A DNA stretch of 64,000 bases, taken from positions 2,170,001-2,234,000 of the forward strand of contig NZ_CP054043.1 of assembly GCF_013282725.1 (NCBI RefSeq), read 5' to 3'. Origin of the DNA: Yersinia mollaretii ATCC 43969 (GTDB taxonomy: Bacteria; Pseudomonadota; Gammaproteobacteria; Enterobacterales; Enterobacteriaceae). The notes beneath the pieces are model-generated. The model made no database searches. It was not told the origin of the DNA and saw nothing but the letters and a program-made list of their open reading frames with translations. This document shows, in pieces, positions 1 through 64,000 of the stretch (within the stretch, counting starts at the first letter, position 1; each line of letters begins with the position of its first letter). The position numbers and the translations under genes are program-made.

Positions 1-27
1 TTATTTCCAAATCATAGGTGATGCACC

Positions 28-1311
28 ATGTTAGACATGTTGATTAAAAGGATAGGGCTGCCTAAGAAAATATTATTAGGTTATATCGGCGTACTGATAT
101 TTATGGCCGGAGAGGGGCTGGAGCAGAGTTGGCTATCCGACTTCATTATTCGCCGTGGTCTGACGGTTGAAGAGTCTGGCCTGATGTTCAGTGTCTACGG
201 CTTTGCCGTGGCGATTGCCGCATGGTTGTCCGGTGTCTTAGCGGAAATGTATACCGCAAAAAAGGTGATGGCAGCGGGCGTGGTAATCTTCCTGATAGGC
301 TCTGTGCTGTTTTTATCCCTCGGCTTACCCAGCAATAACTTGTCCATTATGATCCCAACCTATGCACTCCGCGGACTCGGCTACCCCTTGTTCTCATACG
401 GTTTTTTAGTGTGGATTGCCTATGAAGCCCCGAGAGCCAAACTGGGATCAGCGGTGGGAATTTTCTGGTTTGTATTTACTGGCGGATTAAGTGTTCTAGG
501 GGTGTTCTACGCCAGTATCGCGCTGCCGATATTAGGTGAGATACACACCCTGTGGAGCGGAATTGTCTTTGTGTTGATTGGGGCGGTTATTGGCCTGATG
601 TTGAGCAAAGACAGCAAAGTCACTGTGGAAACTGATGTGCCCGCTAAAACCTTCGCCTATCTGTTCAAAGGGGTGTCGATCGCTTTTGAGAATTACAAAA
701 TCGGGCTAGGTGGACTTGTTCGGACCATCAACCTGTCGTTTGCTTTTGGCATGATCGTTTTCCTGCCAACCTACCTGCAAGATGTCATTGGCTTTACCCG
801 CGACCAGTGGTTGTCTATCTATGCCTTTATGTGGACGGTCAATATTGGCTTCAACTTATTGTCTGGTGTGATCAGTGATCGATGGGGCTGGACGAATACC
901 GTGATGTGGTTTGGCTGTGTGGGCAGCGCCATCTCTATCCTGTTGCTCTACTACATCCCGACCCACTTTGGCGTCGAAGGTTACACCTACACCCTGCTGG
1001 CAGCCGGTGCGCTGGGGGCCTGTTTCGCCGGGTTTGTTCCCCTCTCTGCCATTATGCCGAGCCTTGCGCCCAATGATAAAGGGGCGGCGATGTCAGTGCT
1101 GAACTTGGGGGCGGGGCTGTGTGCCTTCGTCGGGCCACTGATCGTCACCCTCTTTATTACCCCATTAGGTATTGAAGGCATTATTTGGCTCTTCTCGGGG
1201 CTATATATCGTCGCCGCCGTGCTGATGAAATTTGTCACCTTGCCGGCAGAAAACCCTGATGAATCTCTGAAAGAGCACGAACAGGTCTATGAGGCGAATA
1301 AAACACATTAA
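28..1311 (+). CDS. MFS permease, probable polyol/sugar-alcohol transporter
   Basis: This is a 427-residue major facilitator protein with about 12 hydrophobic segments and a short cytoplasmic C-terminal tail. The N-terminal stretch GYIGVLIFMAGEGLEQSWLS resembles the ribitol/D-arabitol permease group (RbtT, DalT, CsbX). It is first in a same-strand run with an SDR dehydrogenase, dhaK and dhaL, so it probably imports the polyol or ketose that those enzymes process. The start ATG follows an AGGTG ribosome site. The family call is from memory and the substrate is inferred from neighbours only. Confidence 0.8.
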   Translation: MLDMLIKRIGLPKKILLGYIGVLIFMAGEGLEQSWLSDFIIRRGLTVEESGLMFSVYGFAVAIAAWLSGVLAEMYTAKKVMAAGVVIFLIGSVLFLSLGLPSNNLSIMIPTYALRGLGYPLFSYGFLVWIAYEAPRAKLGSAVGIFWFVFTGGLSVLGVFYASIALPILGEIHTLWSGIVFVLIGAVIGLMLSKDSKVTVETDVPAKTFAYLFKGVSIAFENYKIGLGGLVRTINLSFAFGMIVFLPTYLQDVIGFTRDQWLSIYAFMWTVNIGFNLLSGVISDRWGWTNTVMWFGCVGSAISILLLYYIPTHFGVEGYTYTLLAAGALGACFAGFVPLSAIMPSLAPNDKGAAMSVLNLGAGLCAFVGPLIVTLFITPLGIEGIIWLFSGLYIVAAVLMKFVTLPAENPDESLKEHEQVYEANKTH

Positions 1312-1373
1312 TTCAGCATGTTATCTGAAGGAAAATAGTGATAACCAGGGCGTCATTGATGAGGAGTTAAAAC

Positions 1374-2144
1374 ATGAAAATTGAATATGACGGACTCAAT
1401 ATTGATTTTTGTCTGCACGGTAAAGTTGCTGCTATTACCGGTGGAGCCGCAGGTATTGGTTACGCCATTGCCGAGCTTTATCTGGCTAGAGGGGCGAAAG
1501 TGATTCTGATGGATCGCAACGATAATGTCGCCGAGGTGGCAACGCAGCTTAATCCGGCTAACGCGAGCGGGTTGTATTGCGATGTCAGTGATAGCGAATC
1601 GGTCAAAATAGCGGTCGCCATGGCGATTAATACCTTTGGCAAACTGGATATTTTAGTCAACTGCGCCGGAATTGTGGCACTGGATTCGGCGGAAAAAACC
1701 ACTGAGCAAGATTGGGACAACACGATTAATGTCAATCTGAAAGGGGTTTTCCTCATGAGTCAGGAAGTGGGGAAGCGCTTTATTGCACAGGGACATGGCA
1801 AAATCGTGAATTTAGCCTCTCAAGCCGGGATCGTGGCGTTACCCAATCATCTGGCCTATTGCACCAGTAAGGCGGGGGTGATCGGCATGACGAAAGTGCT
1901 GGCGCTAGAGTGGGGGCCGCTCGGCATCCAAGTTAATGCCATTTCACCCACCGTGGTCTTAACCGAATTGGGCAAAAAGGCGTGGTCGGGGGAGGCGGCT
2001 GAAGAGATGAAACTGAAAATTCCCGCGCGCCGTTTTGCCTACCCCGTCGAAGTGGCTGCCTGTGCGCTATTCCTGTCCAGCGACGCGGCTAACATGATCA
2101 CTGGCGCAAACTTGGTGATTGATGGCGGCTATACCATCCAATAA
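1374..2144 (+). CDS. Short-chain dehydrogenase/reductase (polyol dehydrogenase, DthD/GolD-like)
   Basis: This 256-residue classical SDR probably oxidises a polyol to a ketose with NAD(P). It has the cofactor motif GGAAGIG near residue 23, NCAG, and the catalytic S...YCTSK motif (AYCTSKAGVIG), and ends with the usual DGG motif. SDRs beside DhaK/DhaL kinase pairs include the D-threitol and 1,2-propanediol dehydrogenases (DthD, GolD), so a C3-C4 polyol is a reasonable guess. The ATG follows a GAGG ribosome site. It lies 62 bp after the permease and 34 bp before dhaK, consistent with one operon. Confidence 0.82.
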   Translation: MKIEYDGLNIDFCLHGKVAAITGGAAGIGYAIAELYLARGAKVILMDRNDNVAEVATQLNPANASGLYCDVSDSESVKIAVAMAINTFGKLDILVNCAGIVALDSAEKTTEQDWDNTINVNLKGVFLMSQEVGKRFIAQGHGKIVNLASQAGIVALPNHLAYCTSKAGVIGMTKVLALEWGPLGIQVNAISPTVVLTELGKKAWSGEAAEEMKLKIPARRFAYPVEVAACALFLSSDAANMITGANLVIDGGYTIQ

Positions 2145-2178
2145 TCCATCCGGTATTTTCTGTTGCAAGGAGAGTGTC

Positions 2179-3180
2179 ATGAACCGAATTATTAACGATC
2201 CTGACCATGTTGTTGAGGATGCCATCAAGGGCTATCTGGCGGCTTACCCCCATTTTTTCGCTAAAACGGATCATGAGAAAGTGTTGAAACACCCCAAGGC
2301 ACCCTATAAAGGAAAGGTGGGGGTTGTCACTGGGGGCGGTTCGGGGCATGAACCCGCATTTTTGGGTTATATCGGCAAAAACATGCTGGATGCGGTGGCG
2401 GTCGGGGAGATTTTCTCCTCTCCGGCGGCGGGTGCCTTTTTAGCCGCATTTAAAGCCGCCGATGGCGGGGCGGGGGTGGCTTGTCTGTACGGCAACTATG
2501 CCGGTGACAATATGAACGTCAAAATGGCAGCTAAAAAAGCGCAGGCGCTGGGCATCAAAGTCAAAACGGTGGTCGCCAATGATGATGTAGCCTCCGCACC
2601 GCCGACAGAAAAAGAGAAGCGCCGTGGGGTCGCCGGTGAGATTTTTATGTGGAAAGTGGGGGCGGCAGCGGCAGCGCAAGATTATGAATTAGATGCTGTT
2701 ATCGACGTCGCGCAAAAAGCCATCGATAACTGTCGCTCAGTGGGGGTGGGCCTCACCTCGTGCACCATTCCGGCGGTAGGCAAACCTAACTTCCATATTG
2801 AAGATGGCATGATGGAGGTGGGTATTGGTCACCATGGCGAACCGGGGATTCGGGTGGAGCCATTACAAACGGCTGATCAGATTGCTAAAACGATGGTGGA
2901 TATCGTGGTCGGTGATGTGCCTTTTGGCGATGGTGATGAGGTAGCGGTTTTGATCTCTGGTTTAGGGGCTACGCCGACTCTTGAGTTGTACATTTATTAT
3001 GCTGAAGTGGTCACCTTATTGAAGGAGAAAGGGATCAATATCTATCGCCCCTATATTGGCAACCACTTTACCTCGCTGGACATGATGGGGATCACCCTGA
3101 CATTGATGAAACTGGATGATGAATTGAAGGCGTTAATTGACGTACCGACTCATTCACTCGGCTTAACGCAGGTGGAGTAA
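2179..3180 (+). CDS. dhaK: Dihydroxyacetone kinase subunit DhaK-like
   Basis: This 333-residue substrate-binding kinase subunit binds a short ketose (dihydroxyacetone or an erythrulose-type sugar) covalently on a histidine. The glycine-rich substrate motif GGGSGHEPAF is near residue 42. The hemiaminal histidine region reads GHHGEPGIRVEP. ATG 2179 was chosen because it follows AAGGAGAG and gives the usual DhaK N-terminus (MNRIINDPDHVVEDA); the longer frame lacks support. No DhaM phosphodonor is in the window, so it may use ATP through DhaL, as DerK/LerK-type kinases are thought to do. Confidence 0.88.
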   Translation: MNRIINDPDHVVEDAIKGYLAAYPHFFAKTDHEKVLKHPKAPYKGKVGVVTGGGSGHEPAFLGYIGKNMLDAVAVGEIFSSPAAGAFLAAFKAADGGAGVACLYGNYAGDNMNVKMAAKKAQALGIKVKTVVANDDVASAPPTEKEKRRGVAGEIFMWKVGAAAAAQDYELDAVIDVAQKAIDNCRSVGVGLTSCTIPAVGKPNFHIEDGMMEVGIGHHGEPGIRVEPLQTADQIAKTMVDIVVGDVPFGDGDEVAVLISGLGATPTLELYIYYAEVVTLLKEKGINIYRPYIGNHFTSLDMMGITLTLMKLDDELKALIDVPTHSLGLTQVE

Positions 3181-3183
3181 GGG

Positions 3184-3828
3184 ATGATGAGCGCATTCTG
3201 TCACAAACACGGCACGCCGATTGTCGAAGAGTTAGTCGAGACGATTATCGCCAATCGCGACTATCTGAGTGAGATCGACGGCGCGATTGGCGATGGCGAC
3301 CACGGCATCAATATGGCCAAAGGCTTCAATCTCTGTGCGGAGAGTATCAAAGGGAGAGATCTGACGGTATCCGAGGCGCTGGATGTGCTGTCTGACTCTC
3401 TGATGGAGGGGATTGGCGGTTCAATGGGGCCACTTTATGGCAGCATTTTTATGGGCATGGCAGAGAGCATTCGTGACTGCGATAAAATTGATGCCACCGC
3501 CTTTAGCGGCATGTTGCGAGACGGGCTATCCTGCTTACAAGATATCAGCGAGGCGGGGGTGGGGGATAAATGCATCATGGATACGCTGATTCCGACGGTC
3601 GAAGCCTTTGAACTGGCACAACAGCAAAATAAATCTTTCGTCGAGTCACTCCACCTGATGAAAAATGCGGCCCATGCCGGGCGTGACTCCACCCTTGATC
3701 TCGTCGCCAAAATTGGCCGAGCCAGCCGTCTGGGGGAGCGTTCTCGCGGTGTTTTAGATGCGGGCGCAACCTCATGTTGCTTAATACTGACTCAATTGGC
3801 AGATTCGGTAGAGCAGCGGCTGGTCTAA
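3184..3828 (+). CDS. dhaL: Dihydroxyacetone kinase nucleotide-binding subunit DhaL-like
   Basis: This 214-residue all-helical subunit holds the nucleotide or ADP cofactor and transfers phosphate to the substrate on DhaK. The Mg-nucleotide motif GAIGDGDHG is near residue 35, followed by GGSMGPLYG and the C-terminal DAGATSC motif. It starts 3 bp after the dhaK stop, so translation is likely coupled. With no dhaM nearby, direct ATP-dependent phosphorylation is possible, but a DhaM elsewhere cannot be excluded. Confidence 0.88.
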   Translation: MMSAFCHKHGTPIVEELVETIIANRDYLSEIDGAIGDGDHGINMAKGFNLCAESIKGRDLTVSEALDVLSDSLMEGIGGSMGPLYGSIFMGMAESIRDCDKIDATAFSGMLRDGLSCLQDISEAGVGDKCIMDTLIPTVEAFELAQQQNKSFVESLHLMKNAAHAGRDSTLDLVAKIGRASRLGERSRGVLDAGATSCCLILTQLADSVEQRLV

Positions 3829-3839
3829 TCAATGTCTCA

Positions 3840-3868
3840 ATGGCGGTCAGCAGGGGACTGACCGCCAT
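3840..3868. terminator. Hairpin between dhaL and the convergent regulator
   Basis: A perfect 11-bp stem (ATGGCGGTCAG / CTGACCGCCAT) with a 7-nt loop lies between the dhaL stop and the convergent regulator stop. It lacks a clear T-tract on either strand, so it may be a bidirectional terminator or an RNA 3'-end stabiliser. Confidence 0.55.
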
Positions 3869-3893
3869 CTTGGCGCACCCTTCGAATACCAGA

Positions 3894-4865
3894 TTAAGGC
3901 TGTTGTTGAATCATTTTCAAAATCGTCCGCGCATTGGATGCGCTGGTGGCAATAATATCAATTGCGCCGGTGCGCAAGGCTCCCAGAATCGCCAATGCTT
4001 TGGTGCTTTCGGAGGCGATAGCAATCACGCAAGGTATCTGGCGCAGCTCTTGGGTACTGATGCCGATAACCCGATCGTTCATGACGGTATTCGCCGGTTG
4101 GCCTTGGGCATCAAAAAAATCATATCCGGCAATCTCACCGGTGACCCCTTGGTGCATACTGGCATCGACAATCTCTTGCGGCGTAAACCAGCCCAATTTC
4201 ACCATATAGCTGTTTTCATTCATATCGCCAATACCGACCAGCGCGATATCCGCCTTTCTGGCGCGATCGAGTGTCTCTTTGATGGTGCCGTTCTGCATAA
4301 AGGCTTCTTTTAACGCACGATTTTCCACATAAGCGGGCGCGTAGAGGGTTTCGCTGGTGCCACCAAATTTCTTGGCTAGACGACGGCTGATATGGTCGGC
4401 ATTAATGGCATCGCCGGGACGATGTGTGCCGCCAATACCACAGATAAACTTGCACTGCCTTTCCGGCACGATGCTGACGTGATCCGCGATGGCGGCAATA
4501 TTACGCCCCTGCCCAACCGCTAATACGGTGTTATCTTTCAAATTCGTGGCCAGATAGCCGGAAACTAATGAGGCAACCTGACGCCGCTGCTCATCTTCAT
4601 CTTGATAATCCAGCGCAATCAGCGCCCGTTTCAGGCCAAAATGCTCAATCAGTTGTTGCTCGAGACGAGTGCTAAACACCGGATGATAACGTACTGTAAT
4701 CTCAACAATGCCTTCGGCTTTTGCCCGCTTAAGTAACCGCCCAACCTTGATTCTTGAAATGCCAAACTTATGTGCAATCTCTTCCTGAGTCATTTCATCT
4801 TGGTAATAAGACACAGCAATTTCAGTTAACAATTCATTGTCTGGTGGAATTGTCTGTTTTTCCAT
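3894..4865 (-). CDS. SorC/DeoR-type sugar-binding transcriptional regulator
   Basis: This 323-residue regulator has an N-terminal helix-turn-helix (YYQDEMTQEEIAHKFGISR, near residues 20-40) and a C-terminal SorC-type phosphosugar-binding domain (TVLAVGQGRNI, ICGIGGTHRPGDAINAD). It probably controls the upstream permease-SDR-dhaKL genes, with the inducer a phosphorylated ketose. It is convergent with dhaL. ATG 4865 follows a GGGGG stretch and is preferred over an upstream TTG that would add six residues. The family call is strong and the target is inferred. Confidence 0.85.
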   Translation of the reverse strand: MEKQTIPPDNELLTEIAVSYYQDEMTQEEIAHKFGISRIKVGRLLKRAKAEGIVEITVRYHPVFSTRLEQQLIEHFGLKRALIALDYQDEDEQRRQVASLVSGYLATNLKDNTVLAVGQGRNIAAIADHVSIVPERQCKFICGIGGTHRPGDAINADHISRRLAKKFGGTSETLYAPAYVENRALKEAFMQNGTIKETLDRARKADIALVGIGDMNENSYMVKLGWFTPQEIVDASMHQGVTGEIAGYDFFDAQGQPANTVMNDRVIGISTQELRQIPCVIAIASESTKALAILGALRTGAIDIIATSASNARTILKMIQQQP

Positions 4866-5337
4866 GGGTTTTGCCCCCGGCAAAAGAAGAATTGGCCTTT
4901 TTGACCGTGTTTATCTAACACGTAAAATTCAGAATTATCCTGTCGGATTGGGTAAAATAGTAGAACATTTGTTTAATATAGTGAACGTAAAACGTCCTTA
5001 TTTCTTTGCTTATTTTCGTTATAACGTCGGAAAAAGGCCATTTATTGAGGTGAAAGGCATTAATTAGTGGATTAATCCATTTGTTGGCTTATTTTTCTTT
5101 CTATTAATCTTGATTTGTTACGCATAAATGCAAACAAAAGTACGTGTATTGCTCATTTGTTATGCGAAAGCTCGACGAAACCGGGAGACACCGCCGTGAT
5201 TCAGTGACGTTAGTGAAAAATCGCGTTGTTATTGGGTTGAAAATCGTCCTTAATCTGAGTGTTGTGGCCTATTTCCGTCACAGAGTGGAGTCCGACGAAA
5301 AGTTGTGGGATGATTAGGCAGTTTTCGGGGGGCGGGA
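4866..5337. other. Divergent intergenic region between the SorC-type regulator and ftsB
   Basis: This 472-bp gap separates the regulator (minus strand) from ftsB (plus strand) and must hold both promoters. The regulator side is AT-rich. I see no convincing coding frame, RNA gene or strong inverted repeat. The ftsB side ends in a GGGGGGCGGGA stretch just before the ATG, a probable strong ribosome site. Confidence 0.5.
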
Positions 5338-5661
5338 ATGGGAAAACTTACACTACTATTGCTGATTTTACTTGGCTGGCTCCAGTATTCACTGTGGTTG
5401 GGCAAGAATGGTGTTCATGATTTTGTTCGGGTTAAGGATGACGTGGCTCTTCAAGAGACCAACAACGGCAAACTTAAAGCCCGGAACGACCAGCTATTTG
5501 CTGAAATTGATGATTTAAACGGTGGTCAAGAGGCGATCGAAGAGCGCGCACGTAACGAACTGGGTATGATTAGACCCGGCGAAAGTTTCTATCGTCTGGT
5601 TCCTGACCAATCCAGACGCAATGCGAGTCCCCCTTCGACGCAAAATAACGCGCAACAATAA
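5338..5661 (+). CDS. ftsB: Cell division protein FtsB
   Basis: This 107-residue bitopic inner-membrane protein has an N-terminal membrane helix ([17 protein letters not shown]), a periplasmic coiled coil and the conserved C-terminal part [16 protein letters not shown]. FtsB joins FtsL and FtsQ in the divisome that activates septal peptidoglycan synthesis. Its length fits the E. coli protein (about 103 residues), with a slightly longer polar tail. It lies directly before ispD, as in other enterobacteria, with a 3-bp gap. Confidence 0.97.
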
Positions 5662-5664
5662 ATA

Positions 5665-6384
5665 ATGAGTCATTTTGCAGTTTCCCTTCCTAAAGTCATT
5701 GCGGTTTTACCGGCTGCGGGTATTGGCAGCCGTATGCAGGCTGATTGCCCTAAACAGTATTTAACTGTGGGCGGTAAGACCCTCATTGAGCACGCCATCG
5801 CTTCTTTGCTGGGTCACCCGCGAATCCAGCAGATTATTGTCGTCATACATCCGCAGGACACGCAATTTTCTACCTTACCCATTGCGCTGGACCCCCGTAT
5901 TCGTCTTGTTCACGGTGGTGAACAGCGGGCCGACTCGGTGATGGCGGGCTTACAATGTGCGGGGCAGGCGGAGTGGGTATTGGTCCATGATGCGGCTCGT
6001 CCTTGTCTGCACCGTGACGATCTCGACAAGCTGTTGTCGATTATCGGGCACAGTAAAGTGGGGGGGATTCTGGCCGCTCCAGTGCGCGACACCATGAAAC
6101 GCAGTGAGGCGGGGATTCAAGCCATCGCCCACACTGTCGATCGTCAAGCACTGTGGCATGCCCTAACACCCCAACTTTTTCCGCTTGAGCTATTAAAATT
6201 GTGTCTATCCCGCGCTTTGCGTGAGGGGGCTGTTGTCACCGATGAAGCCTCTGCATTAGAGCACTGCGGCTACCATCCGATATTAGTGTCTGGCCGTTCG
6301 GACAATATCAAAGTGACGCGCCCAGAGGATCTGGCGCTGGCAGAGTTTTATCTAACGCGATTACATCATATGGAGAAAAACTAA
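5665..6384 (+). CDS. ispD: 2-C-methyl-D-erythritol 4-phosphate cytidylyltransferase IspD
   Basis: This 239-residue cytosolic enzyme of the MEP isoprenoid pathway transfers CMP from CTP to methylerythritol phosphate. The nucleotide-binding motif [17 protein letters not shown] is at residues 16-32, VHDAARPC in the middle, and VTDEASALE toward the end. Its stop overlaps the ispF start by one base, giving coupled translation of two consecutive pathway steps. Confidence 0.97.
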
Positions 6385-6863
6385 TGCGGATCGGTCATGG
6401 TTTCGATGTACATAAATTTGGCGAAAATGGCAGTGGCCCACTGATTATTGGCGGAGTGCGCATCCCCTACGAAAAGGGCCTGTTGGCGCACTCTGATGGT
6501 GATGTTGCCTTGCACGCGGCCACTGATGCCTTACTGGGCGCGGCTGCTTTAGGCGATATCGGCAAGTTATTCCCCGATACCGATCCAGCCTTTAAAGGGG
6601 CTGATAGCCGTGGTTTGCTGCGCGAAGCCTACCGCCGTATTCTGGCAAAGGGCTATAAACTGGGGAATTTGGACATTACGATTATTGCCCAAGCGCCCAA
6701 AATGGCCCCCCATATCCCACAGATGCGTGTTCATTTGGCGGAAGATCTGCAATGTCATATGGATGATATCAACGTCAAAGCGACCACTACTGAGCAGCTT
6801 GGTTTTACTGGCCGTGGCGAAGGTATTGCTTGTGAAGCTGTCGCCCTGTTGATTAAGGCATAA
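6384..6863 (+). CDS. ispF: 2-C-methyl-D-erythritol 2,4-cyclodiphosphate synthase IspF
   Basis: This 159-residue trimeric zinc enzyme cyclises CDP-methylerythritol phosphate in the MEP pathway. The metal ligands are seen in GFDVHKF (Asp and His near residues 8-10) and [11 protein letters not shown] (His about residue 42), and the C-terminal [14 protein letters not shown] motif is intact. It follows ispD with an overlapping stop/start. Confidence 0.97.
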
Positions 6864-6866
6864 AAA

Positions 6867-7916
6867 ATGGACATGGAAAATCTCACTTGGCTGCACGGTA
6901 AACCCAAGGCGAGCGGCACGCTAAAGGCCAATCCGGAAGACTTCGTGGTGATCGAAGATCTGGGCTTTGAGCCGGATGGTGAAGGCGAGCATCTATTGGT
7001 TCGTATCCGCAAAAACGGCTGTAATACCCAGTTTGTCGCTGACTATCTGGCGCGTTTTGCCAAGATACATCCACGGCTGGTGAGCTACGCGGGCTTGAAA
7101 GATCGTCACGCCGTCACCGAACAGTGGTTCTGTTTGCATCTGCCGGGTAAAGAAGCCCCAGATCTCTCCACCTTCGAACTGGAAGGCTGCGAAGTGCTGG
7201 AGTCTGTGCGCCAAAAAAGAAAACTGCGCATTGGCTCACTGAAGGGCAACGCCTTTACCTTGGTATTGCGCCACATCACAGATAACCAAGATGTAGAGCA
7301 GCGATTGCAGCATATTGCGGCGCAGGGAGTACCGAACTATTTTGGCAGTCAACGATTTGGTCGCGGCGGCAATAATCTGGTGCAGGCGCGCTTGTGGGCG
7401 AATAACGAAATTCGAGTCAAAGAGCGCAGTAAACGCAGCTTTTATCTGTCGGCTAGCCGTAGTGCCATGTTCAACCTGATTAGTAGTGCCCGTTTGGCAC
7501 AACAGCAGGCGACGACAGTGCTGGAAGGCGATGCATTGCAGCTTTCTGGTCGCGGCAGTTGGTTTGTTGCCACTGCCGATGAACTCGCCGCGCTACAGCA
7601 ACGTGTCGATGCGGGTGAACTTAATATCACTGCCCCGCTGCCGGGGGAGGGTGAGCTGGGCACTCAGGGTGAGGCATTGGCTTTCGAACTGGCTTGTTTG
7701 GCGGATCAAAGCGAATTACTGGCGCTGATCAAGCGCGAACGAGTCGAAGGTGCACGTCGGGCCGTACTGCTGAAACCGCAGAATATGGCGTGGAGCTGGT
7801 GGGATGATGTGACCCTCGAGCTCCACTTCTGGTTACCTGCCGGCAGCTTTGCCACCAGTGTGGTGCGCGAAATCATGAATCAGGATAATGCTGATGCTGC
7901 GGATATTGCTGAGTAA
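6867..7916 (+). CDS. truD: tRNA pseudouridine(13) synthase TruD
   Basis: This 349-residue enzyme isomerises uridine 13 of tRNA(Glu). The catalytic Asp lies in [14 protein letters not shown] (near residue 80). [15 protein letters not shown] is the other conserved block, and the family TRUD insertion follows. The C-terminus [13 protein letters not shown] matches enterobacterial TruD. ATG 6867 is used, and ATG 6873 is an alternative two codons in. The 3' end overlaps surE by 23 bp, as in related genomes. Confidence 0.96.
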
Positions 7917-8661
7917 CGACGATGGTATTTCCGCGCCGGGCATCCAAACGCTCGCCAGCGCATTGCGGGCATTTGCGCAGGTACAAATCGTCGCTCCCGA
8001 TCGTAATCGCAGTGGCTCGTCCAATGCATTGACACTGGATAGCGCACTGCGCATCACCACCTTATCTAATGGTGACATTGCGGTTCAGCAAGGCACGCCG
8101 ACCGATTGTGTCTACTTGGGGGTGAATGCCTTAATGCGCCCTCGGCCCGATATTGTGGTTTCCGGTATCAATGCGGGACCGAATCTCGGGGATGATGTTA
8201 TCTATTCGGGGACGGTGGCAGCCGCGATGGAAGGGCGGCATTTGGGCTTTCCTGCTCTGGCTGTCTCACTGAATGGGCATCAGCATTATGAGACAGCGGC
8301 GGCGATCACTTGTTGTATATTGCGCACGTTACAACATAAACCATTGCGTACCAGCAAAATACTGAATATTAATGTACCTGATTTACCCTTATCTGAGATT
8401 AAAGGTATTCGGGTAACACGTTGTGGTAGCCGTCATCCCGCAGAGCAGGTATTTTGTCAGCAAGACCCTCGAGGGCAAGATCTCTACTGGATTGGCCCTC
8501 CGGGGGATAAATTTGATGTGGCACCTGACACGGATTTTGCGGCGATTGAGCAAGGTTATGTTTCTATCACGCCACTTCAGGTTGATTTAACGGCCTATGG
8601 GGCGCAAGACGTAGTTGAAAACTGGTTAGCCAGCATTCATGAGGTTGATGGAGAATGGTAA
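7894..8661 (+). CDS. surE: 5'/3'-nucleotidase SurE
   Basis: This 255-residue metal-dependent nucleoside monophosphatase is a stationary-phase survival protein. The N-terminal metal site [29 protein letters not shown] and [20 protein letters not shown] are intact. ATG 7894 was chosen over ATG 7888 because [11 protein letters not shown] matches the usual N-terminus; both starts lie inside the truD 3' end. It overlaps pcm by 7 bp, so surE-pcm translation is probably coupled. Confidence 0.96.
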
Positions 8662-9281
8662 ATAAACGCATGCAAACATTGTTGATGCAGTTACGTCAGC
8701 AAGGTATCCAAGACGAGCGCTTGTTACAGGCGATCGAAGCGGTACCGCGCGAGCGTTTTGTTGATGAAGCTTTGGCGCATAAGGCGTATGAGAACACTGC
8801 TCTGCCTATAGGTTTGGGGCAAACTATTTCTCAGCCTTATATGGTGGCGCGAATGACTGAATTGTTGCAATTGACGCCGACCTCGCGGGTCTTGGAGATC
8901 GGCACCGGTTCTGGTTATCAGACTGCAATTTTGGCGCATTTAGTCGAACATGTTTGTTCAGTCGAACGAATCAAAGGGCTACAGTGGCAGGCAAAACGCC
9001 GCCTGAAACAGCTGGATCTGCATAATGTCTCTACCCGCCATGGTGATGGCTGGCTAGGTTGGGCATCACGCGGGCCATTTGATGCGATCATTGTGACAGC
9101 CGCCCCGCCGGAGATCCCGCAAGCATTACTTGAACAGTTAGATGAGGGTGGGATCTTGGTTCTTCCGGTCGGCGAGCAGGCTCAGACATTGAAATGTGTG
9201 CAGCGCCGTCACAATGAATTTCAGATTGAAACAGTAGAAGCGGTCCGCTTTGTCCCCTTGGTCAAAGGAGAATTGGCCTGA
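8655..9281 (+). CDS. pcm: Protein-L-isoaspartate O-methyltransferase
   Basis: This 208-residue SAM-dependent enzyme repairs isoaspartyl residues in aged proteins. The SAM motif [15 protein letters not shown] is near residue 77, preceded by [17 protein letters not shown]. The C-terminus ends in [11 protein letters not shown], typical of the enterobacterial protein. It sits in the conserved surE-pcm-nlpD-rpoS order. Confidence 0.97.
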
Positions 9282-9458
9282 ATTCAATCTCTTTCATTCA
9301 GCCTTAAATCTTTTATCTCATCCGAAACGTGTCGTTTTACGTGAAAGATCGGCTAAAAAATCAGTAACATAAATTTTATGGTATGGCAGGCGTGGTATTG
9401 ATAGCATGCGCGCTTCTGTATTTGATACATCGTTTATTATTGCTGTCATGGGGGAAGC

Positions 9459-10442
9459 ATGAGCACGGGAAGCCCAATGATTACATTACGCCGAGTCGCG
9501 GCATGTACGGTTATGAGTTTATGGTTGGTGGGTTGCAGCAATGAGAATACAACCTCTGCGCCAATCAGCAGTGTCGGTGGTGATCGTTCAGGGACTATGC
9601 TAAGTGGCTCGGATACCAATAGTTCGGGTGAGCGCATCGTTTACAACCGCAGCTATGGCACTATCCCCAAAGGAAGTTACAGCGGTGATACCTATACCGT
9701 TAAGCGTGGTGACACGCTGTTTTATATCGCCTGGATCACCGGGAATGACTTCCGTGATCTGGCCGCCAAAAACAATATTGCTGAGCCATATGGCCTAAAT
9801 GTGGGGCAATCCATTCAGTTGGGTAATGGCTCTGGCGGTGGAATGTTAGCTGCGACTGATGCCACATCAGGCGGAATAGCAAAACCGCCGTCAAATATTC
9901 AGAACACAACTACAACGGTTGATTCTCAACCAACTAGCGCGTATTCTGGAAATTCGGGTAAACAGAGTGTTGGTAAAATGTTACCAGCATCAGGGGCTGT
10001 CGCTACGACAACGGCACCTGTTACTGCACCAAGCAGTCCCATCAGTGATCCAACCAGCAATGGTGGTCCAGTCAGTAGCTGGAAATGGCCAACTGAGGGC
10101 AAAACGATCGATAGCTTCTCTGCTTCCGAAGGGGGCAATAAAGGGATTGATATCGCCGGTTCTCGTGGGCAACCCATCTTCGCTACAGCAAATGGGCGGG
10201 TTGTGTATGCTGGGAACGCACTGCGTGGTTACGGTAATCTAATCATCATCAAACATAATGATGATTACCTGAGCGCCTACGCTCACAACGATACAATGCT
10301 GGTCCGGGAACAAGAAGAAGTGAAGGCGGGTCAAAAAATAGCCACCATGGGTAGCACCGGAACCAGTTCAGTAAGATTGCATTTTGAAATTCGTTACAAG
10401 GGGAAATCCGTAAACCCGCTGCGTTATCTTCCGCAGCGATAG
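9459..10442 (+). CDS. nlpD: Murein hydrolase activator lipoprotein NlpD
   Basis: This 327-residue outer-membrane lipoprotein activates the amidase AmiC at the septum. It has a signal peptide ending in the lipobox LVGC (Cys near residue 26), a LysM domain ([20 protein letters not shown]), a low-complexity Ser/Thr/Pro linker, and a C-terminal LytM/M23 domain that has lost its zinc ligands as usual in NlpD ([20 protein letters not shown]). In enterobacteria the main rpoS promoter lies inside nlpD; I could not place it here. It is shorter in the linker than E. coli NlpD. Confidence 0.96.
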
Positions 10443-10496
10443 ATTGGGCAGAATACGCTGTATTCTGCTCGCCGGATTCACGGGTAGGAGCAGCAT

Positions 10497-11495
10497 ATGA
10501 GCCAAAATACGCTGAAAGTTAACGAGTTGAATGAAGATGCTGATTTTGATGAAAACAGTACGGAAACTGAAATTTTCGATGAAAAAGCATTAGTTGAAGA
10601 TGAACCGACTGAAAGCGAGTTAGCGGAAGATGAGCTGTTGGCGCAAGGCGTTACCCAGCGCGTGCTGGATGCGACACAGCTCTACCTTGGTGAGATTGGT
10701 TATTCGCCACTGCTGACCGCAGAAGAAGAGGTTTATTTTGCCCGACGTGCCTTGCGCGGAGATGTGCCTTCACGTCGGCGTATGATCGAAAGTAACTTGC
10801 GGTTGGTGGTGAAGATCGCCCGTCGTTACAGCAATCGCGGCTTAGCGCTGCTGGATCTGATTGAAGAGGGCAACCTCGGCCTGATCCGTGCGGTGGAAAA
10901 GTTTGATCCTGAACGCGGTTTTCGTTTCTCCACTTATGCCACTTGGTGGATTCGTCAAACGATTGAACGGGCAATTATGAACCAAACCCGAACCATACGT
11001 TTGCCTATCCATATCGTTAAAGAATTAAACGTTTATTTGCGTACCGCCCGAGAACTTTCTCATAAATTAGATCATGAACCGAGCGCTGAAGAGATTGCCG
11101 AGCAACTCGACAAGCCGGTCGATGATGTGAGCCGCATGTTACGTCTTAACGAACGTATCACTTCCGTTGATACACCTTTAGGCGGCGACTCAGAGAAAGC
11201 TTTGTTGGATATTCTGTCTGACGAGAATGAAAACGGTCCGGAAGATACCACGCAAGATGATGATATGAAACAAAGTATCGTCAAATGGCTGTTTGAATTG
11301 AATGCAAAACAGCGCGAAGTATTGGCCCGTCGTTTTGGTCTGTTAGGATACGAAGCCGCAACCTTAGAAGACGTTGGCCGTGAAATTGGTTTGACACGCG
11401 AACGTGTCCGCCAGATTCAGGTTGAAGGTTTACGCCGTCTGCGGGAAATTCTGCAAACGCAAGGTTTAAGCATTGAGGCGTTGTTCCGCGAATAA
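10497..11495 (+). CDS. rpoS: RNA polymerase sigma factor RpoS (sigma-38)
   Basis: This 332-residue stationary-phase and stress sigma factor has an acidic N-terminus and region 1.2 ([17 protein letters not shown]). Region 2 holds the core-binding and -10 recognition blocks ([31 protein letters not shown]), followed by regions 3 and 4.2 ([19 protein letters not shown]). It is full length. It follows nlpD by 54 bp and an AGGAGCAGC ribosome site, and is likely transcribed mostly from within nlpD. Confidence 0.98.
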
Positions 11496-11554
11496 AGAGA
11501 CCCGTCATACTTCAGATGGTATTTAGGGTATAGGCAGTGACTCAGATAGAACAT

Positions 11555-11586
11555 AAAAACGGTGAACTGATGTTCACCGTTTTTTT
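11555..11586. terminator. Bidirectional rho-independent terminator between rpoS and mutS
   Basis: A 13-bp A-rich/T-rich stem (AAAAACGGTGAAC / GTTCACCGTTTTT) with a TGAT loop is followed by T residues on the plus strand and preceded by A residues. It therefore suits both rpoS and the convergent mutS. Confidence 0.9.
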
Positions 11587-11593
11587 ATGGGCG

Positions 11594-14149
11594 CTATACC
11601 ATGTTTTTCAGACGGTAAATCCACTCTAGCGCTTGGCGAGGCGACAGCGAATCAGGGTCTAGTGCTTCCAATGCCTCAACAGCCGGAGGAGTCTCTTCAT
11701 TGAGCAGCGTCAGTTGTGAGCCATCAATTTTGCTCGCCGCCGCATTATTGGAGAGCGTCTCCAACTCTTTCAGTTTCTGCCGCGCCCGCTTGATCACATC
11801 TCGTGGCACACCCGCCAGTGCAGCAACCGCCAAACCATAACTTTTACTGGCTGCGCCATCTTGTACGCTGTGCATAAAGGCGATAGTTTCCCCGTGTTCC
11901 AGCGCATCAAGGTGCACATTCACGACGCCTTCCATTTTTTCCGGCAGGGTCGTCAGCTCAAAATAGTGGGTGGCAAATAGTGTCATCGCTTTAATGCGGC
12001 TCGCCAGATTTTCAGCACAGGCCCAAGCCAGTGATAAGCCATCATAAGTTGATGTACCGCGACCAATCTCATCCATCAGCACCAAGCTTTGTTCTGTAGC
12101 GTTATGCAGTATATTGGCGGTTTCCGTCATTTCCACCATGAAGGTAGAGCGGCCTGATGCCAGGTCGTCTGCTGCGCCGACGCGGGTAAAGATGCGATCA
12201 ATCGGACCAATAATGGCCTGATCCGCAGGCACATAACTACCCATGTGGGCCAACAGCACAATCAATGCTGTTTGGCGCATATAGGTACTTTTCCCCCCCA
12301 TATTCGGGCCAGTAATGATCAACATACGCCGTTGAGGTGACAGTGTTAGCGGGTTAGAAATAAAGGGTTCGCTCAAGACTTGCTCAACCACCGGATGACG
12401 ACCTCCGGTAATTTTGATCCCCGGTTTATCACTCAGGGTAGGGCAGTTGTAGTTGAGTGTTTCAGCTCGCTCCGCCAGATTCGACAGTACATCCAGCTCA
12501 GCCAGTGCATTGGCGCTGCTTTGCAATTCGGGCAGATGGGGCAACAACAGATCGAAAATCTCTTCGTATAGCCCTTTTTCGATCGCCAGCGCTTTTCCTT
12601 TAGAGGTCAGAACTTTGTCTTCATACTCTTTCAACTCAGGAATAATGTAGCGCTCGGCATTCTTCAGCGTTTGTCTGCGGACATAATGGATTGGAACCAG
12701 ATGACTTTGCCCCCGGCTGACCTGAATGAAATAGCCGTGGACCCCATTGAAGCCCACTTTTAGCGTATCCAGACCCAACTTTTCACGTTCGCGAATTTCT
12801 AGTCGATCCAGATAGTCAGTCGCGCCATCGGCTAATGCTCGCCATTCATCCAACTCGGCATTGTAACCCGGTGCAATGACGCCTCCATCGCGCACTAATA
12901 CCGGCGGTGTTTCAACAATCGCCCGTTCCAGCAGATCTTGTAGCTCGTCAAACTGACCGACTTGCGAGAGCAGGTTTTGCACATGAGGCACATTGACCGG
13001 TTGCAGTAAACGGTGGATCTCCGGCAATTGCTGAAAAGCGTGGCGCATGCGGGCCAGATCTCTCGGGCGGGCGGTGCGCAGTGCCAGTCGCGCTAAAATA
13101 CGTTCTAAATCGCCCACTTGGCGCAGCGGAGTTTGCAGTTCTGCTGTCAGTTCTTGCAGGCCACCAATCGCTTGCTGGCGATCCGTCAGCACCTTGATGT
13201 CGCGCACTGGCATATGGAGCCAGCGTTTTAGCATTCGACTCCCCATGGCGGTCACGCTGCAATCCAGAATGGCGGCCAGCGTATTCTCTGTGCCACCGGA
13301 GAGGTTGAGAGTCAGTTCGAGATTTCGACGGGTAGCGGCATCCATAACAATGCCATCTTGCTGACGCTCCATGGTCAAACCACGGATATGGGGCAAGGAG
13401 GTGCGCTGGGTATCTTTGACATATTGCAGCAGGCAGCCCGCAGCACGTAATGCTTGGTGGGCTTGCTCAACACCAAAACCGATTAAATCACGCGTGCCGA
13501 ATTGCAGGTTAAGCTGCTGTTTGGCGGTTTCCAGCTCAAACTCCCACAATGGGCGGCGGCGTAAGCCATGTCGATGCTCAATCAGCGCCATCTGCTCGAA
13601 GTTTTCTGGGTACAAAAGCTCGGCGGGATTGGTGCGTTGCAGCTCGGCGGCCATGGTTTCAATATCAGCGGGTTCGGCAACGCGGAATCGACCCGAGCTG
13701 ATATCCAAAGTCGCATAACCAAATCCACGTGCATCCTGCCAAATCGCCGCCAACAGATTATCCTGCCGCTCTTGCAACAAAGCCTCATCACTGACTGTAC
13801 CCGGTGTCACGATCCGTACGACTTTTCGTTCAACCGGCCCTTTACTGGTTGCCGGGTCACCGATTTGCTCACAAATTGCCGCTGATTCACCCATCTGAAC
13901 CAGTTTCGCTAGATAAGGCTCAATCGAATGATAGGGGACACCCGCCATCGGGATTGGCTCACCAGCGGAAGCGCCTCGTTTGGTCAGTGAGATATCCAGT
14001 AGCTGTGAAGCACGCTTCGCATCACTGTAAAACAGCTCATAAAAATCCCCCATCCGGTAGAACAGCAGTATGTCAGGATGCTGGGCTTTAAGCCGAAGGT
14101 ACTGCTGCATCATGGGGGTGTGGGAGTCGAGTTTATCAGTATTATTCAT
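11594..14149 (-). CDS. mutS: DNA mismatch repair protein MutS
   Basis: This 851-residue mismatch sensor of methyl-directed repair is close to the E. coli length (853). The N-terminal mismatch-binding motif ([18 protein letters not shown]) carries the Phe-x-Glu wedge. The C-terminal ATPase has Walker [15 protein letters not shown], then [20 protein letters not shown] and [10 protein letters not shown]. The short C-terminal tetramerisation segment is present. Convergent orientation to rpoS is the standard enterobacterial arrangement. Confidence 0.98.
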
Positions 14150-14500
14150 GCGGTTATCTTTTCTAATCCATTGAATTTAAAGTAAATTGTGATTTTTATT
14201 ATTCTCGTTAGACATCACATAATTTTACGGATAACACAGAAGTCCAACTATCAATAGCGGCACAAAGCTTTACAGCATAGGCTATGAGATTGAAATAAAA
14301 GGAAATTATAGTTTCCAGTGCTGTGGTGTTATGCGCTGTTATCACGTTTTTTCCAGCCGATATACTAGCCTAGCAGCGCTAAAACTGACATAGGTAAATA
14401 TGTGGACGCGATGGCATATCACGCAGATTAGCCCCTCAGTCAGGGGCTATGCGGTCATCTTTTTCTATTGATTAACAGGTATTGATTGGGCAACAGGTGA
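14150..14500. other. Intergenic region upstream of mutS and downstream of the pglL-like gene
   Basis: This 351-bp gap is AT-rich near mutS. A hairpin with an 8-bp stem (TAGCCCCT / AGGGGCTA, 14429-14449) is followed about 12 nt later by TCTTTTTCT on the plus strand. It may terminate stray plus-strand transcription or mark the end of the minus-strand unit. No gene is seen. Confidence 0.4.
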
Positions 14501-16165
14501 CTACTGGAAGGCAGGGTTGCCGGGGAATAACGCTTTTGCCGTCTGGTGCAACTGATTGGCTTGAGCAGCATGATTTTGATATTGGTTAATCATGATGAGA
14601 CTTTGATAAACATTCGGATCATTGTGCAGCTGAATGTACTGTTCCGCCCATGCGCTAAATTGCGTCAGCAACGCCGGATCTTGGTGCTGATTAAATTGCA
14701 GTAACAAGTTGATATGGCGGATGTATTGATACCTTTCCCATTGGATATAGGGATTTTCCAGGTTATCGAGTGGCCGCATGTCAACTAACCCACCTCTTTC
14801 GGCCAGTGTCAGCACTCGGCCGGTTTTGAAACCCGTCACCATAAATAGCAGAGTTAATAATGCCGAGAAGATGACGGCATAGTGCAGCCAGCGTTGCCAT
14901 GAGGCGGGGGTCGTGGTTGCGCTCTCCAGCATGTTTTCTGGGATCATCAGTCGGCCAAGCAGAATCAATAGCAACCAATGTGCGGCGGATTGATAAAGAG
15001 GCAGCTCGGTCATCAGATGTAACGCGATCGGTAAGGTGAGTACCCACAGCGGGAATACCGTTTTCGGCCGCATCAGCAGGGGTTTTATATACCCGACAGC
15101 GAGCACCAGCATCCCTATCAGCGCCACAATACCTCCCTCCGCCCAGCCATAAAGCACTTCATTATGCGGGTGAGAAGGGAAAGTAAAGAGATTCGGGACT
15201 TGCCCGGCCTGCGACAGCGCGTGAGCAAAAGCCGACTCAAAACTGCCGTAGCCCCAGCCTAGCCAAGGATGCTGCTGTATCAGCTGCCAAGTATAGTTGA
15301 GGATCAACCCGCGCTCTCGGTTGCTGGCTTCTTTGGCGATCAGCAAGCTCTCACTTAATTGGCTCAACAGATAAAAAGCGGCCAGCAAACTTATCAGGCT
15401 CAACAACCATAACCAGCCGATCTGCCGCTGACGCCAGTAATAGAGTGAAAGCAAGAGTAAGGTGGATATCCCGCCGACCCAGCCGATCCGTGATTGCAGC
15501 AGCATCAATAAGCCGGGGAAAACCAGTAGCGTCACTGTGCTGATGCTGCGCACGACTTGACGGCCCGAGACCATAAACAGATAGGCGGCGATGGCATAAC
15601 CTGTCGCCAGATAACTGGCCAACACATTCGTTTGCTGAAAGATGCCATAAGGGCGCTGGGCAATATCGAATTCCATCCAGTTATCAGATGTAAAAACAAA
15701 GAGTTGCATTAGGGCCAGCATAGCCTGACCCCAAGCGGATAGGAGGATCAGCATTAACCACAGTTGTCGCGTACTGGCGCTCAGCTTTAAGCGGAACAGC
15801 CCAAACAGCATGATGATGCCAGCCCACAAGCCCAAAATGCGCGGTAGCCAAGATCCTACGTGCAGTAAGGAGGCGGGCCATAAGGCAGGAAGGCTCATCA
15901 TCAGTGCGCCAAGCAGTAGCCACCGACCACCCGGCGAATTCAGGGTATGGTTCGCTTCTTTATGTGGCCAGTAGAGTGCCACCGTCAGCAGCGCCATCAT
16001 GGCCCAGATGACAATGTTGGTGGGAAGATGAAGCCCAGCACCGCCTCGATTGACCTCATAGTGCATCATGGCAATAAATGTCATGGCGATGATCACGCTA
16101 ATAATAAGATTGTTTTTTTGCCCTAGCCCCATGGACCGCACATGCACAGGAAAGTTAAATTTCAT
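14501..16165 (-). CDS. O-antigen ligase / PglL-type oligosaccharyltransferase family membrane protein
   Basis: This 554-residue protein has about 11 to 12 membrane segments and a large periplasmic loop. It carries the Wzy_C/WaaL hallmarks: WQLIQQHPWLGWGYGSFESA and FPSHPHNEVLYGWAEGGIVA, with a conserved His-x-His-Asn and downstream Glu. A soluble C-terminal region of about 120 residues follows, resembling the extra domain of PglL-type protein O-oligosaccharyltransferases. The family transfers lipid-linked glycans to protein or lipid A-core. Which applies here cannot be told from sequence; the adjacent fimbrial locus makes pilin glycosylation a possibility but no more. Confidence 0.75.
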   Translation of the reverse strand: MKFNFPVHVRSMGLGQKNNLIISVIIAMTFIAMMHYEVNRGGAGLHLPTNIVIWAMMALLTVALYWPHKEANHTLNSPGGRWLLLGALMMSLPALWPASLLHVGSWLPRILGLWAGIIMLFGLFRLKLSASTRQLWLMLILLSAWGQAMLALMQLFVFTSDNWMEFDIAQRPYGIFQQTNVLASYLATGYAIAAYLFMVSGRQVVRSISTVTLLVFPGLLMLLQSRIGWVGGISTLLLLSLYYWRQRQIGWLWLLSLISLLAAFYLLSQLSESLLIAKEASNRERGLILNYTWQLIQQHPWLGWGYGSFESAFAHALSQAGQVPNLFTFPSHPHNEVLYGWAEGGIVALIGMLVLAVGYIKPLLMRPKTVFPLWVLTLPIALHLMTELPLYQSAAHWLLLILLGRLMIPENMLESATTTPASWQRWLHYAVIFSALLTLLFMVTGFKTGRVLTLAERGGLVDMRPLDNLENPYIQWERYQYIRHINLLLQFNQHQDPALLTQFSAWAEQYIQLHNDPNVYQSLIMINQYQNHAAQANQLHQTAKALFPGNPAFQ

Positions 16166-16251
16166 TTTATATCAACATGTTACTTATTTATCTAACAAAG
16201 CGTTGTAGGCTAACGTATTAACGATTAGCCCCTATTCGTGCACCAAACCGC

Positions 16252-16533
16252 TTAATCATGGCGGTTAGGTTCATTCTCTGTCGGATGAGCAATAAACCAG
16301 CGCAATGAATTCATGACTTTGGTTTCTGACATCCTGACGCGCTTCTCATCAACCAGCTTCATTAATACCAATCTGGCAGTATAAATATCCAAGTGAGCCT
16401 TATCAGCAAGCTCTCTGGTTTTTGGCCAATGGATAACGGGAGGTGGTGATTCAGTAAATTGCTCTTTCAGAACGGAGCACCGTTCAAGCAATATTTCCAT
16501 GACTTCTTCTTTACGTTGATGGTTAGGTTTCAT
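16252..16533 (-). CDS. PapI/FaeA-like fimbrial regulator
   Basis: This 93-residue winged-helix type protein reads WPKTRELADKAHLDIYTARL followed by VLMKLVDEKRVRMSETK, the layout of the PapI/FaeA family. PapI works with Lrp at GATC-containing sites to control phase-variable pilus promoters. The gene is divergent from the fimbrial operon starting at 17466 and separated from it by 0.9 kb of AT-rich DNA, as expected for such a switch. GAGG lies 9 nt before ATG 16533. An internal ATG 33 bp later is the alternative start. Confidence 0.75.
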   Translation of the reverse strand: MKPNHQRKEEVMEILLERCSVLKEQFTESPPPVIHWPKTRELADKAHLDIYTARLVLMKLVDEKRVRMSETKVMNSLRWFIAHPTENEPNRHD

Positions 16534-17465
16534 TGACTATTACCTCATACAATTTATGTTTTAAGAATGTCTTGTTTTTAATTTCCTACATTCTTTATTT
16601 TATATTCATATTTCCCATATATTGGTAGGACGTTTCCTACAAAAATAAAGAAAACTCATACATAAGTTAAGTTATGTTCTTATTTATTTTTTAATAACTT
16701 TTTCCGTGATTATTTATTATGACAAAACACTCATGCTTAAAATGTAAATATACCATGAGTAAGCTGCCCAATAGGTAATATTGTAAATTGCTAGCAATAA
16801 ATAAATTGTTTTTCTTCATAATTAAAATAATAACTTGAGGTAATATTAATTTATCTATTAATTTCAATTGCTTGTGGGGTTTTATATGTGAGAAACTCTC
16901 ACTAACTTCAGAGAGAATCAAAGAGTTAGCGAGACTTTATTTTTTAAAAGCCAAGTTTTTTCTGCTTCAGGTGTTAAAGTTTTGAGTATTTAATATCGAT
17001 TATAATTTCACTTATAAAATAAGCAATCGTTAATTTTGGAAAAGCGACTTTTAGCGATCTAATGTGTCGATTTGTTCGTTTTCGCAGTGCTATCTGTCGA
17101 AGGTGCTATGTTTATCGATCAAAGTTATCGATATTATTGTTTTAATTTAGACAATTAAGATAAACACTCTGAATTTTGATTGTTTGAATTAAATAACTAT
17201 CTTGTAGGTATGTAAGTTTGTATTATCTGCGTCGAACAAAAAGGTCTTAAACGTTATTTAAAGGTTTTTTTAAATGTAGGCATTTTTCAATGTCTGCATG
17301 TTGAATCTATAGCTCTCGGTAGTCAGTGACTTATTTCCTCGTATTTAAATGAGAATAAGTCGCATGAGTTCTTATGTTTCAACTACTTCGATGCGGTATT
17401 TACCTTGAGTCTATTAAGGTAGGTGAACTTGCTAAACTTAAATGTGTGTATAAAGGAATTACGTA
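16534..17465. promoter_or_regulatory. AT-rich control region of the fimbrial operon
   Basis: This 932-bp strongly AT-rich stretch lies between the PapI/FaeA-like gene and the major pilin gene. I see no credible gene; a 76-codon minus-strand frame at 16691-16921 lacks family features. It probably carries both divergent promoters, Lrp/H-NS type binding and a long pilin leader. The pilin ribosome site AAAGGAATTACGTA is just before 17466. Confidence 0.6.
17054..17122. promoter_or_regulatory. Pair of GATC (Dam) sites, candidate phase-variation switch
   Basis: The only two GATC sites in the 932-bp control region are at 17056-17059 (in AGCGATCTAA) and 17117-17120 (in TATCGATCAAA), 61 bp apart and each preceded by C. 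PapI/Lrp-controlled pilus promoters use two Dam sites. In pap they are about 100 bp apart, so the spacing here differs. This is inference from site content and the neighbouring PapI-like gene. Confidence 0.35.
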
Positions 17466-17990
17466 ATGAAACTGAATAAAACGATCTTGGCAGCAGCTTT
17501 GGTATTGGGTTTTGCTTCTGTAGCTAACGCAGCAGATCAAGGTCAAGGTACTGTGACTTTCAATGGCTCTATCATTGACGCGCCATGCTCAATCGCATCA
17601 GGTTCTGATTCTCAGACTGTTGAAATGGGTCAGATCTCTAACGTTGCTCTGCAGAACGGTGGCAAATCATCTGCCCAAGATTTCGACATCAAACTGGAAA
17701 ACTGCGATACCACTACTCTGAAAACAGTAACCACTACTTTTAGCGGTGCTGAATCTGCTGCAGTCCCTGGCCTGCTGGGTATCGTTGGTTTGGCTGAAGG
17801 CGCTGGTATCGCTATCGTTGATGGTTCTGGTTCTGTTGTAACTTTGGGCACCGCGACTGCTGAACAGACTCTGATCACTGGCAACAACACCCTGGCTTTC
17901 TCTGCTTACCTGCAGGGCAGCACTGCTTCTGACGCTATCAAACCAGGTAGCTTCTCAAGCGTAGCTAACTTCATGCTGGCTTACCAATAA
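17466..17990 (+). CDS. Major fimbrial subunit (MrpA/FimA type)
   Basis: This 174-residue type 1-like pilin has a signal peptide cleaved after ANA (residue 22), an N-terminal donor strand (GQGTVTFNGSIIDAPC), the conserved disulfide cysteines and the C-terminal aromatic ending FMLAYQ used in chaperone binding. It is first in an operon with MR/P gene order and has its own hairpin downstream, which would favour high expression over the assembly genes. Confidence 0.9.
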   Translation: MKLNKTILAAALVLGFASVANAADQGQGTVTFNGSIIDAPCSIASGSDSQTVEMGQISNVALQNGGKSSAQDFDIKLENCDTTTLKTVTTTFSGAESAAVPGLLGIVGLAEGAGIAIVDGSGSVVTLGTATAEQTLITGNNTLAFSAYLQGSTASDAIKPGSFSSVANFMLAYQ

Positions 17991-18010
17991 GCACCCCTTT
18001 TTAAATTGGG

Positions 18011-18036
18011 CATGCGGATTTTTCCGCATGTCTTTT
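18011..18036 (+). terminator. Terminator/attenuator after the major pilin gene
   Basis: An 8-bp GC-rich stem (CATGCGGA / TCCGCATG) with a TTTT loop is followed by TCTTTTT. It lies between the major pilin and the remaining fimbrial genes, so partial readthrough would set the excess of major over minor subunits. Confidence 0.8.
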
Positions 18037-18076
18037 TATCTTGAGAAAGATACGTGTTGGATGAGCTAGGTGATTT

Positions 18077-18625
18077 ATGTCCAGGTCATTTTTTCTGATA
18101 GTGCCTCCTTCCTTGCTAATGGCGTCATTGTTGAGTTTTTCGGCAATGGCTGATCCCATGAAGACAGATTTGGGCTACGTGAGTATGGAAGGAAGTATTA
18201 CTGATACATCTTGCGCGATAGACCCCGGAAGTCTGGAGCAGACTATTGATATGGCGATTATGCCGATCGGTCAGTTGGTTGAGAACGGCGTGGGAAATGA
18301 GCATCCGTTCGCGATTCGCTTACTGGATTGCACGATAGTCCATGCCGACCCAGATAAGTCTAATCGGCAGCATTTTACAGTGTCATTTGATGGCGCAGCA
18401 GACGGCAATAATTTCGCGGTTTATGGCGAGGCTGAAGGCGTCGCAATGCAGATCATTGATGATAAAGGAAATGCTTCGACGCCAGGGGTGCCGTCACCGG
18501 AAATTAATATTATCCCTGCTGATGATATGAGACTCAATTATGCCCTGCGGTTAGTGGGCAATGGCAAGATGCTGCGTGCTGGAAACTACTATTCCAGTGT
18601 TCGTTTCAAATTGGATTATTACTGA
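18077..18625 (+). CDS. Fimbrial subunit, MrpB-like
   Basis: This 182-residue secreted pilin-family protein has a signal peptide ending AMA (about residue 25), the donor-strand/first-cysteine segment VSMEGSITDTSCAID, and the terminal motif VRFKLDYY. By position, second in an MR/P-ordered cluster, it matches MrpB, thought to act as the fimbrial anchor or terminator. It shares the GEAEGVAMQI block with the major pilin family. Confidence 0.82.
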   Translation: MSRSFFLIVPPSLLMASLLSFSAMADPMKTDLGYVSMEGSITDTSCAIDPGSLEQTIDMAIMPIGQLVENGVGNEHPFAIRLLDCTIVHADPDKSNRQHFTVSFDGAADGNNFAVYGEAEGVAMQIIDDKGNASTPGVPSPEINIIPADDMRLNYALRLVGNGKMLRAGNYYSSVRFKLDYY

Positions 18626-18630
18626 TTTCA

Positions 18631-21192
18631 ATGAGTAAGGTGACATATTCCATGGTATCCGCTCGTTCCATCACCCAGGGTATTGCCCGTAGCGGTTTAT
18701 TACGCATTTTGATTGCAGTTGCGTTAAGTGGCAATGCCTATGGCGTGTCAGCCAGTGATGATATTCAGTTCAATACCGACGTGTTGGATACCAAGGATCG
18801 CGCCAATATCGATCTGAGCCAATTCTCCCAACGTGGCTATATTATGCCGGGGAGTTATAACTTATTGGTTCACATGAATAAACAGGAACTCAACGAACAA
18901 CCTGTGGTGTTCTACGCTTCCGAGAAAGACCCTAAAATTAGTGAAGCGTGCTTATCACCTAAGTTGGTTGAGTTGATGGCGTTGAAAGAAGATAGCCTCC
19001 ATAAGCTCACTTGGTGGCGCAACGGGGAGTGTTTGGATATCAGCAGCTTGCCCGGTCTGACCGTGCAAGGCGATTTGGCGACCTCATCACTCCATTTGAG
19101 TGTGCCGCAAGCTTGGTTGGAATACAGCGAACCCGATTGGGATCCGCCTTCTCGCTGGGAAGAGGGGATTCCGGGGGTGCTGTTTGACTACAACCTGTTG
19201 GGGCAACTGAACCGACAGCAGACGAACAATACCAGCAACAACAGTTTGAGCGGTAACGGCACCACCGGGGCTAACTTAGGGGCTTGGCGTTTCCGTGCGG
19301 ATTGGCAGACGCGTGTCGATCAATCTTCCGGCACACCAACGGAACGCCAGTGGGACTGGAGTCGTTATTACGCCTACCGCGCGATACCGAGTCTGGGTGC
19401 CAAGCTGACGTTGGGTGAGGATTTTCTGAAGTCGGCCATCTTTGACAACTTCCGTTTTAGCGGGGCCAGTTTAGTCACCGATGACAATATGTTACCGCCG
19501 AATTTACGCGGTTATGCACCTGAAATTATGGGTGTTGCACGGACCAATGCGCGGGTTATTGTGAGCCAGCAAGGGCGTGTATTAAGTGAAACACTGGTCG
19601 CTGCCGGTCCTTTCCGTATTCAGAACCTGAACAGTTTTGTCTCCGGGACTCTGGATGTCCGAGTGGAAGAGCTTGATGGCCAAGTTCAGCAATTTCAGGT
19701 GAATACCGCCAGTATTCCCTATCTGACTCGTCCCGGTATGGTGCGCTATCGAGTGGCCGCCGGTAAACCCTCAAGCATCGGGCATCGGGCTGAAGGACCA
19801 ACATTTGGCACCGGGGAGTTCTCTTGGGGGGTCAATAGCGGTTGGTCACTGTTTGGTGGTGGGATCAGCGGCGAGAACGAATATCAAGCGGCATCCGTAG
19901 GGGTGGGGCGTGATTTGATGGAGTTTGGCGCGGTATCGGTTGATATGACGCAATCGTGGGCCAATTTACCGGACCAAGGCACCTTGAGTGGTGGCTCTTA
20001 CCGAGTCAACTACTCGAAGAACTTCCAAGAAACAGGCAGTCAGGTGACGTTTGCGGGTTATCGCTTCTCAGAACGCAACTTTATGAGCATGACCGAGTAT
20101 CTCGATGCGCGTTATCGCGGTGACAGAGTGGGTGGTAATAAAGAGATGTATACCATCAGCTTCAACCAGCAATTTAGCGATCTGGGGCTGAGTGCTTACT
20201 TAAACTATAGTCATCAAACCTATTGGGATCGCTCGGCTAATGACCGCTATAACCTGTCATTAGCGCGCTATTTTGATGTGGGCAAATTCAAAAACGTCAG
20301 TCTGTCACTGTCTGCTTTCCGCAACCGGTATAACGACAGCAATGATGACGGGATGTACTTGTCCTTATCCATGCCGTTCGGTAACAACGCCACGGTCAGT
20401 TATAGCGCATCAGTTAGTGGTGGTGAAAACACCCACCGAGTGGGCTATGCCAATCGTCCAGATGCCCACAATAACTACCAGATTACTACGGGTGTAGCAC
20501 GTAGCGGCGCGTTGGTCAGTGGTAACTATAACCACATAGGCAGTAGCGCGGATATTAACGGTAACGCCAGTTATCAGGAAGGGCGGTACTCTTCTGTCGG
20601 TTTAGGGATTCAGGGTGGCGCGACTGTTACCGCTGAAGGTGCGGCACTGCATCGAGCAAATATTTTAGGTGGCACACGATTACTGCTCGATACTCAAGGT
20701 GTGGCAGGTGTTCCGGTTCAGGGCTACGGCTCCACCGTGCGCACTAACCGTTTTGGTAAAGCCGTGGTCAGTGATGTAAACAGCTACTACCGCAACCGAG
20801 CAAGTATTGATATCGACAATCTGGCAGACAATGTTGAAGCCAGAGGCACCGTAGCACAGGTCACATTGACTGAAGGGGCCATTGGTTATCGCCGCTTTAA
20901 TGTGATTTCGGGTGAGAAAGCGATGGCCATGCTGCGTATGGCAGATGGTTCGGCACCGCCATTTGGGGCCACAGTATTAAATAAGAATCAGCAAGAAACC
21001 GGCATTGTGAATGACGATGGTTCTACTTATCTCAGTGGGATCAAAGCCGGTGAAACCATGTCAGTACACTGGAATGGGAAGGCGCAATGTAGCGTGACAC
21101 TTCCGACGATGCTTTCTCCAGCAGTATTGACGAATCTACTGTTGCCTTGTCAGCCGATAACGGAAGGGGATAAACCCCCGGTATCACAGTAG
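18631..21192 (+). CDS. Outer-membrane fimbrial usher (PapC/FimD family)
   Basis: This protein of about 853 residues forms the outer-membrane pore that receives chaperone-subunit complexes. It has the N-terminal chaperone-binding domain (IQFNTDVLDTKDRANIDLSQ), a long beta-barrel rich in Tyr/Asn/Gly, the plug domain region (GVARTNARVIVSQQGRVL), and two C-terminal plug-like domains with a final Cys pair (AQCSVTL and LLLPCQ). ATG 18652 is an alternative start seven codons later, with AAGGTGA about 10 nt upstream, and may be the real one. Confidence 0.93.
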   Translation: MSKVTYSMVSARSITQGIARSGLLRILIAVALSGNAYGVSASDDIQFNTDVLDTKDRANIDLSQFSQRGYIMPGSYNLLVHMNKQELNEQPVVFYASEKDPKISEACLSPKLVELMALKEDSLHKLTWWRNGECLDISSLPGLTVQGDLATSSLHLSVPQAWLEYSEPDWDPPSRWEEGIPGVLFDYNLLGQLNRQQTNNTSNNSLSGNGTTGANLGAWRFRADWQTRVDQSSGTPTERQWDWSRYYAYRAIPSLGAKLTLGEDFLKSAIFDNFRFSGASLVTDDNMLPPNLRGYAPEIMGVARTNARVIVSQQGRVLSETLVAAGPFRIQNLNSFVSGTLDVRVEELDGQVQQFQVNTASIPYLTRPGMVRYRVAAGKPSSIGHRAEGPTFGTGEFSWGVNSGWSLFGGGISGENEYQAASVGVGRDLMEFGAVSVDMTQSWANLPDQGTLSGGSYRVNYSKNFQETGSQVTFAGYRFSERNFMSMTEYLDARYRGDRVGGNKEMYTISFNQQFSDLGLSAYLNYSHQTYWDRSANDRYNLSLARYFDVGKFKNVSLSLSAFRNRYNDSNDDGMYLSLSMPFGNNATVSYSASVSGGENTHRVGYANRPDAHNNYQITTGVARSGALVSGNYNHIGSSADINGNASYQEGRYSSVGLGIQGGATVTAEGAALHRANILGGTRLLLDTQGVAGVPVQGYGSTVRTNRFGKAVVSDVNSYYRNRASIDIDNLADNVEARGTVAQVTLTEGAIGYRRFNVISGEKAMAMLRMADGSAPPFGATVLNKNQQETGIVNDDGSTYLSGIKAGETMSVHWNGKAQCSVTLPTMLSPAVLTNLLLPCQPITEGDKPPVSQ

Positions 21193-21291
21193 AAAGGTTG
21201 AGCAATGGACCTGCGGATAACAGCTCGTTTAGCGAACAGAAAACGATCGGCGCCACTAGGTTCTGACATAATTAATTCGAAGGAAAAGGTC

Positions 21292-22038
21292 ATGAAATTG
21301 AATAACAAACTGCGCATCACCACCCTTTTGGTGACGGCATTGATAGCTCATCAGGCGACTGCGGCGATTGCGCTGGACAGAACGCGGGTGGTGCTCAATG
21401 GCGGCGATAAGTCGATCAGCCTGAACATCAGCAACCAGAATAAGCAACTGCCTTATCTGGCGCAGGGATGGATCGAAGATGAGCAGGGGAACAAGATTAA
21501 CTCCCCACTGACCGTGGTTCCGCCAGTTCAGCGCGTAGAGCCGGGCGCACTCAGCCAGTTAAAAATACAGACCTTGCCTGCGGTGAGCCAGTTGGCGCAA
21601 GACCGTGAGACGCTGTACTACTTTAACCTGCGTGAAATTCCACCACGCTCGGACAAAGCCAACACCTTGCAAATTGCACTGCAAACTCGCATCAAGCTGT
21701 TTTACCGTCCAGCCGGCATCGTGCCACAAAAGGCTGATATGGCGACACCTTGGCAAGAAAAAGTGCAGTTGACCCGTCAGGGCGATCGCTATCAGGTGAA
21801 TAACCCGACGCCGTATTTCATCACGCTGGTGGATGCCAGTGAGAGTAAAAATGGCAAAACAGCCGCAGGCTTCAAACCGCTGATGATCGCGCCAAAATCT
21901 CAAGGCATGTTGGATGTCAGCGCGGGCGCACTGGGCAGCAAACCGGTACTGACTTACGTCAATGATTTCGGTGGCCGACCAAAAATGATCTTTGGCTGTA
22001 CTGGCAGCACCTGCTCAGTGGTCGAAAGTATTAAATAA
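21292..22038 (+). CDS. Periplasmic fimbrial chaperone (PapD family)
   Basis: This 248-residue protein has a signal peptide ending ATA (residue 24), an N-terminal Ig domain with the family Arg and strand (LDRTRVVLNGGDKSISLNI), and YYFNLREIPP followed by IALQTRIKLFYRP, the standard PapD signature. It donates its G1 strand to fold pilins in the periplasm. ATG 21292 was chosen because it follows AAGGAAAAGG and gives a proper signal peptide; the longer open frame from 21205 is not needed. Confidence 0.93.
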   Translation: MKLNNKLRITTLLVTALIAHQATAAIALDRTRVVLNGGDKSISLNISNQNKQLPYLAQGWIEDEQGNKINSPLTVVPPVQRVEPGALSQLKIQTLPAVSQLAQDRETLYYFNLREIPPRSDKANTLQIALQTRIKLFYRPAGIVPQKADMATPWQEKVQLTRQGDRYQVNNPTPYFITLVDASESKNGKTAAGFKPLMIAPKSQGMLDVSAGALGSKPVLTYVNDFGGRPKMIFGCTGSTCSVVESIK

Positions 22039-22139
22039 CCACTGTATTTCGAAATAACAATGTATCTCGGTACGGTTTTAGCTGAGCACATGAGCCGACA
22101 GCGCGGATGTCAGACTGAACGATGAAAAAGGAATATGGG

Positions 22140-22694
22140 ATGACTGTTGTTTTTAGTAGCTCAATTTGTCGCAACTCAGTTTGTCACAACACGGCTATCC
22201 GGCTGGCACCGATGGTTATGATGGCTTTCATCGGCGCGACGACATTATTCAGTAGCTCTGCATGGGCGCTGAATAAAGTGGCGACGGTCAATGTCACGGT
22301 CAATATTTTTGCTGCGCCACCTTGTGTGATTAACAGCAACAGCATGATTACCGTCGATTTTGGTGATGACCTGCTGACTTCGCGTATCGACGGCGTGAAT
22401 TACATGAAGCCGGTGAACTATAGCTTGAACTGTACTGCGGCAGCATCCAATGCCATGAAAATGAGTATCAAGGGCGACGGTGCCACGCTTGATGCCAGCT
22501 ACTTAAGAACCAGCAATACCGGTTTAGGGATCAAATTGATGAACAGTGGGCAGCCATTTGCCCTCAATACGGCACTCAACTTTACCTATCCGGCTGTCCC
22601 TGTGTTGCAGGCTGTACCGATAAAACAGACCAGTGCTGCGCTGGCGACCGGTCTTTTTACCGCAGCGGCCACCATGGTTGTGGAGTATCAATAA
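22140..22694 (+). CDS. Minor fimbrial subunit, MrpE-like
   Basis: This 184-residue pilin-family protein has a long signal sequence with cleavage near SAWA (about residue 43), followed by APPCVINSNSMITVDFGDD and the C-terminal VVEYQ ending. It resembles the next gene along its length (shared PVLQAVP block), so the two are ancient duplicates. ATG 22140 follows AAGGAATATGGG; ATG 22122 would start inside that ribosome site. By position it corresponds to MrpE. Confidence 0.78.
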   Translation: MTVVFSSSICRNSVCHNTAIRLAPMVMMAFIGATTLFSSSAWALNKVATVNVTVNIFAAPPCVINSNSMITVDFGDDLLTSRIDGVNYMKPVNYSLNCTAAASNAMKMSIKGDGATLDASYLRTSNTGLGIKLMNSGQPFALNTALNFTYPAVPVLQAVPIKQTSAALATGLFTAAATMVVEYQ

Positions 22695-23188
22695 TGAAAA
22701 ATAGCGCATTGATATCGCACATTTCTGTTGCGGTGGTACTGGCACTGAGTAGCTCACTGGCCTATGCCGAGAATATGACTTTTTCGGGCACATTGATTAA
22801 TCCTCCACCTTGTGTGATCAGCGGGGGGAGCACCATCGATGTGGCTTTCGGGGAGAATCTGGGGGTGAACAAGATTAATGGCATCAATTACACCCAGAAT
22901 GTGCCTTACACCGTTATCTGTGATACGCCTGTGGGCGGTTCGGCATTGGGCCTGACGATCATTACCGGGTCAGTGACCACCTTTGATCCCGCAGCGGTCC
23001 AAACAGACACCCCGGATCTGGGTATTCGAATCCTGAAAAACGGCACCGCTTTTACCCTGAATACGCGTGTTGCCTATGACAATCATAACCCGCCAGTGCT
23101 TCAGGCGGTGCCGGTTCAAGCGCCGGGTGCGACATTAACTGAAGGTGCCTTTGAGGCCACCGCTACATTATTAGTGGATTATCAATAG
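22694..23188 (+). CDS. Minor fimbrial subunit, MrpF-like
   Basis: This 164-residue pilin-family protein has a signal peptide ending AYA (residue 25), NPPPCVISGGSTIDVAFGEN, two cysteines, and the terminal LLVDYQ. It is a paralogue of the preceding subunit and overlaps its stop codon by one base. Its position matches MrpF of the MR/P operon; it is probably a tip fibrillum component. Confidence 0.8.
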   Translation: MKNSALISHISVAVVLALSSSLAYAENMTFSGTLINPPPCVISGGSTIDVAFGENLGVNKINGINYTQNVPYTVICDTPVGGSALGLTIITGSVTTFDPAAVQTDTPDLGIRILKNGTAFTLNTRVAYDNHNPPVLQAVPVQAPGATLTEGAFEATATLLVDYQ

Positions 23189-23194
23189 GATCAA

Positions 23195-23743
23195 ATGATG
23201 GCTAATTTAAATCTACTGATACGCCCTGACCGAATTATTTTTAGCATTTTGATGCTGACTATTTTTGGGGCTATGCCGACATGGGCCGTGGATAATATGC
23301 GCTTTCACGGCGCATTAGTTGCCGAGCCTTGCACAATACGCCCCGGCGACGAAGCAATTAGCTTGAACTTTGGTACGGTGGTCGATAAATACCTGTATTC
23401 GAATCAACGTACTTTAGGTAAGCAATTTCAAATTCATCTGGTTGATTGTGATATCAGCTTGGGTAATACCGCCAAAATCATGTTTACCGGTAATAACAAC
23501 CTTAAATTACCGGGGTTATTAGCGGTCACTGATACCGAGATGGGTATCGGCATTGGTATCGAAACATTGGCGGGTAGAGCTTTACCACTTGACCAAGCCA
23601 GTGAAGATATTTCGCTTAATGCGGATAGCAATATTATTACGTTGAAAGCCTATGTTCAGGGTGAGCCAGAGGCGATTACTCAGCGCACAATTAAGCGCGG
23701 TGAGTTTAATGCTGTTGCCACCTTTAGCTTGCAATACTATTGA
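23195..23743 (+). CDS. Minor fimbrial subunit, MrpG-like
   Basis: This 182-residue pilin-family protein has a signal peptide ending TWA (about residue 31), the MRFHGALVAEPCTIRPGDE donor/cysteine segment, and the C-terminal ATFSLQYY. It resembles the major subunit more than the E/F-like pair (PGLLAVTDTEMGIGIGIE block). ATG 23198 is an equally possible start. In MR/P the equivalent gene is mrpG. Confidence 0.8.
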   Translation: MMANLNLLIRPDRIIFSILMLTIFGAMPTWAVDNMRFHGALVAEPCTIRPGDEAISLNFGTVVDKYLYSNQRTLGKQFQIHLVDCDISLGNTAKIMFTGNNNLKLPGLLAVTDTEMGIGIGIETLAGRALPLDQASEDISLNADSNIITLKAYVQGEPEAITQRTIKRGEFNAVATFSLQYY

Positions 23744-23829
23744 GCGGTGAATTACCCCGCCTGATTTATTTCAATACCAATGTGTTACTACGGAAACTTA
23801 TTATCAACAGCACCAATGCTGATAGGACA

Positions 23830-24669
23830 ATGGAACTTAAACAGATGGAACAGCCTAATATGCGATCCAATAATGGATATTTCTGGCTAATAGCTTGCGT
23901 GCTGTTCTTATTGCCGCTCTATAGTCAAGCCAGTGCCTGGGTTTCGACCCAAACGCGCGTGGGAAATCAATATCAAGGGACATTTTCTTGGCCGAGCGAG
24001 GAGATGCAGGGGGTACTTTGTACTGCTGCATCTTGCTCTGTAGCAATATGTCACTACTCGACAGCACCCAATGCCGAAATATGTGGTAACCCATCGAGTG
24101 CTTTGACGCGCGTTATTGTCCCTCAGGGGGCGACGGCGGAGATGATGAGAACCGCTTTTGTGGCTAAAAATGGAGTTTCAAAGGATTGGGCCACGGTGAC
24201 ACTTGATCCATTACGTGCTGTGGGTAGCTGTTTTGGCGTGATGTATTGGCAAGGGGCAAATGACGGGAATACCACTGGTAGGGTTATTCCTGGTTCCTAC
24301 TGCGGCGCGGTTCCTCCTACACCAGAAACCTGTGAGATTACGGGTGATGTCAATATCAACTATGGCTCACTGAGTCAGCAAGCGGTTGATGGTGCTATAA
24401 AAAGTGAGCCACTGAACATTAATTGCACCCTCAGAACCTCAGTGATATTGACACTGGTGGGTGGTAAAAGTATCAACCTTGGACAAAATGGGAACCTGAC
24501 GTCGACATTGAAAGTGGCTGGGCAAGACCTTGCCAGCACCAACGGTGTCACGGTAACTCCTAATGCGGGGAATAACGCCTTCCCGATTGAATCAACACTG
24601 CATTCGGTAGGATTACCTGACGCGGGAACATTTAGCGGCAGTGGAGTTGTGATTATGTCATACCTCTAA
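23830..24669 (+). CDS. Fimbrial tip adhesin, MrpH-like
   Basis: This protein of about 279 residues has two domains. After a signal peptide ending QASA lies a unique, cysteine-rich receptor-binding-like half (ASCSVAICHYSTAPNAEICG). The second half is pilin-like, starting CEITGDVNINYGSLSQQ and ending VVIMSYL. As last gene in an MR/P-ordered operon it is the likely tip adhesin (MrpH position). ATG 23830 follows AGGACA; the open frame extends upstream to a TTG at 23740 overlapping the previous gene, and two nearby ATGs (23845, 23860) are also possible. The ligand is unknown. Confidence 0.75.
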   Translation: MELKQMEQPNMRSNNGYFWLIACVLFLLPLYSQASAWVSTQTRVGNQYQGTFSWPSEEMQGVLCTAASCSVAICHYSTAPNAEICGNPSSALTRVIVPQGATAEMMRTAFVAKNGVSKDWATVTLDPLRAVGSCFGVMYWQGANDGNTTGRVIPGSYCGAVPPTPETCEITGDVNINYGSLSQQAVDGAIKSEPLNINCTLRTSVILTLVGGKSINLGQNGNLTSTLKVAGQDLASTNGVTVTPNAGNNAFPIESTLHSVGLPDAGTFSGSGVVIMSYL

Positions 24670-24996
24670 ATAGAAAATAATATGCACTTTAATCTGAGTG
24701 CATGATTATTATGAAGATAAAATAGCGTTTTAAAAACGCTATTTTAATATTCATAAATAGAGATGTTTTACTGTTATTTAAATATAGCAGCGAACTCTCT
24801 CGGCATTTATTTATATATTATTTTAAAATAAATAAATGTTGTTTTTAGGTTGTAATTTGTTGCGTTAATATAGTATAAATCCACTGTGTTTTGGTGGTGG
24901 ATTATTAAGGTTTAAATCTATAACTAAAAACGCATACTTCAATGGGCTATTAAATAATAGGCTGTAACTTTTTATTTTCTCTTTAAGGAATTTATC
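24670..24996. other. Intergenic region between fimbrial operon and peptide operon
   Basis: This 327-bp AT-rich gap holds two hairpins near its left end (annotated separately) and then about 250 bp of AT-rich DNA that must carry the promoter of the peptide gene. A weak pair TTGTAA (24850) and TATAAA (24874) with an 18-bp spacer is the best candidate I can see. A TTAAGGAAT ribosome site precedes ATG 24997. Confidence 0.45.
24682..24745 (+). terminator. Two hairpins ending the fimbrial operon
   Basis: The first hairpin is a 7-bp stem ATGCACT / AGTGCAT (24682-24703). The second is a perfect 13-bp stem AAAATAGCGTTTT / AAAACGCTATTTT (24719-24745) with a one-base nominal loop, flanked by A and T runs. 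The second is a convincing rho-independent terminator separating the fimbrial from the peptide genes. Confidence 0.85.
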
Positions 24997-25185
24997 ATGA
25001 AAAAAATGAATATGGCTGATGCCAATACAATCGTTGGCGGTACTGGTGTTACTTGTAAAGATACTTACGAGTGGTTGACTGGTAGCACCACTTTAACTTG
25101 TCAGGCAATCACTACTTGTACTGACAAACACGGTAAAGTGACTAGCCGTACTGTTGCACCTTCTAATGTTGCTAACTGCAAATAA
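24997..25185 (+). CDS. Double-glycine-leader secreted peptide precursor with four cysteines
   Basis: This 62-residue precursor has residues 1-15 (MKKMNMADANTIVGG) matching the C39-processed leader consensus: hydrophobic at -12, acidic at -8, Ile at -4, Gly-Gly at -2/-1. Cleavage would release a 47-residue Thr-rich core starting TGVTCKDTYEWLTGS, with cysteines at 20, 35, 41 and 61, enough for two disulfides. It is followed by a hairpin and then by a DsbA-like protein, an acyltransferase, a C39 exporter and a fatty acid synthesis set. It may belong to the small Enterobacterales family DUF4762 (memory, unverified). Its activity is unknown; a bacteriocin or signalling peptide is likely. Confidence 0.8.
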   Translation: MKKMNMADANTIVGGTGVTCKDTYEWLTGSTTLTCQAITTCTDKHGKVTSRTVAPSNVANCK

Positions 25186-25235
25186 GAAGTCAGTTTAAGT
25201 ATCTGTTAACTTATCTTGATATTTAACGATACCTT

Positions 25236-25266
25236 GGCAAGCACAGGGTGAATAACTGTGCTTGCC
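25236..25266 (+). terminator. Hairpin after the peptide gene (attenuator)
   Basis: A perfect 11-bp stem GGCAAGCACAG / CTGTGCTTGCC with a 9-nt loop is followed by TGCTTTAATTT. The weak T-tract suggests partial termination, so that precursor mRNA exceeds that of the export and modification genes. Confidence 0.75.
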
Positions 25267-25415
25267 TGCTTTAATTTGATTAATACGAAATTGATTTTAA
25301 GATTCAAGAATTTTCGCATTAACTGAATGTTAAACAATACGTTTTTAAGTGGGCATAAATGTGATTTAACATTTGTTTATGTCTTTACCTGAACCCTGAA
25401 TGTGAATACACCTTT

Positions 25416-26117
25416 ATGTCTATCAAAAACGAGATGTCGATAAAAAACAGTATATTTAGAAATAAGGGATTTTTTATCGGTTACACACTGTTGGTTATCC
25501 TTATTTCTTCACTGATAACAACAGCCTGTTTCCACTATTTCGTGCTTAATCAGGACACACAGGAAACGCTGTTTTCTGTCAGCGACGGTGAAATCGCCAA
25601 CAGCCCGATCAAAGACGACAAAACAATTATTGAGATCTTCTCTTACGGTTGCCACTACTGCGCCATCAACGAAGAGAATGTCGCTCAGTTAGAAAAGCGC
25701 ATGCCAGAGGGCAGCCGCTTTATCCGCCTGCATATTAGCAGTGATAGAACCAGCGGATTAGGGCGCTTCGCCCCGATGTTTGCCACATTATCGGTGATGG
25801 GCATTGAGTCGCAGCACCGCCAAAGTGCCTACAAAGCGGTACTCGAAGATAACGTCGATTTTAGTGATAACAGCCAACTTGAGAACTGGTTAAAAGCCAA
25901 TGGCATTGATGTCGCCAAATATCAGCAAGCGAGCCAGTCAGCGGAAGCTAAAGCGCTGATCGCCTATATGACGGCCGTCACGGCGCACTACAAAATTGAT
26001 GCCACCCCGACCTTTATTGTCGGCAAGAAATGGATCGCGTTACAGGATCGTGAATTCCCTGCGTTCTCCGATCACCTCTTATCACTCCTCGAACACGATA
26101 AGGCGCTGGAGAAATAA
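25416..26117 (+). CDS. Membrane-anchored DsbA-like thiol oxidoreductase
   Basis: This 233-residue protein has an N-terminal membrane anchor (about residues 18-40) and a periplasmic thioredoxin/DsbA fold. The active site is CHYC at residues 79-82 (SYGCHYCAINEEN), and the cis-Pro loop is IDATPTFIVGKKW. It would oxidise or isomerise thiols; the four-cysteine peptide upstream is the obvious candidate substrate. The start is uncertain: MSIKN is repeated six codons later (ATG 25434) and neither ATG has a strong ribosome site. The stop overlaps the next start (TAATG). Confidence 0.85.
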   Translation: MSIKNEMSIKNSIFRNKGFFIGYTLLVILISSLITTACFHYFVLNQDTQETLFSVSDGEIANSPIKDDKTIIEIFSYGCHYCAINEENVAQLEKRMPEGSRFIRLHISSDRTSGLGRFAPMFATLSVMGIESQHRQSAYKAVLEDNVDFSDNSQLENWLKANGIDVAKYQQASQSAEAKALIAYMTAVTAHYKIDATPTFIVGKKWIALQDREFPAFSDHLLSLLEHDKALEK

Positions 26118-27073
26118 TGAGACTGCTAGCCGTATGGAGTTATTTCGCCTGGAGAAATCAGCTGGATAAGCTGGCATTCAGCGGGCGAGCACTCATTCGC
26201 TGGCAGGCCCAACTGGCTATCTGGCTATTACGGTACGGTGATTATCGCTTCTTACTGATGCTCGGCGCTTTGCGCCGGGCTTTCGGTTTGGTGTCACGGC
26301 GGCAGAAGAATCTGGCGCGGGTGGCGGCAGCCAATAGCCAATGTTTGTTGGGGGGCAAAAACAGCCCGTCGGCACGGAGTTTTATCCGCACCGCACAACG
26401 GCGTCAGGTGCTGGAGTTGGCGGCAACTTATGGGCAGAGTCGGCGCGTTTTAGCACAGTTGGCCGCCTGTACTCAGCAGTTGGACAGTCATGTCAGCGCA
26501 CTGCACGATGCCGGCTCGGCGGTTGTTTTAGCGCCACTGCACATGGTCTCTGATGTGCTGGCGGGCATGGTCGGTGCAGGGGCTTATCCGGGGCAGGCGA
26601 CGGTGGTGGTTTCGGCCAGCGCCGAGGTGTATGAGGAGCAGGCGCGGCAAATGGGCGGAGTGAATATCTCTTACTGCTCCATTCATGCTGATAGCCGCGC
26701 GATTGCCGGTAACCTGATGGATGCCATTATGGAAGCGGCTGAGCATAAGCGAAATATCATTGTTTTTCCGGATATTACGCCTGATTACACCGTCAATAAC
26801 CAGATGGCGGAAACGGCCAAAATGTCCTGCCAACTGTTTAACCGACCCGCCAATTTACACAGCGGCATTATTCGCATCGCCAGAGCACTGTCGGCGCAGG
26901 TGGTTTTTTATTACCTGTATTACGACAAAGGGATAAAAATTCATATTTACCCTGCACTTAGCGCGCGAGAAGTGAAAAAACAATTACCCGAATTGATTGA
27001 AACATCAATGACGCAGCATCCACAAGATTGGCTGTTATGGCACTCGCATTCGTTATTTTTTATTAATGAATAA
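26117..27073 (+). CDS. LpxL/HtrB-like acyltransferase superfamily protein
   Basis: This 318-residue protein resembles lipid A late acyltransferases in overall layout: an N-terminal basic/hydrophobic stretch, then APLHMVSDVLAG, then NIIVFPDITPDY, and a C-terminal QDWLLWHSHSLFF (compare QYQWxHRRF of LpxL). The normal catalytic motif is H-x4-D/E. Here His142 is followed by Asp at +4 (H-x3-D), one residue short. It could transfer the acyl chain made by the downstream ACP-dependent enzymes to the peptide or to a lipid. Function is inferred from fold and neighbours. Confidence 0.65.
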   Translation: MRLLAVWSYFAWRNQLDKLAFSGRALIRWQAQLAIWLLRYGDYRFLLMLGALRRAFGLVSRRQKNLARVAAANSQCLLGGKNSPSARSFIRTAQRRQVLELAATYGQSRRVLAQLAACTQQLDSHVSALHDAGSAVVLAPLHMVSDVLAGMVGAGAYPGQATVVVSASAEVYEEQARQMGGVNISYCSIHADSRAIAGNLMDAIMEAAEHKRNIIVFPDITPDYTVNNQMAETAKMSCQLFNRPANLHSGIIRIARALSAQVVFYYLYYDKGIKIHIYPALSAREVKKQLPELIETSMTQHPQDWLLWHSHSLFFINE

Positions 27074-27098
27074 AGTCACTCATCAAGAATAGTAGACA

Positions 27099-29249
27099 AT
27101 GGAAAAGATAATCCCGACACAAGTTTTTCAAAGCGAAACCAATGAATGCGGCTTGGCCTGTATCTCGATGCTGGCCCAGACGCAAGGCATCAACGCGCCC
27201 TTGGAAAGCTTGCGGGAGCGCTATCCTGCCTCACAGCATGGCACCTCACTGGCCACGTTGTGCACTATTTTGTCTGAGCTGGCGATCCCGGCTTACCCGG
27301 TGGTATTTGAACATCAAGAGCTGTCGGCCATCCCGTTGCCGGCTATCTTGCATTACGGTGCTAACCACTATGTGCTGCTCGCTTACCGTAAAGGTAACTA
27401 CGTCTGTGTGATGAATCCGGCGATCGGGCAGCAGTTGTTGCCGATGGATGCGCTAAAAGCCGAGATCAGCGGCTATGCGCTGGTGTTGGACCCTGAAACC
27501 CCCGCCGATCCTGATGCCGTGAAGAAGATGGAGCACAGCAAGCGGCTCAGCGCGCTCGACTGCATGAGCCTGAAAGAGACCGCGAGTGTGCGTGGCATCT
27601 ACTGGCTGATGACCTTGGCGTTTTTGATCTCGCTGACGCTTTTTATCATGCCGACCATGGTCAGCAGCGCGATCAATGACGTCTTCTCCTCGGTGGGTGA
27701 TAAAGATTTCCCCTATTTCTATTTTTTGCTGGCCTTTGTGGTCTCCACCTCACTCGCTTTTTGTGTGCGCTACATCACCGAGCGCTACATCAAGCAATTT
27801 GTGGTGCTCAATAGCGTCGCGGGTTTTGCCCGCTTGCTCAGCCATTCGCTTAACTTTTTTGATAAGCGCGCGCCCGGTGACATCTTTAGCCGCTTCTCGA
27901 ACTGGCAAATGGCCGCCACCCAAAAAATTGAGCTGGATAACGGCCTGCGCACCGACTGGATTATTGGCGCGATTGCGCTGGCGGTGATGTGCTACATGAG
28001 TCCGCTACTGGCGATGGTCTCTGCGGTTGGCGTGATGCTGATGGGACTTATCAGTATTTGGGCCATCTACCGCGACCGCTATTACACCCAGCAGTTGCAG
28101 GTCAAAGGCGCTGAGCAGAGTGATTTCATTCTTGAGACCATTCAGGGCTTCTCGACCATCAAATCTGCTGGTTTAGCCAGCCAACGCCAAGGGGTGTTTG
28201 CCGGGCTGGCGCTGTCACTGTTCAGCGCATTACAGAAGAAAAAAATCTACGATCAGGTCAAAAACAGCCTTTATCAGCTGATCGGCAGCCTCGAAATGGT
28301 GTTCTTTATGCTGCTGGCGCTGCCGATGTTGAAGCAGGGAACACTCAGTCTGGGCGAGTTTTTTGCTTACAGCTTTGTACGCGAAATTTTCACCTCGTAT
28401 ATCACCAAGATTTTCTATGCGATCTTGCAGAAAAACCAACTGCATGTGATTGATATTCGTGCTCGCGATCTGTTCCCGGCCGGGCAGCCGACGCCGCCTG
28501 AAAACAGCTCGGTGATCCCTCCGGCGATCCCAGCGTTTACCCGCCAGTTGGAGTACCAGAATATCCGTTTTGCCTACGATGCCAGCCAGCCGGTCCTGCG
28601 CGATTTGTCGCTGTCACTGACCCGTGGGCAGAGTGTGGCGATCATCGGCGAGTCCGGTGCCGGGAAAAGTACCTTGCTGAAAGTGATGGCCGGTTTGATG
28701 CCGCCACAGCAAGGGCAGGTGTTGGTGGATGGCGAGCCGGTTGATTTTCAGCAGGCCCACGCGCTGTTCTTCCTGCAAAGTCAGGAGGACATCCTGTTCA
28801 ACGCCTCGGTACTGCAAAATATCACCCTGTTTGATGGGCAGTTGGATGCCGAGAAGCGCCAGCGTATTGAGCGCTCCCTGCAAGGGTTGCAACTCACCTC
28901 GGTCATCGACAAATTACCGGGCGGCCTCAGTGCGCTGGTGCGTGAAAGTCATGCCGCGCTCTCTTTGGGACAGCGCCAACGGTTATTACTGGCCCGCGCG
29001 ATGTACAGCGATTGCCCGGTTTTGGTGCTGGATGAACCCACGGCCAATCTGGATGAAGAGACTGCTCATCAGGTGATGCAGACCTTATTGGCCCATTGCC
29101 GTGAATACCAGAAAACGCTGATCACCGTGACCCACAGTGAGAGCGTGTTGCCGATGTTTGACCGGGTTTTCCGCTTGAACGACGGCCAACTGGTGCGTTT
29201 TTCTCAGTCGGTGACAGCCCATCACCTCACCCCTGCGGCGGTTAACTGA
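27099..29249 (+). CDS. C39 peptidase-containing ABC exporter
   Basis: This 716-residue bacteriocin-type exporter has an N-terminal C39 peptidase (about 1-130) with the catalytic motif QSETNECGLAC (Cys17) and His90 in ANHYVLL. There are six membrane segments (about 160-440) and a C-terminal ATPase with Walker A GESGAGKST (about 517), signature LSLGQRQR and Walker B VLVLDEPTA. It should cut the double-glycine leader of the 24997 peptide during export. The third catalytic position, normally Asp in ComA-type proteins, is Asn106 (MNPAIG), at the normal 16-residue distance from His. Confidence 0.92.
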   Translation: MEKIIPTQVFQSETNECGLACISMLAQTQGINAPLESLRERYPASQHGTSLATLCTILSELAIPAYPVVFEHQELSAIPLPAILHYGANHYVLLAYRKGNYVCVMNPAIGQQLLPMDALKAEISGYALVLDPETPADPDAVKKMEHSKRLSALDCMSLKETASVRGIYWLMTLAFLISLTLFIMPTMVSSAINDVFSSVGDKDFPYFYFLLAFVVSTSLAFCVRYITERYIKQFVVLNSVAGFARLLSHSLNFFDKRAPGDIFSRFSNWQMAATQKIELDNGLRTDWIIGAIALAVMCYMSPLLAMVSAVGVMLMGLISIWAIYRDRYYTQQLQVKGAEQSDFILETIQGFSTIKSAGLASQRQGVFAGLALSLFSALQKKKIYDQVKNSLYQLIGSLEMVFFMLLALPMLKQGTLSLGEFFAYSFVREIFTSYITKIFYAILQKNQLHVIDIRARDLFPAGQPTPPENSSVIPPAIPAFTRQLEYQNIRFAYDASQPVLRDLSLSLTRGQSVAIIGESGAGKSTLLKVMAGLMPPQQGQVLVDGEPVDFQQAHALFFLQSQEDILFNASVLQNITLFDGQLDAEKRQRIERSLQGLQLTSVIDKLPGGLSALVRESHAALSLGQRQRLLLARAMYSDCPVLVLDEPTANLDEETAHQVMQTLLAHCREYQKTLITVTHSESVLPMFDRVFRLNDGQLVRFSQSVTAHHLTPAAVN

Positions 29250-30424
29250 TGCGTATCAACATGACGAGCAGGACTCGACGTTTATCACTTCTGCTGCTGA
29301 TCACCCTACTGTTGGTGATTGGCGGTGGGGTGGCGCTGTGGTTATCGGATAGCCAGCAAGATGCGGCCCCCGTGACTGAAATCATTGGTCGCGGTGATAT
29401 TGAAAATAATGTCATGGCAACCGGCAGCTTAAAACCCTCATTGCAGGTCAATGTCGGTGCGCAGGTCAACGGGCAGCTAACCAAGCTTTATGTGAAGCAG
29501 GGTGACCGCGTGACCCGAGGCCAATTGCTGGCAGAAATCGACCCCACGCTACAGCAGAACGAATTGCGTAAAACCGGGGCTGAATTAGAGAGTGCGCAGG
29601 CGCAGAAGCAGGCCGCGCAGGCACTGTTGCGCCAATACTCACTGGAACTTCGCCGCCAGCAGACTTTGATCAAAGAAGGCTCCGGTATGCAGAGCACACT
29701 GGAGAAAGCGCAGGCGCAATATGAGAGCCAAGTGGCGCAGGTACGTGTGAATGACGCCTTGATTGTGCAGAGCCAAACGGCGATGGAGACCGCCAAAGCT
29801 AATTTGGCCTTTACCCGCATCATGGCACCCATTGATGGTGAAGTGCTGGGCATCGTCACCAAAGAGGGGCAGACCATTGTCTCCTCACAAAGTGCACCGA
29901 CGATTTTGGTCTTGGCGAATGTCGATACCATGACGGTACACACCCGTATTTCCGAAACTGATATTCTCAAAGTCAGTGTCGGGCAGCCGCTATGGTTCTA
30001 TGTGGTGGCCAATCCTGAGCGCCGTTACGACAGCCAAATGGATGCCATTCAGGAAGCTTCGGCGGAGAGTTTACGTGAAGATAATGCCGGACAGCAGGCC
30101 AACCAGCAGCCCTCCGCCATCTATTACAACGGCATGTTTAACATCGCCAACCGCGAGCGGCTGTTGCGCACCTCAATGACGGCGCAAGTGTTTATTATCA
30201 CCGCGCAGGCGAAGAATGTGCTGCGGGTACCTTTGTCCGCACTGGGTGAACAGCAGCCGGATCAGCGCTATCGAGTGCAGGTGATCAACGGCAAACAGAC
30301 CGCGATCCGCTGGGTCTCCCTTGGCCTGCGTAATGGTCAATATGCCGAAGTGAAAGAGGGATTAGCGCAGGGCGATCAGGTGGTGCTAATGGCTGCGCCA
30401 GCAGGGGCGGCCAATGAGCCATAA
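29249..30424 (+). CDS. MacA-like periplasmic adaptor protein
   Basis: This 391-residue membrane fusion protein has an N-terminal membrane anchor (about 12-33), a split biotinyl-lipoyl domain (VNVGAQVNGQLTKLYVKQGD and IMAPIDGEVLGIVTKEGQ), an intervening helical hairpin and beta-barrel domains, with the gamma-loop-like LVLANVDTMTVHTRI typical of MacA. It would bridge the MacB-like transporter and the outer membrane factor encoded next. Its start overlaps the exporter stop (TGATG), and it overlaps macB-like by 11 bp. Confidence 0.88.
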   Translation: MRINMTSRTRRLSLLLLITLLLVIGGGVALWLSDSQQDAAPVTEIIGRGDIENNVMATGSLKPSLQVNVGAQVNGQLTKLYVKQGDRVTRGQLLAEIDPTLQQNELRKTGAELESAQAQKQAAQALLRQYSLELRRQQTLIKEGSGMQSTLEKAQAQYESQVAQVRVNDALIVQSQTAMETAKANLAFTRIMAPIDGEVLGIVTKEGQTIVSSQSAPTILVLANVDTMTVHTRISETDILKVSVGQPLWFYVVANPERRYDSQMDAIQEASAESLREDNAGQQANQQPSAIYYNGMFNIANRERLLRTSMTAQVFIITAQAKNVLRVPLSALGEQQPDQRYRVQVINGKQTAIRWVSLGLRNGQYAEVKEGLAQGDQVVLMAAPAGAANEP

Positions 30425-32411
30425 CACGACTCATGTTGGCATAGCTGATGTTGACACGGCTGATGCTGAGTCGCGTCCGCTGATCCAGCTTAAGGGCATT
30501 TATCGCCACTTTGCATCTGGCGCACAGTCTGTCGCGGTGCTGAAGAACATCTCACTGTCGATTCACAGCGGCGAAATGGTGGCGATCATCGGTGCATCGG
30601 GTTCGGGCAAATCGACACTGATGAACATAATCGGCTGTCTGGATAAGCCGACACAGGGCGAGATGTCGATTCATAACATCCCGACAGGTGAAGCCAGCAG
30701 TGAACAACTGGCGCAATTAAGAAGCCAGTACATCGGTTTTATTTTTCAGCGCTACCACCTGATGCCCTACTTAACCGCCAGCGAAAACGTGGTTATTCCG
30801 GCACTCTACACCGCGATGACCGCCGCCGAGCGCCAAGAACGTGCCGTTTACCTGTTGCGCCGTTTGGGGCTGGGCCAGCACCTGTTGCACAAACCGGCGC
30901 AGCTCTCCGGCGGACAACAGCAGCGGGTGAGTATTGCGCGCGCACTGATGAATGGCGCGGGCATTATTCTGGCGGATGAGCCGACGGGGGCGCTGGATCG
31001 CGCCAGCGGGCAGGAGTTGATGGGGATTTTGCATGGCCTGCATCAGTCCGGCCACACCATTATTATCGTGACCCACGATCGCAATGTTGCTAATCAGGCC
31101 CAGCGCATCATTGAGATCAGTGACGGCGAGATTATCGCCGATCGCCAAAACGATGTGGCCGAGAGTGCCGCCGTTCATGCGGCGTTACCCGCTACCGTGG
31201 CCACTGGCCGCCCCCACTGGTGGTTGAGTGTCAGAGAGGCGATCAAAATGGCGTGGCGCTCACTGCTTGGGCACCGCATCCGCGCCTTTTTATCGATGCT
31301 GGGCATTATTATCGGCATCTCCTCAGTGGTCTCCTCGATGGCCGTGGGAGAGGGGGCACGCCAAGAGATCCTCAGCGAAATCAGCCAGCTAGGAACGAGC
31401 ACACTGGATATTCGCCCCGGATTGGGCTGGGACAAACCGCGCCCGGATCTGGAGCGCTCCCTCACGCAGGCGGATGTTGAGTTACTCAGTCAGCAGCCTT
31501 ACGTCGATAGCTTGTCACCGGTGGTCAGCAAAATGGTGAGCGCAGTACGTGGCGAGAAAAAAGTGATGGTCAATCTGGCGGGCGTCGGCAGCGGCTTCTT
31601 TCAGGCGGAGGGGCTGAGTTTTATCAACGGCGCGGGGTTTAACCCCAACCATGTCAGCACCCGTGAGCCGGTGGTGATCCTGCAACCGGAACTCAGTGAC
31701 ACCCTATTTGCGGGCGGGCAGAACCCGATTGGCGAGATTGTGCAACTCGACGGTATTCCGTTACGGGTGGTCGGGGTGGCTAAGCGCGCAGGGATGCAAT
31801 TCGGTGGATTACTCAGCGCGTGGATGCCCTACACCTCGCTGACGGAGCGCATCTCCGGCGATATTCCGCTGGAGTCAATCACCCTGCGGGTGCGCGACGG
31901 TTACGAGCTGAATGCGGCGCAACGTCAGGTCGAGGTGCTGCTGGATCAGGCCCATCGTCAGCGCGACTTTTTTATTCTGAGCAATGATGAGATGAGCAAA
32001 GCCATCCAGAAAACCTCTGATTCGATGACGCTACTGATCACTGCCATCGCCGCTATTTCGCTGCTGGTCGGCGGGGTGGGCGTGATGAATATCATGCTGG
32101 TGTCAGTGACCGAGCGCACCCACGAAATCGGCATTCGCCTATCAGTGGGCGCACGGCAGAGTGACATCATGCTCCAGTTCCTAATTGAAGCGGTAGTGAT
32201 CTGCACCCTCGGCGGTTTGATTGGCATTGCTGGATCCGCACTGGCTGGGGTGGTTTTCTCGTGGGTGACACAGACCTTCACCATGATTTTTACTTGGCAG
32301 CCGTTGGCGCTGGCTTGCGGTTTCTCTGCACTTATCGGGCTGGGATTTGGTTTTTTCCCCGCTCGCAATGCCGCCCGTTTGCATCCGACCGAGGCGCTGG
32401 CTCGAGAATGA
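30414..32411 (+). CDS. MacB-like ABC transporter (ATPase-permease fusion)
   Basis: This 665-residue protein has an N-terminal ATPase with Walker [21 protein letters not shown], signature [15 protein letters not shown] and Walker [13 protein letters not shown] four-helix FtsX/MacB membrane domain follows, with a large periplasmic region and the C-terminal [20 protein letters not shown] motif. MacB-type mechanotransmission pumps move substrates from the periplasm through a TolC-type channel. Here the likely substrate is the leader-free peptide placed in the periplasm by the C39 exporter. An N-terminal extension of about 20 residues precedes the ATPase. Confidence 0.9.
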
Positions 32412-33820
32412 ATAAATTAATTAATGCCGGGCTTATCACCCTGCTGCTCACCGGTTGTGGCTCGCTGCTGAAAAGTGATTATCAGCGGCCAATGTTGTCG
32501 GTGCCTGACGAATGGCGAGTGAAAGAGAGTGGCGGCGGCTACCTGAAGCACAGTGTGCACTGGTGGGAGAATTTCGATGATCCGCAACTCACTGACAACA
32601 TCAACCGCATGTTGGTCAGCAATAACGATCTGGCGGCGGCTGGGCTGAAGTTACAGCAAGCGCGGCTTACCGCAGGGCTGACCAATACCAATATGACCCC
32701 GAATGTCACATTGACGGGCGGGGGCAGTAACACGCGTTCGCTGAATGAAAATACCGAACCGCGAGAGAATTACAGCACCTCGCTGGGCTTGAGCTACGAG
32801 CTGGATCTGTGGGGCAAACTGGCCCGCGCCCGTGAACAATCGGCGTGGCTAGTGAATGCCACTGAACAGGATCGCCAAGAGACTGCGCTCTCGATGATTG
32901 GCACCACGGCGGATCTCTATTGGCAGATTGCCAAATTCAATCAGCAGTTGAGCTATCAACAGGCGGCATTGGCTATCTCGCAAGACACTCTAAAGATGGT
33001 GCAATCACGTCAGGCGGCAGGGGATGCCAGTGAGATTGAGCTGTTGCAGGCGCAGCAGACATTATTGGATCGCCAAAACCAGCAGCAGAATCTCGAACAG
33101 CAGCGGGAAGCAGCACGTAATGCCATGGCACTGCTGTTTAACCGCGCGCCTGATTATCGTCAGGCAGAACGCAACTCATTGGATCTTCAGCAGCAAGTAC
33201 CGATAGCTGAAAGCTTGCCGCTACAGGTGATTGCCCAACGGCCCGATGTGCAGGCCGCCGAGTGGCGCTTGCGTGCCGCTTTGGCCGGATCGGATGTGGC
33301 TAAACTGAATTTCTACCCAACACTTTCACTGGGTGCCACGCTGGATGCCGGAAGTGCGGTGTTCTCACAGTGGTTTAGCAACCCGAGCCGCACCTTAAGT
33401 GCCAGCGGCGCGTTGCCTTTCTTACAGTGGAATACCGTGCAGCTCACCATCGACCAGTCGAAGGTGGAGGTGCAACTGGCCGCCGTCGATTTTCGCCGCA
33501 AGGTTTACAGCGCGCTCAAAGATGTGGATGACGCCATGACCCAGCGGCTGAGTTACCAGAAACAGAAACAGAATCAGTGGCAGAACCTGCAACTCAGCCA
33601 ACGTCGGTTGAGTCTGACTAACAGTCAATATCAGGCGGGTGCCATCTCATTTCAGACCTTGCTGGACGCGCAGGATGCCCTGCTCGCCAGTGAAACCAGT
33701 TTACTCGAACTTCAATATAACTACCTGAATGCCACCATGAAATTGTGGCTAGCCCTCGGCGGTGGCGTGGTGAACAGTGAAGTTGATAACAGTAAGGACA
33801 GTAAAGGAACTAAATCATGA
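32408..33820 (+). CDS. TolC/NodT-family outer membrane efflux lipoprotein
   Basis: This 470-residue outer membrane factor has a lipoprotein signal with lipobox LLTGC and two related TolC-type helical/strand repeats (LSYELDLWGKLARAREQSAW is the first hallmark; RPDVQAAEWRLRAA the second). It completes a tripartite MacA-MacB-type pump. ATG 32408 overlaps the macB stop (ATGA) and gives a good lipoprotein signal, so it is preferred over the longer frame from 32261. Presence of a private outer membrane channel suggests the cluster does not rely on chromosomal tolC. Confidence 0.9.
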   Translation: MNKLINAGLITLLLTGCGSLLKSDYQRPMLSVPDEWRVKESGGGYLKHSVHWWENFDDPQLTDNINRMLVSNNDLAAAGLKLQQARLTAGLTNTNMTPNVTLTGGGSNTRSLNENTEPRENYSTSLGLSYELDLWGKLARAREQSAWLVNATEQDRQETALSMIGTTADLYWQIAKFNQQLSYQQAALAISQDTLKMVQSRQAAGDASEIELLQAQQTLLDRQNQQQNLEQQREAARNAMALLFNRAPDYRQAERNSLDLQQQVPIAESLPLQVIAQRPDVQAAEWRLRAALAGSDVAKLNFYPTLSLGATLDAGSAVFSQWFSNPSRTLSASGALPFLQWNTVQLTIDQSKVEVQLAAVDFRRKVYSALKDVDDAMTQRLSYQKQKQNQWQNLQLSQRRLSLTNSQYQAGAISFQTLLDAQDALLASETSLLELQYNYLNATMKLWLALGGGVVNSEVDNSKDSKGTKS

Positions 33821-35067
33821 CGAAGACAGAAAAGCAGCGCCGGGTAGTGGTAACAGGTTACGGCAGCGTGACCCCGATGGGCATGACAGCCAAAGAGAGC
33901 TGGGCCGCCATTATGGATTACCAATTGGGTTACCGTTATTACGATAAGTCTGAGCAAGGCATTAAGTCGCGCTTTTTTGGCTTACTTGACGCTGAACCCA
34001 ATCTGAAATCGGTCCCTGCGGCCATTCGCCGCCGCCTACCACGCTATGCCCGACTGGCACTGGCAGCAGCGCGAGAGGCCATGGGGATGGCGTTCGGCGA
34101 GCAATCGCCTGAAGCCTATTATGATTTGCTGGACTGCGGCACCATCATCGGCAGCGGCTGGGCCGGGCAAGATGAGACCCATGATAACTACGAAGGCTAT
34201 CTGGAAACTGGGCTGGGCACCCCTTTCGGCTGCTTCCTGTCCATGCCGAATGCCGGTACCGCCGCCTGTAGCTTGTACTGGGGATTGCGCGGTTATCAGA
34301 ACTCACCGATCGCCGCTTGCGCCACCGGAACGATTGCCATTGGTGATGCATTTGAAATTATTCGCAGTGGTCGTGCATCCATGATGCTGGCCGGGGCGGG
34401 TGAATCCCTGCGCAGTGATGCGGCGGTGTGGAATATCGACATTCTAGGCGCACTGGCGCGCGAGCAAGAGGATGTCACCAAAGCCAGCTGCCCATTCAGC
34501 TTGGACAGAAACGGTTTTGTGCTCTCTGAAGGCGCAGCCGTATTGTGCCTCGAAGAGCGCGAAGGGGCGATTGCCCGTGGCGCGACTATCCTCGGCGAGA
34601 TCAAAGGCTACGGCAACTACTCCGATGCTTTCGACTTTACCGCACCAGCAGAAGATCGTGTGGCGCGCGTGAAAACCATCCGCCACGCCTTGCAGCAGGC
34701 GGGTTTGAGTGCCGAAGAGATTGATTACGTTAACCTGCACGGCACCTCGACTCAGCTTAACGATCTGAATGAAACTCAATCCATCAAGCAGGCATTTGGG
34801 GATGCAGCCTATACCACGCCACTCTCCAGTACCAAATCCTACTCCGGCCATTTGATTGCGGCGGCGGGCAGCTTTGAGTCGATTATCTGCCTGCAAGCTC
34901 TTGAGCATCAGATCATGCCGGCGACCTGCAATCTGAAAAACGCGGATCCGCAGTGCGATCTGGATTACATCAGCGAAGGGCATCGGCCAAAAGCCTTGCG
35001 CAATACACTCAACCTCAGCTTCGGCTTTGGCGGGGCGAATGCGGCACTGGTTATCGGGCTGGATTGA
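33817..35067 (+). CDS. Beta-ketoacyl-ACP synthase (FabF-like)
   Basis: This 416-residue condensing enzyme has the Cys-His-His triad intact: Cys168 in PIAACATGTIAIGDA, His308 in VNLHGTST, His345 in KSYSGHLIAAAG. The spacings are the same as in E. coli FabF (163/303/340). The surrounding motifs deviate from housekeeping FabF (SYSGH rather than the usual TGH context), pointing to a specialised acyl chain. It is coupled to the outer membrane factor by an ATGA overlap and followed by dehydratase, ACP and reductase. Confidence 0.9.
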   Translation: MTKTEKQRRVVVTGYGSVTPMGMTAKESWAAIMDYQLGYRYYDKSEQGIKSRFFGLLDAEPNLKSVPAAIRRRLPRYARLALAAAREAMGMAFGEQSPEAYYDLLDCGTIIGSGWAGQDETHDNYEGYLETGLGTPFGCFLSMPNAGTAACSLYWGLRGYQNSPIAACATGTIAIGDAFEIIRSGRASMMLAGAGESLRSDAAVWNIDILGALAREQEDVTKASCPFSLDRNGFVLSEGAAVLCLEEREGAIARGATILGEIKGYGNYSDAFDFTAPAEDRVARVKTIRHALQQAGLSAEEIDYVNLHGTSTQLNDLNETQSIKQAFGDAAYTTPLSSTKSYSGHLIAAAGSFESIICLQALEHQIMPATCNLKNADPQCDLDYISEGHRPKALRNTLNLSFGFGGANAALVIGLD

Positions 35068-35069
35068 GC

Positions 35070-35873
35070 ATGATCTTTAACTACACGCTCAGCGATGCTG
35101 AGCGCTGGGCTAAATTCTCCGGCGATGACAACCCGATCCATTTTGATCTGCAACATGCGCAGCGTCTGGGTCAGCAGCAACTGACGGTCCACGGTATGCG
35201 CGCCATGCTGGATATCAAATATCAGCTCAGTGCGGCGCTATTGCCGGTGATGCCGAAGGCGGATTTTCTGCGCTTTAATGCCCGCTTACGCCAACCGGTG
35301 CTCTGTCACACGGCCTATCAGCTGCAACTCAGTGAGGCGGTGGGGCAGGTCAGCGGCAGTCTGTTGGATATTGGCACTGGCGAAAGCTGCTTTAACAGCA
35401 AATTACGCAGCGGGCCGACGCTGGCAATGGTGGAGAGTGATCACTGGCATTCGCTATCGGCGGAAAATGTCCATCAGCTCAGCCAGCAATTCCCCGGTAA
35501 TGCATCAGAACCCGCTGAGTGCTGGGGATTTTTCGACGCGCTGCTGTTTAAGTTGTTAGTGGCCGCCCCTGAAACCTTGGCAAGCGCTAAACAGGTGTTG
35601 CCGGGGATTGAGGCTGACACCTTGATTGATGTTTTCAAACATGTGCCGGTTATCCAGACGCACCATGACGTGCATTTCAGTGCGGATTTACTGCGCACCA
35701 ACCCGCATTTATTTGTCCGTAGCGCGCTGCAATATGCCATTGAACCGACGTTAATCATCGGCAATGCCGAAGATGGCTGGGTATTGCGCACTGCGATTCA
35801 GGCCCGGTCAGATGCCGGACCTCTGATCACCACCGCCGTAACATTAAAAACGTGGCCAGTGGCCGCGAACTAA
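35070..35873 (+). CDS. MaoC-like (R)-3-hydroxyacyl dehydratase
   Basis: This 267-residue hotdog-fold protein has the hydratase-2 motif FSGDDNPIHFDLQHA (residues 16-30; catalytic Asp19/His24), followed by a second, more divergent hotdog-like half. It would dehydrate 3-hydroxyacyl-ACP, supplying the step missing between the ketoreductase and an (absent) enoyl reductase. ATG 35070 lies 2 bp after the ketosynthase stop and puts the motif at the N-terminus as in MaoC proteins; the open frame extending into the previous gene is ignored. Confidence 0.78.
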   Translation: MIFNYTLSDAERWAKFSGDDNPIHFDLQHAQRLGQQQLTVHGMRAMLDIKYQLSAALLPVMPKADFLRFNARLRQPVLCHTAYQLQLSEAVGQVSGSLLDIGTGESCFNSKLRSGPTLAMVESDHWHSLSAENVHQLSQQFPGNASEPAECWGFFDALLFKLLVAAPETLASAKQVLPGIEADTLIDVFKHVPVIQTHHDVHFSADLLRTNPHLFVRSALQYAIEPTLIIGNAEDGWVLRTAIQARSDAGPLITTAVTLKTWPVAAN

Positions 35874-35888
35874 TTAAAGGATAAGACC

Positions 35889-36137
35889 ATGGAAAAGTAT
35901 CAACACGTTTATGACACCGTTTGCGAAATGCTGTGTGACGCCAAAGATCTGGAAATGTCGGATCTGTCGCCAGAAATGTCGCTGCATCAACTGAAACTCG
36001 ACAGTCTGGATTACGTCGAACTGATGGTGCTGGCAAAGCGCGAATTCGGTGCCACGCTGAGTGCCGAGATGTTTATGGAAAACCCAGATATGACATTAGG
36101 AGAGCTTTGCCAGAAGTTGGCCGAGCAGAAGAAATAA
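35889..36137 (+). CDS. Acyl carrier protein
   Basis: This 82-residue acidic helical carrier has the phosphopantetheine site KLDSLDYVEL (Ser39). It would hold the growing chain for the flanking ketosynthase, dehydratase and reductase. AAAGGATAAG lies before the ATG. No dedicated phosphopantetheinyl transferase is seen in the window, so a host enzyme (AcpS/EntD type) must load it. Confidence 0.9.
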   Translation: MEKYQHVYDTVCEMLCDAKDLEMSDLSPEMSLHQLKLDSLDYVELMVLAKREFGATLSAEMFMENPDMTLGELCQKLAEQKK

Positions 36138-36141
36138 TATT

Positions 36142-36876
36142 ATGAGCAGGAAATGGGTATTCATAACGGGCGGTAGTCGCGGCATTGGCCGCGCCTTGGT
36201 CGAAGAGCTGGCTAAAGAGTGGGATGTGGTTTTTACCTGGCGTAGCGGTGAGCAACAGAGCAGCGAAGTGATAAAAAGCTGCGAAGGACTACCCGGCTCA
36301 GTGACCAGTTACCGCTGTGATGGCAGCAACGAAGCGGATGTTGACCAATTGGCCCCGCTGCTGCTGGAGAAATATGGCCCGCCGGGAGCGGTAATTCATA
36401 ATGCGGGCATTACCGGTGACAGTTTGCACATTCAGCAAAATGGCGATAACTGGCGCAGTGTGCTGGACACCAATCTGAACGCGGTCTTCTACTGGAATAA
36501 ACATCTATTGCCGCAGATGATGATGCAGGGCGAAGGCGCAGTACTGCTGATGTCCTCGGTCACTGCCATCAAAGGCAATATCGGGCAGAGCGCCTACGGG
36601 GCCAGTAAGGCGGCGATGATTGGCCTTGGCCGCTCACTGGCGCTGGAGATGGGGCGCTTTAATATTCGCGTTAACTGCCTGCTGCCGGGGATCATCGACA
36701 GCGACATGACGCGCGCCATGCCTGCCGATGCCTTAAAAGGGCTGCGTAAACAGATCCCGCTTCGGCGTTTAGGTGACGTGCAAGAGGTCGCCCGCGTCAG
36801 CGCCTTTATGATTGGCGATGATAGCCGCTACATGACCGGCCAGACACTGGTGCTTGATGGTGGGTTAACGGCGTAA
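36142..36876 (+). CDS. 3-oxoacyl-ACP reductase (FabG-like)
   Basis: This 244-residue SDR has the NADPH motif GGSRGIGRAL at residues 10-19, HNAGITGD, the catalytic Ser (LLMSSVTA) and YGASK, and the terminal DGGLTA. It would reduce the ketoacyl-ACP made by the neighbouring ketosynthase. It is the last gene of the continuous run from 24997. The set lacks an enoyl reductase and a malonyl transferase, so products may stay unsaturated or use host FAS II enzymes. Confidence 0.9.
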   Translation: MSRKWVFITGGSRGIGRALVEELAKEWDVVFTWRSGEQQSSEVIKSCEGLPGSVTSYRCDGSNEADVDQLAPLLLEKYGPPGAVIHNAGITGDSLHIQQNGDNWRSVLDTNLNAVFYWNKHLLPQMMMQGEGAVLLMSSVTAIKGNIGQSAYGASKAAMIGLGRSLALEMGRFNIRVNCLLPGIIDSDMTRAMPADALKGLRKQIPLRRLGDVQEVARVSAFMIGDDSRYMTGQTLVLDGGLTA

Positions 36877-37019
36877 GTCTGGCACTGATAGATCTTGGCT
36901 TTCCATTCAGTGGAAATGGTCAGCCATGAGGGGCGGTGGGTCACCGAGGGAACTTTGGGAGGGCGATCTGAAATCTCCTTTTTTTGCTTGGTCTGGGTTA
37001 GATAAAAAAGGCAGTATGT

Positions 37020-37041
37020 ATTATACGTAAAAACGTATAAT
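37020..37041. promoter_or_regulatory. Palindromic operator with embedded -10 box, upstream of the toxin-antitoxin pair
   Basis: A perfect 9-bp inverted repeat ATTATACGT / ACGTATAAT has a 4-bp spacer. The right half contains TATAAT, a consensus -10, 12 bp before the toxin start. The layout is typical of autorepression by the antitoxin or antitoxin-toxin complex. Confidence 0.75.
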
Positions 37042-37052
37042 ATGGACAGGGA

Positions 37053-37385
37053 ATGACCAAACCGATCAGCTTTGTGGAGAGTAGTTTGGATGACTTACGC
37101 CAATTTCCTGACGACGCTAGAAAGGATGCTGGCTATCAGCTCGACAAAGTGCAGCATGAGTTAGAGCCTGATGATTGGAAACCTTTTACAGCGGTAGGTT
37201 TCGGTGTGAAAGAGATTCGTATCAGGGATAAAAACGGTACTTACCGTGTGATGTATGTGGCTAAATTTGAAGAAGCAGTTTATGTACTCCATTGCTTTCA
37301 GAAGAAAACGCAAACTACCAGTAAAAAAGACGTGGCTTTGGCAAAGGTGCGGTTTAGAACACTCATTCAGGAGAGGAATAAATGA
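37053..37385 (+). CDS. RelE/HigB-type toxin (phage Gp49-like family)
   Basis: This 110-residue basic protein has FGVKEIRIRDKNGTYRVMYV and EAVYVLHCFQKKTQTTSKKD, the signature of the Gp49-like branch of RelE/ParE toxins (mRNA interferases in characterised cases). It is the first gene of a two-gene operon and overlaps the antitoxin start by 4 bp (ATGA). The toxin-first order is the HigBA arrangement. Confidence 0.88.
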   Translation: MTKPISFVESSLDDLRQFPDDARKDAGYQLDKVQHELEPDDWKPFTAVGFGVKEIRIRDKNGTYRVMYVAKFEEAVYVLHCFQKKTQTTSKKDVALAKVRFRTLIQERNK

Positions 37386-37672
37386 ATATTCAGACTTTTG
37401 ACAGTGTATGGGATGCCATCAGCGAAACACCTGAGCAAGCTGAGAACATGAAAGTGCGCTCAATGTTGATTCAAGCTTTGAATGCTTGGATCGCACGGAA
37501 AGGGCTTACCCCAGCAGAAGCAGCCAATGCACTCGGAATCACTCAGCCTCGAGTTTCTGAACTGATGCACGGTAAAATCCAGCTTTTCAGTATTGATAAG
37601 CTGGTTTCTATTATGGCAACGGCCGGTCTGCATATCGGCAGTATCGAAATTAACGAGTCTGCTGCTGCATAA
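37382..37672 (+). CDS. HigA-type XRE antitoxin
   Basis: This 96-residue Cro/C1-type helix-turn-helix protein reads LTPAEAANALGITQPRVSEL followed by MHGKIQLFSIDKLV. It should neutralise the toxin encoded just before it and bind the palindrome at 37020-37041. The pair sits at the edge between the peptide operon and a stretch of unrelated accessory genes, as is common for such modules. Confidence 0.88.
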   Translation: MNIQTFDSVWDAISETPEQAENMKVRSMLIQALNAWIARKGLTPAEAANALGITQPRVSELMHGKIQLFSIDKLVSIMATAGLHIGSIEINESAAA

Positions 37673-37758
37673 TAAGCTTAGATGCCGCATCGTCGTTATT
37701 TCCAATATGCGGCTCTCCGGAACATTTTGAGCTAAAGACCAAAATACTCAATTTCACC

Positions 37759-38523
37759 CTACTCAGAGATATTCCACTTATGCGCCAGAGTGGATTTTGT
37801 CTCGCCAGTCAGCCATTGGTTGACCTCATCGAGCAGCGGTTGGTTATCTTTTGCCATCATATAGACTTTGTAGCTGCCGGTGCCGGGTAATATTTCCGGT
37901 GTGGCGACACAAAATATGCCCGGCTCTTTACTTTGGTAGTAATCCCCCTCGATCAAGTCGGTAAACATAATATCTGCGCTTTGATCTCGGACACCCTGCA
38001 AATTGGCGACATTATCTTTGGTGCGGATAATCTGTGCTTTCTTGATATTGGCATCGACAAAGGATTGGTTGGTGCCGCCGGGATTCACAATGACTTTTAC
38101 CGCTTCGCGATCAATAGCCGCCAGCGTTGGGAATTTTTTGGCTTGCTGGCAGTTGGCGAGGGCAATTTTACCGTTCTTGACCACGGCGCTGGATAGGGCA
38201 AATTGTGCTGCGCGGCCCGGAGTCTCTGTCACGCCGCCCATGGCAATATCAAATTTATCGGCCACCAGATCGTCCGACAGTGTTGGCCAGCTTGTGGCTA
38301 CAAATGTGACATTAAGCTTCAGGCTATCAGCCAGAGACTTTGCCATATCAACATCATAACCCACTAATTGGCCCTGCTTATCGTGGAAGGCCAAAGGGGC
38401 ATAATCGCCGGGCACACCAATGCGTAACTCCCCACTCTGCTTAATTTCCTGCCAGCTTTTAGCCAATACAGGCTGGCTACCGATTAACACCACGATCATG
38501 ATTCCCAGAGATAACTTCTTCAT
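37759..38523 (-). CDS. Periplasmic solute-binding-fold protein, cyclohexadienyl dehydratase (PheC)-like
   Basis: This 254-residue protein has a signal peptide ending VLA (about residue 22). The fold is a type II solute-binding protein (RIGVPGDYAPLAFHDKQGQL). The segment VIVNPGGTNQSFVDANIKKA and the later MFTDLIEG match, from memory, periplasmic PheC of Pseudomonas better than amino-acid binders, so it may convert prephenate/arogenate rather than bind a solute. No permease or ATPase is adjacent, which also favours an enzyme. ATG 38523 has AGGA at proper spacing; the longer frame to 38604 does not give a normal signal sequence. Confidence 0.7.
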   Translation of the reverse strand: MKKLSLGIMIVVLIGSQPVLAKSWQEIKQSGELRIGVPGDYAPLAFHDKQGQLVGYDVDMAKSLADSLKLNVTFVATSWPTLSDDLVADKFDIAMGGVTETPGRAAQFALSSAVVKNGKIALANCQQAKKFPTLAAIDREAVKVIVNPGGTNQSFVDANIKKAQIIRTKDNVANLQGVRDQSADIMFTDLIEGDYYQSKEPGIFCVATPEILPGTGSYKVYMMAKDNQPLLDEVNQWLTGETKSTLAHKWNISE

Positions 38524-38792
38524 TTTCATTCCTGTTCTTTTTATAAAAGCGTTTGTAGGATAATTAGGGGGGAAATAGTACCCCCCTTTATCAGCAGATG
38601 TCATTGAATAACGACTCTCTTGTCGCTTAACTGTTTACATCGAGGATTTACAATTGCTGGCGACTTAGCTCTTTGCTGGTAAACCCAACATACAGGGAAA
38701 GAGCAGGGCGGGGCATTAGAATAAATATAAATTAGACGTCACTCCCCTATAAAGATAGAATATCAGCGCGCAAAAAATAGGGAGATAATGCG

Positions 38793-39119
38793 GTGACAGA
38801 ATTAGAAATGGAAAAAAAACTGTTAGAAAACGGCTTTACCGCCAAGAATATTGAGCACATGCGGAAAATTATTTCGCGTGATGAGGAGCCAAAAGAGACT
38901 TATTTGAGTTTACTCAAAGATTTAAAGAAACGTTTTTGGGCTGGATGTTTGATTTGTGCGATTTTTCTTATTGTTTTGATTGTTTTCATCCTCAAATATT
39001 CAGTCAGTGAAACATCAAGTTACCTTATTGTCATGATTTTTAGCTTGTATGCTACTTATTATATAATACCAATGAATTTGGCATGGAAATCATACCGGTA
39101 TCTAAACAAGGAGGAGTGA
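38793..39119 (+). CDS. Small two-helix membrane protein, function unknown
   Basis: This 108-residue protein has a charged N-terminal part followed by two membrane helices (FWAGCLICAIFLIVLIVFIL and YLIVMIFSLYATYYIIPM). The start is GTG 38793, 8 nt after GGAG; an ATG at 38808 is possible. I do not recognise the family. Its 3' end overlaps the convergent DUF4225-like gene by 68 bp. Small two-helix proteins beside putative membrane-active proteins are often immunity factors, but that is conjecture. The region is AT-rich compared with its neighbours. Confidence 0.65.
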   Translation: MTELEMEKKLLENGFTAKNIEHMRKIISRDEEPKETYLSLLKDLKKRFWAGCLICAIFLIVLIVFILKYSVSETSSYLIVMIFSLYATYYIIPMNLAWKSYRYLNKEE

Positions 39120-39951
39120 CCCTCCTTAGTTGACTATTTTTTTCGTATTCTGAATTATCATCTAAATATGTGCTACCGATAACCCTTAATTTATTTGTAG
39201 CCTTAATCCCTTGTATCGCAAGGGCAGGTCTTCCCATGCTATTTATTTTTCTGTAATAATCAGCAGGTAAGTATCTATACAGTCTCCATACGTCAGCTTT
39301 TAACGATAATTTAATGACGCCATAGAAAGAGGTGCTCAAATCCGCCGCATAGTAGGCCAGCATTCCTGTTTTTCGTTCAAACCCCAAGAATTCAGCTGTC
39401 CCCATATAAGCATCCTGCATAAAGTCTATGGCATTCTCATTGCCTTTCAGTCTTTCTACACCTGCAATTGAGCTACTGGCACCATTTAATATTAAATGAA
39501 CACCGATAATAGTCCCAACAACATTCCCTGTTGCTATTGAGCCAGCAATGATACCCAAACCGGCCACTACCTGCATACCACCTAAAACCACTGCTATTCC
39601 GTCAATAACATAGCCAATAACTTTGTCATGCTCTTCAATTTTGGCGGATATATACACTTTTGCTTGCTTTAATGACAGCATACTGTCTTGACTTGAAAGG
39701 TGATAGCACTCCATTTTCAAGTTATCTATCCCTTCCTTACATTCGTTGTCTGTTTTCGCACTGCGAATAAAAGTCAGGTTTCTTTCTGCGAACTCTTTTA
39801 CATCACTCTCAAAGCGACTCCTCAAGAATGCATCCTGTATGTTATTAAAAGAGACTCTTCTTGAAATATTGATTAATTTATCTGCATCTATTTTTGCCAT
39901 TGCATAAAAGTAATTATTATTTCTTTCTCGCGCACTTAACCCAATATCCAT
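39052..39951 (-). CDS. DUF4225-like protein with hydrophobic glycine-rich core
   Basis: This 299-residue protein has a polar helical N-terminal half, then a long hydrophobic Gly/Ala-rich stretch (YVIDGIAVVLGGMQVVAGLG and on, about residues 115-165), and a C-terminal region of mixed character. From memory this matches the Enterobacterales family DUF4225, members of which occur beside or fused to secreted toxins. It has no signal peptide. GGAGAGGG before the ATG is a strong ribosome site. AT-rich composition suggests horizontal origin. A membrane-active toxin is a guess. Confidence 0.65.
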   Translation of the reverse strand: MDIGLSARERNNNYFYAMAKIDADKLINISRRVSFNNIQDAFLRSRFESDVKEFAERNLTFIRSAKTDNECKEGIDNLKMECYHLSSQDSMLSLKQAKVYISAKIEEHDKVIGYVIDGIAVVLGGMQVVAGLGIIAGSIATGNVVGTIIGVHLILNGASSSIAGVERLKGNENAIDFMQDAYMGTAEFLGFERKTGMLAYYAADLSTSFYGVIKLSLKADVWRLYRYLPADYYRKINSMGRPALAIQGIKATNKLRVIGSTYLDDNSEYEKNSQLRRVTPPCLDTGMISMPNSLVLYNK

Positions 39952-40169
39952 TTGCCCTCTCCTTTTTTATAGTTCTAATCTGATTGTATCGTTAGATTGA
40001 ATCCATTTATCTATGCATTTTATATTTTAGGATTATTGCTCGATAAAAATAGGGCTTATATCCTAAGACGGTATCCATAATGATCAAAACCAGCCCGAAA
40101 GCTGGTGTTGATTTTAGGTGGGGGATAGACCTGCTTAATCGGCGATAAAGAGGTCAGTACCGAAAACGC

Positions 40170-41336
40170 TTAACGCAGTGCCTGAAGGATATTATAGGCC
40201 GCTTGTACACGGACAGGATTGGGGTAGTTTTTGTTAGCTAACATTACGATGCCAATATTCTGCTCTGGGATGAAAACAATATAAGCTCCAAAGCCATTGG
40301 TCGCCCCGGTCTTATGCACCCAAGATGCGCGTACCGCAGGAGGTGGCGGGAGCAACTCCTTTGCTTTACGTGGTTTCAGTGCGACATCATTGCCACTGTC
40401 GGCAATAACCCGCTGTGGGTCGATAGGCCAGTTATACATTTCCCAGCCCAAGCCTTGGAATATCTCTCCCGCTTGGAAATAGCGAGACTGGGCCGCGATA
40501 AGCGCTTGCTTTAGCTTATCGTTTTCGACAGGCAGGCTCTCTGGGTTCATATTGGCCTGCATAAATCTCACCATATCTTTGGTGGTGGATTTCACGCCAT
40601 AGGCTTCCTCACCCAACATGCCCAAGGTGACGCGCATCGGCTGACCCTCTTTATATCCCCACGCATAGTTTGGCAGCATCGATTCAGGGACAGTGATAAA
40701 AGTATGATTCAGTTTTAAAGGCTGGAACACACTCTTCTTCATGTACTCTTCGAAGGTTAACTGACTTCTTTTTACCGCCAGCGCACCGAATAAGCCAATG
40801 CTGGCATTGGAGTAATTTCGCATCTCCCCCGGTGCCCACTCGGGTTGCCACTGTTGATAATATTGCCATAGTGATTTCTGGTCGGTAACCGAATCAGGCA
40901 GTTGAAGAGGAAGCCCGCCCGCCGTGTAGGTCGCCAGATGCAACATTTTCACCGCTTTCCACTGACTCCCCGTCAGCTCAGGGGCGTAATCCGTCACGGG
41001 ATCATTCAGGTTCATGATCCCTGTTTGCATGGCATATTCCCCGGCAACGCCGGTAAAGGTCTTACTCACCGAACCGAGTTCAAACAGCGTATTTTCAGTC
41101 ACGGGAGTGCCTGCTTTGATATCCGCTACGCCGTAGTTAAAAAATTGGGGTTTTCCGTCATAAAATACAGCGACGGCCATACCGGGAATATCTTGCTTTT
41201 CAATCAATGGCTTAAGGGTGTCATTGACGATAGCGGCAACCTGCTGTTCCGTCAGTTTGGTTTGTGCCGAGGTAGAGAGTGGGGAGGCGGCGATAGCGGT
41301 TAAGACCAAAGTGGTGATTAGAGACTTTTTCATCAT
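40170..41336 (-). CDS. ampC: Class C beta-lactamase AmpC
   Basis: This 388-residue periplasmic serine beta-lactamase has a signal peptide ending TSA (residue 24). The active-site motifs are SVSK (Ser89, Lys92), YSN (NYSNASIG) and KTG (HKTGATNGFGAY). All are intact and the length matches Yersinia AmpC. It would hydrolyse penicillins and early cephalosporins. ATG 41336 has GGAAGA 7 nt upstream; ATG 41333 is equally possible. No divergent ampR is present, so induction through a neighbouring regulator is not evident. Confidence 0.95.
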   Translation of the reverse strand: MMKKSLITTLVLTAIAASPLSTSAQTKLTEQQVAAIVNDTLKPLIEKQDIPGMAVAVFYDGKPQFFNYGVADIKAGTPVTENTLFELGSVSKTFTGVAGEYAMQTGIMNLNDPVTDYAPELTGSQWKAVKMLHLATYTAGGLPLQLPDSVTDQKSLWQYYQQWQPEWAPGEMRNYSNASIGLFGALAVKRSQLTFEEYMKKSVFQPLKLNHTFITVPESMLPNYAWGYKEGQPMRVTLGMLGEEAYGVKSTTKDMVRFMQANMNPESLPVENDKLKQALIAAQSRYFQAGEIFQGLGWEMYNWPIDPQRVIADSGNDVALKPRKAKELLPPPPAVRASWVHKTGATNGFGAYIVFIPEQNIGIVMLANKNYPNPVRVQAAYNILQALR

Positions 41337-42034
41337 TAGAGAATCTTCCATAGACGGATAAATAGTAAGCAGTGTGGCTCCTTCTGCGCCACAGATTTTG
41401 CAGTGATTGATTACGGATGGCAATCAATTCCATTTAACCTATAGTAAGAGAAAATGTAACAAATCCCCTGCCGTGCAACGTTATCTGCTGCTCGGTGCTG
41501 TTCGCCCCAATTTTGTGATGTATGACACTCTCCCTCGATTTCATCGTGATATGGCTCACAATAAACTGGGCATTTGCCTAAAAAACCTCGCCTTTTCTGC
41601 TGCTTTTGCAGCGATTTTCCTAATGACTATTCGATGGTTATCTTCAATACTGAATAAGTGAAATAACATTCCATTTTAAAAGATCCAATGTTCTACTATT
41701 TGATGCAATTAAATCATTATTAAAAATAAGGGATTAGTGTTTTCGCGCCGAGGGACAAGGGTGATTGAGTCAGATAACAGTCGCGAAGCGGCCCAGACTA
41801 ATGACAAACCCTGATGACGCGATCTTAAACGGTGAGGACAGTCGGAAGAGTAAAGCGTCCGCGCCAGGGAGGGCGCGGCTCGAGCCATCAGGGACGCTTA
41901 TTCTTACGAAGGGAATACGGCGTCTTTACGATCCGCCTGTTTTCACCGCCGCTGGCATTTTGTCAACAACCTCAGTCGCGAAGCGACCCCAGTTTCGATT
42001 GAAAACGAGATGAACATTAAAGGCAGGTAATCAG
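41337..42034. other. Intergenic region between ampC and the enolase-superfamily gene
   Basis: This 698-bp gap holds the ampC promoter side (41337 onward) and a structured repeat element at about 41774-41990 (annotated separately). A frame of 84 codons at 41407-41661 ends in a possible membrane helix but shows no family features. An ampR gene, which might be expected here, is absent. Confidence 0.5.
41774..41990. repeat. Structured intergenic repeat element
   Basis: The element is bounded by direct repeats AGTCGCGAAGCG(G/A)CCC at about 41779 and 41974. Inside are nested inverted repeats: AAGCGTCC with GGACGCTT, GCGCC with GGCGC, and the palindrome GGCTCGAGCC. The stretch around 41936-41977 (CGCTGGCATTTTGTCAACAA) recurs with a few changes at 58005-58046. 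It looks like a member of a dispersed Yersinia repeat family. Confidence 0.55.
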
Positions 42035-43186
42035 GTGAAAATAATCTCAGTAGATGTAACCGTTTTTTCTTATCCCACCCGGCGTGTTTCCGATACCGCA
42101 GGGCATTCGCATCCCGGCGAAGAGTCGCAGGCCAAAATGGCGATGCTGACCTTGACCACCGATGAGGGCGATTGTGGTTATGCCTTTGCGCCCCCTGAAG
42201 TCATTCGCCCGCACATTATCAACAGTTTCTTTAAAAAAGTGCTGATTGGGCAGAACCCCTTTGACCGTGAGCGGCTGTGGAATGATTTGGTGCATTGGCA
42301 GCGGGGGAGCGCCAACCAGCTCACTGATCGAGCGCTGGCAATTGCCGAGCAAGCGATCTGGGATCTGTTGGGCCGCAAGCTGGGCCAGCCGGTTTATAAG
42401 TTACTCGGTGGCTATCGCGACAAAGTGTTGGCCTATGGCAGCACCATGTGTGGTGATGAGTTGGCGGATGGCTTATCCACGCCCGACGAGTATGCGCGCT
42501 TTGCCGAGCAACTGGTCGCCAGAGGCTACAAAGGGATCAAGCTGCATACTTGGATGCCGCCGGTCTCCTTTGCGCCGAGTCCACAAATGGATGTCCGTGC
42601 TTGTGCCGCCGTGCGCGAAGCGGTGGGGCCAGATATCGCGTTGATGCTTGATGGCTACCACTGGTACAGCCGCAGCGACGCACTCTATATTGGCCGCGAG
42701 TTGCAAAAGCTGAATTTTAGCTGGTTTGAAGAGCCGATGGAGGAGCAGAGCATGGCTTCCTATTGTTGGCTGCGGGAGAACCTACAGATTGACATCATTG
42801 GGCCTGAAAGTCTGGCGGGTAAATACTTTAGCCGCGCCGACTGGGTGAAAGCGGGGGCTTGCGACATTCTCCGCGCTGGCGTTCAAGGGGTAGGCGGCAT
42901 TACTCCGTGCTTGAAAGTGGCACATTTGGCGGAATCTTTCGGCATGGATTGCGAGATCCACGGCAATGGCGCACCTAATTTGGCGGTGGTCGGGGCGATC
43001 CGCAATTGCCGTTGGTATGAGCGCGGGCTACTGCATCCGTTCCTCGATTACGATGAACCTGCCGCTTACCTCAATAGCATTATCGACCCGATGGACAGTG
43101 AAGGTTATGTCTCACTGCCAACCCGTCCGGGCTTGGGTGAGGATATTAATTTCGACTATATCGAAGCCCATACTATTCACTCTTAA
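42035..43186 (+). CDS. Enolase-superfamily enzyme (mandelate racemase/dehydratase-like)
   Basis: This 383-residue protein has a capping domain and a TIM barrel. The base motif is KGIKLHTW (Lys-x-His). Metal ligands are in LMLDGYHWY, SWFEEPM and IIGPESLAG, and the second base region reads EIHGNGAPN. Such enzymes dehydrate or epimerise acid sugars or amino-acid derivatives. GTG is the start codon, after AGG. It is followed by a five-gene peptide/nickel-family ABC transporter on the same strand, so the substrate is probably what that system imports. Specificity cannot be told. Confidence 0.8.
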   Translation: MKIISVDVTVFSYPTRRVSDTAGHSHPGEESQAKMAMLTLTTDEGDCGYAFAPPEVIRPHIINSFFKKVLIGQNPFDRERLWNDLVHWQRGSANQLTDRALAIAEQAIWDLLGRKLGQPVYKLLGGYRDKVLAYGSTMCGDELADGLSTPDEYARFAEQLVARGYKGIKLHTWMPPVSFAPSPQMDVRACAAVREAVGPDIALMLDGYHWYSRSDALYIGRELQKLNFSWFEEPMEEQSMASYCWLRENLQIDIIGPESLAGKYFSRADWVKAGACDILRAGVQGVGGITPCLKVAHLAESFGMDCEIHGNGAPNLAVVGAIRNCRWYERGLLHPFLDYDEPAAYLNSIIDPMDSEGYVSLPTRPGLGEDINFDYIEAHTIHS

Positions 43187-43268
43187 CCCATACGGTTCAC
43201 TTTTAACCCATTGTATCAATTATAAAAATAAGCATTCAGATCTAGCCTTTTCTTACCGGAGATGGTCC

Positions 43269-44915
43269 ATGAACGCGATAATAACAGTTAGAACATCAAT
43301 AGCAGTTAGAACATCAATAGTAGTTAGAACACTCCTCCTTACCCTAATGGTCACCCTGACGTCGGCTGGCGTCAGTGTGGCTAAAACGCCCGATGACCAA
43401 CTGATTGTTGGCATGAATATGAATAACCTGCTGTCTCTCGATCCGGCGGCAATGACCGGCAATGATGCGGTTTCTATCATTGTTAATCTGTATGACTCAC
43501 TGGTGGAGCTAGACCCACACACGCCGAGCAAAGTGCTGCCCGGTGCAGCTACCGCATGGAACATCAGTGATGACGGCAAGTTAATTACCTTTACCTTGCG
43601 TGACGGAATGAAGTTCCACTCCGGCAATCCGGTGACGGCGGCCGATTTTGCTTGGTCGATGAATCGCCTGATGCACCTCAATCTGGCGCAAGCCACCACG
43701 TGGAAATCCTACGGTTTCACTGCCGAGAACGTCGAGCAACTGATCCGCGCTAAAGACCCGTTAACCGTGGAGATAGAACTGCCTAAACCCACTGACCCGA
43801 AACTGGTGATCTACTCACTGGGCACCTTGGGCAGTGGTTCGATTCTGGATCGCGCCACCGTGATGCAGCATGAGAAAAATGGCGACTGGGGCAATGGTTG
43901 GCTGACCACTAACGAGGCGGGTTCTGGCCCCTTCAAGCTGGATGTCTGGCAGGCAAAAGATGTCCTGCGCATGAGCCGAGTAGAGAACTACTGGCAGGGG
44001 GATGCCAAGATCAAGCGGGCGATATTCCGCCATATGACCGAGTCACAAGCGCTGCGGTTAATGATCGAAAAAGGCGATATTGATATTGCCAGCGGCATGT
44101 CGGTGCCGGATATCAATGCGCTGAAAACTAACCCAGAGATCAAGGTCGATGAAGTCCAACGCGGCACGATTTACTATGTCGCCATGAGTCTGAAAGAGCC
44201 GCATTTCGCCAATCCGAAAGTGCGCGAGGCGGTGCGCTATCTGATTGATTATGCTGGGATCAATAGCACCATCATGCCGGGCTACGGGATTTTCCATCAG
44301 CGCCCGATTCAGAAAGGGATGGAGGTCACTCTGCCGGATCCGGGCTATACATTGGATGTGGCAAAAGCCAAGGCGCTGTTAGCCGAAGCGGGCTACCCAG
44401 AGGGGTTCACCACCACACTGCGCGTGCTCTCTGATCCGCCATTTATCAATGTGGCGACTTCCGTGCAATCCACACTGGCACAGGCAGGGATTCAAGCCAA
44501 AATTCTGACTGGCACCGGCAATCAGGTGTATGGCGCGATGCGCGATCGTCAATTCGACATGCTGGTTGGTCGGGGGGGCGGTGGCGTTGACCCCCATCCT
44601 CACTCTAGCCTGCGCTCCATTGCCTATAACCCAGATAACAGTGATGCCGCCAAGCTGACCAACTTTCAGGGCTGGCGCACCTCTTTCTACGATAAACAAC
44701 TTAACGATTTGATTGATAACGCGTTAATCGAGAAAGATCCGGCCAAGCAAAAGCAGATGTATATCGAAGTTCAGGAGCGCTATGACGCGCTCTATCCCGC
44801 TATTTTGCCGATCTCACAGATGGTTGATTCTGTGGTGGTGCGCAAAGACGTGATGGATTACGTGCCGCATCCGTCCACCACCACCCGTCTGCTACAGGTC
44901 TATAAGCAGCGATAA
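43269..44915 (+). CDS. ABC transporter substrate-binding protein (DppA/OppA family)
   Basis: This 548-residue periplasmic binding protein of the peptide/opine/nickel family has a signal peptide cleaved near VAK (about residue 38) and family motifs ITFTLRDGMKFHSGNPVTA and GSGPFKLDVWQ. ATG 43269 is chosen; the open frame extends upstream inside the previous gene without support. The signal-peptide region contains three 18-bp tandem repeats encoding VRTSIA-type hexamers, which is unusual. It lies 82 bp after the enolase-superfamily gene. Confidence 0.88.
   Translation: MNAIITVRTSIAVRTSIVVRTLLLTLMVTLTSAGVSVAKTPDDQLIVGMNMNNLLSLDPAAMTGNDAVSIIVNLYDSLVELDPHTPSKVLPGAATAWNISDDGKLITFTLRDGMKFHSGNPVTAADFAWSMNRLMHLNLAQATTWKSYGFTAENVEQLIRAKDPLTVEIELPKPTDPKLVIYSLGTLGSGSILDRATVMQHEKNGDWGNGWLTTNEAGSGPFKLDVWQAKDVLRMSRVENYWQGDAKIKRAIFRHMTESQALRLMIEKGDIDIASGMSVPDINALKTNPEIKVDEVQRGTIYYVAMSLKEPHFANPKVREAVRYLIDYAGINSTIMPGYGIFHQRPIQKGMEVTLPDPGYTLDVAKAKALLAEAGYPEGFTTTLRVLSDPPFINVATSVQSTLAQAGIQAKILTGTGNQVYGAMRDRQFDMLVGRGGGGVDPHPHSSLRSIAYNPDNSDAAKLTNFQGWRTSFYDKQLNDLIDNALIEKDPAKQKQMYIEVQERYDALYPAILPISQMVDSVVVRKDVMDYVPHPSTTTRLLQVYKQR
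43281..43334 (+). repeat. Three 18-bp tandem repeats in a signal-peptide coding region
   Basis: Units ATAACAGTTAGAACATCA, ATAGCAGTTAGAACATCA and ATAGTAGTTAGAACACTC follow each other in frame and encode (I)(T/A/V)VRTS-like hexapeptides in the N-region of the binding-protein signal sequence. The multiple of three keeps the frame if copy number changes. Confidence 0.85.
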
Positions 44916-44976
44916 TTCACTGCACGCAACCTAAGGGGCAGGGCAGGGTGTGCCTTGCCCGTCTCGGGAGGATAGC

Positions 44977-46017
44977 ATGAAGGTTTCAGACTGGTTTGCT
45001 CCACATGGTGTTGCACGGCGTTTATCAAAGCGCCTTTTGCAAGTGGCGGTGACCTTATTTGGCTTATTGATTCTGACTTTTATTATTGGTCGGGTGATGC
45101 CGATTGACCCGGTGCTGGCGATTGTCGGTCAGGATGCGGATCAAAGCACCTATCAGCAGGTTTACCTGCAACTGGGGCTGGATAAGCCGCTATGGACACA
45201 ATTCTTTATCTATTTTAACTCGCTGATCCACGGTGATCTCGGCAATGCCTTGCTGACCGGGCGGCCGGTGGTGGATGACATCATCCGCGTCTTCCCTGCC
45301 ACCATAGAGCTTGCGACCATGGCGATTTTGGTGGGTGCGGGGCTGGGTATTCCACTGGGTGTGATGGCGGCGGCGCGGCGCGGCAAATTTGCTGACTATG
45401 TGGTGCGCTTTATCAGTCTGGCGGGCTACTCAACCCCCATTTTCTGGGTGGGCATGATGGGGCTGCTGGTGTTCTATGCCTGGCTAAACTGGGTCGGTGG
45501 GGCGGGGCGGGTGGATATGGCCTATGACGGTCTGGTGGATCGCCGCACGGGCCTACTGCTGATTGACTCGGCGCTGGCGGGGGAGTGGGAGGTTTTCCGC
45601 AGCGCACTCAATCATCTGGTGCTGCCAGCCACTATTCTCGGCTTCCACTCACTGGCCTATATCAGCCGCATGACCCGCAGTTTTATGCTGGCGCAGTTGT
45701 CGCAGGAGTACATCATCACCGCCAAAGTGAAGGGCTTATCCGAGTTTCAGGTGCTGTGGGGCCATGCGTTCCGCAATATTCTGGTGCAATTATTGACGGT
45801 GGTGGCGCTGGCTTACGGCTCACTGCTGGAGGGCGCGGTACTGATCGAAACTGTCTTCTCGTGGCCCGGTTTTGGCTCCTATCTGACCGGCAGTCTATTG
45901 CTCGGTGATATGAATGCGGTGATGGGCTGTGTCTTGCTGGTGGGGCTGATCTTCGTTTCACTGAATTTACTCTCTGACATGCTGTATCAGATCTTTGACC
46001 CGAGGACGAATCAATGA
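44977..46017 (+). CDS. ABC transporter permease (DppB family)
   Basis: This 346-residue inner-membrane permease has six helices, the N-terminal QVAVTLFGLLILTFIIGRVM segment and the cytoplasmic EAA-like loop (AFRNILVQLLTVVALAYG). ATG 44977 follows GGGAGGATAGC and gives a normal DppB N-terminus. It overlaps the next permease by 4 bp. Confidence 0.9.
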   Translation: MKVSDWFAPHGVARRLSKRLLQVAVTLFGLLILTFIIGRVMPIDPVLAIVGQDADQSTYQQVYLQLGLDKPLWTQFFIYFNSLIHGDLGNALLTGRPVVDDIIRVFPATIELATMAILVGAGLGIPLGVMAAARRGKFADYVVRFISLAGYSTPIFWVGMMGLLVFYAWLNWVGGAGRVDMAYDGLVDRRTGLLLIDSALAGEWEVFRSALNHLVLPATILGFHSLAYISRMTRSFMLAQLSQEYIITAKVKGLSEFQVLWGHAFRNILVQLLTVVALAYGSLLEGAVLIETVFSWPGFGSYLTGSLLLGDMNAVMGCVLLVGLIFVSLNLLSDMLYQIFDPRTNQ

Positions 46018-46922
46018 TGCTTTCCTCTGAACCTGATAACACCGTGGCACGCCCTGAGCGCAACCGTCAGGGCTGGCAGCGCGGGTTATGGCGGGTGCTG
46101 AATTTCATGCGCACCTTAATGAAAAATCCGCTGACCGCCATCGGCGTCTCCATCATCGGCTTGCTGTTAGTGGTGGCCTTCTTTGCCCCGTGGTTGGCAA
46201 CTCATGATCCGCTGGTGCAGGATCTCGGCAATGCTTTGCAGGCACCCGGTAGCCAGCACTGGTTTGGCACCGATGAGTTTGGCCGCGATCAATACAGCCG
46301 GCTGATTTATGGCGCGCGCACCACCCTCTATATTGTGGCGCTGGTGTCGGTCACTGTCGGGCCAATCGGCCTGTTACTCGGCGTGGTCGCGGGTTATTTC
46401 GGCGGTAAAGTCGATAGCATCCTGATGCGCATTACCGACATTTTCATCTCCTTCCCTAGCTTGGTGCTGGCGCTGGCTTTCGTCGCCGCCCTCGGCCCCG
46501 GTCTGGAGCATGTGGTGATCGCGATCACTTTAACCGCGTGGCCACCGATTGCCCGTCTGGCAAGGGCCGAAACCCTCTCCCTGCGCAATGCCGATTTTGT
46601 CTCTGCGGTGAAATTGCAGGGGGCATCGCCGCTGCGCATCTTGCTGCGCCATATCGTGCCTCTCTGTCTGCCGTCGGTGATTATCCGTATCACCATGAAT
46701 ATGGCCGGGATTATTTTGACCGCTGCGGGTCTGGGCTTCCTCGGCTTGGGCGCTCAGCCACCGGACCCAGAGTGGGGGGCGATGATCTCCAGTGGCCGCC
46801 GCTACATGATGGAGTGCTGGTGGTTAGTGACCATTCCCGGTCTGGCGATTCTGCTGAACAGTCTGGCGTTTAACTTCTTAGGAGATGGCTTACGTGACAT
46901 CCTCGATCCCAGAACAGAATAA
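46014..46922 (+). CDS. ABC transporter permease (DppC family)
   Basis: This 302-residue second permease has six helices. The N-terminal region contains the family motif MRTLMKNPLTAIGVSIIGLL, then GTDEFGRDQYSRLIYGART, and the EAA loop (ARAETLSLRNADFVSAVKLQ). It pairs with the preceding permease to form the channel. Confidence 0.92.
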   Translation: MMLSSEPDNTVARPERNRQGWQRGLWRVLNFMRTLMKNPLTAIGVSIIGLLLVVAFFAPWLATHDPLVQDLGNALQAPGSQHWFGTDEFGRDQYSRLIYGARTTLYIVALVSVTVGPIGLLLGVVAGYFGGKVDSILMRITDIFISFPSLVLALAFVAALGPGLEHVVIAITLTAWPPIARLARAETLSLRNADFVSAVKLQGASPLRILLRHIVPLCLPSVIIRITMNMAGIILTAAGLGFLGLGAQPPDPEWGAMISSGRRYMMECWWLVTIPGLAILLNSLAFNFLGDGLRDILDPRTE

Positions 46923-47760
46923 CGCAGTGCCCTTGCTGGAAGTGGACGACCTGCGGGTCAGCTTCGTCAATGGCAAACAGGTGACTGATGCGGTGCGCGG
47001 GGTCTCCTTTGCGCTCGGCAAAGAGAAACTGGCGATTGTCGGTGAGTCTGGCTCGGGTAAATCGACCGTCGGCAGGGCGCTGCTCAAGCTGCATCCGGGC
47101 AGTGCGCAGATTCACGCCAACACTCTGCGCTTTGCCGAGGTGGATTTATTGCGCGCCAGTGAAGCCAAAATGCGCGAGGTGCGCGGCAAGCGGATGTCGA
47201 TGATTATGCAGGACCCGAAATACTCATTGAATCCGGTGGTCTGTGTCGGCGATCAGGTGGCGGAAGCCTATCTAGCGCACCATAAAGTCTCACGCCAAGA
47301 GGCGCGGGATCGGGTGCTCGCCATGTTTGAGGTGGTCCGCATCCGCCAACCGCAGCGCGTGTATCACCTCTATCCGCACGAAGTCTCTGGCGGCCAAGGG
47401 CAGCGCATCATGATCGCGATGATGCTGATTACTGGCCCGGAAATGGTGATTGCCGATGAGCCAACCTCGGCGCTGGATGTCTCGGTGCGGTTACAGGTGC
47501 TGGCGATGCTCGACGATCTGGTGCAAGAGCGCGGGTTGGGGCTGATTTTTATCAGCCACGATATCAATCTGGTGCGCAGCTTCTGTGATCGGGTGCTGGT
47601 GATGTATGCCGGGCGGGTGGTGGAGTCCATCGCGGCTTGCGATCTGGATCATGCGCAGCACCCCTACACGCGGGGCTTGCTCAATGCGCTGCCGGATCTG
47701 AATAACCGCCGTGACCGTCTGCCCGTGATGGTGCGCGATCCCGCTTGGATGAATAGCTAA
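46885..47760 (+). CDS. ABC transporter ATPase (DppD family)
   Basis: This ATPase of about 291 residues has Walker A GESGSGKSTVGRAL, signature VSGGQGQRIMIAMML, Walker B MVIADEPTSALDVS, and the C-terminal peptide-transporter extension PYTRGLLNALPDL. The annotated ATG at 46885 has its GGAG directly adjacent; GTG 46894, 9 nt after the GGAG, may be the true start. The gene overlaps the permease end by 29-38 bp. Confidence 0.9.
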   Translation: MAYVTSSIPEQNNAVPLLEVDDLRVSFVNGKQVTDAVRGVSFALGKEKLAIVGESGSGKSTVGRALLKLHPGSAQIHANTLRFAEVDLLRASEAKMREVRGKRMSMIMQDPKYSLNPVVCVGDQVAEAYLAHHKVSRQEARDRVLAMFEVVRIRQPQRVYHLYPHEVSGGQGQRIMIAMMLITGPEMVIADEPTSALDVSVRLQVLAMLDDLVQERGLGLIFISHDINLVRSFCDRVLVMYAGRVVESIAACDLDHAQHPYTRGLLNALPDLNNRRDRLPVMVRDPAWMNS

Positions 47761-47770
47761 GGAGCCAGTG

Positions 47771-48562
47771 ATGTCTGCAAACGCGATGATTGAGATCAAT
47801 AATCTTAACCTGACTTTTGGCGAGGGTAGCCAGCAAAATCAGGTGCTATTTGATGTCAATCTGGCAGTAAAAAATGGCGAGATTTTTGGTTTAGTGGGGG
47901 AGTCCGGTTCCGGCAAAACCACGGTGTTGAAGTGTCTTGCCGGGCTGTTCAACCACTGGACCGGGCAGTTAACTCTCAACCAAATTCCCTTGGCGCACCG
48001 GATTGAGCGCGATCGTTGCCGCCATGTCCAGATGGTGTTCCAAGACCCCTATGGGTCGCTGCACCCACGCCATACCATCGAATACATTCTTGCTGAGCCG
48101 CTGATGATTCACGGCATCGGGGATCGCGACTCGCGGATTGATACTATTTTGGAGAAAGTGGGCCTCAACCCGCTGTTTCGCCAGCGCTATCCTCATCAGC
48201 TCTCCGGCGGTCAGCGCCAGCGTGTTGCCATTGCGCGGGCATTAATTCTGGAGCCGCGTGTCTTGCTGCTCGATGAACCTACCTCGGCGCTGGATGTCTC
48301 GGTACAGGCAGAAATTCTGAATCTGCTGGCGGAACTGCAACAGCGGGAGAAGTTGACCTATCTGATGGTGACTCATGATCTCGGGGTGATTGCCCACCTT
48401 TGCCATCGGGTGGCGGTGATGCAGCATGGCCGAATTCTGGAAACCCTCAACACCGCCGATTTAACCACCGACTGCGAAAAAACCGCCTATACCCATATGC
48501 TGGTGGACGCCAGTCGCCAATACAGCCGAGATTTGGCACAGAAAGCGGCTGAAATGTCGTAA
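47771..48562 (+). CDS. ABC transporter ATPase (DppF family)
   Basis: This 263-residue second ATPase has Walker A GESGSGKTTVLKCLAGL, signature LSGGQRQRVAIARALI and Walker B VLLLDEPTSALD. ATG 47771 follows GGAG with 6-nt spacing and is preferred over the in-frame GTG three bases earlier. It ends the five-gene transporter and is followed by a strong terminator. Confidence 0.92.
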   Translation: MSANAMIEINNLNLTFGEGSQQNQVLFDVNLAVKNGEIFGLVGESGSGKTTVLKCLAGLFNHWTGQLTLNQIPLAHRIERDRCRHVQMVFQDPYGSLHPRHTIEYILAEPLMIHGIGDRDSRIDTILEKVGLNPLFRQRYPHQLSGGQRQRVAIARALILEPRVLLLDEPTSALDVSVQAEILNLLAELQQREKLTYLMVTHDLGVIAHLCHRVAVMQHGRILETLNTADLTTDCEKTAYTHMLVDASRQYSRDLAQKAAEMS

Positions 48563-48599
48563 TTAGCTGCCATCTTTAACAACACTGTCATCATCAACT

Positions 48600-48634
48600 C
48601 TGGCGCTTCTTGCGGGAAGCGCCAGTAATTTTTT
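48600..48634. terminator. Rho-independent terminator after the peptide-type transporter
   Basis: A perfect 10-bp stem CTGGCGCTTC / GAAGCGCCAG with a TTGCGG loop is followed by TAATTTTTT. It lies 7 bp from the stop of the convergent J-domain gene. Confidence 0.92.
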
Positions 48635-48640
48635 GCGCTA

Positions 48641-49975
48641 TCACCCTAAGCCCGCGAGGGCATTCATTATGGGTTCAAGCGCGAGAGCATAAGCAAAGAA
48701 CATGACTATCGCGGCGATCGGCACGAACAGGTGGCGGCATCGGCTGATGATGTACCAGGGAGAATTAATCACCGCAGTCACCACCGCGGTTGGCAGTAAT
48801 AGGAAGCTGCTACTCTTCAATGCCATTCGCCATATGAACGCGGTGAGCACCAGCGTTAATAGGACACCGGGCCGAATTTGCGTGGTGATATCCGCCGCTG
48901 CAAACACGGTTTTGAGGTAGATAAGTGCAATCAGGCTCCCGCCGACCAGCAGAGAAAAGAGAAACGCCAATAGCAGAAATGGACTCAACAGGCGCGTTTT
49001 CTGTAGGCCAAAACAGAGCAGATTGTGCCCATATAAATAGTAAGCCATCACCGCCGCGAGTAGGCCAATCGGTAAAACTCCGGCGTGTGAAGAGCTTGCC
49101 GCCAGTGCGCCCGAGGCTATCCAGAACAGGGTGAGGAATAGACTCTGCCAACTGGCATATAAGTGCTGATTCTGAAAATAAGCAATGGCGTGAGGATTTA
49201 TCTTTTCCCGCAGAGTCGGGTTGTTCTGCAACAGTGTCGCTAATTTTTGGCGTAATGAGGGCAGAAAATCGGGCACTAATCGCACCCAAAAAGGGATCTC
49301 TTTTTGCGGATCGCTGAGCAGGGTGGCGATCATTTTATCCTTCAGCGAATGATTTTTGCTTAAGACGATCTCTTGCCATGCGCGCTCATCTTCTGTGGTG
49401 GAGACTTGCTGATAGAGGCGCTGGGCGACCTCATCAGGGAGTGCGTGTGCCGCATATTGCTCCAAATCCCAATGCATTAAAGCGGACACTTGCATTAAGC
49501 CCGCTTCATGCAGCCCTGACTGTTCGCTCAGCGCGTTAGCCAAATCCAGACTAAATCTCTCGCGCACCGCCAATGTTCTTTGATCCAACTGCTGCAATAG
49601 CTCATCCAGCGCCTTCAGCCCCTTTAACTCATCATTTACCAAGCACTCCGCTAATGCGGTCACTTGCTCAAGTGGAATATGGGGGGGGGCTGCTGGCGGC
49701 ACATCCGGCGAAGTGGCTTGCTCGAACGGCACCCATTCGGCTGTTGGGGTCAATGCACTGTCTATGGTTTTACTGAAATCAAGGGGTTGACTGAGATCGA
49801 CGGCTTGACTGTGATGCTCTGCATAATGGCGGGCATCATCGAATGCTTCCCTAAGCTGTTGGTAGCCTGCGGGGTCGCTGTCGGGGCGATGCTGTTTGAG
49901 CTGAGTGGCATAGGCCCGCTTGATGTCACTGAGATTGGTGGTGGGGGAGATATCCAAAATCGACCAGATACTCAT
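48641..49975 (-). CDS. J-domain-like membrane protein, HscC partner (DjlB/DjlC-like)
   Basis: This 444-residue protein has an N-terminal J-like domain (WSILDISPTTNLSDIKRAYA, then LKQHRPDSDPAGYQQLREAF). The canonical HPD is replaced by HRPD, as I recall for this family. A polar middle follows and the C-terminal half has about four to six membrane helices. It lies 2 bp downstream of an hscC-type Hsp70 on the same strand, so it most likely delivers substrates to, or stimulates, that Hsp70. Membrane tethering is inferred from the hydrophobic C-terminal half. Confidence 0.8.
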   Translation of the reverse strand: MSIWSILDISPTTNLSDIKRAYATQLKQHRPDSDPAGYQQLREAFDDARHYAEHHSQAVDLSQPLDFSKTIDSALTPTAEWVPFEQATSPDVPPAAPPHIPLEQVTALAECLVNDELKGLKALDELLQQLDQRTLAVRERFSLDLANALSEQSGLHEAGLMQVSALMHWDLEQYAAHALPDEVAQRLYQQVSTTEDERAWQEIVLSKNHSLKDKMIATLLSDPQKEIPFWVRLVPDFLPSLRQKLATLLQNNPTLREKINPHAIAYFQNQHLYASWQSLFLTLFWIASGALAASSSHAGVLPIGLLAAVMAYYLYGHNLLCFGLQKTRLLSPFLLLAFLFSLLVGGSLIALIYLKTVFAAADITTQIRPGVLLTLVLTAFIWRMALKSSSFLLLPTAVVTAVINSPWYIISRCRHLFVPIAAIVMFFAYALALEPIMNALAGLG

Positions 49976-49977
49976 GC

Positions 49978-51693
49978 TTATAGCCTCTCGTCGCTAAAAT
50001 GAGCAATTGCTGCTTTAAGCTCATCACGTGTGGTGGCGATGCGGCGGACATTTTGTGAGTCCAGCGCCAACTCAAAATAGCTGATATAGGCATCCAATGT
50101 GGTGCGCTCCTCGGCCAGACAGCGCTCATACAGTTGCGCCCCTTGTGCGAGTAATAACTTGTTTTCCTGATATTCACGCGGATGTTGCTTCATGGCGGCC
50201 AGTTTCAGCAGACTGGCGTGAATCTCCTCTTCACTCATTTGGCCGGGCACTCTTTCGATAATCATGGATGTCACCTGATCTGAATCGGGCAAGCGGCACT
50301 CCACTTCCAATATTCCGTCCAAGGTATAAGTGAAGCGGATATCAATCGAAACCTCTCCCGCTTTGCGGCGCGGCACGGGCAGATTGAGTTGGCCGAGCAG
50401 GATATTTTCAGCTACTTTGCGGGCTTCACCTTGGTAGATATGAACATCGACCTGCTGCTGATGATCATAAACGGTATTCACACGTTGCACGGTGCTGACC
50501 GGAACAAAGGAGTTACGCTCAATGAGCGGCAGGAAATAACCTCCTTCAATAGATTCATTATTTTGGCGGGCGACGCCGATACCTAATGAGTAGGGCATCA
50601 CATCGGTCAATATGATGTCTTCGACGGCTTGGTCCATCAGCACCATGCCGGCCTGAATCCCGGCCCCTAGCGCGACGGCTTCATCGGGGTTTAATTCGGT
50701 GCGCGGGAAGTGACCAAACATCCGCGTGACGGCCTGCCGGACTAATGGCATCCGGGTTGCTCCCCCCACCAGCAACACATGATCCAGTTCGTCGCTGCTG
50801 AATCGGGCATCCCGCAGGGCTTGTAAAACGGGCTTTTTCAGCCGATTTAATAACTCCTCACAGATTTCCGCCAGCAATGTTTCATTTAGCTGCCATTCAT
50901 AAGTTTGCCCCTGCCACACTAATTGGGCGCGGGCATGCGCCGAAAAAGTCAGGTCACATTTCATCTTTTCAGCTAACAGTGTCAGGCGGGCGCTCAGCTC
51001 AGACGCCTCGGGCGAGGAGAGTGGGTGGACTTGCAGCATCCACTGATAAATTTGGCGGGTGAAGTCATCGCCGCCGAGAAAAATATCCCCGCAGCTCGCT
51101 CTGACCTCAATCACCCCCTCAAACATATCAATGACAGACACATCAAATGTGCCGCCGCCCAAGTCGAAGGTGAGGTACTTTTGCTGAGTATTATTGAGCA
51201 GGCCATAGGCCAGTGAGGCGGCGGTCGGCTCATTAAGCAGCCGTATCACATTGAGTCCGGCAATTCGGCCCGCAGTTTTTACCGCTTGCCGCTGCACATT
51301 ATTAAAATAGGCGGGGACAGTGATAATGGCATCACTGACGCCATAGCCCAGATAGCGCTCAGCATCCGCCTTTAGCTGCTGCAATAAGAGGGCGGAAAGC
51401 TCTTCCGGGCGCAGCTTATTTTGGCCCAAATGGAAGGTATAATCCGCGCCCATTTGGCGTTTGAAACTGGCTGCTGTCAGTTGCGGGTGGCTTTGTAGCC
51501 GCAATTTTGCTGCCTGACCGACGATAAACTGCCCATGATCATCAACGCCGACCACCGAGGGGGTTAAATGATCACCCTCCGCATTGGGGAGTAAAATGGC
51601 TTGCCCATCCTGCCAAAGGCTGACGGCACTGTTTGATGTGCCGAGATCGATACCTATCAAGGCGTTAGCTTGAGCAACATCGGGTGATGGCAT
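49978..51693 (-). CDS. hscC: Hsp70-family chaperone HscC
   Basis: This 571-residue Hsp70 lacks the long DnaK C-terminal lid. The ATPase domain has IGIDLGTSNSAVSLW, the phosphate-2 loop FDLGGGTFDVSV, and LVGGATRMPLV. The substrate domain follows (DIRFTYTLDGILEVECRLPD). Layout and length match E. coli HscC (about 556), a specialised Hsp70 that works with DjlB/DjlC-type J proteins, one of which follows immediately. Confidence 0.92.
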   Translation of the reverse strand: MPSPDVAQANALIGIDLGTSNSAVSLWQDGQAILLPNAEGDHLTPSVVGVDDHGQFIVGQAAKLRLQSHPQLTAASFKRQMGADYTFHLGQNKLRPEELSALLLQQLKADAERYLGYGVSDAIITVPAYFNNVQRQAVKTAGRIAGLNVIRLLNEPTAASLAYGLLNNTQQKYLTFDLGGGTFDVSVIDMFEGVIEVRASCGDIFLGGDDFTRQIYQWMLQVHPLSSPEASELSARLTLLAEKMKCDLTFSAHARAQLVWQGQTYEWQLNETLLAEICEELLNRLKKPVLQALRDARFSSDELDHVLLVGGATRMPLVRQAVTRMFGHFPRTELNPDEAVALGAGIQAGMVLMDQAVEDIILTDVMPYSLGIGVARQNNESIEGGYFLPLIERNSFVPVSTVQRVNTVYDHQQQVDVHIYQGEARKVAENILLGQLNLPVPRRKAGEVSIDIRFTYTLDGILEVECRLPDSDQVTSMIIERVPGQMSEEEIHASLLKLAAMKQHPREYQENKLLLAQGAQLYERCLAEERTTLDAYISYFELALDSQNVRRIATTRDELKAAIAHFSDERL

Positions 51694-52116
51694 GTTTATC
51701 CTCCTTCCGTGAGACGTAAAACTGGCTGAAATAATGGATTTTGTTATGACTTATCGGCCGTTTTCTTAATTCATTGAGCGAATGTTTCACCGCAAATTAA
51801 TTGACTGAATTCCCCTTGCTGCGGCTCCCGCCCCGCCATGTTATCGCGATGCACAGAAAGAGCGCAATTTTGCACTGTGACTGTGCGTTAACTGTGCACT
51901 GAAACCCCACCCCGGCTGATTTTCCTGCCACTCTGCTGTTTTCGTCATGGTTGTCATCAATTGAGAACGAAAAATATATCCTTTTTATTACAGCGCGTTG
52001 TGCGCCCTGATCTCATTTTAGGACTCACTTTTTTGCGAGTGGCATAGTTCATGCTTATGTCATTACATTCAAGTCACTTGAATACACTTCACACTACTTT
52101 AAATAGGGCGGCAATC
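51694..52116. other. Divergent intergenic region between hscC and an amino-acid transporter
   Basis: This 423-bp region carries promoters for hscC (minus) and for the transporter operon (plus). No strong hairpin, repeat or coding frame was seen. An open frame extends from 52051 into the binding-protein gene, but its first 22 codons do not form a better signal peptide. Confidence 0.45.
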
Positions 52117-52974
52117 ATGACACGACGTAAACAGGCGATACCTCTGTGCTGGGCAATGCTGTGTGCTGCCAGCGTATTCTCTGCGACGGCTCATAGCGCA
52201 GATTTGCTGGAACGCATTAAAACCGATAAGGCGATAACTATCGCCACAGAAGCGCGCTATGCACCATTCGAGTCAGTCGAGAATGGCAAAATAGTCGGCT
52301 ATGACGTTGATTTAATGAATCATATTTTGAGTAAAAGCCTGCCGGGTGTGAAGGTCAAACAGCTCGATCTCCCTTTTCAGGGCATCTTACCCGGTCTGGA
52401 TGCTAAAAAATTTGATTTCGTGGTGACCGCCGTGACGGTGAACAAACAGCGCATGGACCACTTTGCCTTCACCGTGCCGATTGCCGAATCGACCGTGGCC
52501 CTGCTCAAACGCGATAATGACAGCTCAATCAGTAGCTTAGACGATCTGAGCGGCAAGGTTGTCGGCTCGCAAGCCGGTTCCGGTCAACTTCAAGTGCTAC
52601 AAGAGTTTAACGAAAAGCTGAAAGCCAGCGGTAAGCCGGGCATCAAAGAGATCAAACAGTACGTCTCTTTCGATGAGGCTTATGCCGATTTGGCGAACAA
52701 GCGCCTTGATGGTGTCGCTCAATCACTGGCGAACCTTGGCCCACTCATCAAAGCCCGTCCGGGTCTCTTTACCACACTGAAACCGATGTTAGGGCCAACC
52801 ACCTATTTTGGCTGGGCCGGACGTAAAGATGACGACAGCGCCACCTTAGTCAAACTCTTCAGCGACGGCATCAGTGAGGCCAACCGCGACGGCACCCTGA
52901 AAGCGCTACAGCAAAAATGGTTTGGCTTCGAGATGGATATCCCCGCTGACCAGATGCCCGCGCCCAGTTTGTAA
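52117..52974 (+). CDS. Polar amino-acid ABC transporter substrate-binding protein
   Basis: This 285-residue periplasmic binding protein of family 3 has a signal peptide ending AHS-AD (about residue 28), then the family signature ITIATEARYAPFESVENGKI followed by VGYDVDLMNHI. AGGGCGG precedes ATG 52117. It is first of a same-strand set with two permeases, an ATPase, an M20 hydrolase and a DUF1989 protein. The ligand is unknown; the enzymes suggest a carbamoyl-, ureido- or guanidino-type amino acid. Confidence 0.88.
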   Translation: MTRRKQAIPLCWAMLCAASVFSATAHSADLLERIKTDKAITIATEARYAPFESVENGKIVGYDVDLMNHILSKSLPGVKVKQLDLPFQGILPGLDAKKFDFVVTAVTVNKQRMDHFAFTVPIAESTVALLKRDNDSSISSLDDLSGKVVGSQAGSGQLQVLQEFNEKLKASGKPGIKEIKQYVSFDEAYADLANKRLDGVAQSLANLGPLIKARPGLFTTLKPMLGPTTYFGWAGRKDDDSATLVKLFSDGISEANRDGTLKALQQKWFGFEMDIPADQMPAPSL

Positions 52975-52982
52975 GAGGTGAG

Positions 52983-53645
52983 ATGATGGGAGACTTTTTC
53001 CAGTTGCTGACGGCTTGGCTGCCGATGTTGATCGACGGCGCGGTGACCACCGCTTCGCTCTGTGTGGTCGCCATTGTGGCCGGTTTTTTTATCGGTGTGG
53101 TGATCTACCTGATGGAAAGCGGCCGCTCACGATTGGGCAGAGGGTTCGCCCGTGTCTATATCAGCTTATTTCGTGGCACTCCGGTGTTGGCACAAGTGCT
53201 GTTGTGCTTCTACCTGCCGGGTGAACTGGGGTTGTCACTGCCCGGATATCTGGCCGCCGTCTTGGCGCTCACACTCAATACGGCAGCCTATCAGTCACAA
53301 ATTTTGCGCAGCGGTTTTGAGGCTATCCCACCGGGGCAGTTAGAAGCGGCGGCCATGTGTGGCTTAAGCTCGCGCCAGACCCTATGGCATATCCAGATCC
53401 CACAAGTGCTGCGGCTCACCTTGCCCTCACTGATTTCAGAGTTGATTGATGTGATCAAAGCCTCGGCAGTGGTGTCGGTGATTGCTATTACTGATTTGAT
53501 GCGCGTTGGGCAGCAGTTGGCCTCGGCAACCTACCGGCCACTGGAGGTCTATGTGGCGATTGCCTTGAGTTATTTGGTGCTGACCAGCTTGCTAGCCCTG
53601 CTAGGCGGCTATGTGGAACGGCGCTGGCATAAGGAGAGCCGATGA
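52983..53645 (+). CDS. Amino-acid ABC transporter permease
   Basis: This 220-residue polar amino-acid permease has five helices, the cytoplasmic motif SGFEAIPPGQLEAAAMCGLS, and IPQVLRLTLPSLISELIDVI. It starts 8 bp after the binding-protein gene and overlaps the next permease by 4 bp (ATGA). Confidence 0.92.
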   Translation: MMGDFFQLLTAWLPMLIDGAVTTASLCVVAIVAGFFIGVVIYLMESGRSRLGRGFARVYISLFRGTPVLAQVLLCFYLPGELGLSLPGYLAAVLALTLNTAAYQSQILRSGFEAIPPGQLEAAAMCGLSSRQTLWHIQIPQVLRLTLPSLISELIDVIKASAVVSVIAITDLMRVGQQLASATYRPLEVYVAIALSYLVLTSLLALLGGYVERRWHKESR

Positions 53646-54280
53646 ACGATTTCTTCCTTTATCTGCCTGATTTTGCCCGCGCATTGGGGGTCACGCTGGG
53701 GATCAGCCTGAGTGCGGCGATCATCGGCGCACTGGCCGGATTTATGCTGCACGCCCTCTGTCGCCATCACCCTTGGCTCTATTGGCCGTGGCGCACTTAT
53801 GTCTGGATTATCCGTGGCACGCCCTATCTGGCCCAACTGGCGGTGTTCTATTTTGGCTTACCCGCCATTGGCGTGACCTTAACGGCCGTCGAGGCCACGG
53901 TGATATCACTCGCCATTTACAGCGCCGCTTATTTTGGCGAAATCTTCCGCACGGCATGGAAAAGCCTGGGGCAGGGGCAGTTGGAAGCGGCGCAAGTACA
54001 TGATATTTCAGCTTGGAACAGTTTTTGGCACATTCAGACGCCGCAGGCGCTACGTTTTAGTCTGCCGCTATTGGGCAATCAATTCATTTTGACCATTAAA
54101 GAGAGTGCGGTGGCCTCCATTATTACCGTGCCTGAGCTGACCATGACCACCGGGCAAATTGTCGCCAATACCTATACCTACATTGTGCCTTATACCTTGT
54201 TGATCCTCAGTTATTGGCTGTTGGCGCAAGGCATCAGTGTCAGTGTGCGCTTACTCAGTCGTCAGGCCGTGGAGGGATAA
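53642..54280 (+). CDS. Amino-acid ABC transporter permease
   Basis: This 212-residue second permease of the polar amino-acid family has WIIRGTPYLAQLAVFYFGLP near the N-terminus and the loop RTAWKSLGQGQLEAAQVHDI. It forms a heterodimeric channel with the preceding permease. Confidence 0.92.
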   Translation: MNDFFLYLPDFARALGVTLGISLSAAIIGALAGFMLHALCRHHPWLYWPWRTYVWIIRGTPYLAQLAVFYFGLPAIGVTLTAVEATVISLAIYSAAYFGEIFRTAWKSLGQGQLEAAQVHDISAWNSFWHIQTPQALRFSLPLLGNQFILTIKESAVASIITVPELTMTTGQIVANTYTYIVPYTLLILSYWLLAQGISVSVRLLSRQAVEG

Positions 54281-54281
54281 C

Positions 54282-55097
54282 ATGATGAGTACTGGACCTA
54301 TTATTGAATTACGAAATGTGGGCAAATCCTTTGCCGCCAATCGGGTGCTGACGGGAATCAATTTGACGGTCAATACCGGGGAAATTGTCACCTTGATTGG
54401 CCCCTCCGGCTCAGGAAAAACCACCGCATTGCGCTGCATGAATTTTCTCGAAGCCTATGACCAAGGGGAGATCCTGATCAAAGGGCAGTTACTGGGCTAC
54501 AGCAGTACCGGGCGCGAGGTGAAACACCGCGACAGCGCCGCCTTGATTGCCGAAGTGCGCCGCCCGCTGGCGATGGTGTTCCAGCAATTTAACCTGTGGC
54601 CCCATATGACGGTGCTGGAAAATGTCTGCGCCCCCTTGGTGCTGGGCAAAAAGCTGCCACGGGATCAAGCTCGGCAAAAAGCGGCCGCCGCACTGGCGCA
54701 GGTCGGGATGTCAGACAAGGCGCAAGCCCGCCCATCACGCCTCTCCGGTGGGCAGCAGCAGCGCGTGGGGATCGCCCGCGCCTTGGCGCTGGAGCCGGAA
54801 TTACTGTTGCTCGATGAACCCACCTCCGCACTCGATCCTGAGCGCGTAGAGGAGGTGCTCGACGTGATAAAAGCCTTGGCGAACAAGGGGATGACCATGG
54901 TGATGGTCACCCATGAAATGTCATTTGCCGCCAAAATCTCCTCCCGCGTGGTGTTTATGGCGGATGGCGCGATTGTTGAAAGTGGCGCACCCGCCACGAT
55001 GTTCCGCCAGCCGCAGACCGCCCGCCTGCAAGCCTTCCTGGCCCCGTGGTTTAAGCGCCCACTGCAACTGGATGAGCTGGAGGTAGGGCATGCTTGA
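54282..55097 (+). CDS. Amino-acid ABC transporter ATPase
   Basis: This 271-residue ATPase has Walker A GPSGSGKTTALRCMNFLE, Q-loop FQQFNLWPHMTVLENV, signature [15 protein letters not shown], and Walker B LLLLDEPTSALDPE. ATG 54282 has GGAGGG just upstream; ATG 54285 is possible. Its end overlaps the M20 hydrolase start by 8 bp. Confidence 0.93.
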   Translation: MMSTGPIIELRNVGKSFAANRVLTGINLTVNTGEIVTLIGPSGSGKTTALRCMNFLEAYDQGEILIKGQLLGYSSTGREVKHRDSAALIAEVRRPLAMVFQQFNLWPHMTVLENVCAPLVLGKKLPRDQARQKAAAALAQVGMSDKAQARPSRLSGGQQQRVGIARALALEPELLLLDEPTSALDPERVEEVLDVIKALANKGMTMVMVTHEMSFAAKISSRVVFMADGAIVESGAPATMFRQPQTARLQAFLAPWFKRPLQLDELEVGHA

Positions 55098-56373
55098 TTC
55101 CGCAGGTGTACAGCTCGCCAGCTATATTAGCCAGCCACGGCTAATGGGGCGATTGGCGCAACTGGCTGAGTTTGGCGCGCTGGAAAATGGCGGTGTGAAT
55201 CGGCAGGCGCTCTCCGCCGAGGAGCTAGATGCCAGAGCTTGGTTGATTGATTGGGCGTTCGCATTAGGGTGCGAAGTGATGACCGACGACTGCGCCAACC
55301 TGTTTATTCGCCGAGCGGGTCGCGAAGATCTGCCGCCGGTGGTCACTGGCAGTCACATTGATACCCAGCCCTGTGGCGGCAATTTGGATGGCTGTTATGG
55401 CGTGATTGCGGGCATGGAGTGCTTGAGCGCCTTAGTTCAGGCGGATATCACCACCCTGCGCCCAATTGAGGTGGCTATCTGGATGAATGAAGAGGGCAGC
55501 CGTTTCTCCCCCGGCGCGATGGGGTCGAGCGCCTTTGTGCAACCGCAGCGGCTGCCCGACTACCTGAATAATCAGGATGCGCAGGGGATCACTCTCCAGC
55601 AAGCGCTGGCGAATTGCCATCAGCGGTTTCCACAGCTCCCCCGACGCGCCACAGTGCCGATGGCGGCGTTTATTGAGCTGCATATTGAGCAGGGGCCAGT
55701 GCTAGAGCAGGCCAATCAACCCTTGGCGGTGGTGCAAGGCATCCAAGGGGTGCGCTGGTATCAGGTGAGCTGCCTCGGGCAATCAGCCCATGCGGGGACC
55801 ACCCCGATGGTGGATCGCAAAGATGCTATGTCACTGGCACGGCAGGTCGTCCAGCAGCTAGAGAATCTGACCGCGATGCTGCCCGCCGATCAGTTACGGC
55901 TGACCTTTGGCAGATGGGAAATCGAACCCAATGCCATCAATACCATCGCGGGGCGCGCCACTTTCACCTTGGATTTTCGCCATGCCGATCCGGCAGTCTT
56001 GGCGCAGTTTGATGATTGGATGCAACAAATTGCGGCTGACAATGTGGTGGTTGAGCCTGTTTTCAGCCATCCACCCGTGGCTTTTAATCCTCAACTGCTG
56101 GCCCAGCAATATGCTTGCGCGCAGGCGCTAGACATTGATACCGCAACTCTGACGTCCGGTGCATTTCATGATGCGATGCATCTGGCCACCCATTGCCCCA
56201 CCAGCATGTTTTTTGTTCCTAGCCATAACGGCATCAGCCATAACCCGGCTGAATATACAGACCCTCAGTATCTGTACCTTGGCGCGAAGGCATTAGCCTG
56301 TTGCCTGACAGAACTGGCCAATCAACCCATAGGAGTTACCCATGAGCACCCACACTTATCCTGCTTGCTGTGA
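55090..56373 (+). CDS. M20-family amidohydrolase (hydantoinase/N-carbamoyl-amino-acid hydrolase type)
   Basis: This 427-residue dimetal hydrolase has metal ligands in GSHIDTQPCGGNLDGCYGV, NEEGSRF, ELHIEQGP and SHNGISHNPAEY, and a dimerisation domain that includes AHAGTTPM. This subfamily contains allantoate amidohydrolase, ureidoglycine hydrolase and N-carbamoyl-L-amino-acid amidohydrolase. Position behind an amino-acid transporter favours an imported N-carbamoyl or ureido compound. It overlaps the DUF1989 gene by 32 bp. Confidence 0.87.
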   Translation: MLDSAGVQLASYISQPRLMGRLAQLAEFGALENGGVNRQALSAEELDARAWLIDWAFALGCEVMTDDCANLFIRRAGREDLPPVVTGSHIDTQPCGGNLDGCYGVIAGMECLSALVQADITTLRPIEVAIWMNEEGSRFSPGAMGSSAFVQPQRLPDYLNNQDAQGITLQQALANCHQRFPQLPRRATVPMAAFIELHIEQGPVLEQANQPLAVVQGIQGVRWYQVSCLGQSAHAGTTPMVDRKDAMSLARQVVQQLENLTAMLPADQLRLTFGRWEIEPNAINTIAGRATFTLDFRHADPAVLAQFDDWMQQIAADNVVVEPVFSHPPVAFNPQLLAQQYACAQALDIDTATLTSGAFHDAMHLATHCPTSMFFVPSHNGISHNPAEYTDPQYLYLGAKALACCLTELANQPIGVTHEHPHLSCLL

Positions 56374-57040
56374 AAAAGACAATGGTAGCGCGCTGGGCAC
56401 CAATGCCACCCTATCTTCCCCTATCTCTGCTGATGGCACGCCAGTGATTGGCGAAGTCTACACCGTGCCAGCCCGCTGTGGCCGAGCGGTGAAACTGAGT
56501 AAAGGGCAGGTGATTCGCATCATCAATACCCCCGGCAGTCAGGTGTGTGACACTTGGCTATTCAATAGCGCCGATCTGAGCGAGTTCTCATCAATGGAAC
56601 ATACGCGCGCCTTTATCGATAAAATCATTCCACAGCCGGGCGATGCATTGGTCACCAATCAGCGCCGCATTATCGGGACACTGCTGACCGATACCTCGCC
56701 GGGGGTGCATGACACCTTGATCGCGGCGTGCGATCTTTATCGCTACAGCAACATGGGGATCACTGAATATCACGACAGTTGCGCCGATAATATGCGTCTG
56801 GCGCTCAACGCCATTGGCTTGCGGGCGCGTGAAGTACCACAGCCCTTAAATCTGTGGATGAATACCCCAGTGAATCCGGATTACACCATCTCTTGGCTGC
56901 CGACAGTGAGTAAAGCGGGGGATTATGTCGAGATCCGCGCTGAGCTGGATTGTATTGTGGTGATGTCTGCTTGCCCGCAAGACATAGTGCCAATCAATGG
57001 TTGTAACCCGCAGGATGTGCATTTTAGTGTGACCGAGTAA
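56342..57040 (+). CDS. DUF1989 (urea carboxylase-associated) family protein
   Basis: This 232-residue protein of the UAAP/DUF1989 type reads YTVPARCGRAVKLSKGQVIR and IINTPGSQVCDTWLFN, with YHDSCADNMRLAL later; conserved cysteines and a His are probable metal ligands. Some relatives are subunits of carboxyguanidine deiminase in guanidine breakdown. Here there is one copy and no urea carboxylase nearby, so it may act on the product or substrate of the adjoining M20 hydrolase. ATG 56342 has GGAG 5 nt upstream, inside the previous gene. Confidence 0.8.
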   Translation: MSTHTYPACCEKDNGSALGTNATLSSPISADGTPVIGEVYTVPARCGRAVKLSKGQVIRIINTPGSQVCDTWLFNSADLSEFSSMEHTRAFIDKIIPQPGDALVTNQRRIIGTLLTDTSPGVHDTLIAACDLYRYSNMGITEYHDSCADNMRLALNAIGLRAREVPQPLNLWMNTPVNPDYTISWLPTVSKAGDYVEIRAELDCIVVMSACPQDIVPINGCNPQDVHFSVTE

Positions 57041-57130
57041 ACGGTCGCTCTCTTTGCGCCGATGTAGCGAATGTGGCCCGGTAGGGATACGCCGGGCGTT
57101 TGAGCCTCTTTTAGCAGCAGATATCAACTT

Positions 57131-57721
57131 ATGAAAAAAAACGGCGATAACGGCGGTTTTGCTTTATCTGATTTGGGGATGCGTTTACGTCATGCTCGTT
57201 TGGCACAAGAGATCACGCTAAAACAGTTGGCGCAAAAAGTTGGCTGCTCAGAGAGTTTGCTCTCCAAACTGGAAAACGAAGTCGCCTCGCCCTCCCTTGC
57301 CATGCTGCATCGGCTGGCGAGCGCACTGGAAACCAATATTTCAGATCTGATGGCGGAGAGCTGGGTGGCAGACTCGCCGGTATTGAAACCAGCGCAGCGC
57401 AGCCGTAAGCGCTTTGTCCACCGCAGCAAGCAAGGCGGCATTGAGCTGGAAACCCTGACCCATCACCACAAAGGCGGGTTGCTACAGGGGAACATTCATA
57501 TCATTGAACCGGGCGTCGCCAGTGATGGGCAAATCGAGCATCATGGCGAAGAGATGGGCTATGTGCTGGAAGGGGAGATCGCGCTCTACCTAGGCGAAGA
57601 GAGTTACATACTCAGTGTGGGCGACTCATTTTATTTCCCCAGTAATGTGCCCCACGGTTATCGTAATGTCGGTGAGATTACCGCGAAGGTGTTGTGGGTG
57701 AATACGCCAGTCACCTTCTAA
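57131..57721 (+). CDS. XRE-cupin transcriptional regulator
   Basis: This 196-residue regulator has an N-terminal helix-turn-helix (ITLKQLAQKVGCSESLLSKL) and a C-terminal cupin domain (EHHGEEMGYVLEGEIALYLG, then SVGDSFYFPSNVPHGYRNVG). This is the architecture of PuuR-type repressors of amine and amino-acid catabolism, where a small ligand binds the cupin. It follows the transporter/hydrolase genes by 90 bp on the same strand and likely controls them. Confidence 0.88.
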   Translation: MKKNGDNGGFALSDLGMRLRHARLAQEITLKQLAQKVGCSESLLSKLENEVASPSLAMLHRLASALETNISDLMAESWVADSPVLKPAQRSRKRFVHRSKQGGIELETLTHHHKGGLLQGNIHIIEPGVASDGQIEHHGEEMGYVLEGEIALYLGEESYILSVGDSFYFPSNVPHGYRNVGEITAKVLWVNTPVTF

Positions 57722-57725
57722 TTCT

Positions 57726-58066
57726 CCGTCATCTTTCGCGCCGCAGGTGTGTTGGCTGCGCTCGAGCACCCGAATCACTGACTTGTGTCAGCTCATCGGG
57801 ATGCCCTCACTTGCCGCCTTCCTGCACCCCGAAAGCTATAGGAGAATCAAGTGATCCGTCATCTTTCGCGCCGCAGGTGTGTTGGCTGCGCTCGAGCACC
57901 CGAATCACTGACTTGTGTCAGCTCATCGGGATGCCCTCACTTGCCGCCTTCCTGTACCCCGAAAGCTATAGGAGAATCAAGTGATCCGTCATCTTTTGCG
58001 CCGCCTGTTCTCTCCGTCGCTGGCACTTTGTCAACAATATCAGTCTCGTCATCTTTCGTGCCGCAG
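57726..58066. repeat. Tandem 130-bp intergenic repeat
   Basis: Two nearly identical 130-bp units (57726-57855 and 57856-57985) start CCGTCATCTTTCGCGCCGCA and differ at very few positions (for example CTGCACC versus CTGTACC). A third partial copy begins at 57986 and diverges after about 20 bp, and the CGTCATCTTTCG core recurs at 58048. The TTGCCGCCTTCCTGCA stretch resembles dispersed repeats known from Yersinia and Serratia intergenic DNA. Open frames here are artefacts of the repeat. Confidence 0.9.
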
Positions 58067-58075
58067 CCAATAAAA

Positions 58076-58106
58076 AGCCGCCAATGGAGGGGTTCCAATG
58101 GCGGCT
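58076..58106 (-). terminator. Rho-independent terminator of the EF-G gene
   Basis: Read on the minus strand, the stem AGCCGCCATTGGA / TCCATTGGCGGCT has one mismatch and a 5-nt loop, followed by TTTTTATT. It lies 25 bp after the EF-G stop. Confidence 0.88.
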
Positions 58107-58130
58107 GGGTTTGTAGCTTAACTGCGGCGG

Positions 58131-60239
58131 TTAGCTTCTGGTGCCTCGTGCCGCAATAATTGCATCGGCAACATTGCGTGGTGCTTCGGCGTAGTGCTTG
58201 AACTCCATCGAGTAGGTGGCACGGCCTTGTGACATCGAGCGCAACACGGTGGAGTAGCCGAACATTTCGGAGAGCGGCACTTCTGCGCGGATAATCTTCC
58301 CGCCGCCAATCATCTCCTCCATACCCTGCACCATCCCACGGCGTGAAGAGAGATCGCCCATCACATTACCGGCGTACTCCTCCGGAGTTTCCACCTCGAC
58401 ACTCATGATTGGCTCCAGAATCACCGGTGATGCCCGTTTGACAGCCTCTTTGAAACCAAAGATCGCCGCCATTTTAAACGCCAGCTCGGATGAATCGACC
58501 TCGTGATAGGAACCGAATGTCAGGGTCACTTTCACATCCACCACCGGATAACCGGCTAATACCCCGGTATTGGTGGCTTCGAGCACGCCTTTTTCTACCG
58601 CCCCGATAAACTCACGGGGAACCACGCCGCCTTTGGTGGCATCGACAAAGGCAAAGCCGCTGCCCGCAGGCTGTGGCTCAAGGGTAAAGACCACGTGACC
58701 ATATTGCCCTTTGCCACCGGACTGGCGCACAAATTTGCCCTCAACATCAGTCACGGTTTTGCGCACCGTCTCACGGTAAGTCACCTGCGGCTTACCGATA
58801 TTGGCTTCCACGCCAAACTCGCGCTTCATGCGGTCAACAATGATCTCCAGATGCAACTCACCCATGCCGGAGATAATGGTCTGGCCGGACTCTTCATCCG
58901 TGCGAATGCGGAACGATGGATCTTCCGACGCCAGCCGTTGCAACGCAATGCCCATTTTCTCCTGGTCCGCTTTGGTCTTCGGCTCAATCGCCTGCGAAAT
59001 TACCGGTTCAGGGAACTCCATCCGCACCAGCGTAATCACCGCATCCGGGTCACACAGGGTCTCCCCGGTGGTGACATCCTTCAAGCCAACACAGGCGGCG
59101 ATATCCCCCGCACGTATTTCGTCCACCTCAATCCGGTTATTGGCATGCATCTGGACGATACGGCCAATGCGCTCTTTCTTACCGCGAATTGGGTTGTAAA
59201 CACTGTCGCCTTTGCGCAGTACACCAGAATAGACGCGCACGAAAGTCAGTTGGCCGACATAGGGGTCAGTCATCAGTTTGAACGCCAGCGCCGAGAACTT
59301 TTCATTATCGTCGGCCTGACGGCTCACTTCGTTACCGTCTTCGTCGGTGCCACTGACAGGCGGAATATCCACTGGCGAAGGCATCAGTTCAACCACTGCA
59401 TCCAGCATCCGCTGCACACCTTTGTTTTTAAAGGCGCTGCCGCACATCATCGGCTGGATTTCACCGGCAATGGTACGGATACGCAGACCTTGGGTGATCT
59501 CATCCACCGTCAGGTCGCCAGTTTCCAGATACTCCGTCATCAGCGCCTCAGAGGCTTCAGCCGCTTCGGAGACCATCTTCTCGCGCCACTCATTGGCGGT
59601 CGCCAGCAAGTTTTCCGGGATTGGCTCGTAGCTGAAGGTCATGCCCTGTGAGGCTTCATCCCAGATGATGGCGCGCATTAGCCGCAGATCCACCACGCCA
59701 GTAAAGTGATCTTCGCTGCCGATCGGAATCACAATCGGCACCGGATTGGCTTTCAGGCGATCAATCATCATCTGCCGCACGCGGAAGAAATCTGCACCGG
59801 GGCGGTCCATTTTGTTGACGAACGCCAGACGCGGCACCCGATATTTATTGGCCTGACGCCAGACGGTTTCTGATTGCGGCTGTACGCCACCGACCGCGTC
59901 ATACACCATGACTGCACCGTCGAGTACCCGCATGGAACGTTCCACCTCAATGGTGAAATCCACATGCCCAGGGGTGTCGATAATATTGATACGGTGCTCC
60001 GGTAAGGTATGGTCCATCCCTTGCCAGAAGCAGGTCACGGCAGCCGATGTAATGGTAATGCCACGTTCCTGCTCCTGAGCCATCCAGTCGGTGGTCGCGC
60101 CGCCATCATGCACTTCACCCAGCTTATGACTGACGCCGGTGTAGAACAAAATACGCTCAGTGGTGGTGGTTTTACCGGCGTCGATGTGGGCTGAGATACC
60201 GATGTTGCGATAGCGCTCGATAGGAGTTTTACGTGCCAT
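58131..60239 (-). CDS. fusA: Elongation factor G, paralogue outside the str operon
   Basis: This 702-residue translational GTPase has G1 [15 protein letters not shown]2/G3 with DTPGHVDF and G4 NKMD, and domains II-V are complete including the tip region of domain IV ([20 protein letters not shown]). It is full length (canonical FusA about 704). It is not beside rpsL, rpsG or tufA but beside an ArsR-type regulator, so it is probably a second, conditionally used EF-G. Whether the genome also has the str-operon copy cannot be seen here. Confidence 0.93.
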
Positions 60240-60574
60240 ATGAAGTCCTTAGTAGATAATGGCAATTTCGGGGCGGGCGGTTTGATGCTCTGCCGGGAAG
60301 TTGTTGGGTTATGTGCCACGTGACTCTCAATAATCACGTGATCGCGATCAGTATAATCTCATTGTACGAATATACACGTACAATTTAATTATTTGTTCTG
60401 AAAGTGTGCAATAATAGCTAGAGGCAATGGTAGAGGGCGTTTCCATCATTGCGCTAGAATTAAAAGTAGGGTCGACAAGGAGTATAGGCTATATTGCCGC
60501 CCGTTAAGGGCCGGTGAATCTGGCCGAATCAGGCAGCTTTGGCCCATTGGCTGTCACTGACTAATAGGAACACT
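60240..60574. promoter_or_regulatory. Divergent control region between EF-G and an ArsR-type regulator
   Basis: This 335-bp region contains a perfect 8-bp inverted repeat ATTGTACG / CGTACAAT with an 8-bp spacer (60361-60384). It also contains CACGTGA / TCACGTG (about 60317-60340) and the palindrome TGATCGCGATCA next to it. These are candidate operators; the first has the size expected of a winged-helix ArsR site. No gene was seen. Confidence 0.55.
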
Positions 60575-60934
60575 ATGATTGCAAATCACCCTGAGCGTGA
60601 GCAGATACGGTTAGAAAATGTGCTGACGGCTTTAGGTAATCCGCTGCGGTTAGCGGTGGTTCGTCGGCTGGCCGCGGGGGGCGAACAGGCATGTGGCACC
60701 GTGGTGCAGGGGCTGTCTAAATCGACCCTGACACACCATTGGCGTGTGTTGCGTGAAAGCGGCGTTATCTGGCAGCGACCCTGTGGGCGCGAGAGTTTAT
60801 TGTCGTTGCGACGTGAGGATATTGATGCCCGTTTCCCCGGTCTGCTGGATGTGTTGCTGAGTGCGGTGGAGAATGATGCGAGCACCGATCAGTCAACGGC
60901 GAAGCATCTGCCGGAAGATCAAAGTCTCTCTTGA
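60575..60934 (+). CDS. ArsR-family helix-turn-helix regulator
   Basis: This 119-residue winged-helix protein reads LTALGNPLRLAVVRRLAAGG, LSKSTLTHHWRVLRESGVIW and RPCGRESLLSLR. It has only two cysteines, not arranged as a known metal site, so a metal sensor role is not supported. ATG 60575 follows AGGA with 5-nt spacing. It is divergent from the EF-G paralogue and may repress it or an unlinked target. Confidence 0.82.
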   Translation: MIANHPEREQIRLENVLTALGNPLRLAVVRRLAAGGEQACGTVVQGLSKSTLTHHWRVLRESGVIWQRPCGRESLLSLRREDIDARFPGLLDVLLSAVENDASTDQSTAKHLPEDQSLS

Positions 60935-60941
60935 GGGATTA

Positions 60942-60980
60942 AAGGGGAGGTGCCTCGATAGCCCCTCTCCCTTGGGTTTT
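60942..60980 (+). terminator. Weak hairpin after the ArsR-type gene
   Basis: A stem AAGGGGAGG / CCTC-T-CCCTT with a one-base bulge and a 13-nt loop is followed by GGGTTTTAT. It is plausible as a terminator for the regulator but imperfect. Confidence 0.35.
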
Positions 60981-61003
60981 ATATTAGGGCGCGATGAGCA
61001 TCA

Positions 61004-62254
61004 TCAAATCTCTTCGGCGTAAGCCAACACAAAATCTTCCGCCTCTTTCGACCATAATCCGTCAGTTTTGCGCAAAATCGCCTGTAGCTCCTGCAACAGC
61101 GGCAATGTTTGCGGTTGACTCATTAATTCGCTCAATGAGGTTAGCGGGATATTTTTACCGGTATACACCAACTTTTTGCCGCCAATAATTTTCGGCAAAT
61201 TCAGGGTGGTTTCCGCAGCATCATTGAGTCCCAGAATATGGGAGACCACTTTCCCCGCATTTACTTTTTTCGCTTCAATTAATGTCACTGCTTCGCGCAT
61301 ATCGTCGGTATTACCGCCAGAGGTACCGACATAATGGGTAAACGAATAGTGAATATCGTAGAAATTAACCGATGCCATAAAATTCTTATCCTGCGGACCG
61401 GCAAAGAAATTAAAGCAGCCATCGGGGGCGAGCAGACGAGACGCCAAGGTCACTAATTCGGCTGAAGGCACGAACACAAATATATCGTCATAGCCTGCAC
61501 CTTGGGTCAGCGCCATTAAACGCTCGAACTGGTCGTCGGTGTGTTGGGTATTAAGGTAATGCACTTGAGTCTGCGGCTCGCTCGGATAGAGGCGGGCGGC
61601 ATAATCTAATTTCTGCTGGTGGCGATCAGTCACCACCAATAGTGTCGGATTTACCGGCCCATGCAGCGCATAATCAATGGCTAATAATCCCATTGGGCCA
61701 GTCCCGCCCAGAATGAGCACATTACCACCGGGTTTGATCCCCATTTTATGTTGATAAGTGCCGGGAACCAGATGGTAATTGGCATTAAATGCGCCGATAA
61801 CGCAAGATAATGGCTCCACCAGTGACCCCTCGAAATAGCTCTCACCTTCATAAGGCAGTAGGCAATCTTGCTCCATCACCTCATTGGGGATCACCACATG
61901 GGTGGCTTCACCGCCGATATAGGGGAAAGAGTAGCCGGGGCAGTCGGGGCGGTCAGGTAATTGTAAATTAGCCTGAATCACATAACGGCTGCCGGGTTTA
62001 AATTTATGCTGCCACTTCTTGCCCACTTGCAAAATATCGCCGCAAAACTCATGGCCGATAATAATCGGGTTCTCCGCCACATCATCTGGCACCTTTTTAT
62101 GGTCAGCGCCCAAATTGGCCTCTTTCCATGAAGAGAGGCAAATACTGTCGGTCACTACTGTGGCCAGAATTTCATCGTCACCTATTTCCGGCAGAGTGAA
62201 GCTCTCCAGACGCAGGTCATTTTTGCCATATAAACGTAGTGCTTTGGTTTTCAT
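61004..62254 (-). CDS. sorE: L-sorbose 1-phosphate reductase SorE
   Basis: This 416-residue zinc-dependent medium-chain dehydrogenase closely resembles, from memory, Klebsiella SorE (MKTKALRLYGKNDLRLESFT; IIIGHEFCGDILQVGKKWQ; ILGGTGPMGLLAIDYALHG). It reduces sorbose 1-phosphate to glucitol 6-phosphate. ATG 62254 has AGGTGG upstream and matches the known start; the frame opens five codons earlier. It follows sorM, giving the order A-M-E of sor operons. Confidence 0.92.
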   Translation of the reverse strand: MKTKALRLYGKNDLRLESFTLPEIGDDEILATVVTDSICLSSWKEANLGADHKKVPDDVAENPIIIGHEFCGDILQVGKKWQHKFKPGSRYVIQANLQLPDRPDCPGYSFPYIGGEATHVVIPNEVMEQDCLLPYEGESYFEGSLVEPLSCVIGAFNANYHLVPGTYQHKMGIKPGGNVLILGGTGPMGLLAIDYALHGPVNPTLLVVTDRHQQKLDYAARLYPSEPQTQVHYLNTQHTDDQFERLMALTQGAGYDDIFVFVPSAELVTLASRLLAPDGCFNFFAGPQDKNFMASVNFYDIHYSFTHYVGTSGGNTDDMREAVTLIEAKKVNAGKVVSHILGLNDAAETTLNLPKIIGGKKLVYTGKNIPLTSLSELMSQPQTLPLLQELQAILRKTDGLWSKEAEDFVLAYAEEI

Positions 62255-62322
62255 GTGGAACCACCTCAATCATATTTAAATATAAAAACAGCAGAGCGAA
62301 TAAAAAAACTCCCCGGCATTAA

Positions 62323-63153
62323 TTAGGAAAGAATGCCAAGCCATGAGCCTACAATTCCGAGGCCAAACAGGGAGAAAATAAGCCAGATAGGGTTAATTTT
62401 GCGCTTAAGCAGACGCATCATTAATAGGGTTAGCGCCAGTGCTAACAGACCGGGGCAGAGCTGATCCAGAATGTTCTGCACGGTCATGGTGACAGTGCTG
62501 CCGTCATGTCCCGGCGTTTTCGAAATCACCAGCGGCACATTGATACTGGTCCATTTAGTGACCAATACCCCCATGATAAACAGGCCCAGAATGGATGCGC
62601 CTTCGGTCAGCTTTTGCAGCAGATTCCCGCCAAGATCTTTCACGATATTGACCCCTTTGGTGAAGCCGTACTGCAAGCCAAACCATTTCAGGGCCAGACG
62701 GACCGAGTTAAACGACAGGAAGAACAGAATCGGCCCCAAGACATTGCCATTCAGTGCCAACGACGCCCCCAAGGCGGCGGTGATGGGGCGCAGAGTGCCC
62801 CAAATCAGCGGGTCGCCGACCCCGGCCAGTGGCCCCATCAGCCCCACTTTCAAGCTATTGATTGCACCTTCATCAATGTCGGCACCATTGGCACGCGCCT
62901 CTTCCATGGCGGCGGTGACACCAATTACCGGGCCGCAGACCGCCGGAGTGGTGTTGAAAAACACTAAATGACGTTTTAAGGCGGCAATCTGATCTTCTTT
63001 CAGCGGATACAAGCGCTTAATGGCGGGCACCATGTCATAGCAGAAGCCCAGGCCGTGGATGCGCTCATAGTTAAAAGAGGCTTGCTGTAAGTTGCTGCGT
63101 AAGAACATTTTAAACAGATCAGAGCGGGTTAATTTTTTGCTGGGTGTGCTCAT
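62323..63153 (-). CDS. sorM: Sorbose/mannose-family PTS EIID component SorM
   Basis: This 276-residue EIID membrane subunit of the mannose-class PTS carries the family blocks SNLQQASFNYERIHGLGFCY, FFNTTPAVCGPVIGVTAAME and GLMGPLAGVGDPLIWGTLRP, with membrane helices in the C-terminal half. It forms the sugar channel with SorA. Position between sorA and sorE supports the assignment. Confidence 0.9.
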   Translation of the reverse strand: MSTPSKKLTRSDLFKMFLRSNLQQASFNYERIHGLGFCYDMVPAIKRLYPLKEDQIAALKRHLVFFNTTPAVCGPVIGVTAAMEEARANGADIDEGAINSLKVGLMGPLAGVGDPLIWGTLRPITAALGASLALNGNVLGPILFFLSFNSVRLALKWFGLQYGFTKGVNIVKDLGGNLLQKLTEGASILGLFIMGVLVTKWTSINVPLVISKTPGHDGSTVTMTVQNILDQLCPGLLALALTLLMMRLLKRKINPIWLIFSLFGLGIVGSWLGILS

Positions 63154-63164
63154 GTCGGCGTCTC

Positions 63165-63962
63165 CTAATCTTCTAATTCATCAAGTTTGGCGTGATTGGC
63201 TTGGGCTGCGGGAGCCGCCGGTTTTTGATAAAGCGGATTTAACTGGATGTAGAGCAAGGCAATAATCAGGCCGATGCCACCGAACGCGAGCAGACTGAAA
63301 CCGAGGTAGCCACCGACAATAAAACCGAGGAAGAAGAAGGGCATCAGGTATTTCACGCCCATCATATTGAGCACCATGGCATAACCGACCACCACGATAA
63401 ATCCACCCGCGATTTGTAACCCATGAGTCACCACGGTCGGAATGGCACTTAACATGTGGCTAACGGTGTCGGCACTGACAAAAATAGAGACGATCAGTAC
63501 TGGTACGGCGACCCGCAGAGCTTGGACCAGCAGGGCCGAGACATGCATTAAATCAATCATCGCAAAATTGGCTTTCTCTGCTGCTCGGTCTGCCGCGTGC
63601 TGGAAAACCACGGTGATGGTGCGCGCAAAGACGGTCAGTACTTGACCTGCTGCTGCCACGGGCAGGGCGATGGCAATCCCGGTGGCAATATTTTGGTGGC
63701 CGACAATCACCAAAATGGTTGAGATAATACTGGCTAGCGCAGAGTCGGGGGATTGCGCAGCCCCCACATTCATCCAGCCGAGGGCGATCAACTCCAGCGT
63801 CCCGCCGAGGATAACCCCGGTGGTCATATCACCGAGAATCAGACCAGTAATGGTACAGGCGATTAAGGGGCGGTGAGTTTGGAATTCATCCAGCACACTA
63901 CCGATACCGGCGACGCAGGCGAAAATAAAGATTAAGACTATCTGTACTAAGCTTATTTCCAT
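63165..63962 (-). CDS. sorA: Sorbose/mannose-family PTS EIIC component SorA
   Basis: This 265-residue EIIC membrane subunit of the mannose-class PTS has helices throughout. The conserved LILGDMTTGVILGGTLELIA is near residue 40, followed by ALGWMNVGAAQSPDSALASI. It lies 11 bp upstream of sorM. The cytoplasmic phosphotransfer parts (SorF, SorB), SorD and the regulator SorC would lie beyond the right edge. GAAAGGGG precedes the start. Confidence 0.9.
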   Translation of the reverse strand: MEISLVQIVLIFIFACVAGIGSVLDEFQTHRPLIACTITGLILGDMTTGVILGGTLELIALGWMNVGAAQSPDSALASIISTILVIVGHQNIATGIAIALPVAAAGQVLTVFARTITVVFQHAADRAAEKANFAMIDLMHVSALLVQALRVAVPVLIVSIFVSADTVSHMLSAIPTVVTHGLQIAGGFIVVVGYAMVLNMMGVKYLMPFFFLGFIVGGYLGFSLLAFGGIGLIIALLYIQLNPLYQKPAAPAAQANHAKLDELED

Positions 63963-64000
63963 GGTGGACCCCTTTCGGCAATATGCCCCTATTTCCCCAT

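Follow-up and report, generated by a model that had tools for sequence, protein, structure and literature searches.

A conserved gene block beside a fimbrial operon in Yersinia mollaretii, a candidate pathway for a ribosomal lipopeptide

Results

Organization of the locus

The window analysed is a stretch of 64,000 nucleotides from Yersinia mollaretii ATCC 43969 (contig NZ_CP054043.1, positions 2,170,001 to 2,234,000), and it harbors a block of eleven genes adjoining a chaperone-usher fimbrial operon, as shown in Table 1. An ORF check of the window found all eleven genes on the plus strand between 24997 and 36876, consecutive and placed as in the preliminary description, except that the starts of the outer membrane factor and the dehydratase were corrected to the ATG codons at 32408 and 35070, respectively. 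That description had drawn its interval around these eleven genes only; the fimbrial operon next to them was absent from its account. From the peptide gene to the ketoreductase gene, the intergenic gaps are 230, −1, 25, −1, −11, −4, −4, 2, 15 and 4 bases. The hairpin 3′ of the peptide gene is possibly an attenuator or an mRNA end; it does not appear in a second hairpin listing because the loop maximum there was 8. Little weight can be given to the hairpins 3′ of other peptide genes, which came from an uncontrolled search with loose criteria. The promoter scan revealed no excess (8 found against 10.9 expected).

Table 1. Features of the fimbrial operon and of the adjoining eleven-gene block in the window.
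Feature	Position	Strand	Evidence and remarks
Chaperone-usher fimbrial operon	17466..24669	+	Pfam; two subunits, usher, chaperone, three subunits, MrpH-like adhesin
Second fimbrial subunit	18077-18625	+	Just below Pfam's cut-off
Fimbrial usher	18631-21192	+	Pfam
Fimbrial chaperone	21205-22038	+	Pfam
MrpH-like adhesin	23740-24669	+	Pfam
Precursor peptide	24997..25185	+	62 aa; double-glycine leader of 15 aa, core of 47 aa; DUF4762 E 2.3e-10
Hairpin	25236..25266	+	11-bp perfect stem, 9-base loop, then T-rich (no shuffle control)
DsbA-like thiol oxidase	25416..26117	+	N-terminal hydrophobic segment, CHYC motif; DSBA E 3.3e-11
LpxL/PatA-like acyltransferase	26117..27073	+	AlphaFold model and fold search
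C39 peptidase-containing ABC exporter	27099..29249	+	Pfam Peptidase_C39 E 8.2e-23
MacA-like periplasmic adaptor	29249..30424	+	NCBIfam MacA E 1.9e-88, 297 bits (equivalog cut-off 342)
MacB-like ABC transporter	30414..32411	+	MacB_PCD, ABC_tran, FtsX; NCBIfam MacB E 1.4e-216, 721 bits (equivalog cut-off 966)
NodT-type outer membrane factor	32408..33820	+	TIGR01845 E 1.1e-76; lipobox (LTGC)
FabF-type ketosynthase	33817..35067	+	TIGR03150 E 1.8e-110
MaoC-like hydroxyacyl dehydratase	35070..35873	+	D-x-N-P-x-H motif; weak Pfam match
Acyl carrier protein (ACP)	35889..36137	+	PP-binding E 3.3e-10
Ketoacyl-ACP reductase	36142..36876	+	TIGR01830 E 2.7e-66

Precursor peptide and DsbA-like protein

The precursor peptide scores above Pfam's cut-off for DUF4762 (40.7 bits against 27), and its core carries the four cysteines that had been described (C20, C35, C41 and C61) together with a DKHG turn. 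The GG of the leader is invariant or nearly so in the peptide alignments, and the median identity of the core is low (37%, variable) against that of the more conserved leader (60%). A [D/N]KxG motif was observed in 56/56 peptides, with the lysine retained even where Cys41 is lost, and an N-terminal cysteine is available in nine of the 56 cores. In the structure model, which has a modest pTM of 0.54, strands 19–27 and 34–42 set C20 opposite C41; a fold search with this model returned no match at E 0.001 or better.

The cysteine pair of the DsbA-like protein is present in all 51 alignment rows that cover it (3–4 of the 55 rows were set aside). Its gene is missing at three of the 58 named loci surveyed below, with one further locus cut by a contig end, and where DsbA is absent and the peptide could be read (L117 and L121), it is a two-cysteine peptide from which the same two of the four cysteines have been lost. 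A natural two-cysteine peptide occurs in Rahnella. At the level of sequence, DsbA and the peptide cysteines vary together, one cysteine pair disappearing along with DsbA. Locus L133 breaks the simple four-cysteine pattern.

Acyltransferase and fatty-acid genes

The acyltransferase matched Pfam Lip_A_acyltrans only at E 5.1e-4 (19.8 bits, below Pfam's 22.3), and its predicted fold matched PatA (5oce, E 2.7e-10) and LpxM (5knk, E 1.3e-8). In the motif, H-x3-D, the spacing is one residue less than in the HX4D/E of the acyltransferase superfamily, and H142, S145 and D146 are found in 58/58 covered rows, one of 59 rows being set aside in this alignment as in those of the ketosynthase and the C39 exporter. 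The ketosynthase likewise carries C168, H308, K340 and H345 in 58/58 covered rows, the ACP Ser39 in 59/59 rows, and the ketoreductase S139, Y152 and K156 in 51/51 covered rows (3/54 rows set aside). The dehydratase falls below the Pfam MaoC cut-off of 27 (E 2.3e-5, 24.4 bits), and its motif residues are present in all covered rows (37–38 of 54, with 16–17 set aside and loci L110 and L125 dropped beforehand). The predicted active-site residues are therefore intact in every row covering them.

Exporters and outer membrane factor

The C39 exporter retains C17, H90 and N106 in 58/58 covered rows. Short C39 reading frames were observed at six of the 58 loci (L087, L102, L119, L121, L135 and L143); the start rule used in ORF calling may account for some of the other short frames. 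Downstream lie the parts of a MacAB tripartite pump, namely a MacB with ABC, periplasmic core and FtsX domains, a MacA adaptor and an outer membrane partner. Both MacA and MacB score below NCBI's equivalog cut-offs, suggesting a divergent branch.

Distribution and linkage in other genomes

An acyltransferase-anchored scan yielded 58 named Enterobacterales loci from Yersinia, Serratia, Klebsiella, Enterobacter, Citrobacter, Providencia, Hafnia, Rahnella and Pantoea, the nearest being those of Yersinia, and many bacteria associated with the gut or with plants keep the gene block together. C39, MacA, MacB, outer membrane factor, ketosynthase and ACP are present in constant order at all 58, so the linkage of fatty-acid genes to the peptide, for which the preliminary description had proposed a genome survey as the test, holds elsewhere. 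Since set and order recur among loci whose acyltransferases are as little as 35% identical, the gene set is not a matter of chance. With the ketosynthase as anchor, 22/22 loci of its clade fall within the cluster, and the pairwise distances of the cluster proteins run in parallel (Pearson r 0.63–0.96). Dehydratase and ketoreductase are absent at five of the 58 loci (the S. marcescens group), and the ketoreductase at L070, indicating that the operon's own enzymes do not complete the acyl chain in every case. Judged from such loci, some lineages can do without the dehydratase, the ketoreductase or DsbA, a point that the preliminary description had not made.

At all loci examined, including those without fatty-acid genes, the acyltransferase gene lies between the peptide or DsbA gene and the C39 gene. 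Outside the family, L085 and L151 carry acyltransferase, C39, MacA and MacB behind a double-glycine ORF (recognised by eye, that of L085 being without a Pfam match) and have neither DsbA nor fatty-acid genes, which suggests that the acyltransferase goes with the peptide.

The distribution within Yersinia is patchy (21/25 genomes). For the rest of the class, a scan for relatives through 369 genomes, among which the window's family was thinly represented, recovered the window's own only. The gene-order scan was positive in seven of 295 genomes, the window included; G004 was positive by construction because its protein was in the profile, and G105 was positive independently of the profile. The outer flanks of the loci mostly differ. 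Fimbrial genes aside, no flanking ORF of the window was shared beyond the two Yersinia genomes, with the exception of one 45% match with G306 and one 42% match with G166 at the level of ABC ATPases in general. A chaperone-usher operon, scored by its usher, adjoins 53 of the 58 named loci, on either side and of at least three types; no fimbrial operon was found near L071 or the decayed loci L118 and L119.

Discussion

A putative pathway and its alternatives

On balance, we regard it as probable that the block encodes a ribosomal lipopeptide pathway tied to the fimbrial operon, running through acylation, C39 cleavage and export, oxidation and MacAB release to surface colonisation. We infer the biochemical steps and the role outside the cell as follows. 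The ketosynthase and ACP would build a dedicated acyl chain with the help of a reductase and a dehydratase, supplied either by the operon or by the host. On the cytoplasmic side, the membrane-associated acyltransferase would take this chain from the ACP and attach it to the precursor, the invariant lysine of the [D/N]KxG turn being the most likely site. The C39 exporter would cut the leader after GG and carry the core to the periplasm, where the DsbA-like protein would form Cys20–Cys41 and probably also Cys35–Cys61. MacA–MacB and the private outer membrane factor would then expel the lipopeptide from the cell, to serve in surface colonisation jointly with the fimbriae. The lysine may instead be conserved for the turn and not for acylation, and the N-terminal cysteine of some cores may be an alternative site.

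The preliminary description had proposed the same order of export, oxidation and MacAB release for an acylated peptide; linkage of fatty-acid genes and peptide at 58/58 loci, intact catalytic residues, the covariation of DsbA and cysteines and the placement of the acyltransferase speak for it in part, while its term "new secretion system" is overstated. A more specific and rather doubtful proposal is that the peptide is lipid-anchored or fimbria-associated rather than a bacteriocin or a free surfactant. The dedicated line of acyl chain, acyltransferase, oxidase and two serial exporters would then put a disulfide-braced lipopeptide on fimbriated cells, making it a fimbrial accessory of a new kind.

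It is unlikely, we think, that the cluster is a class II microcin variant, in which the peptide would be a bacteriocin exported along the same route, acylation or the lipid genes would aid it in reaching target membranes, and the fimbriae would be mere neighbours. A double-glycine precursor with a C39 exporter is the core of class II microcins in the accessible part of PMC9746304, and the variable core behind a more conserved leader, like the patchy distribution in Yersinia, would suit a bacteriocin. However, MacA appears to replace the usual adaptor, a fimbrial neighbour stands at 53/58 loci, and no immunity-gene candidate was found in or beside the window cluster, where the largest gap is 230 bases and no small gene is shared, overlapping or very short genes being possible.

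A lipid change could substitute for the missing immunity gene, and the nearest matches among solved folds, PatA and LpxM, are enzymes that acylate glycolipids. Both points would fit a reading in which the acyltransferase and fatty-acid genes alter lipid A or phospholipid in the membrane, protecting the producer or fitting the envelope to the product, with the secreted peptide carrying disulfides only. The constant position of the acyltransferase gene between peptide or DsbA and C39, also where fatty-acid genes are lacking, argues against this, and we hold it to be distinctly improbable. That unrelated modules share an operon by chance is rejected as extremely improbable, given the linkage of ketosynthase and ACP at 58/58 loci within mostly differing outer flanks, although related ketosynthase (47–53% identical), dehydratase and ACP genes in other contexts (L081–L084) indicate that the module can travel.

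Should the lipopeptide pathway prove real, a class of gene-encoded lipopeptides with a fatty-acid pathway of their own has gone unnoticed in common Enterobacterales. It would involve an enzyme of LpxL/PatA type with a peptide as its substrate, and two exporters working one after the other, an arrangement open to testing; with the fimbriae adjacent, the proposed part in colonisation can likewise be tested directly.

Comparison with known systems

The literature searched, mostly without subscription papers, held no description of such a system, in line with the preliminary description, and none for DUF4762. PMC7726476, a possible match at first sight, is unrelated in its accessible part. Class II microcins such as microcin V, L and PDI, as far as the accessible part of PMC9746304 describes them, combine a small double-glycine precursor, a C39 exporter and an outer membrane channel, with disulfides in class IIa. 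The double-glycine leader and the C39 peptidase-containing ABC transporter are both found here, but the cluster differs in having MacA–MacB with an outer membrane factor of its own, as well as an acyltransferase, fatty-acid genes and a DsbA-like gene, and no immunity gene was found at it. Microcin exporters also use a membrane fusion protein and TolC; the only adaptor and outer membrane genes of the cluster are those of the MacA-like adaptor and the NodT-type factor, which may serve either exporter.

Aryl polyene clusters hold ketosynthase, dehydratase, ACP, reductase and an LpxL-like acyltransferase together, as this cluster does; to our knowledge they have no precursor peptide, C39 exporter or MacAB.

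Nostolysamides, selidamides and lipolanthines share with the proposed product a ribosomal peptide with, presumably, an acyl group, which in nostolysamide sits on a lysine side chain (PMC13060382, accessible part). As far as the accessible sources go, those families use a GNAT enzyme with acyl-CoA and carry lanthionines, whereas the cluster combines disulfides with an LpxL/PatA-like enzyme and an ACP pathway of its own; among its proteins scanned with Pfam (all except the reductase), none matched the GNAT family.

According to the accessible part of PMC8788793, Pseudomonas requires MacAB homologues to secrete lipopeptides. As in PleABC, ArfDE and PvdRT-OpmQ, MacA, MacB and an outer membrane factor would here be dedicated to one product; the cargo of those systems is NRPS-made, whereas that of the cluster is ribosomal and presumably brought to the periplasm by the C39 exporter. 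The transporters thus belong to known families, while their combination and the implied product look new.

Organization of the cluster in the window

The host genome is a single contig of 4.60 Mb, of which the window covers bases 2170001-2234000. Among the named loci, those closest to the window belong to Yersinia. The genes of the cluster are separated by -11 to 25 bases, the sole exception being a gap of 230 bases 3′ of the peptide gene. Family and profile searches of the cluster proteins bore out the gene identities assigned in the preliminary description, and two of its gene starts were corrected, as listed in the table below. The precursor peptide is a member of Pfam DUF4762. The acyltransferase matched the LpxL family weakly in sequence (19.8 bits, cut-off 22.3), and the model predicted by AlphaFold from a 22-row alignment (mean pLDDT 81.5) matched the folds of PatA (5oce, E 2.7e-10) and LpxM (5knk, E 1.3e-8). 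The Gp49-like gene downstream of the cluster is presumably HigB-type.

Positions of features in the window
Feature	Start	End	Strand	Remark
Chaperone-usher operon with MrpH-like adhesin	17466	24669		ends 327 bases before the peptide gene
Cluster of eleven genes	24997	36876	+	
Outer membrane factor	32408		+	corrected by reading of the start
Dehydratase	35070		+	corrected by reading of the start
Likely toxin-antitoxin pair	37053	37672		Gp49-like and HTH_37 genes (Pfam), immediately downstream of the cluster

Distribution and conservation of the gene set

Within the genus, the acyltransferase was detected in 21 of 25 genomes, the window's own among them. Seven of 295 genomes of the order carried it, comprising five of the family (window counted) with G004 and G105, while in the class it was found in one of 369, the window's own. 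A scan of named genomes with the acyltransferase profile yielded 58 loci, all from Enterobacterales, in each of which the eleven genes were mapped. The acyltransferase (the anchor), C39, MacA, MacB, outer membrane factor, ketosynthase and ACP were present in all 58, the peptide in 56, the DsbA-like gene in 54 and the ketoreductase in 53; the dehydratase was counted in 53 and not in the 55 with raw matches, because those of L110 and L125 have query coverages of 13% and 9% and overlap with the ketosynthase. Locus L106 begins inside the acyltransferase gene, with the peptide and DsbA-like gene outside the view. The order of the genes found was identical at all 58 loci. The preliminary description had called for a co-occurrence survey, and here the fatty-acid genes do travel with the peptide cluster, ketosynthase and ACP without exception. 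Pairwise protein distances were correlated between cluster genes (r 0.63-0.96), as expected of a jointly inherited unit, though shared descent alone explains much of r.

The Serratia marcescens group (L110, L115, L120, L122 and L125) is devoid of dehydratase and ketoreductase and keeps ketosynthase and ACP, the ACP gene coming straight after the ketosynthase gene in L110; this retention suggests that the pair sets the chain and that host enzymes can do the remaining steps. The DsbA-like gene is absent from the Rahnella loci L117, L118 and L121. Of these, L118 is a second cluster of its genome (Rahnella laticis) and apparently a decayed copy, having neither DsbA-like gene nor fimbriae, and no recognisable peptide was found in a search of the locus.

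Active-site residues were checked in alignments of the window with the named loci, rows without a residue at the position being set aside. Conservation was complete in the covered rows for ketosynthase C168, H308, K340 and H345 (58/58), ACP S39 (59/59), ketoreductase S139, Y152 and K156 (51/51), the dehydratase motif (Asp and Asn 37/37, His 38/38), acyltransferase H142, S145 and D146 (58/58), C39 C17, H90 and N106 (58/58) and the DsbA CxxC (51/51). Most C39 peptidases have Asp at the position of N106.

The ketosynthase was also used as the anchor in 198 family genomes. Its clade (≥65% identity) comprised 22 loci in 21 genomes, window counted, and all 22 (L060-L080 and the window) lie inside the cluster; 13 of the 21 loci L060-L080 also belong to the named set. 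Deviations were limited to L070 without ketoreductase, L069 without the DsbA-like gene and L080 with broken frames. The next-closest ketosynthases (L081-L084, 47-53% identity) lie beside related dehydratase and ACP genes, and searches around them for peptide, acyltransferase, MacA and outer membrane factor found none. In L082, the C39 and MacB matches both land on a single 245-aa ABC ATPase gene, and the three proteins scanned among the neighbours of the fatty-acid genes (two of L083, one of L084) had no Pfam match.

A smaller version outside the family

Outside the family, L085 (G004) carries a 49-aa double-glycine ORF together with acyltransferase, C39, MacA and MacB. In L151 (G105), two double-glycine ORFs precede the same four genes and an outer membrane factor gene. 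At both loci these ORFs were chosen by eye. A Pfam scan of the L085 ORF gave no match. The two ORFs of L151 are alike (96 and 98 aa, reverse strand), with apparent transposase fragments between them. No DsbA-like or fatty-acid genes were found by tblastn in the 19.5-kb region of either locus. Since these loci keep the peptide-export genes without them, the core appears to consist of peptide, acyltransferase, C39, MacA and MacB, to which the Enterobacteriaceae version appears to have added DsbA, ketosynthase and ACP, followed by dehydratase and ketoreductase. This composition is the strongest argument for the peptide as the substrate of the acyltransferase.

Features of the precursor peptide

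Cores of the 56 peptides read from the named loci range from 44 to 54 residues, and median identity is 60% in the leader and 37% in the core. Four Cys occur in 28 peptides, five in 20, six in six and two in two. The first core residue is Thr in 41 and Cys in nine, where the Cys right after GG is a possible alternative acylation point. The turn motif [D/N]KxG, whose Lys is the presumed acylation site, is present in all 56, with the variant NKFG in L120. In a 54-row alignment (window and 53 of 82 proteins), every row has G15, C35, D43, K44, G46 and C61, and at least 90% have C20 and C41.

The AlphaFold model of the window peptide (mean pLDDT 76.9, pTM 0.54) contains strands at 19-27, 34-42 and 48-56, followed by a short helix (58-61), with K44 within the 43-47 turn. 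By the register of these strands, as read from their limits, C20 would lie opposite C41, which agrees with the natural loss of these same two Cys in L117 and L121, the peptides without a DsbA-like neighbour, where C35, C61 and DKHG are kept; C35-C61 would be the remaining disulfide pair. The other 54 peptides have at least four Cys, each with a DsbA-like gene in the locus. The L133 peptide (9068-9268) departs from the simple Cys pattern, with Trp replacing the final conserved Cys and one additional Cys downstream of the DKHG turn, and that of L135 has both the final Cys and the additional one.

Association with fimbrial operons

An usher was present in the upstream flank of 34 of the 58 named loci. 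The other 24 were assessed by an usher search of the genomes (among the matches listed), flank comparison and further flanking sequence, which placed an usher at most about 11 kb from the cluster in at least 19 (L097-L100, L102-L105, L107-L110, L112, L113, L115, L120, L121, L122 and L125). L118 and L119 showed no usher over about 12-15 kb to either side; both look decayed, with no peptide in the former and an interrupted C39 in the latter. Thus, a fimbrial operon adjoins at least 53 of the 58 loci, upstream or downstream, or 53 of the 55 testable ones, excluding L101, L106 and L117, which run into contig ends. A wider-flank comparison of the window and 17 other loci located fimbriae at 17 of 18 (12 upstream, five downstream); the sole exception, L071, shares its genome with a second, fimbria-linked copy, L064.

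At least three types of operon were recognized: the Yersinia operon; an upstream type whose usher shares 42-51% identity with that of Yersinia and which ends with a LuxR-type regulator, seen in Citrobacter, Klebsiella, Hafnia, Providencia and comparable loci; and a distinct operon in Serratia- and Rahnella-like loci, with LuxR-type regulators and a tyrosine recombinase (Pfam) that we take to be FimB-like. Another operon, in R. inusitata, has an usher about 32-33% identical to the others. The outer flanks are mostly not common to the loci, with three genes in common between genomes G218 and G325. The genomes concerned hold 3 to 25 ushers, and chance adjacency is estimated at roughly 2-14% per locus (30 kb in about 5 Mb), the loci being non-independent through descent. 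That the operons differ in side and type speaks for repeated gain of the link or its strong retention.

Proposed export route and comparison with known systems

C39 would deliver the peptide to the periplasm, the site of action of DsbA-like proteins, and the acylated peptide would then become MacAB cargo. MacB takes substrates from the periplasm. Several Pseudomonas lipopeptides need MacAB homologues for export (PMC8788793), and an acylated peptide would therefore be a natural cargo. In the literature library searched, no paper mentioned DUF4762, and no description of this gene set was evident from titles and abstract starts. A class II microcin survey looked for relatives of ten verified microcins, and clusters of this kind go unmentioned in the parts consulted (PMC9746304). 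The component families of the cluster are already known; what appears new is the combination of genes, the type of acyltransferase and the bond with fimbriae, and we rate the product as a candidate lipidated RiPP with microcin-like export.
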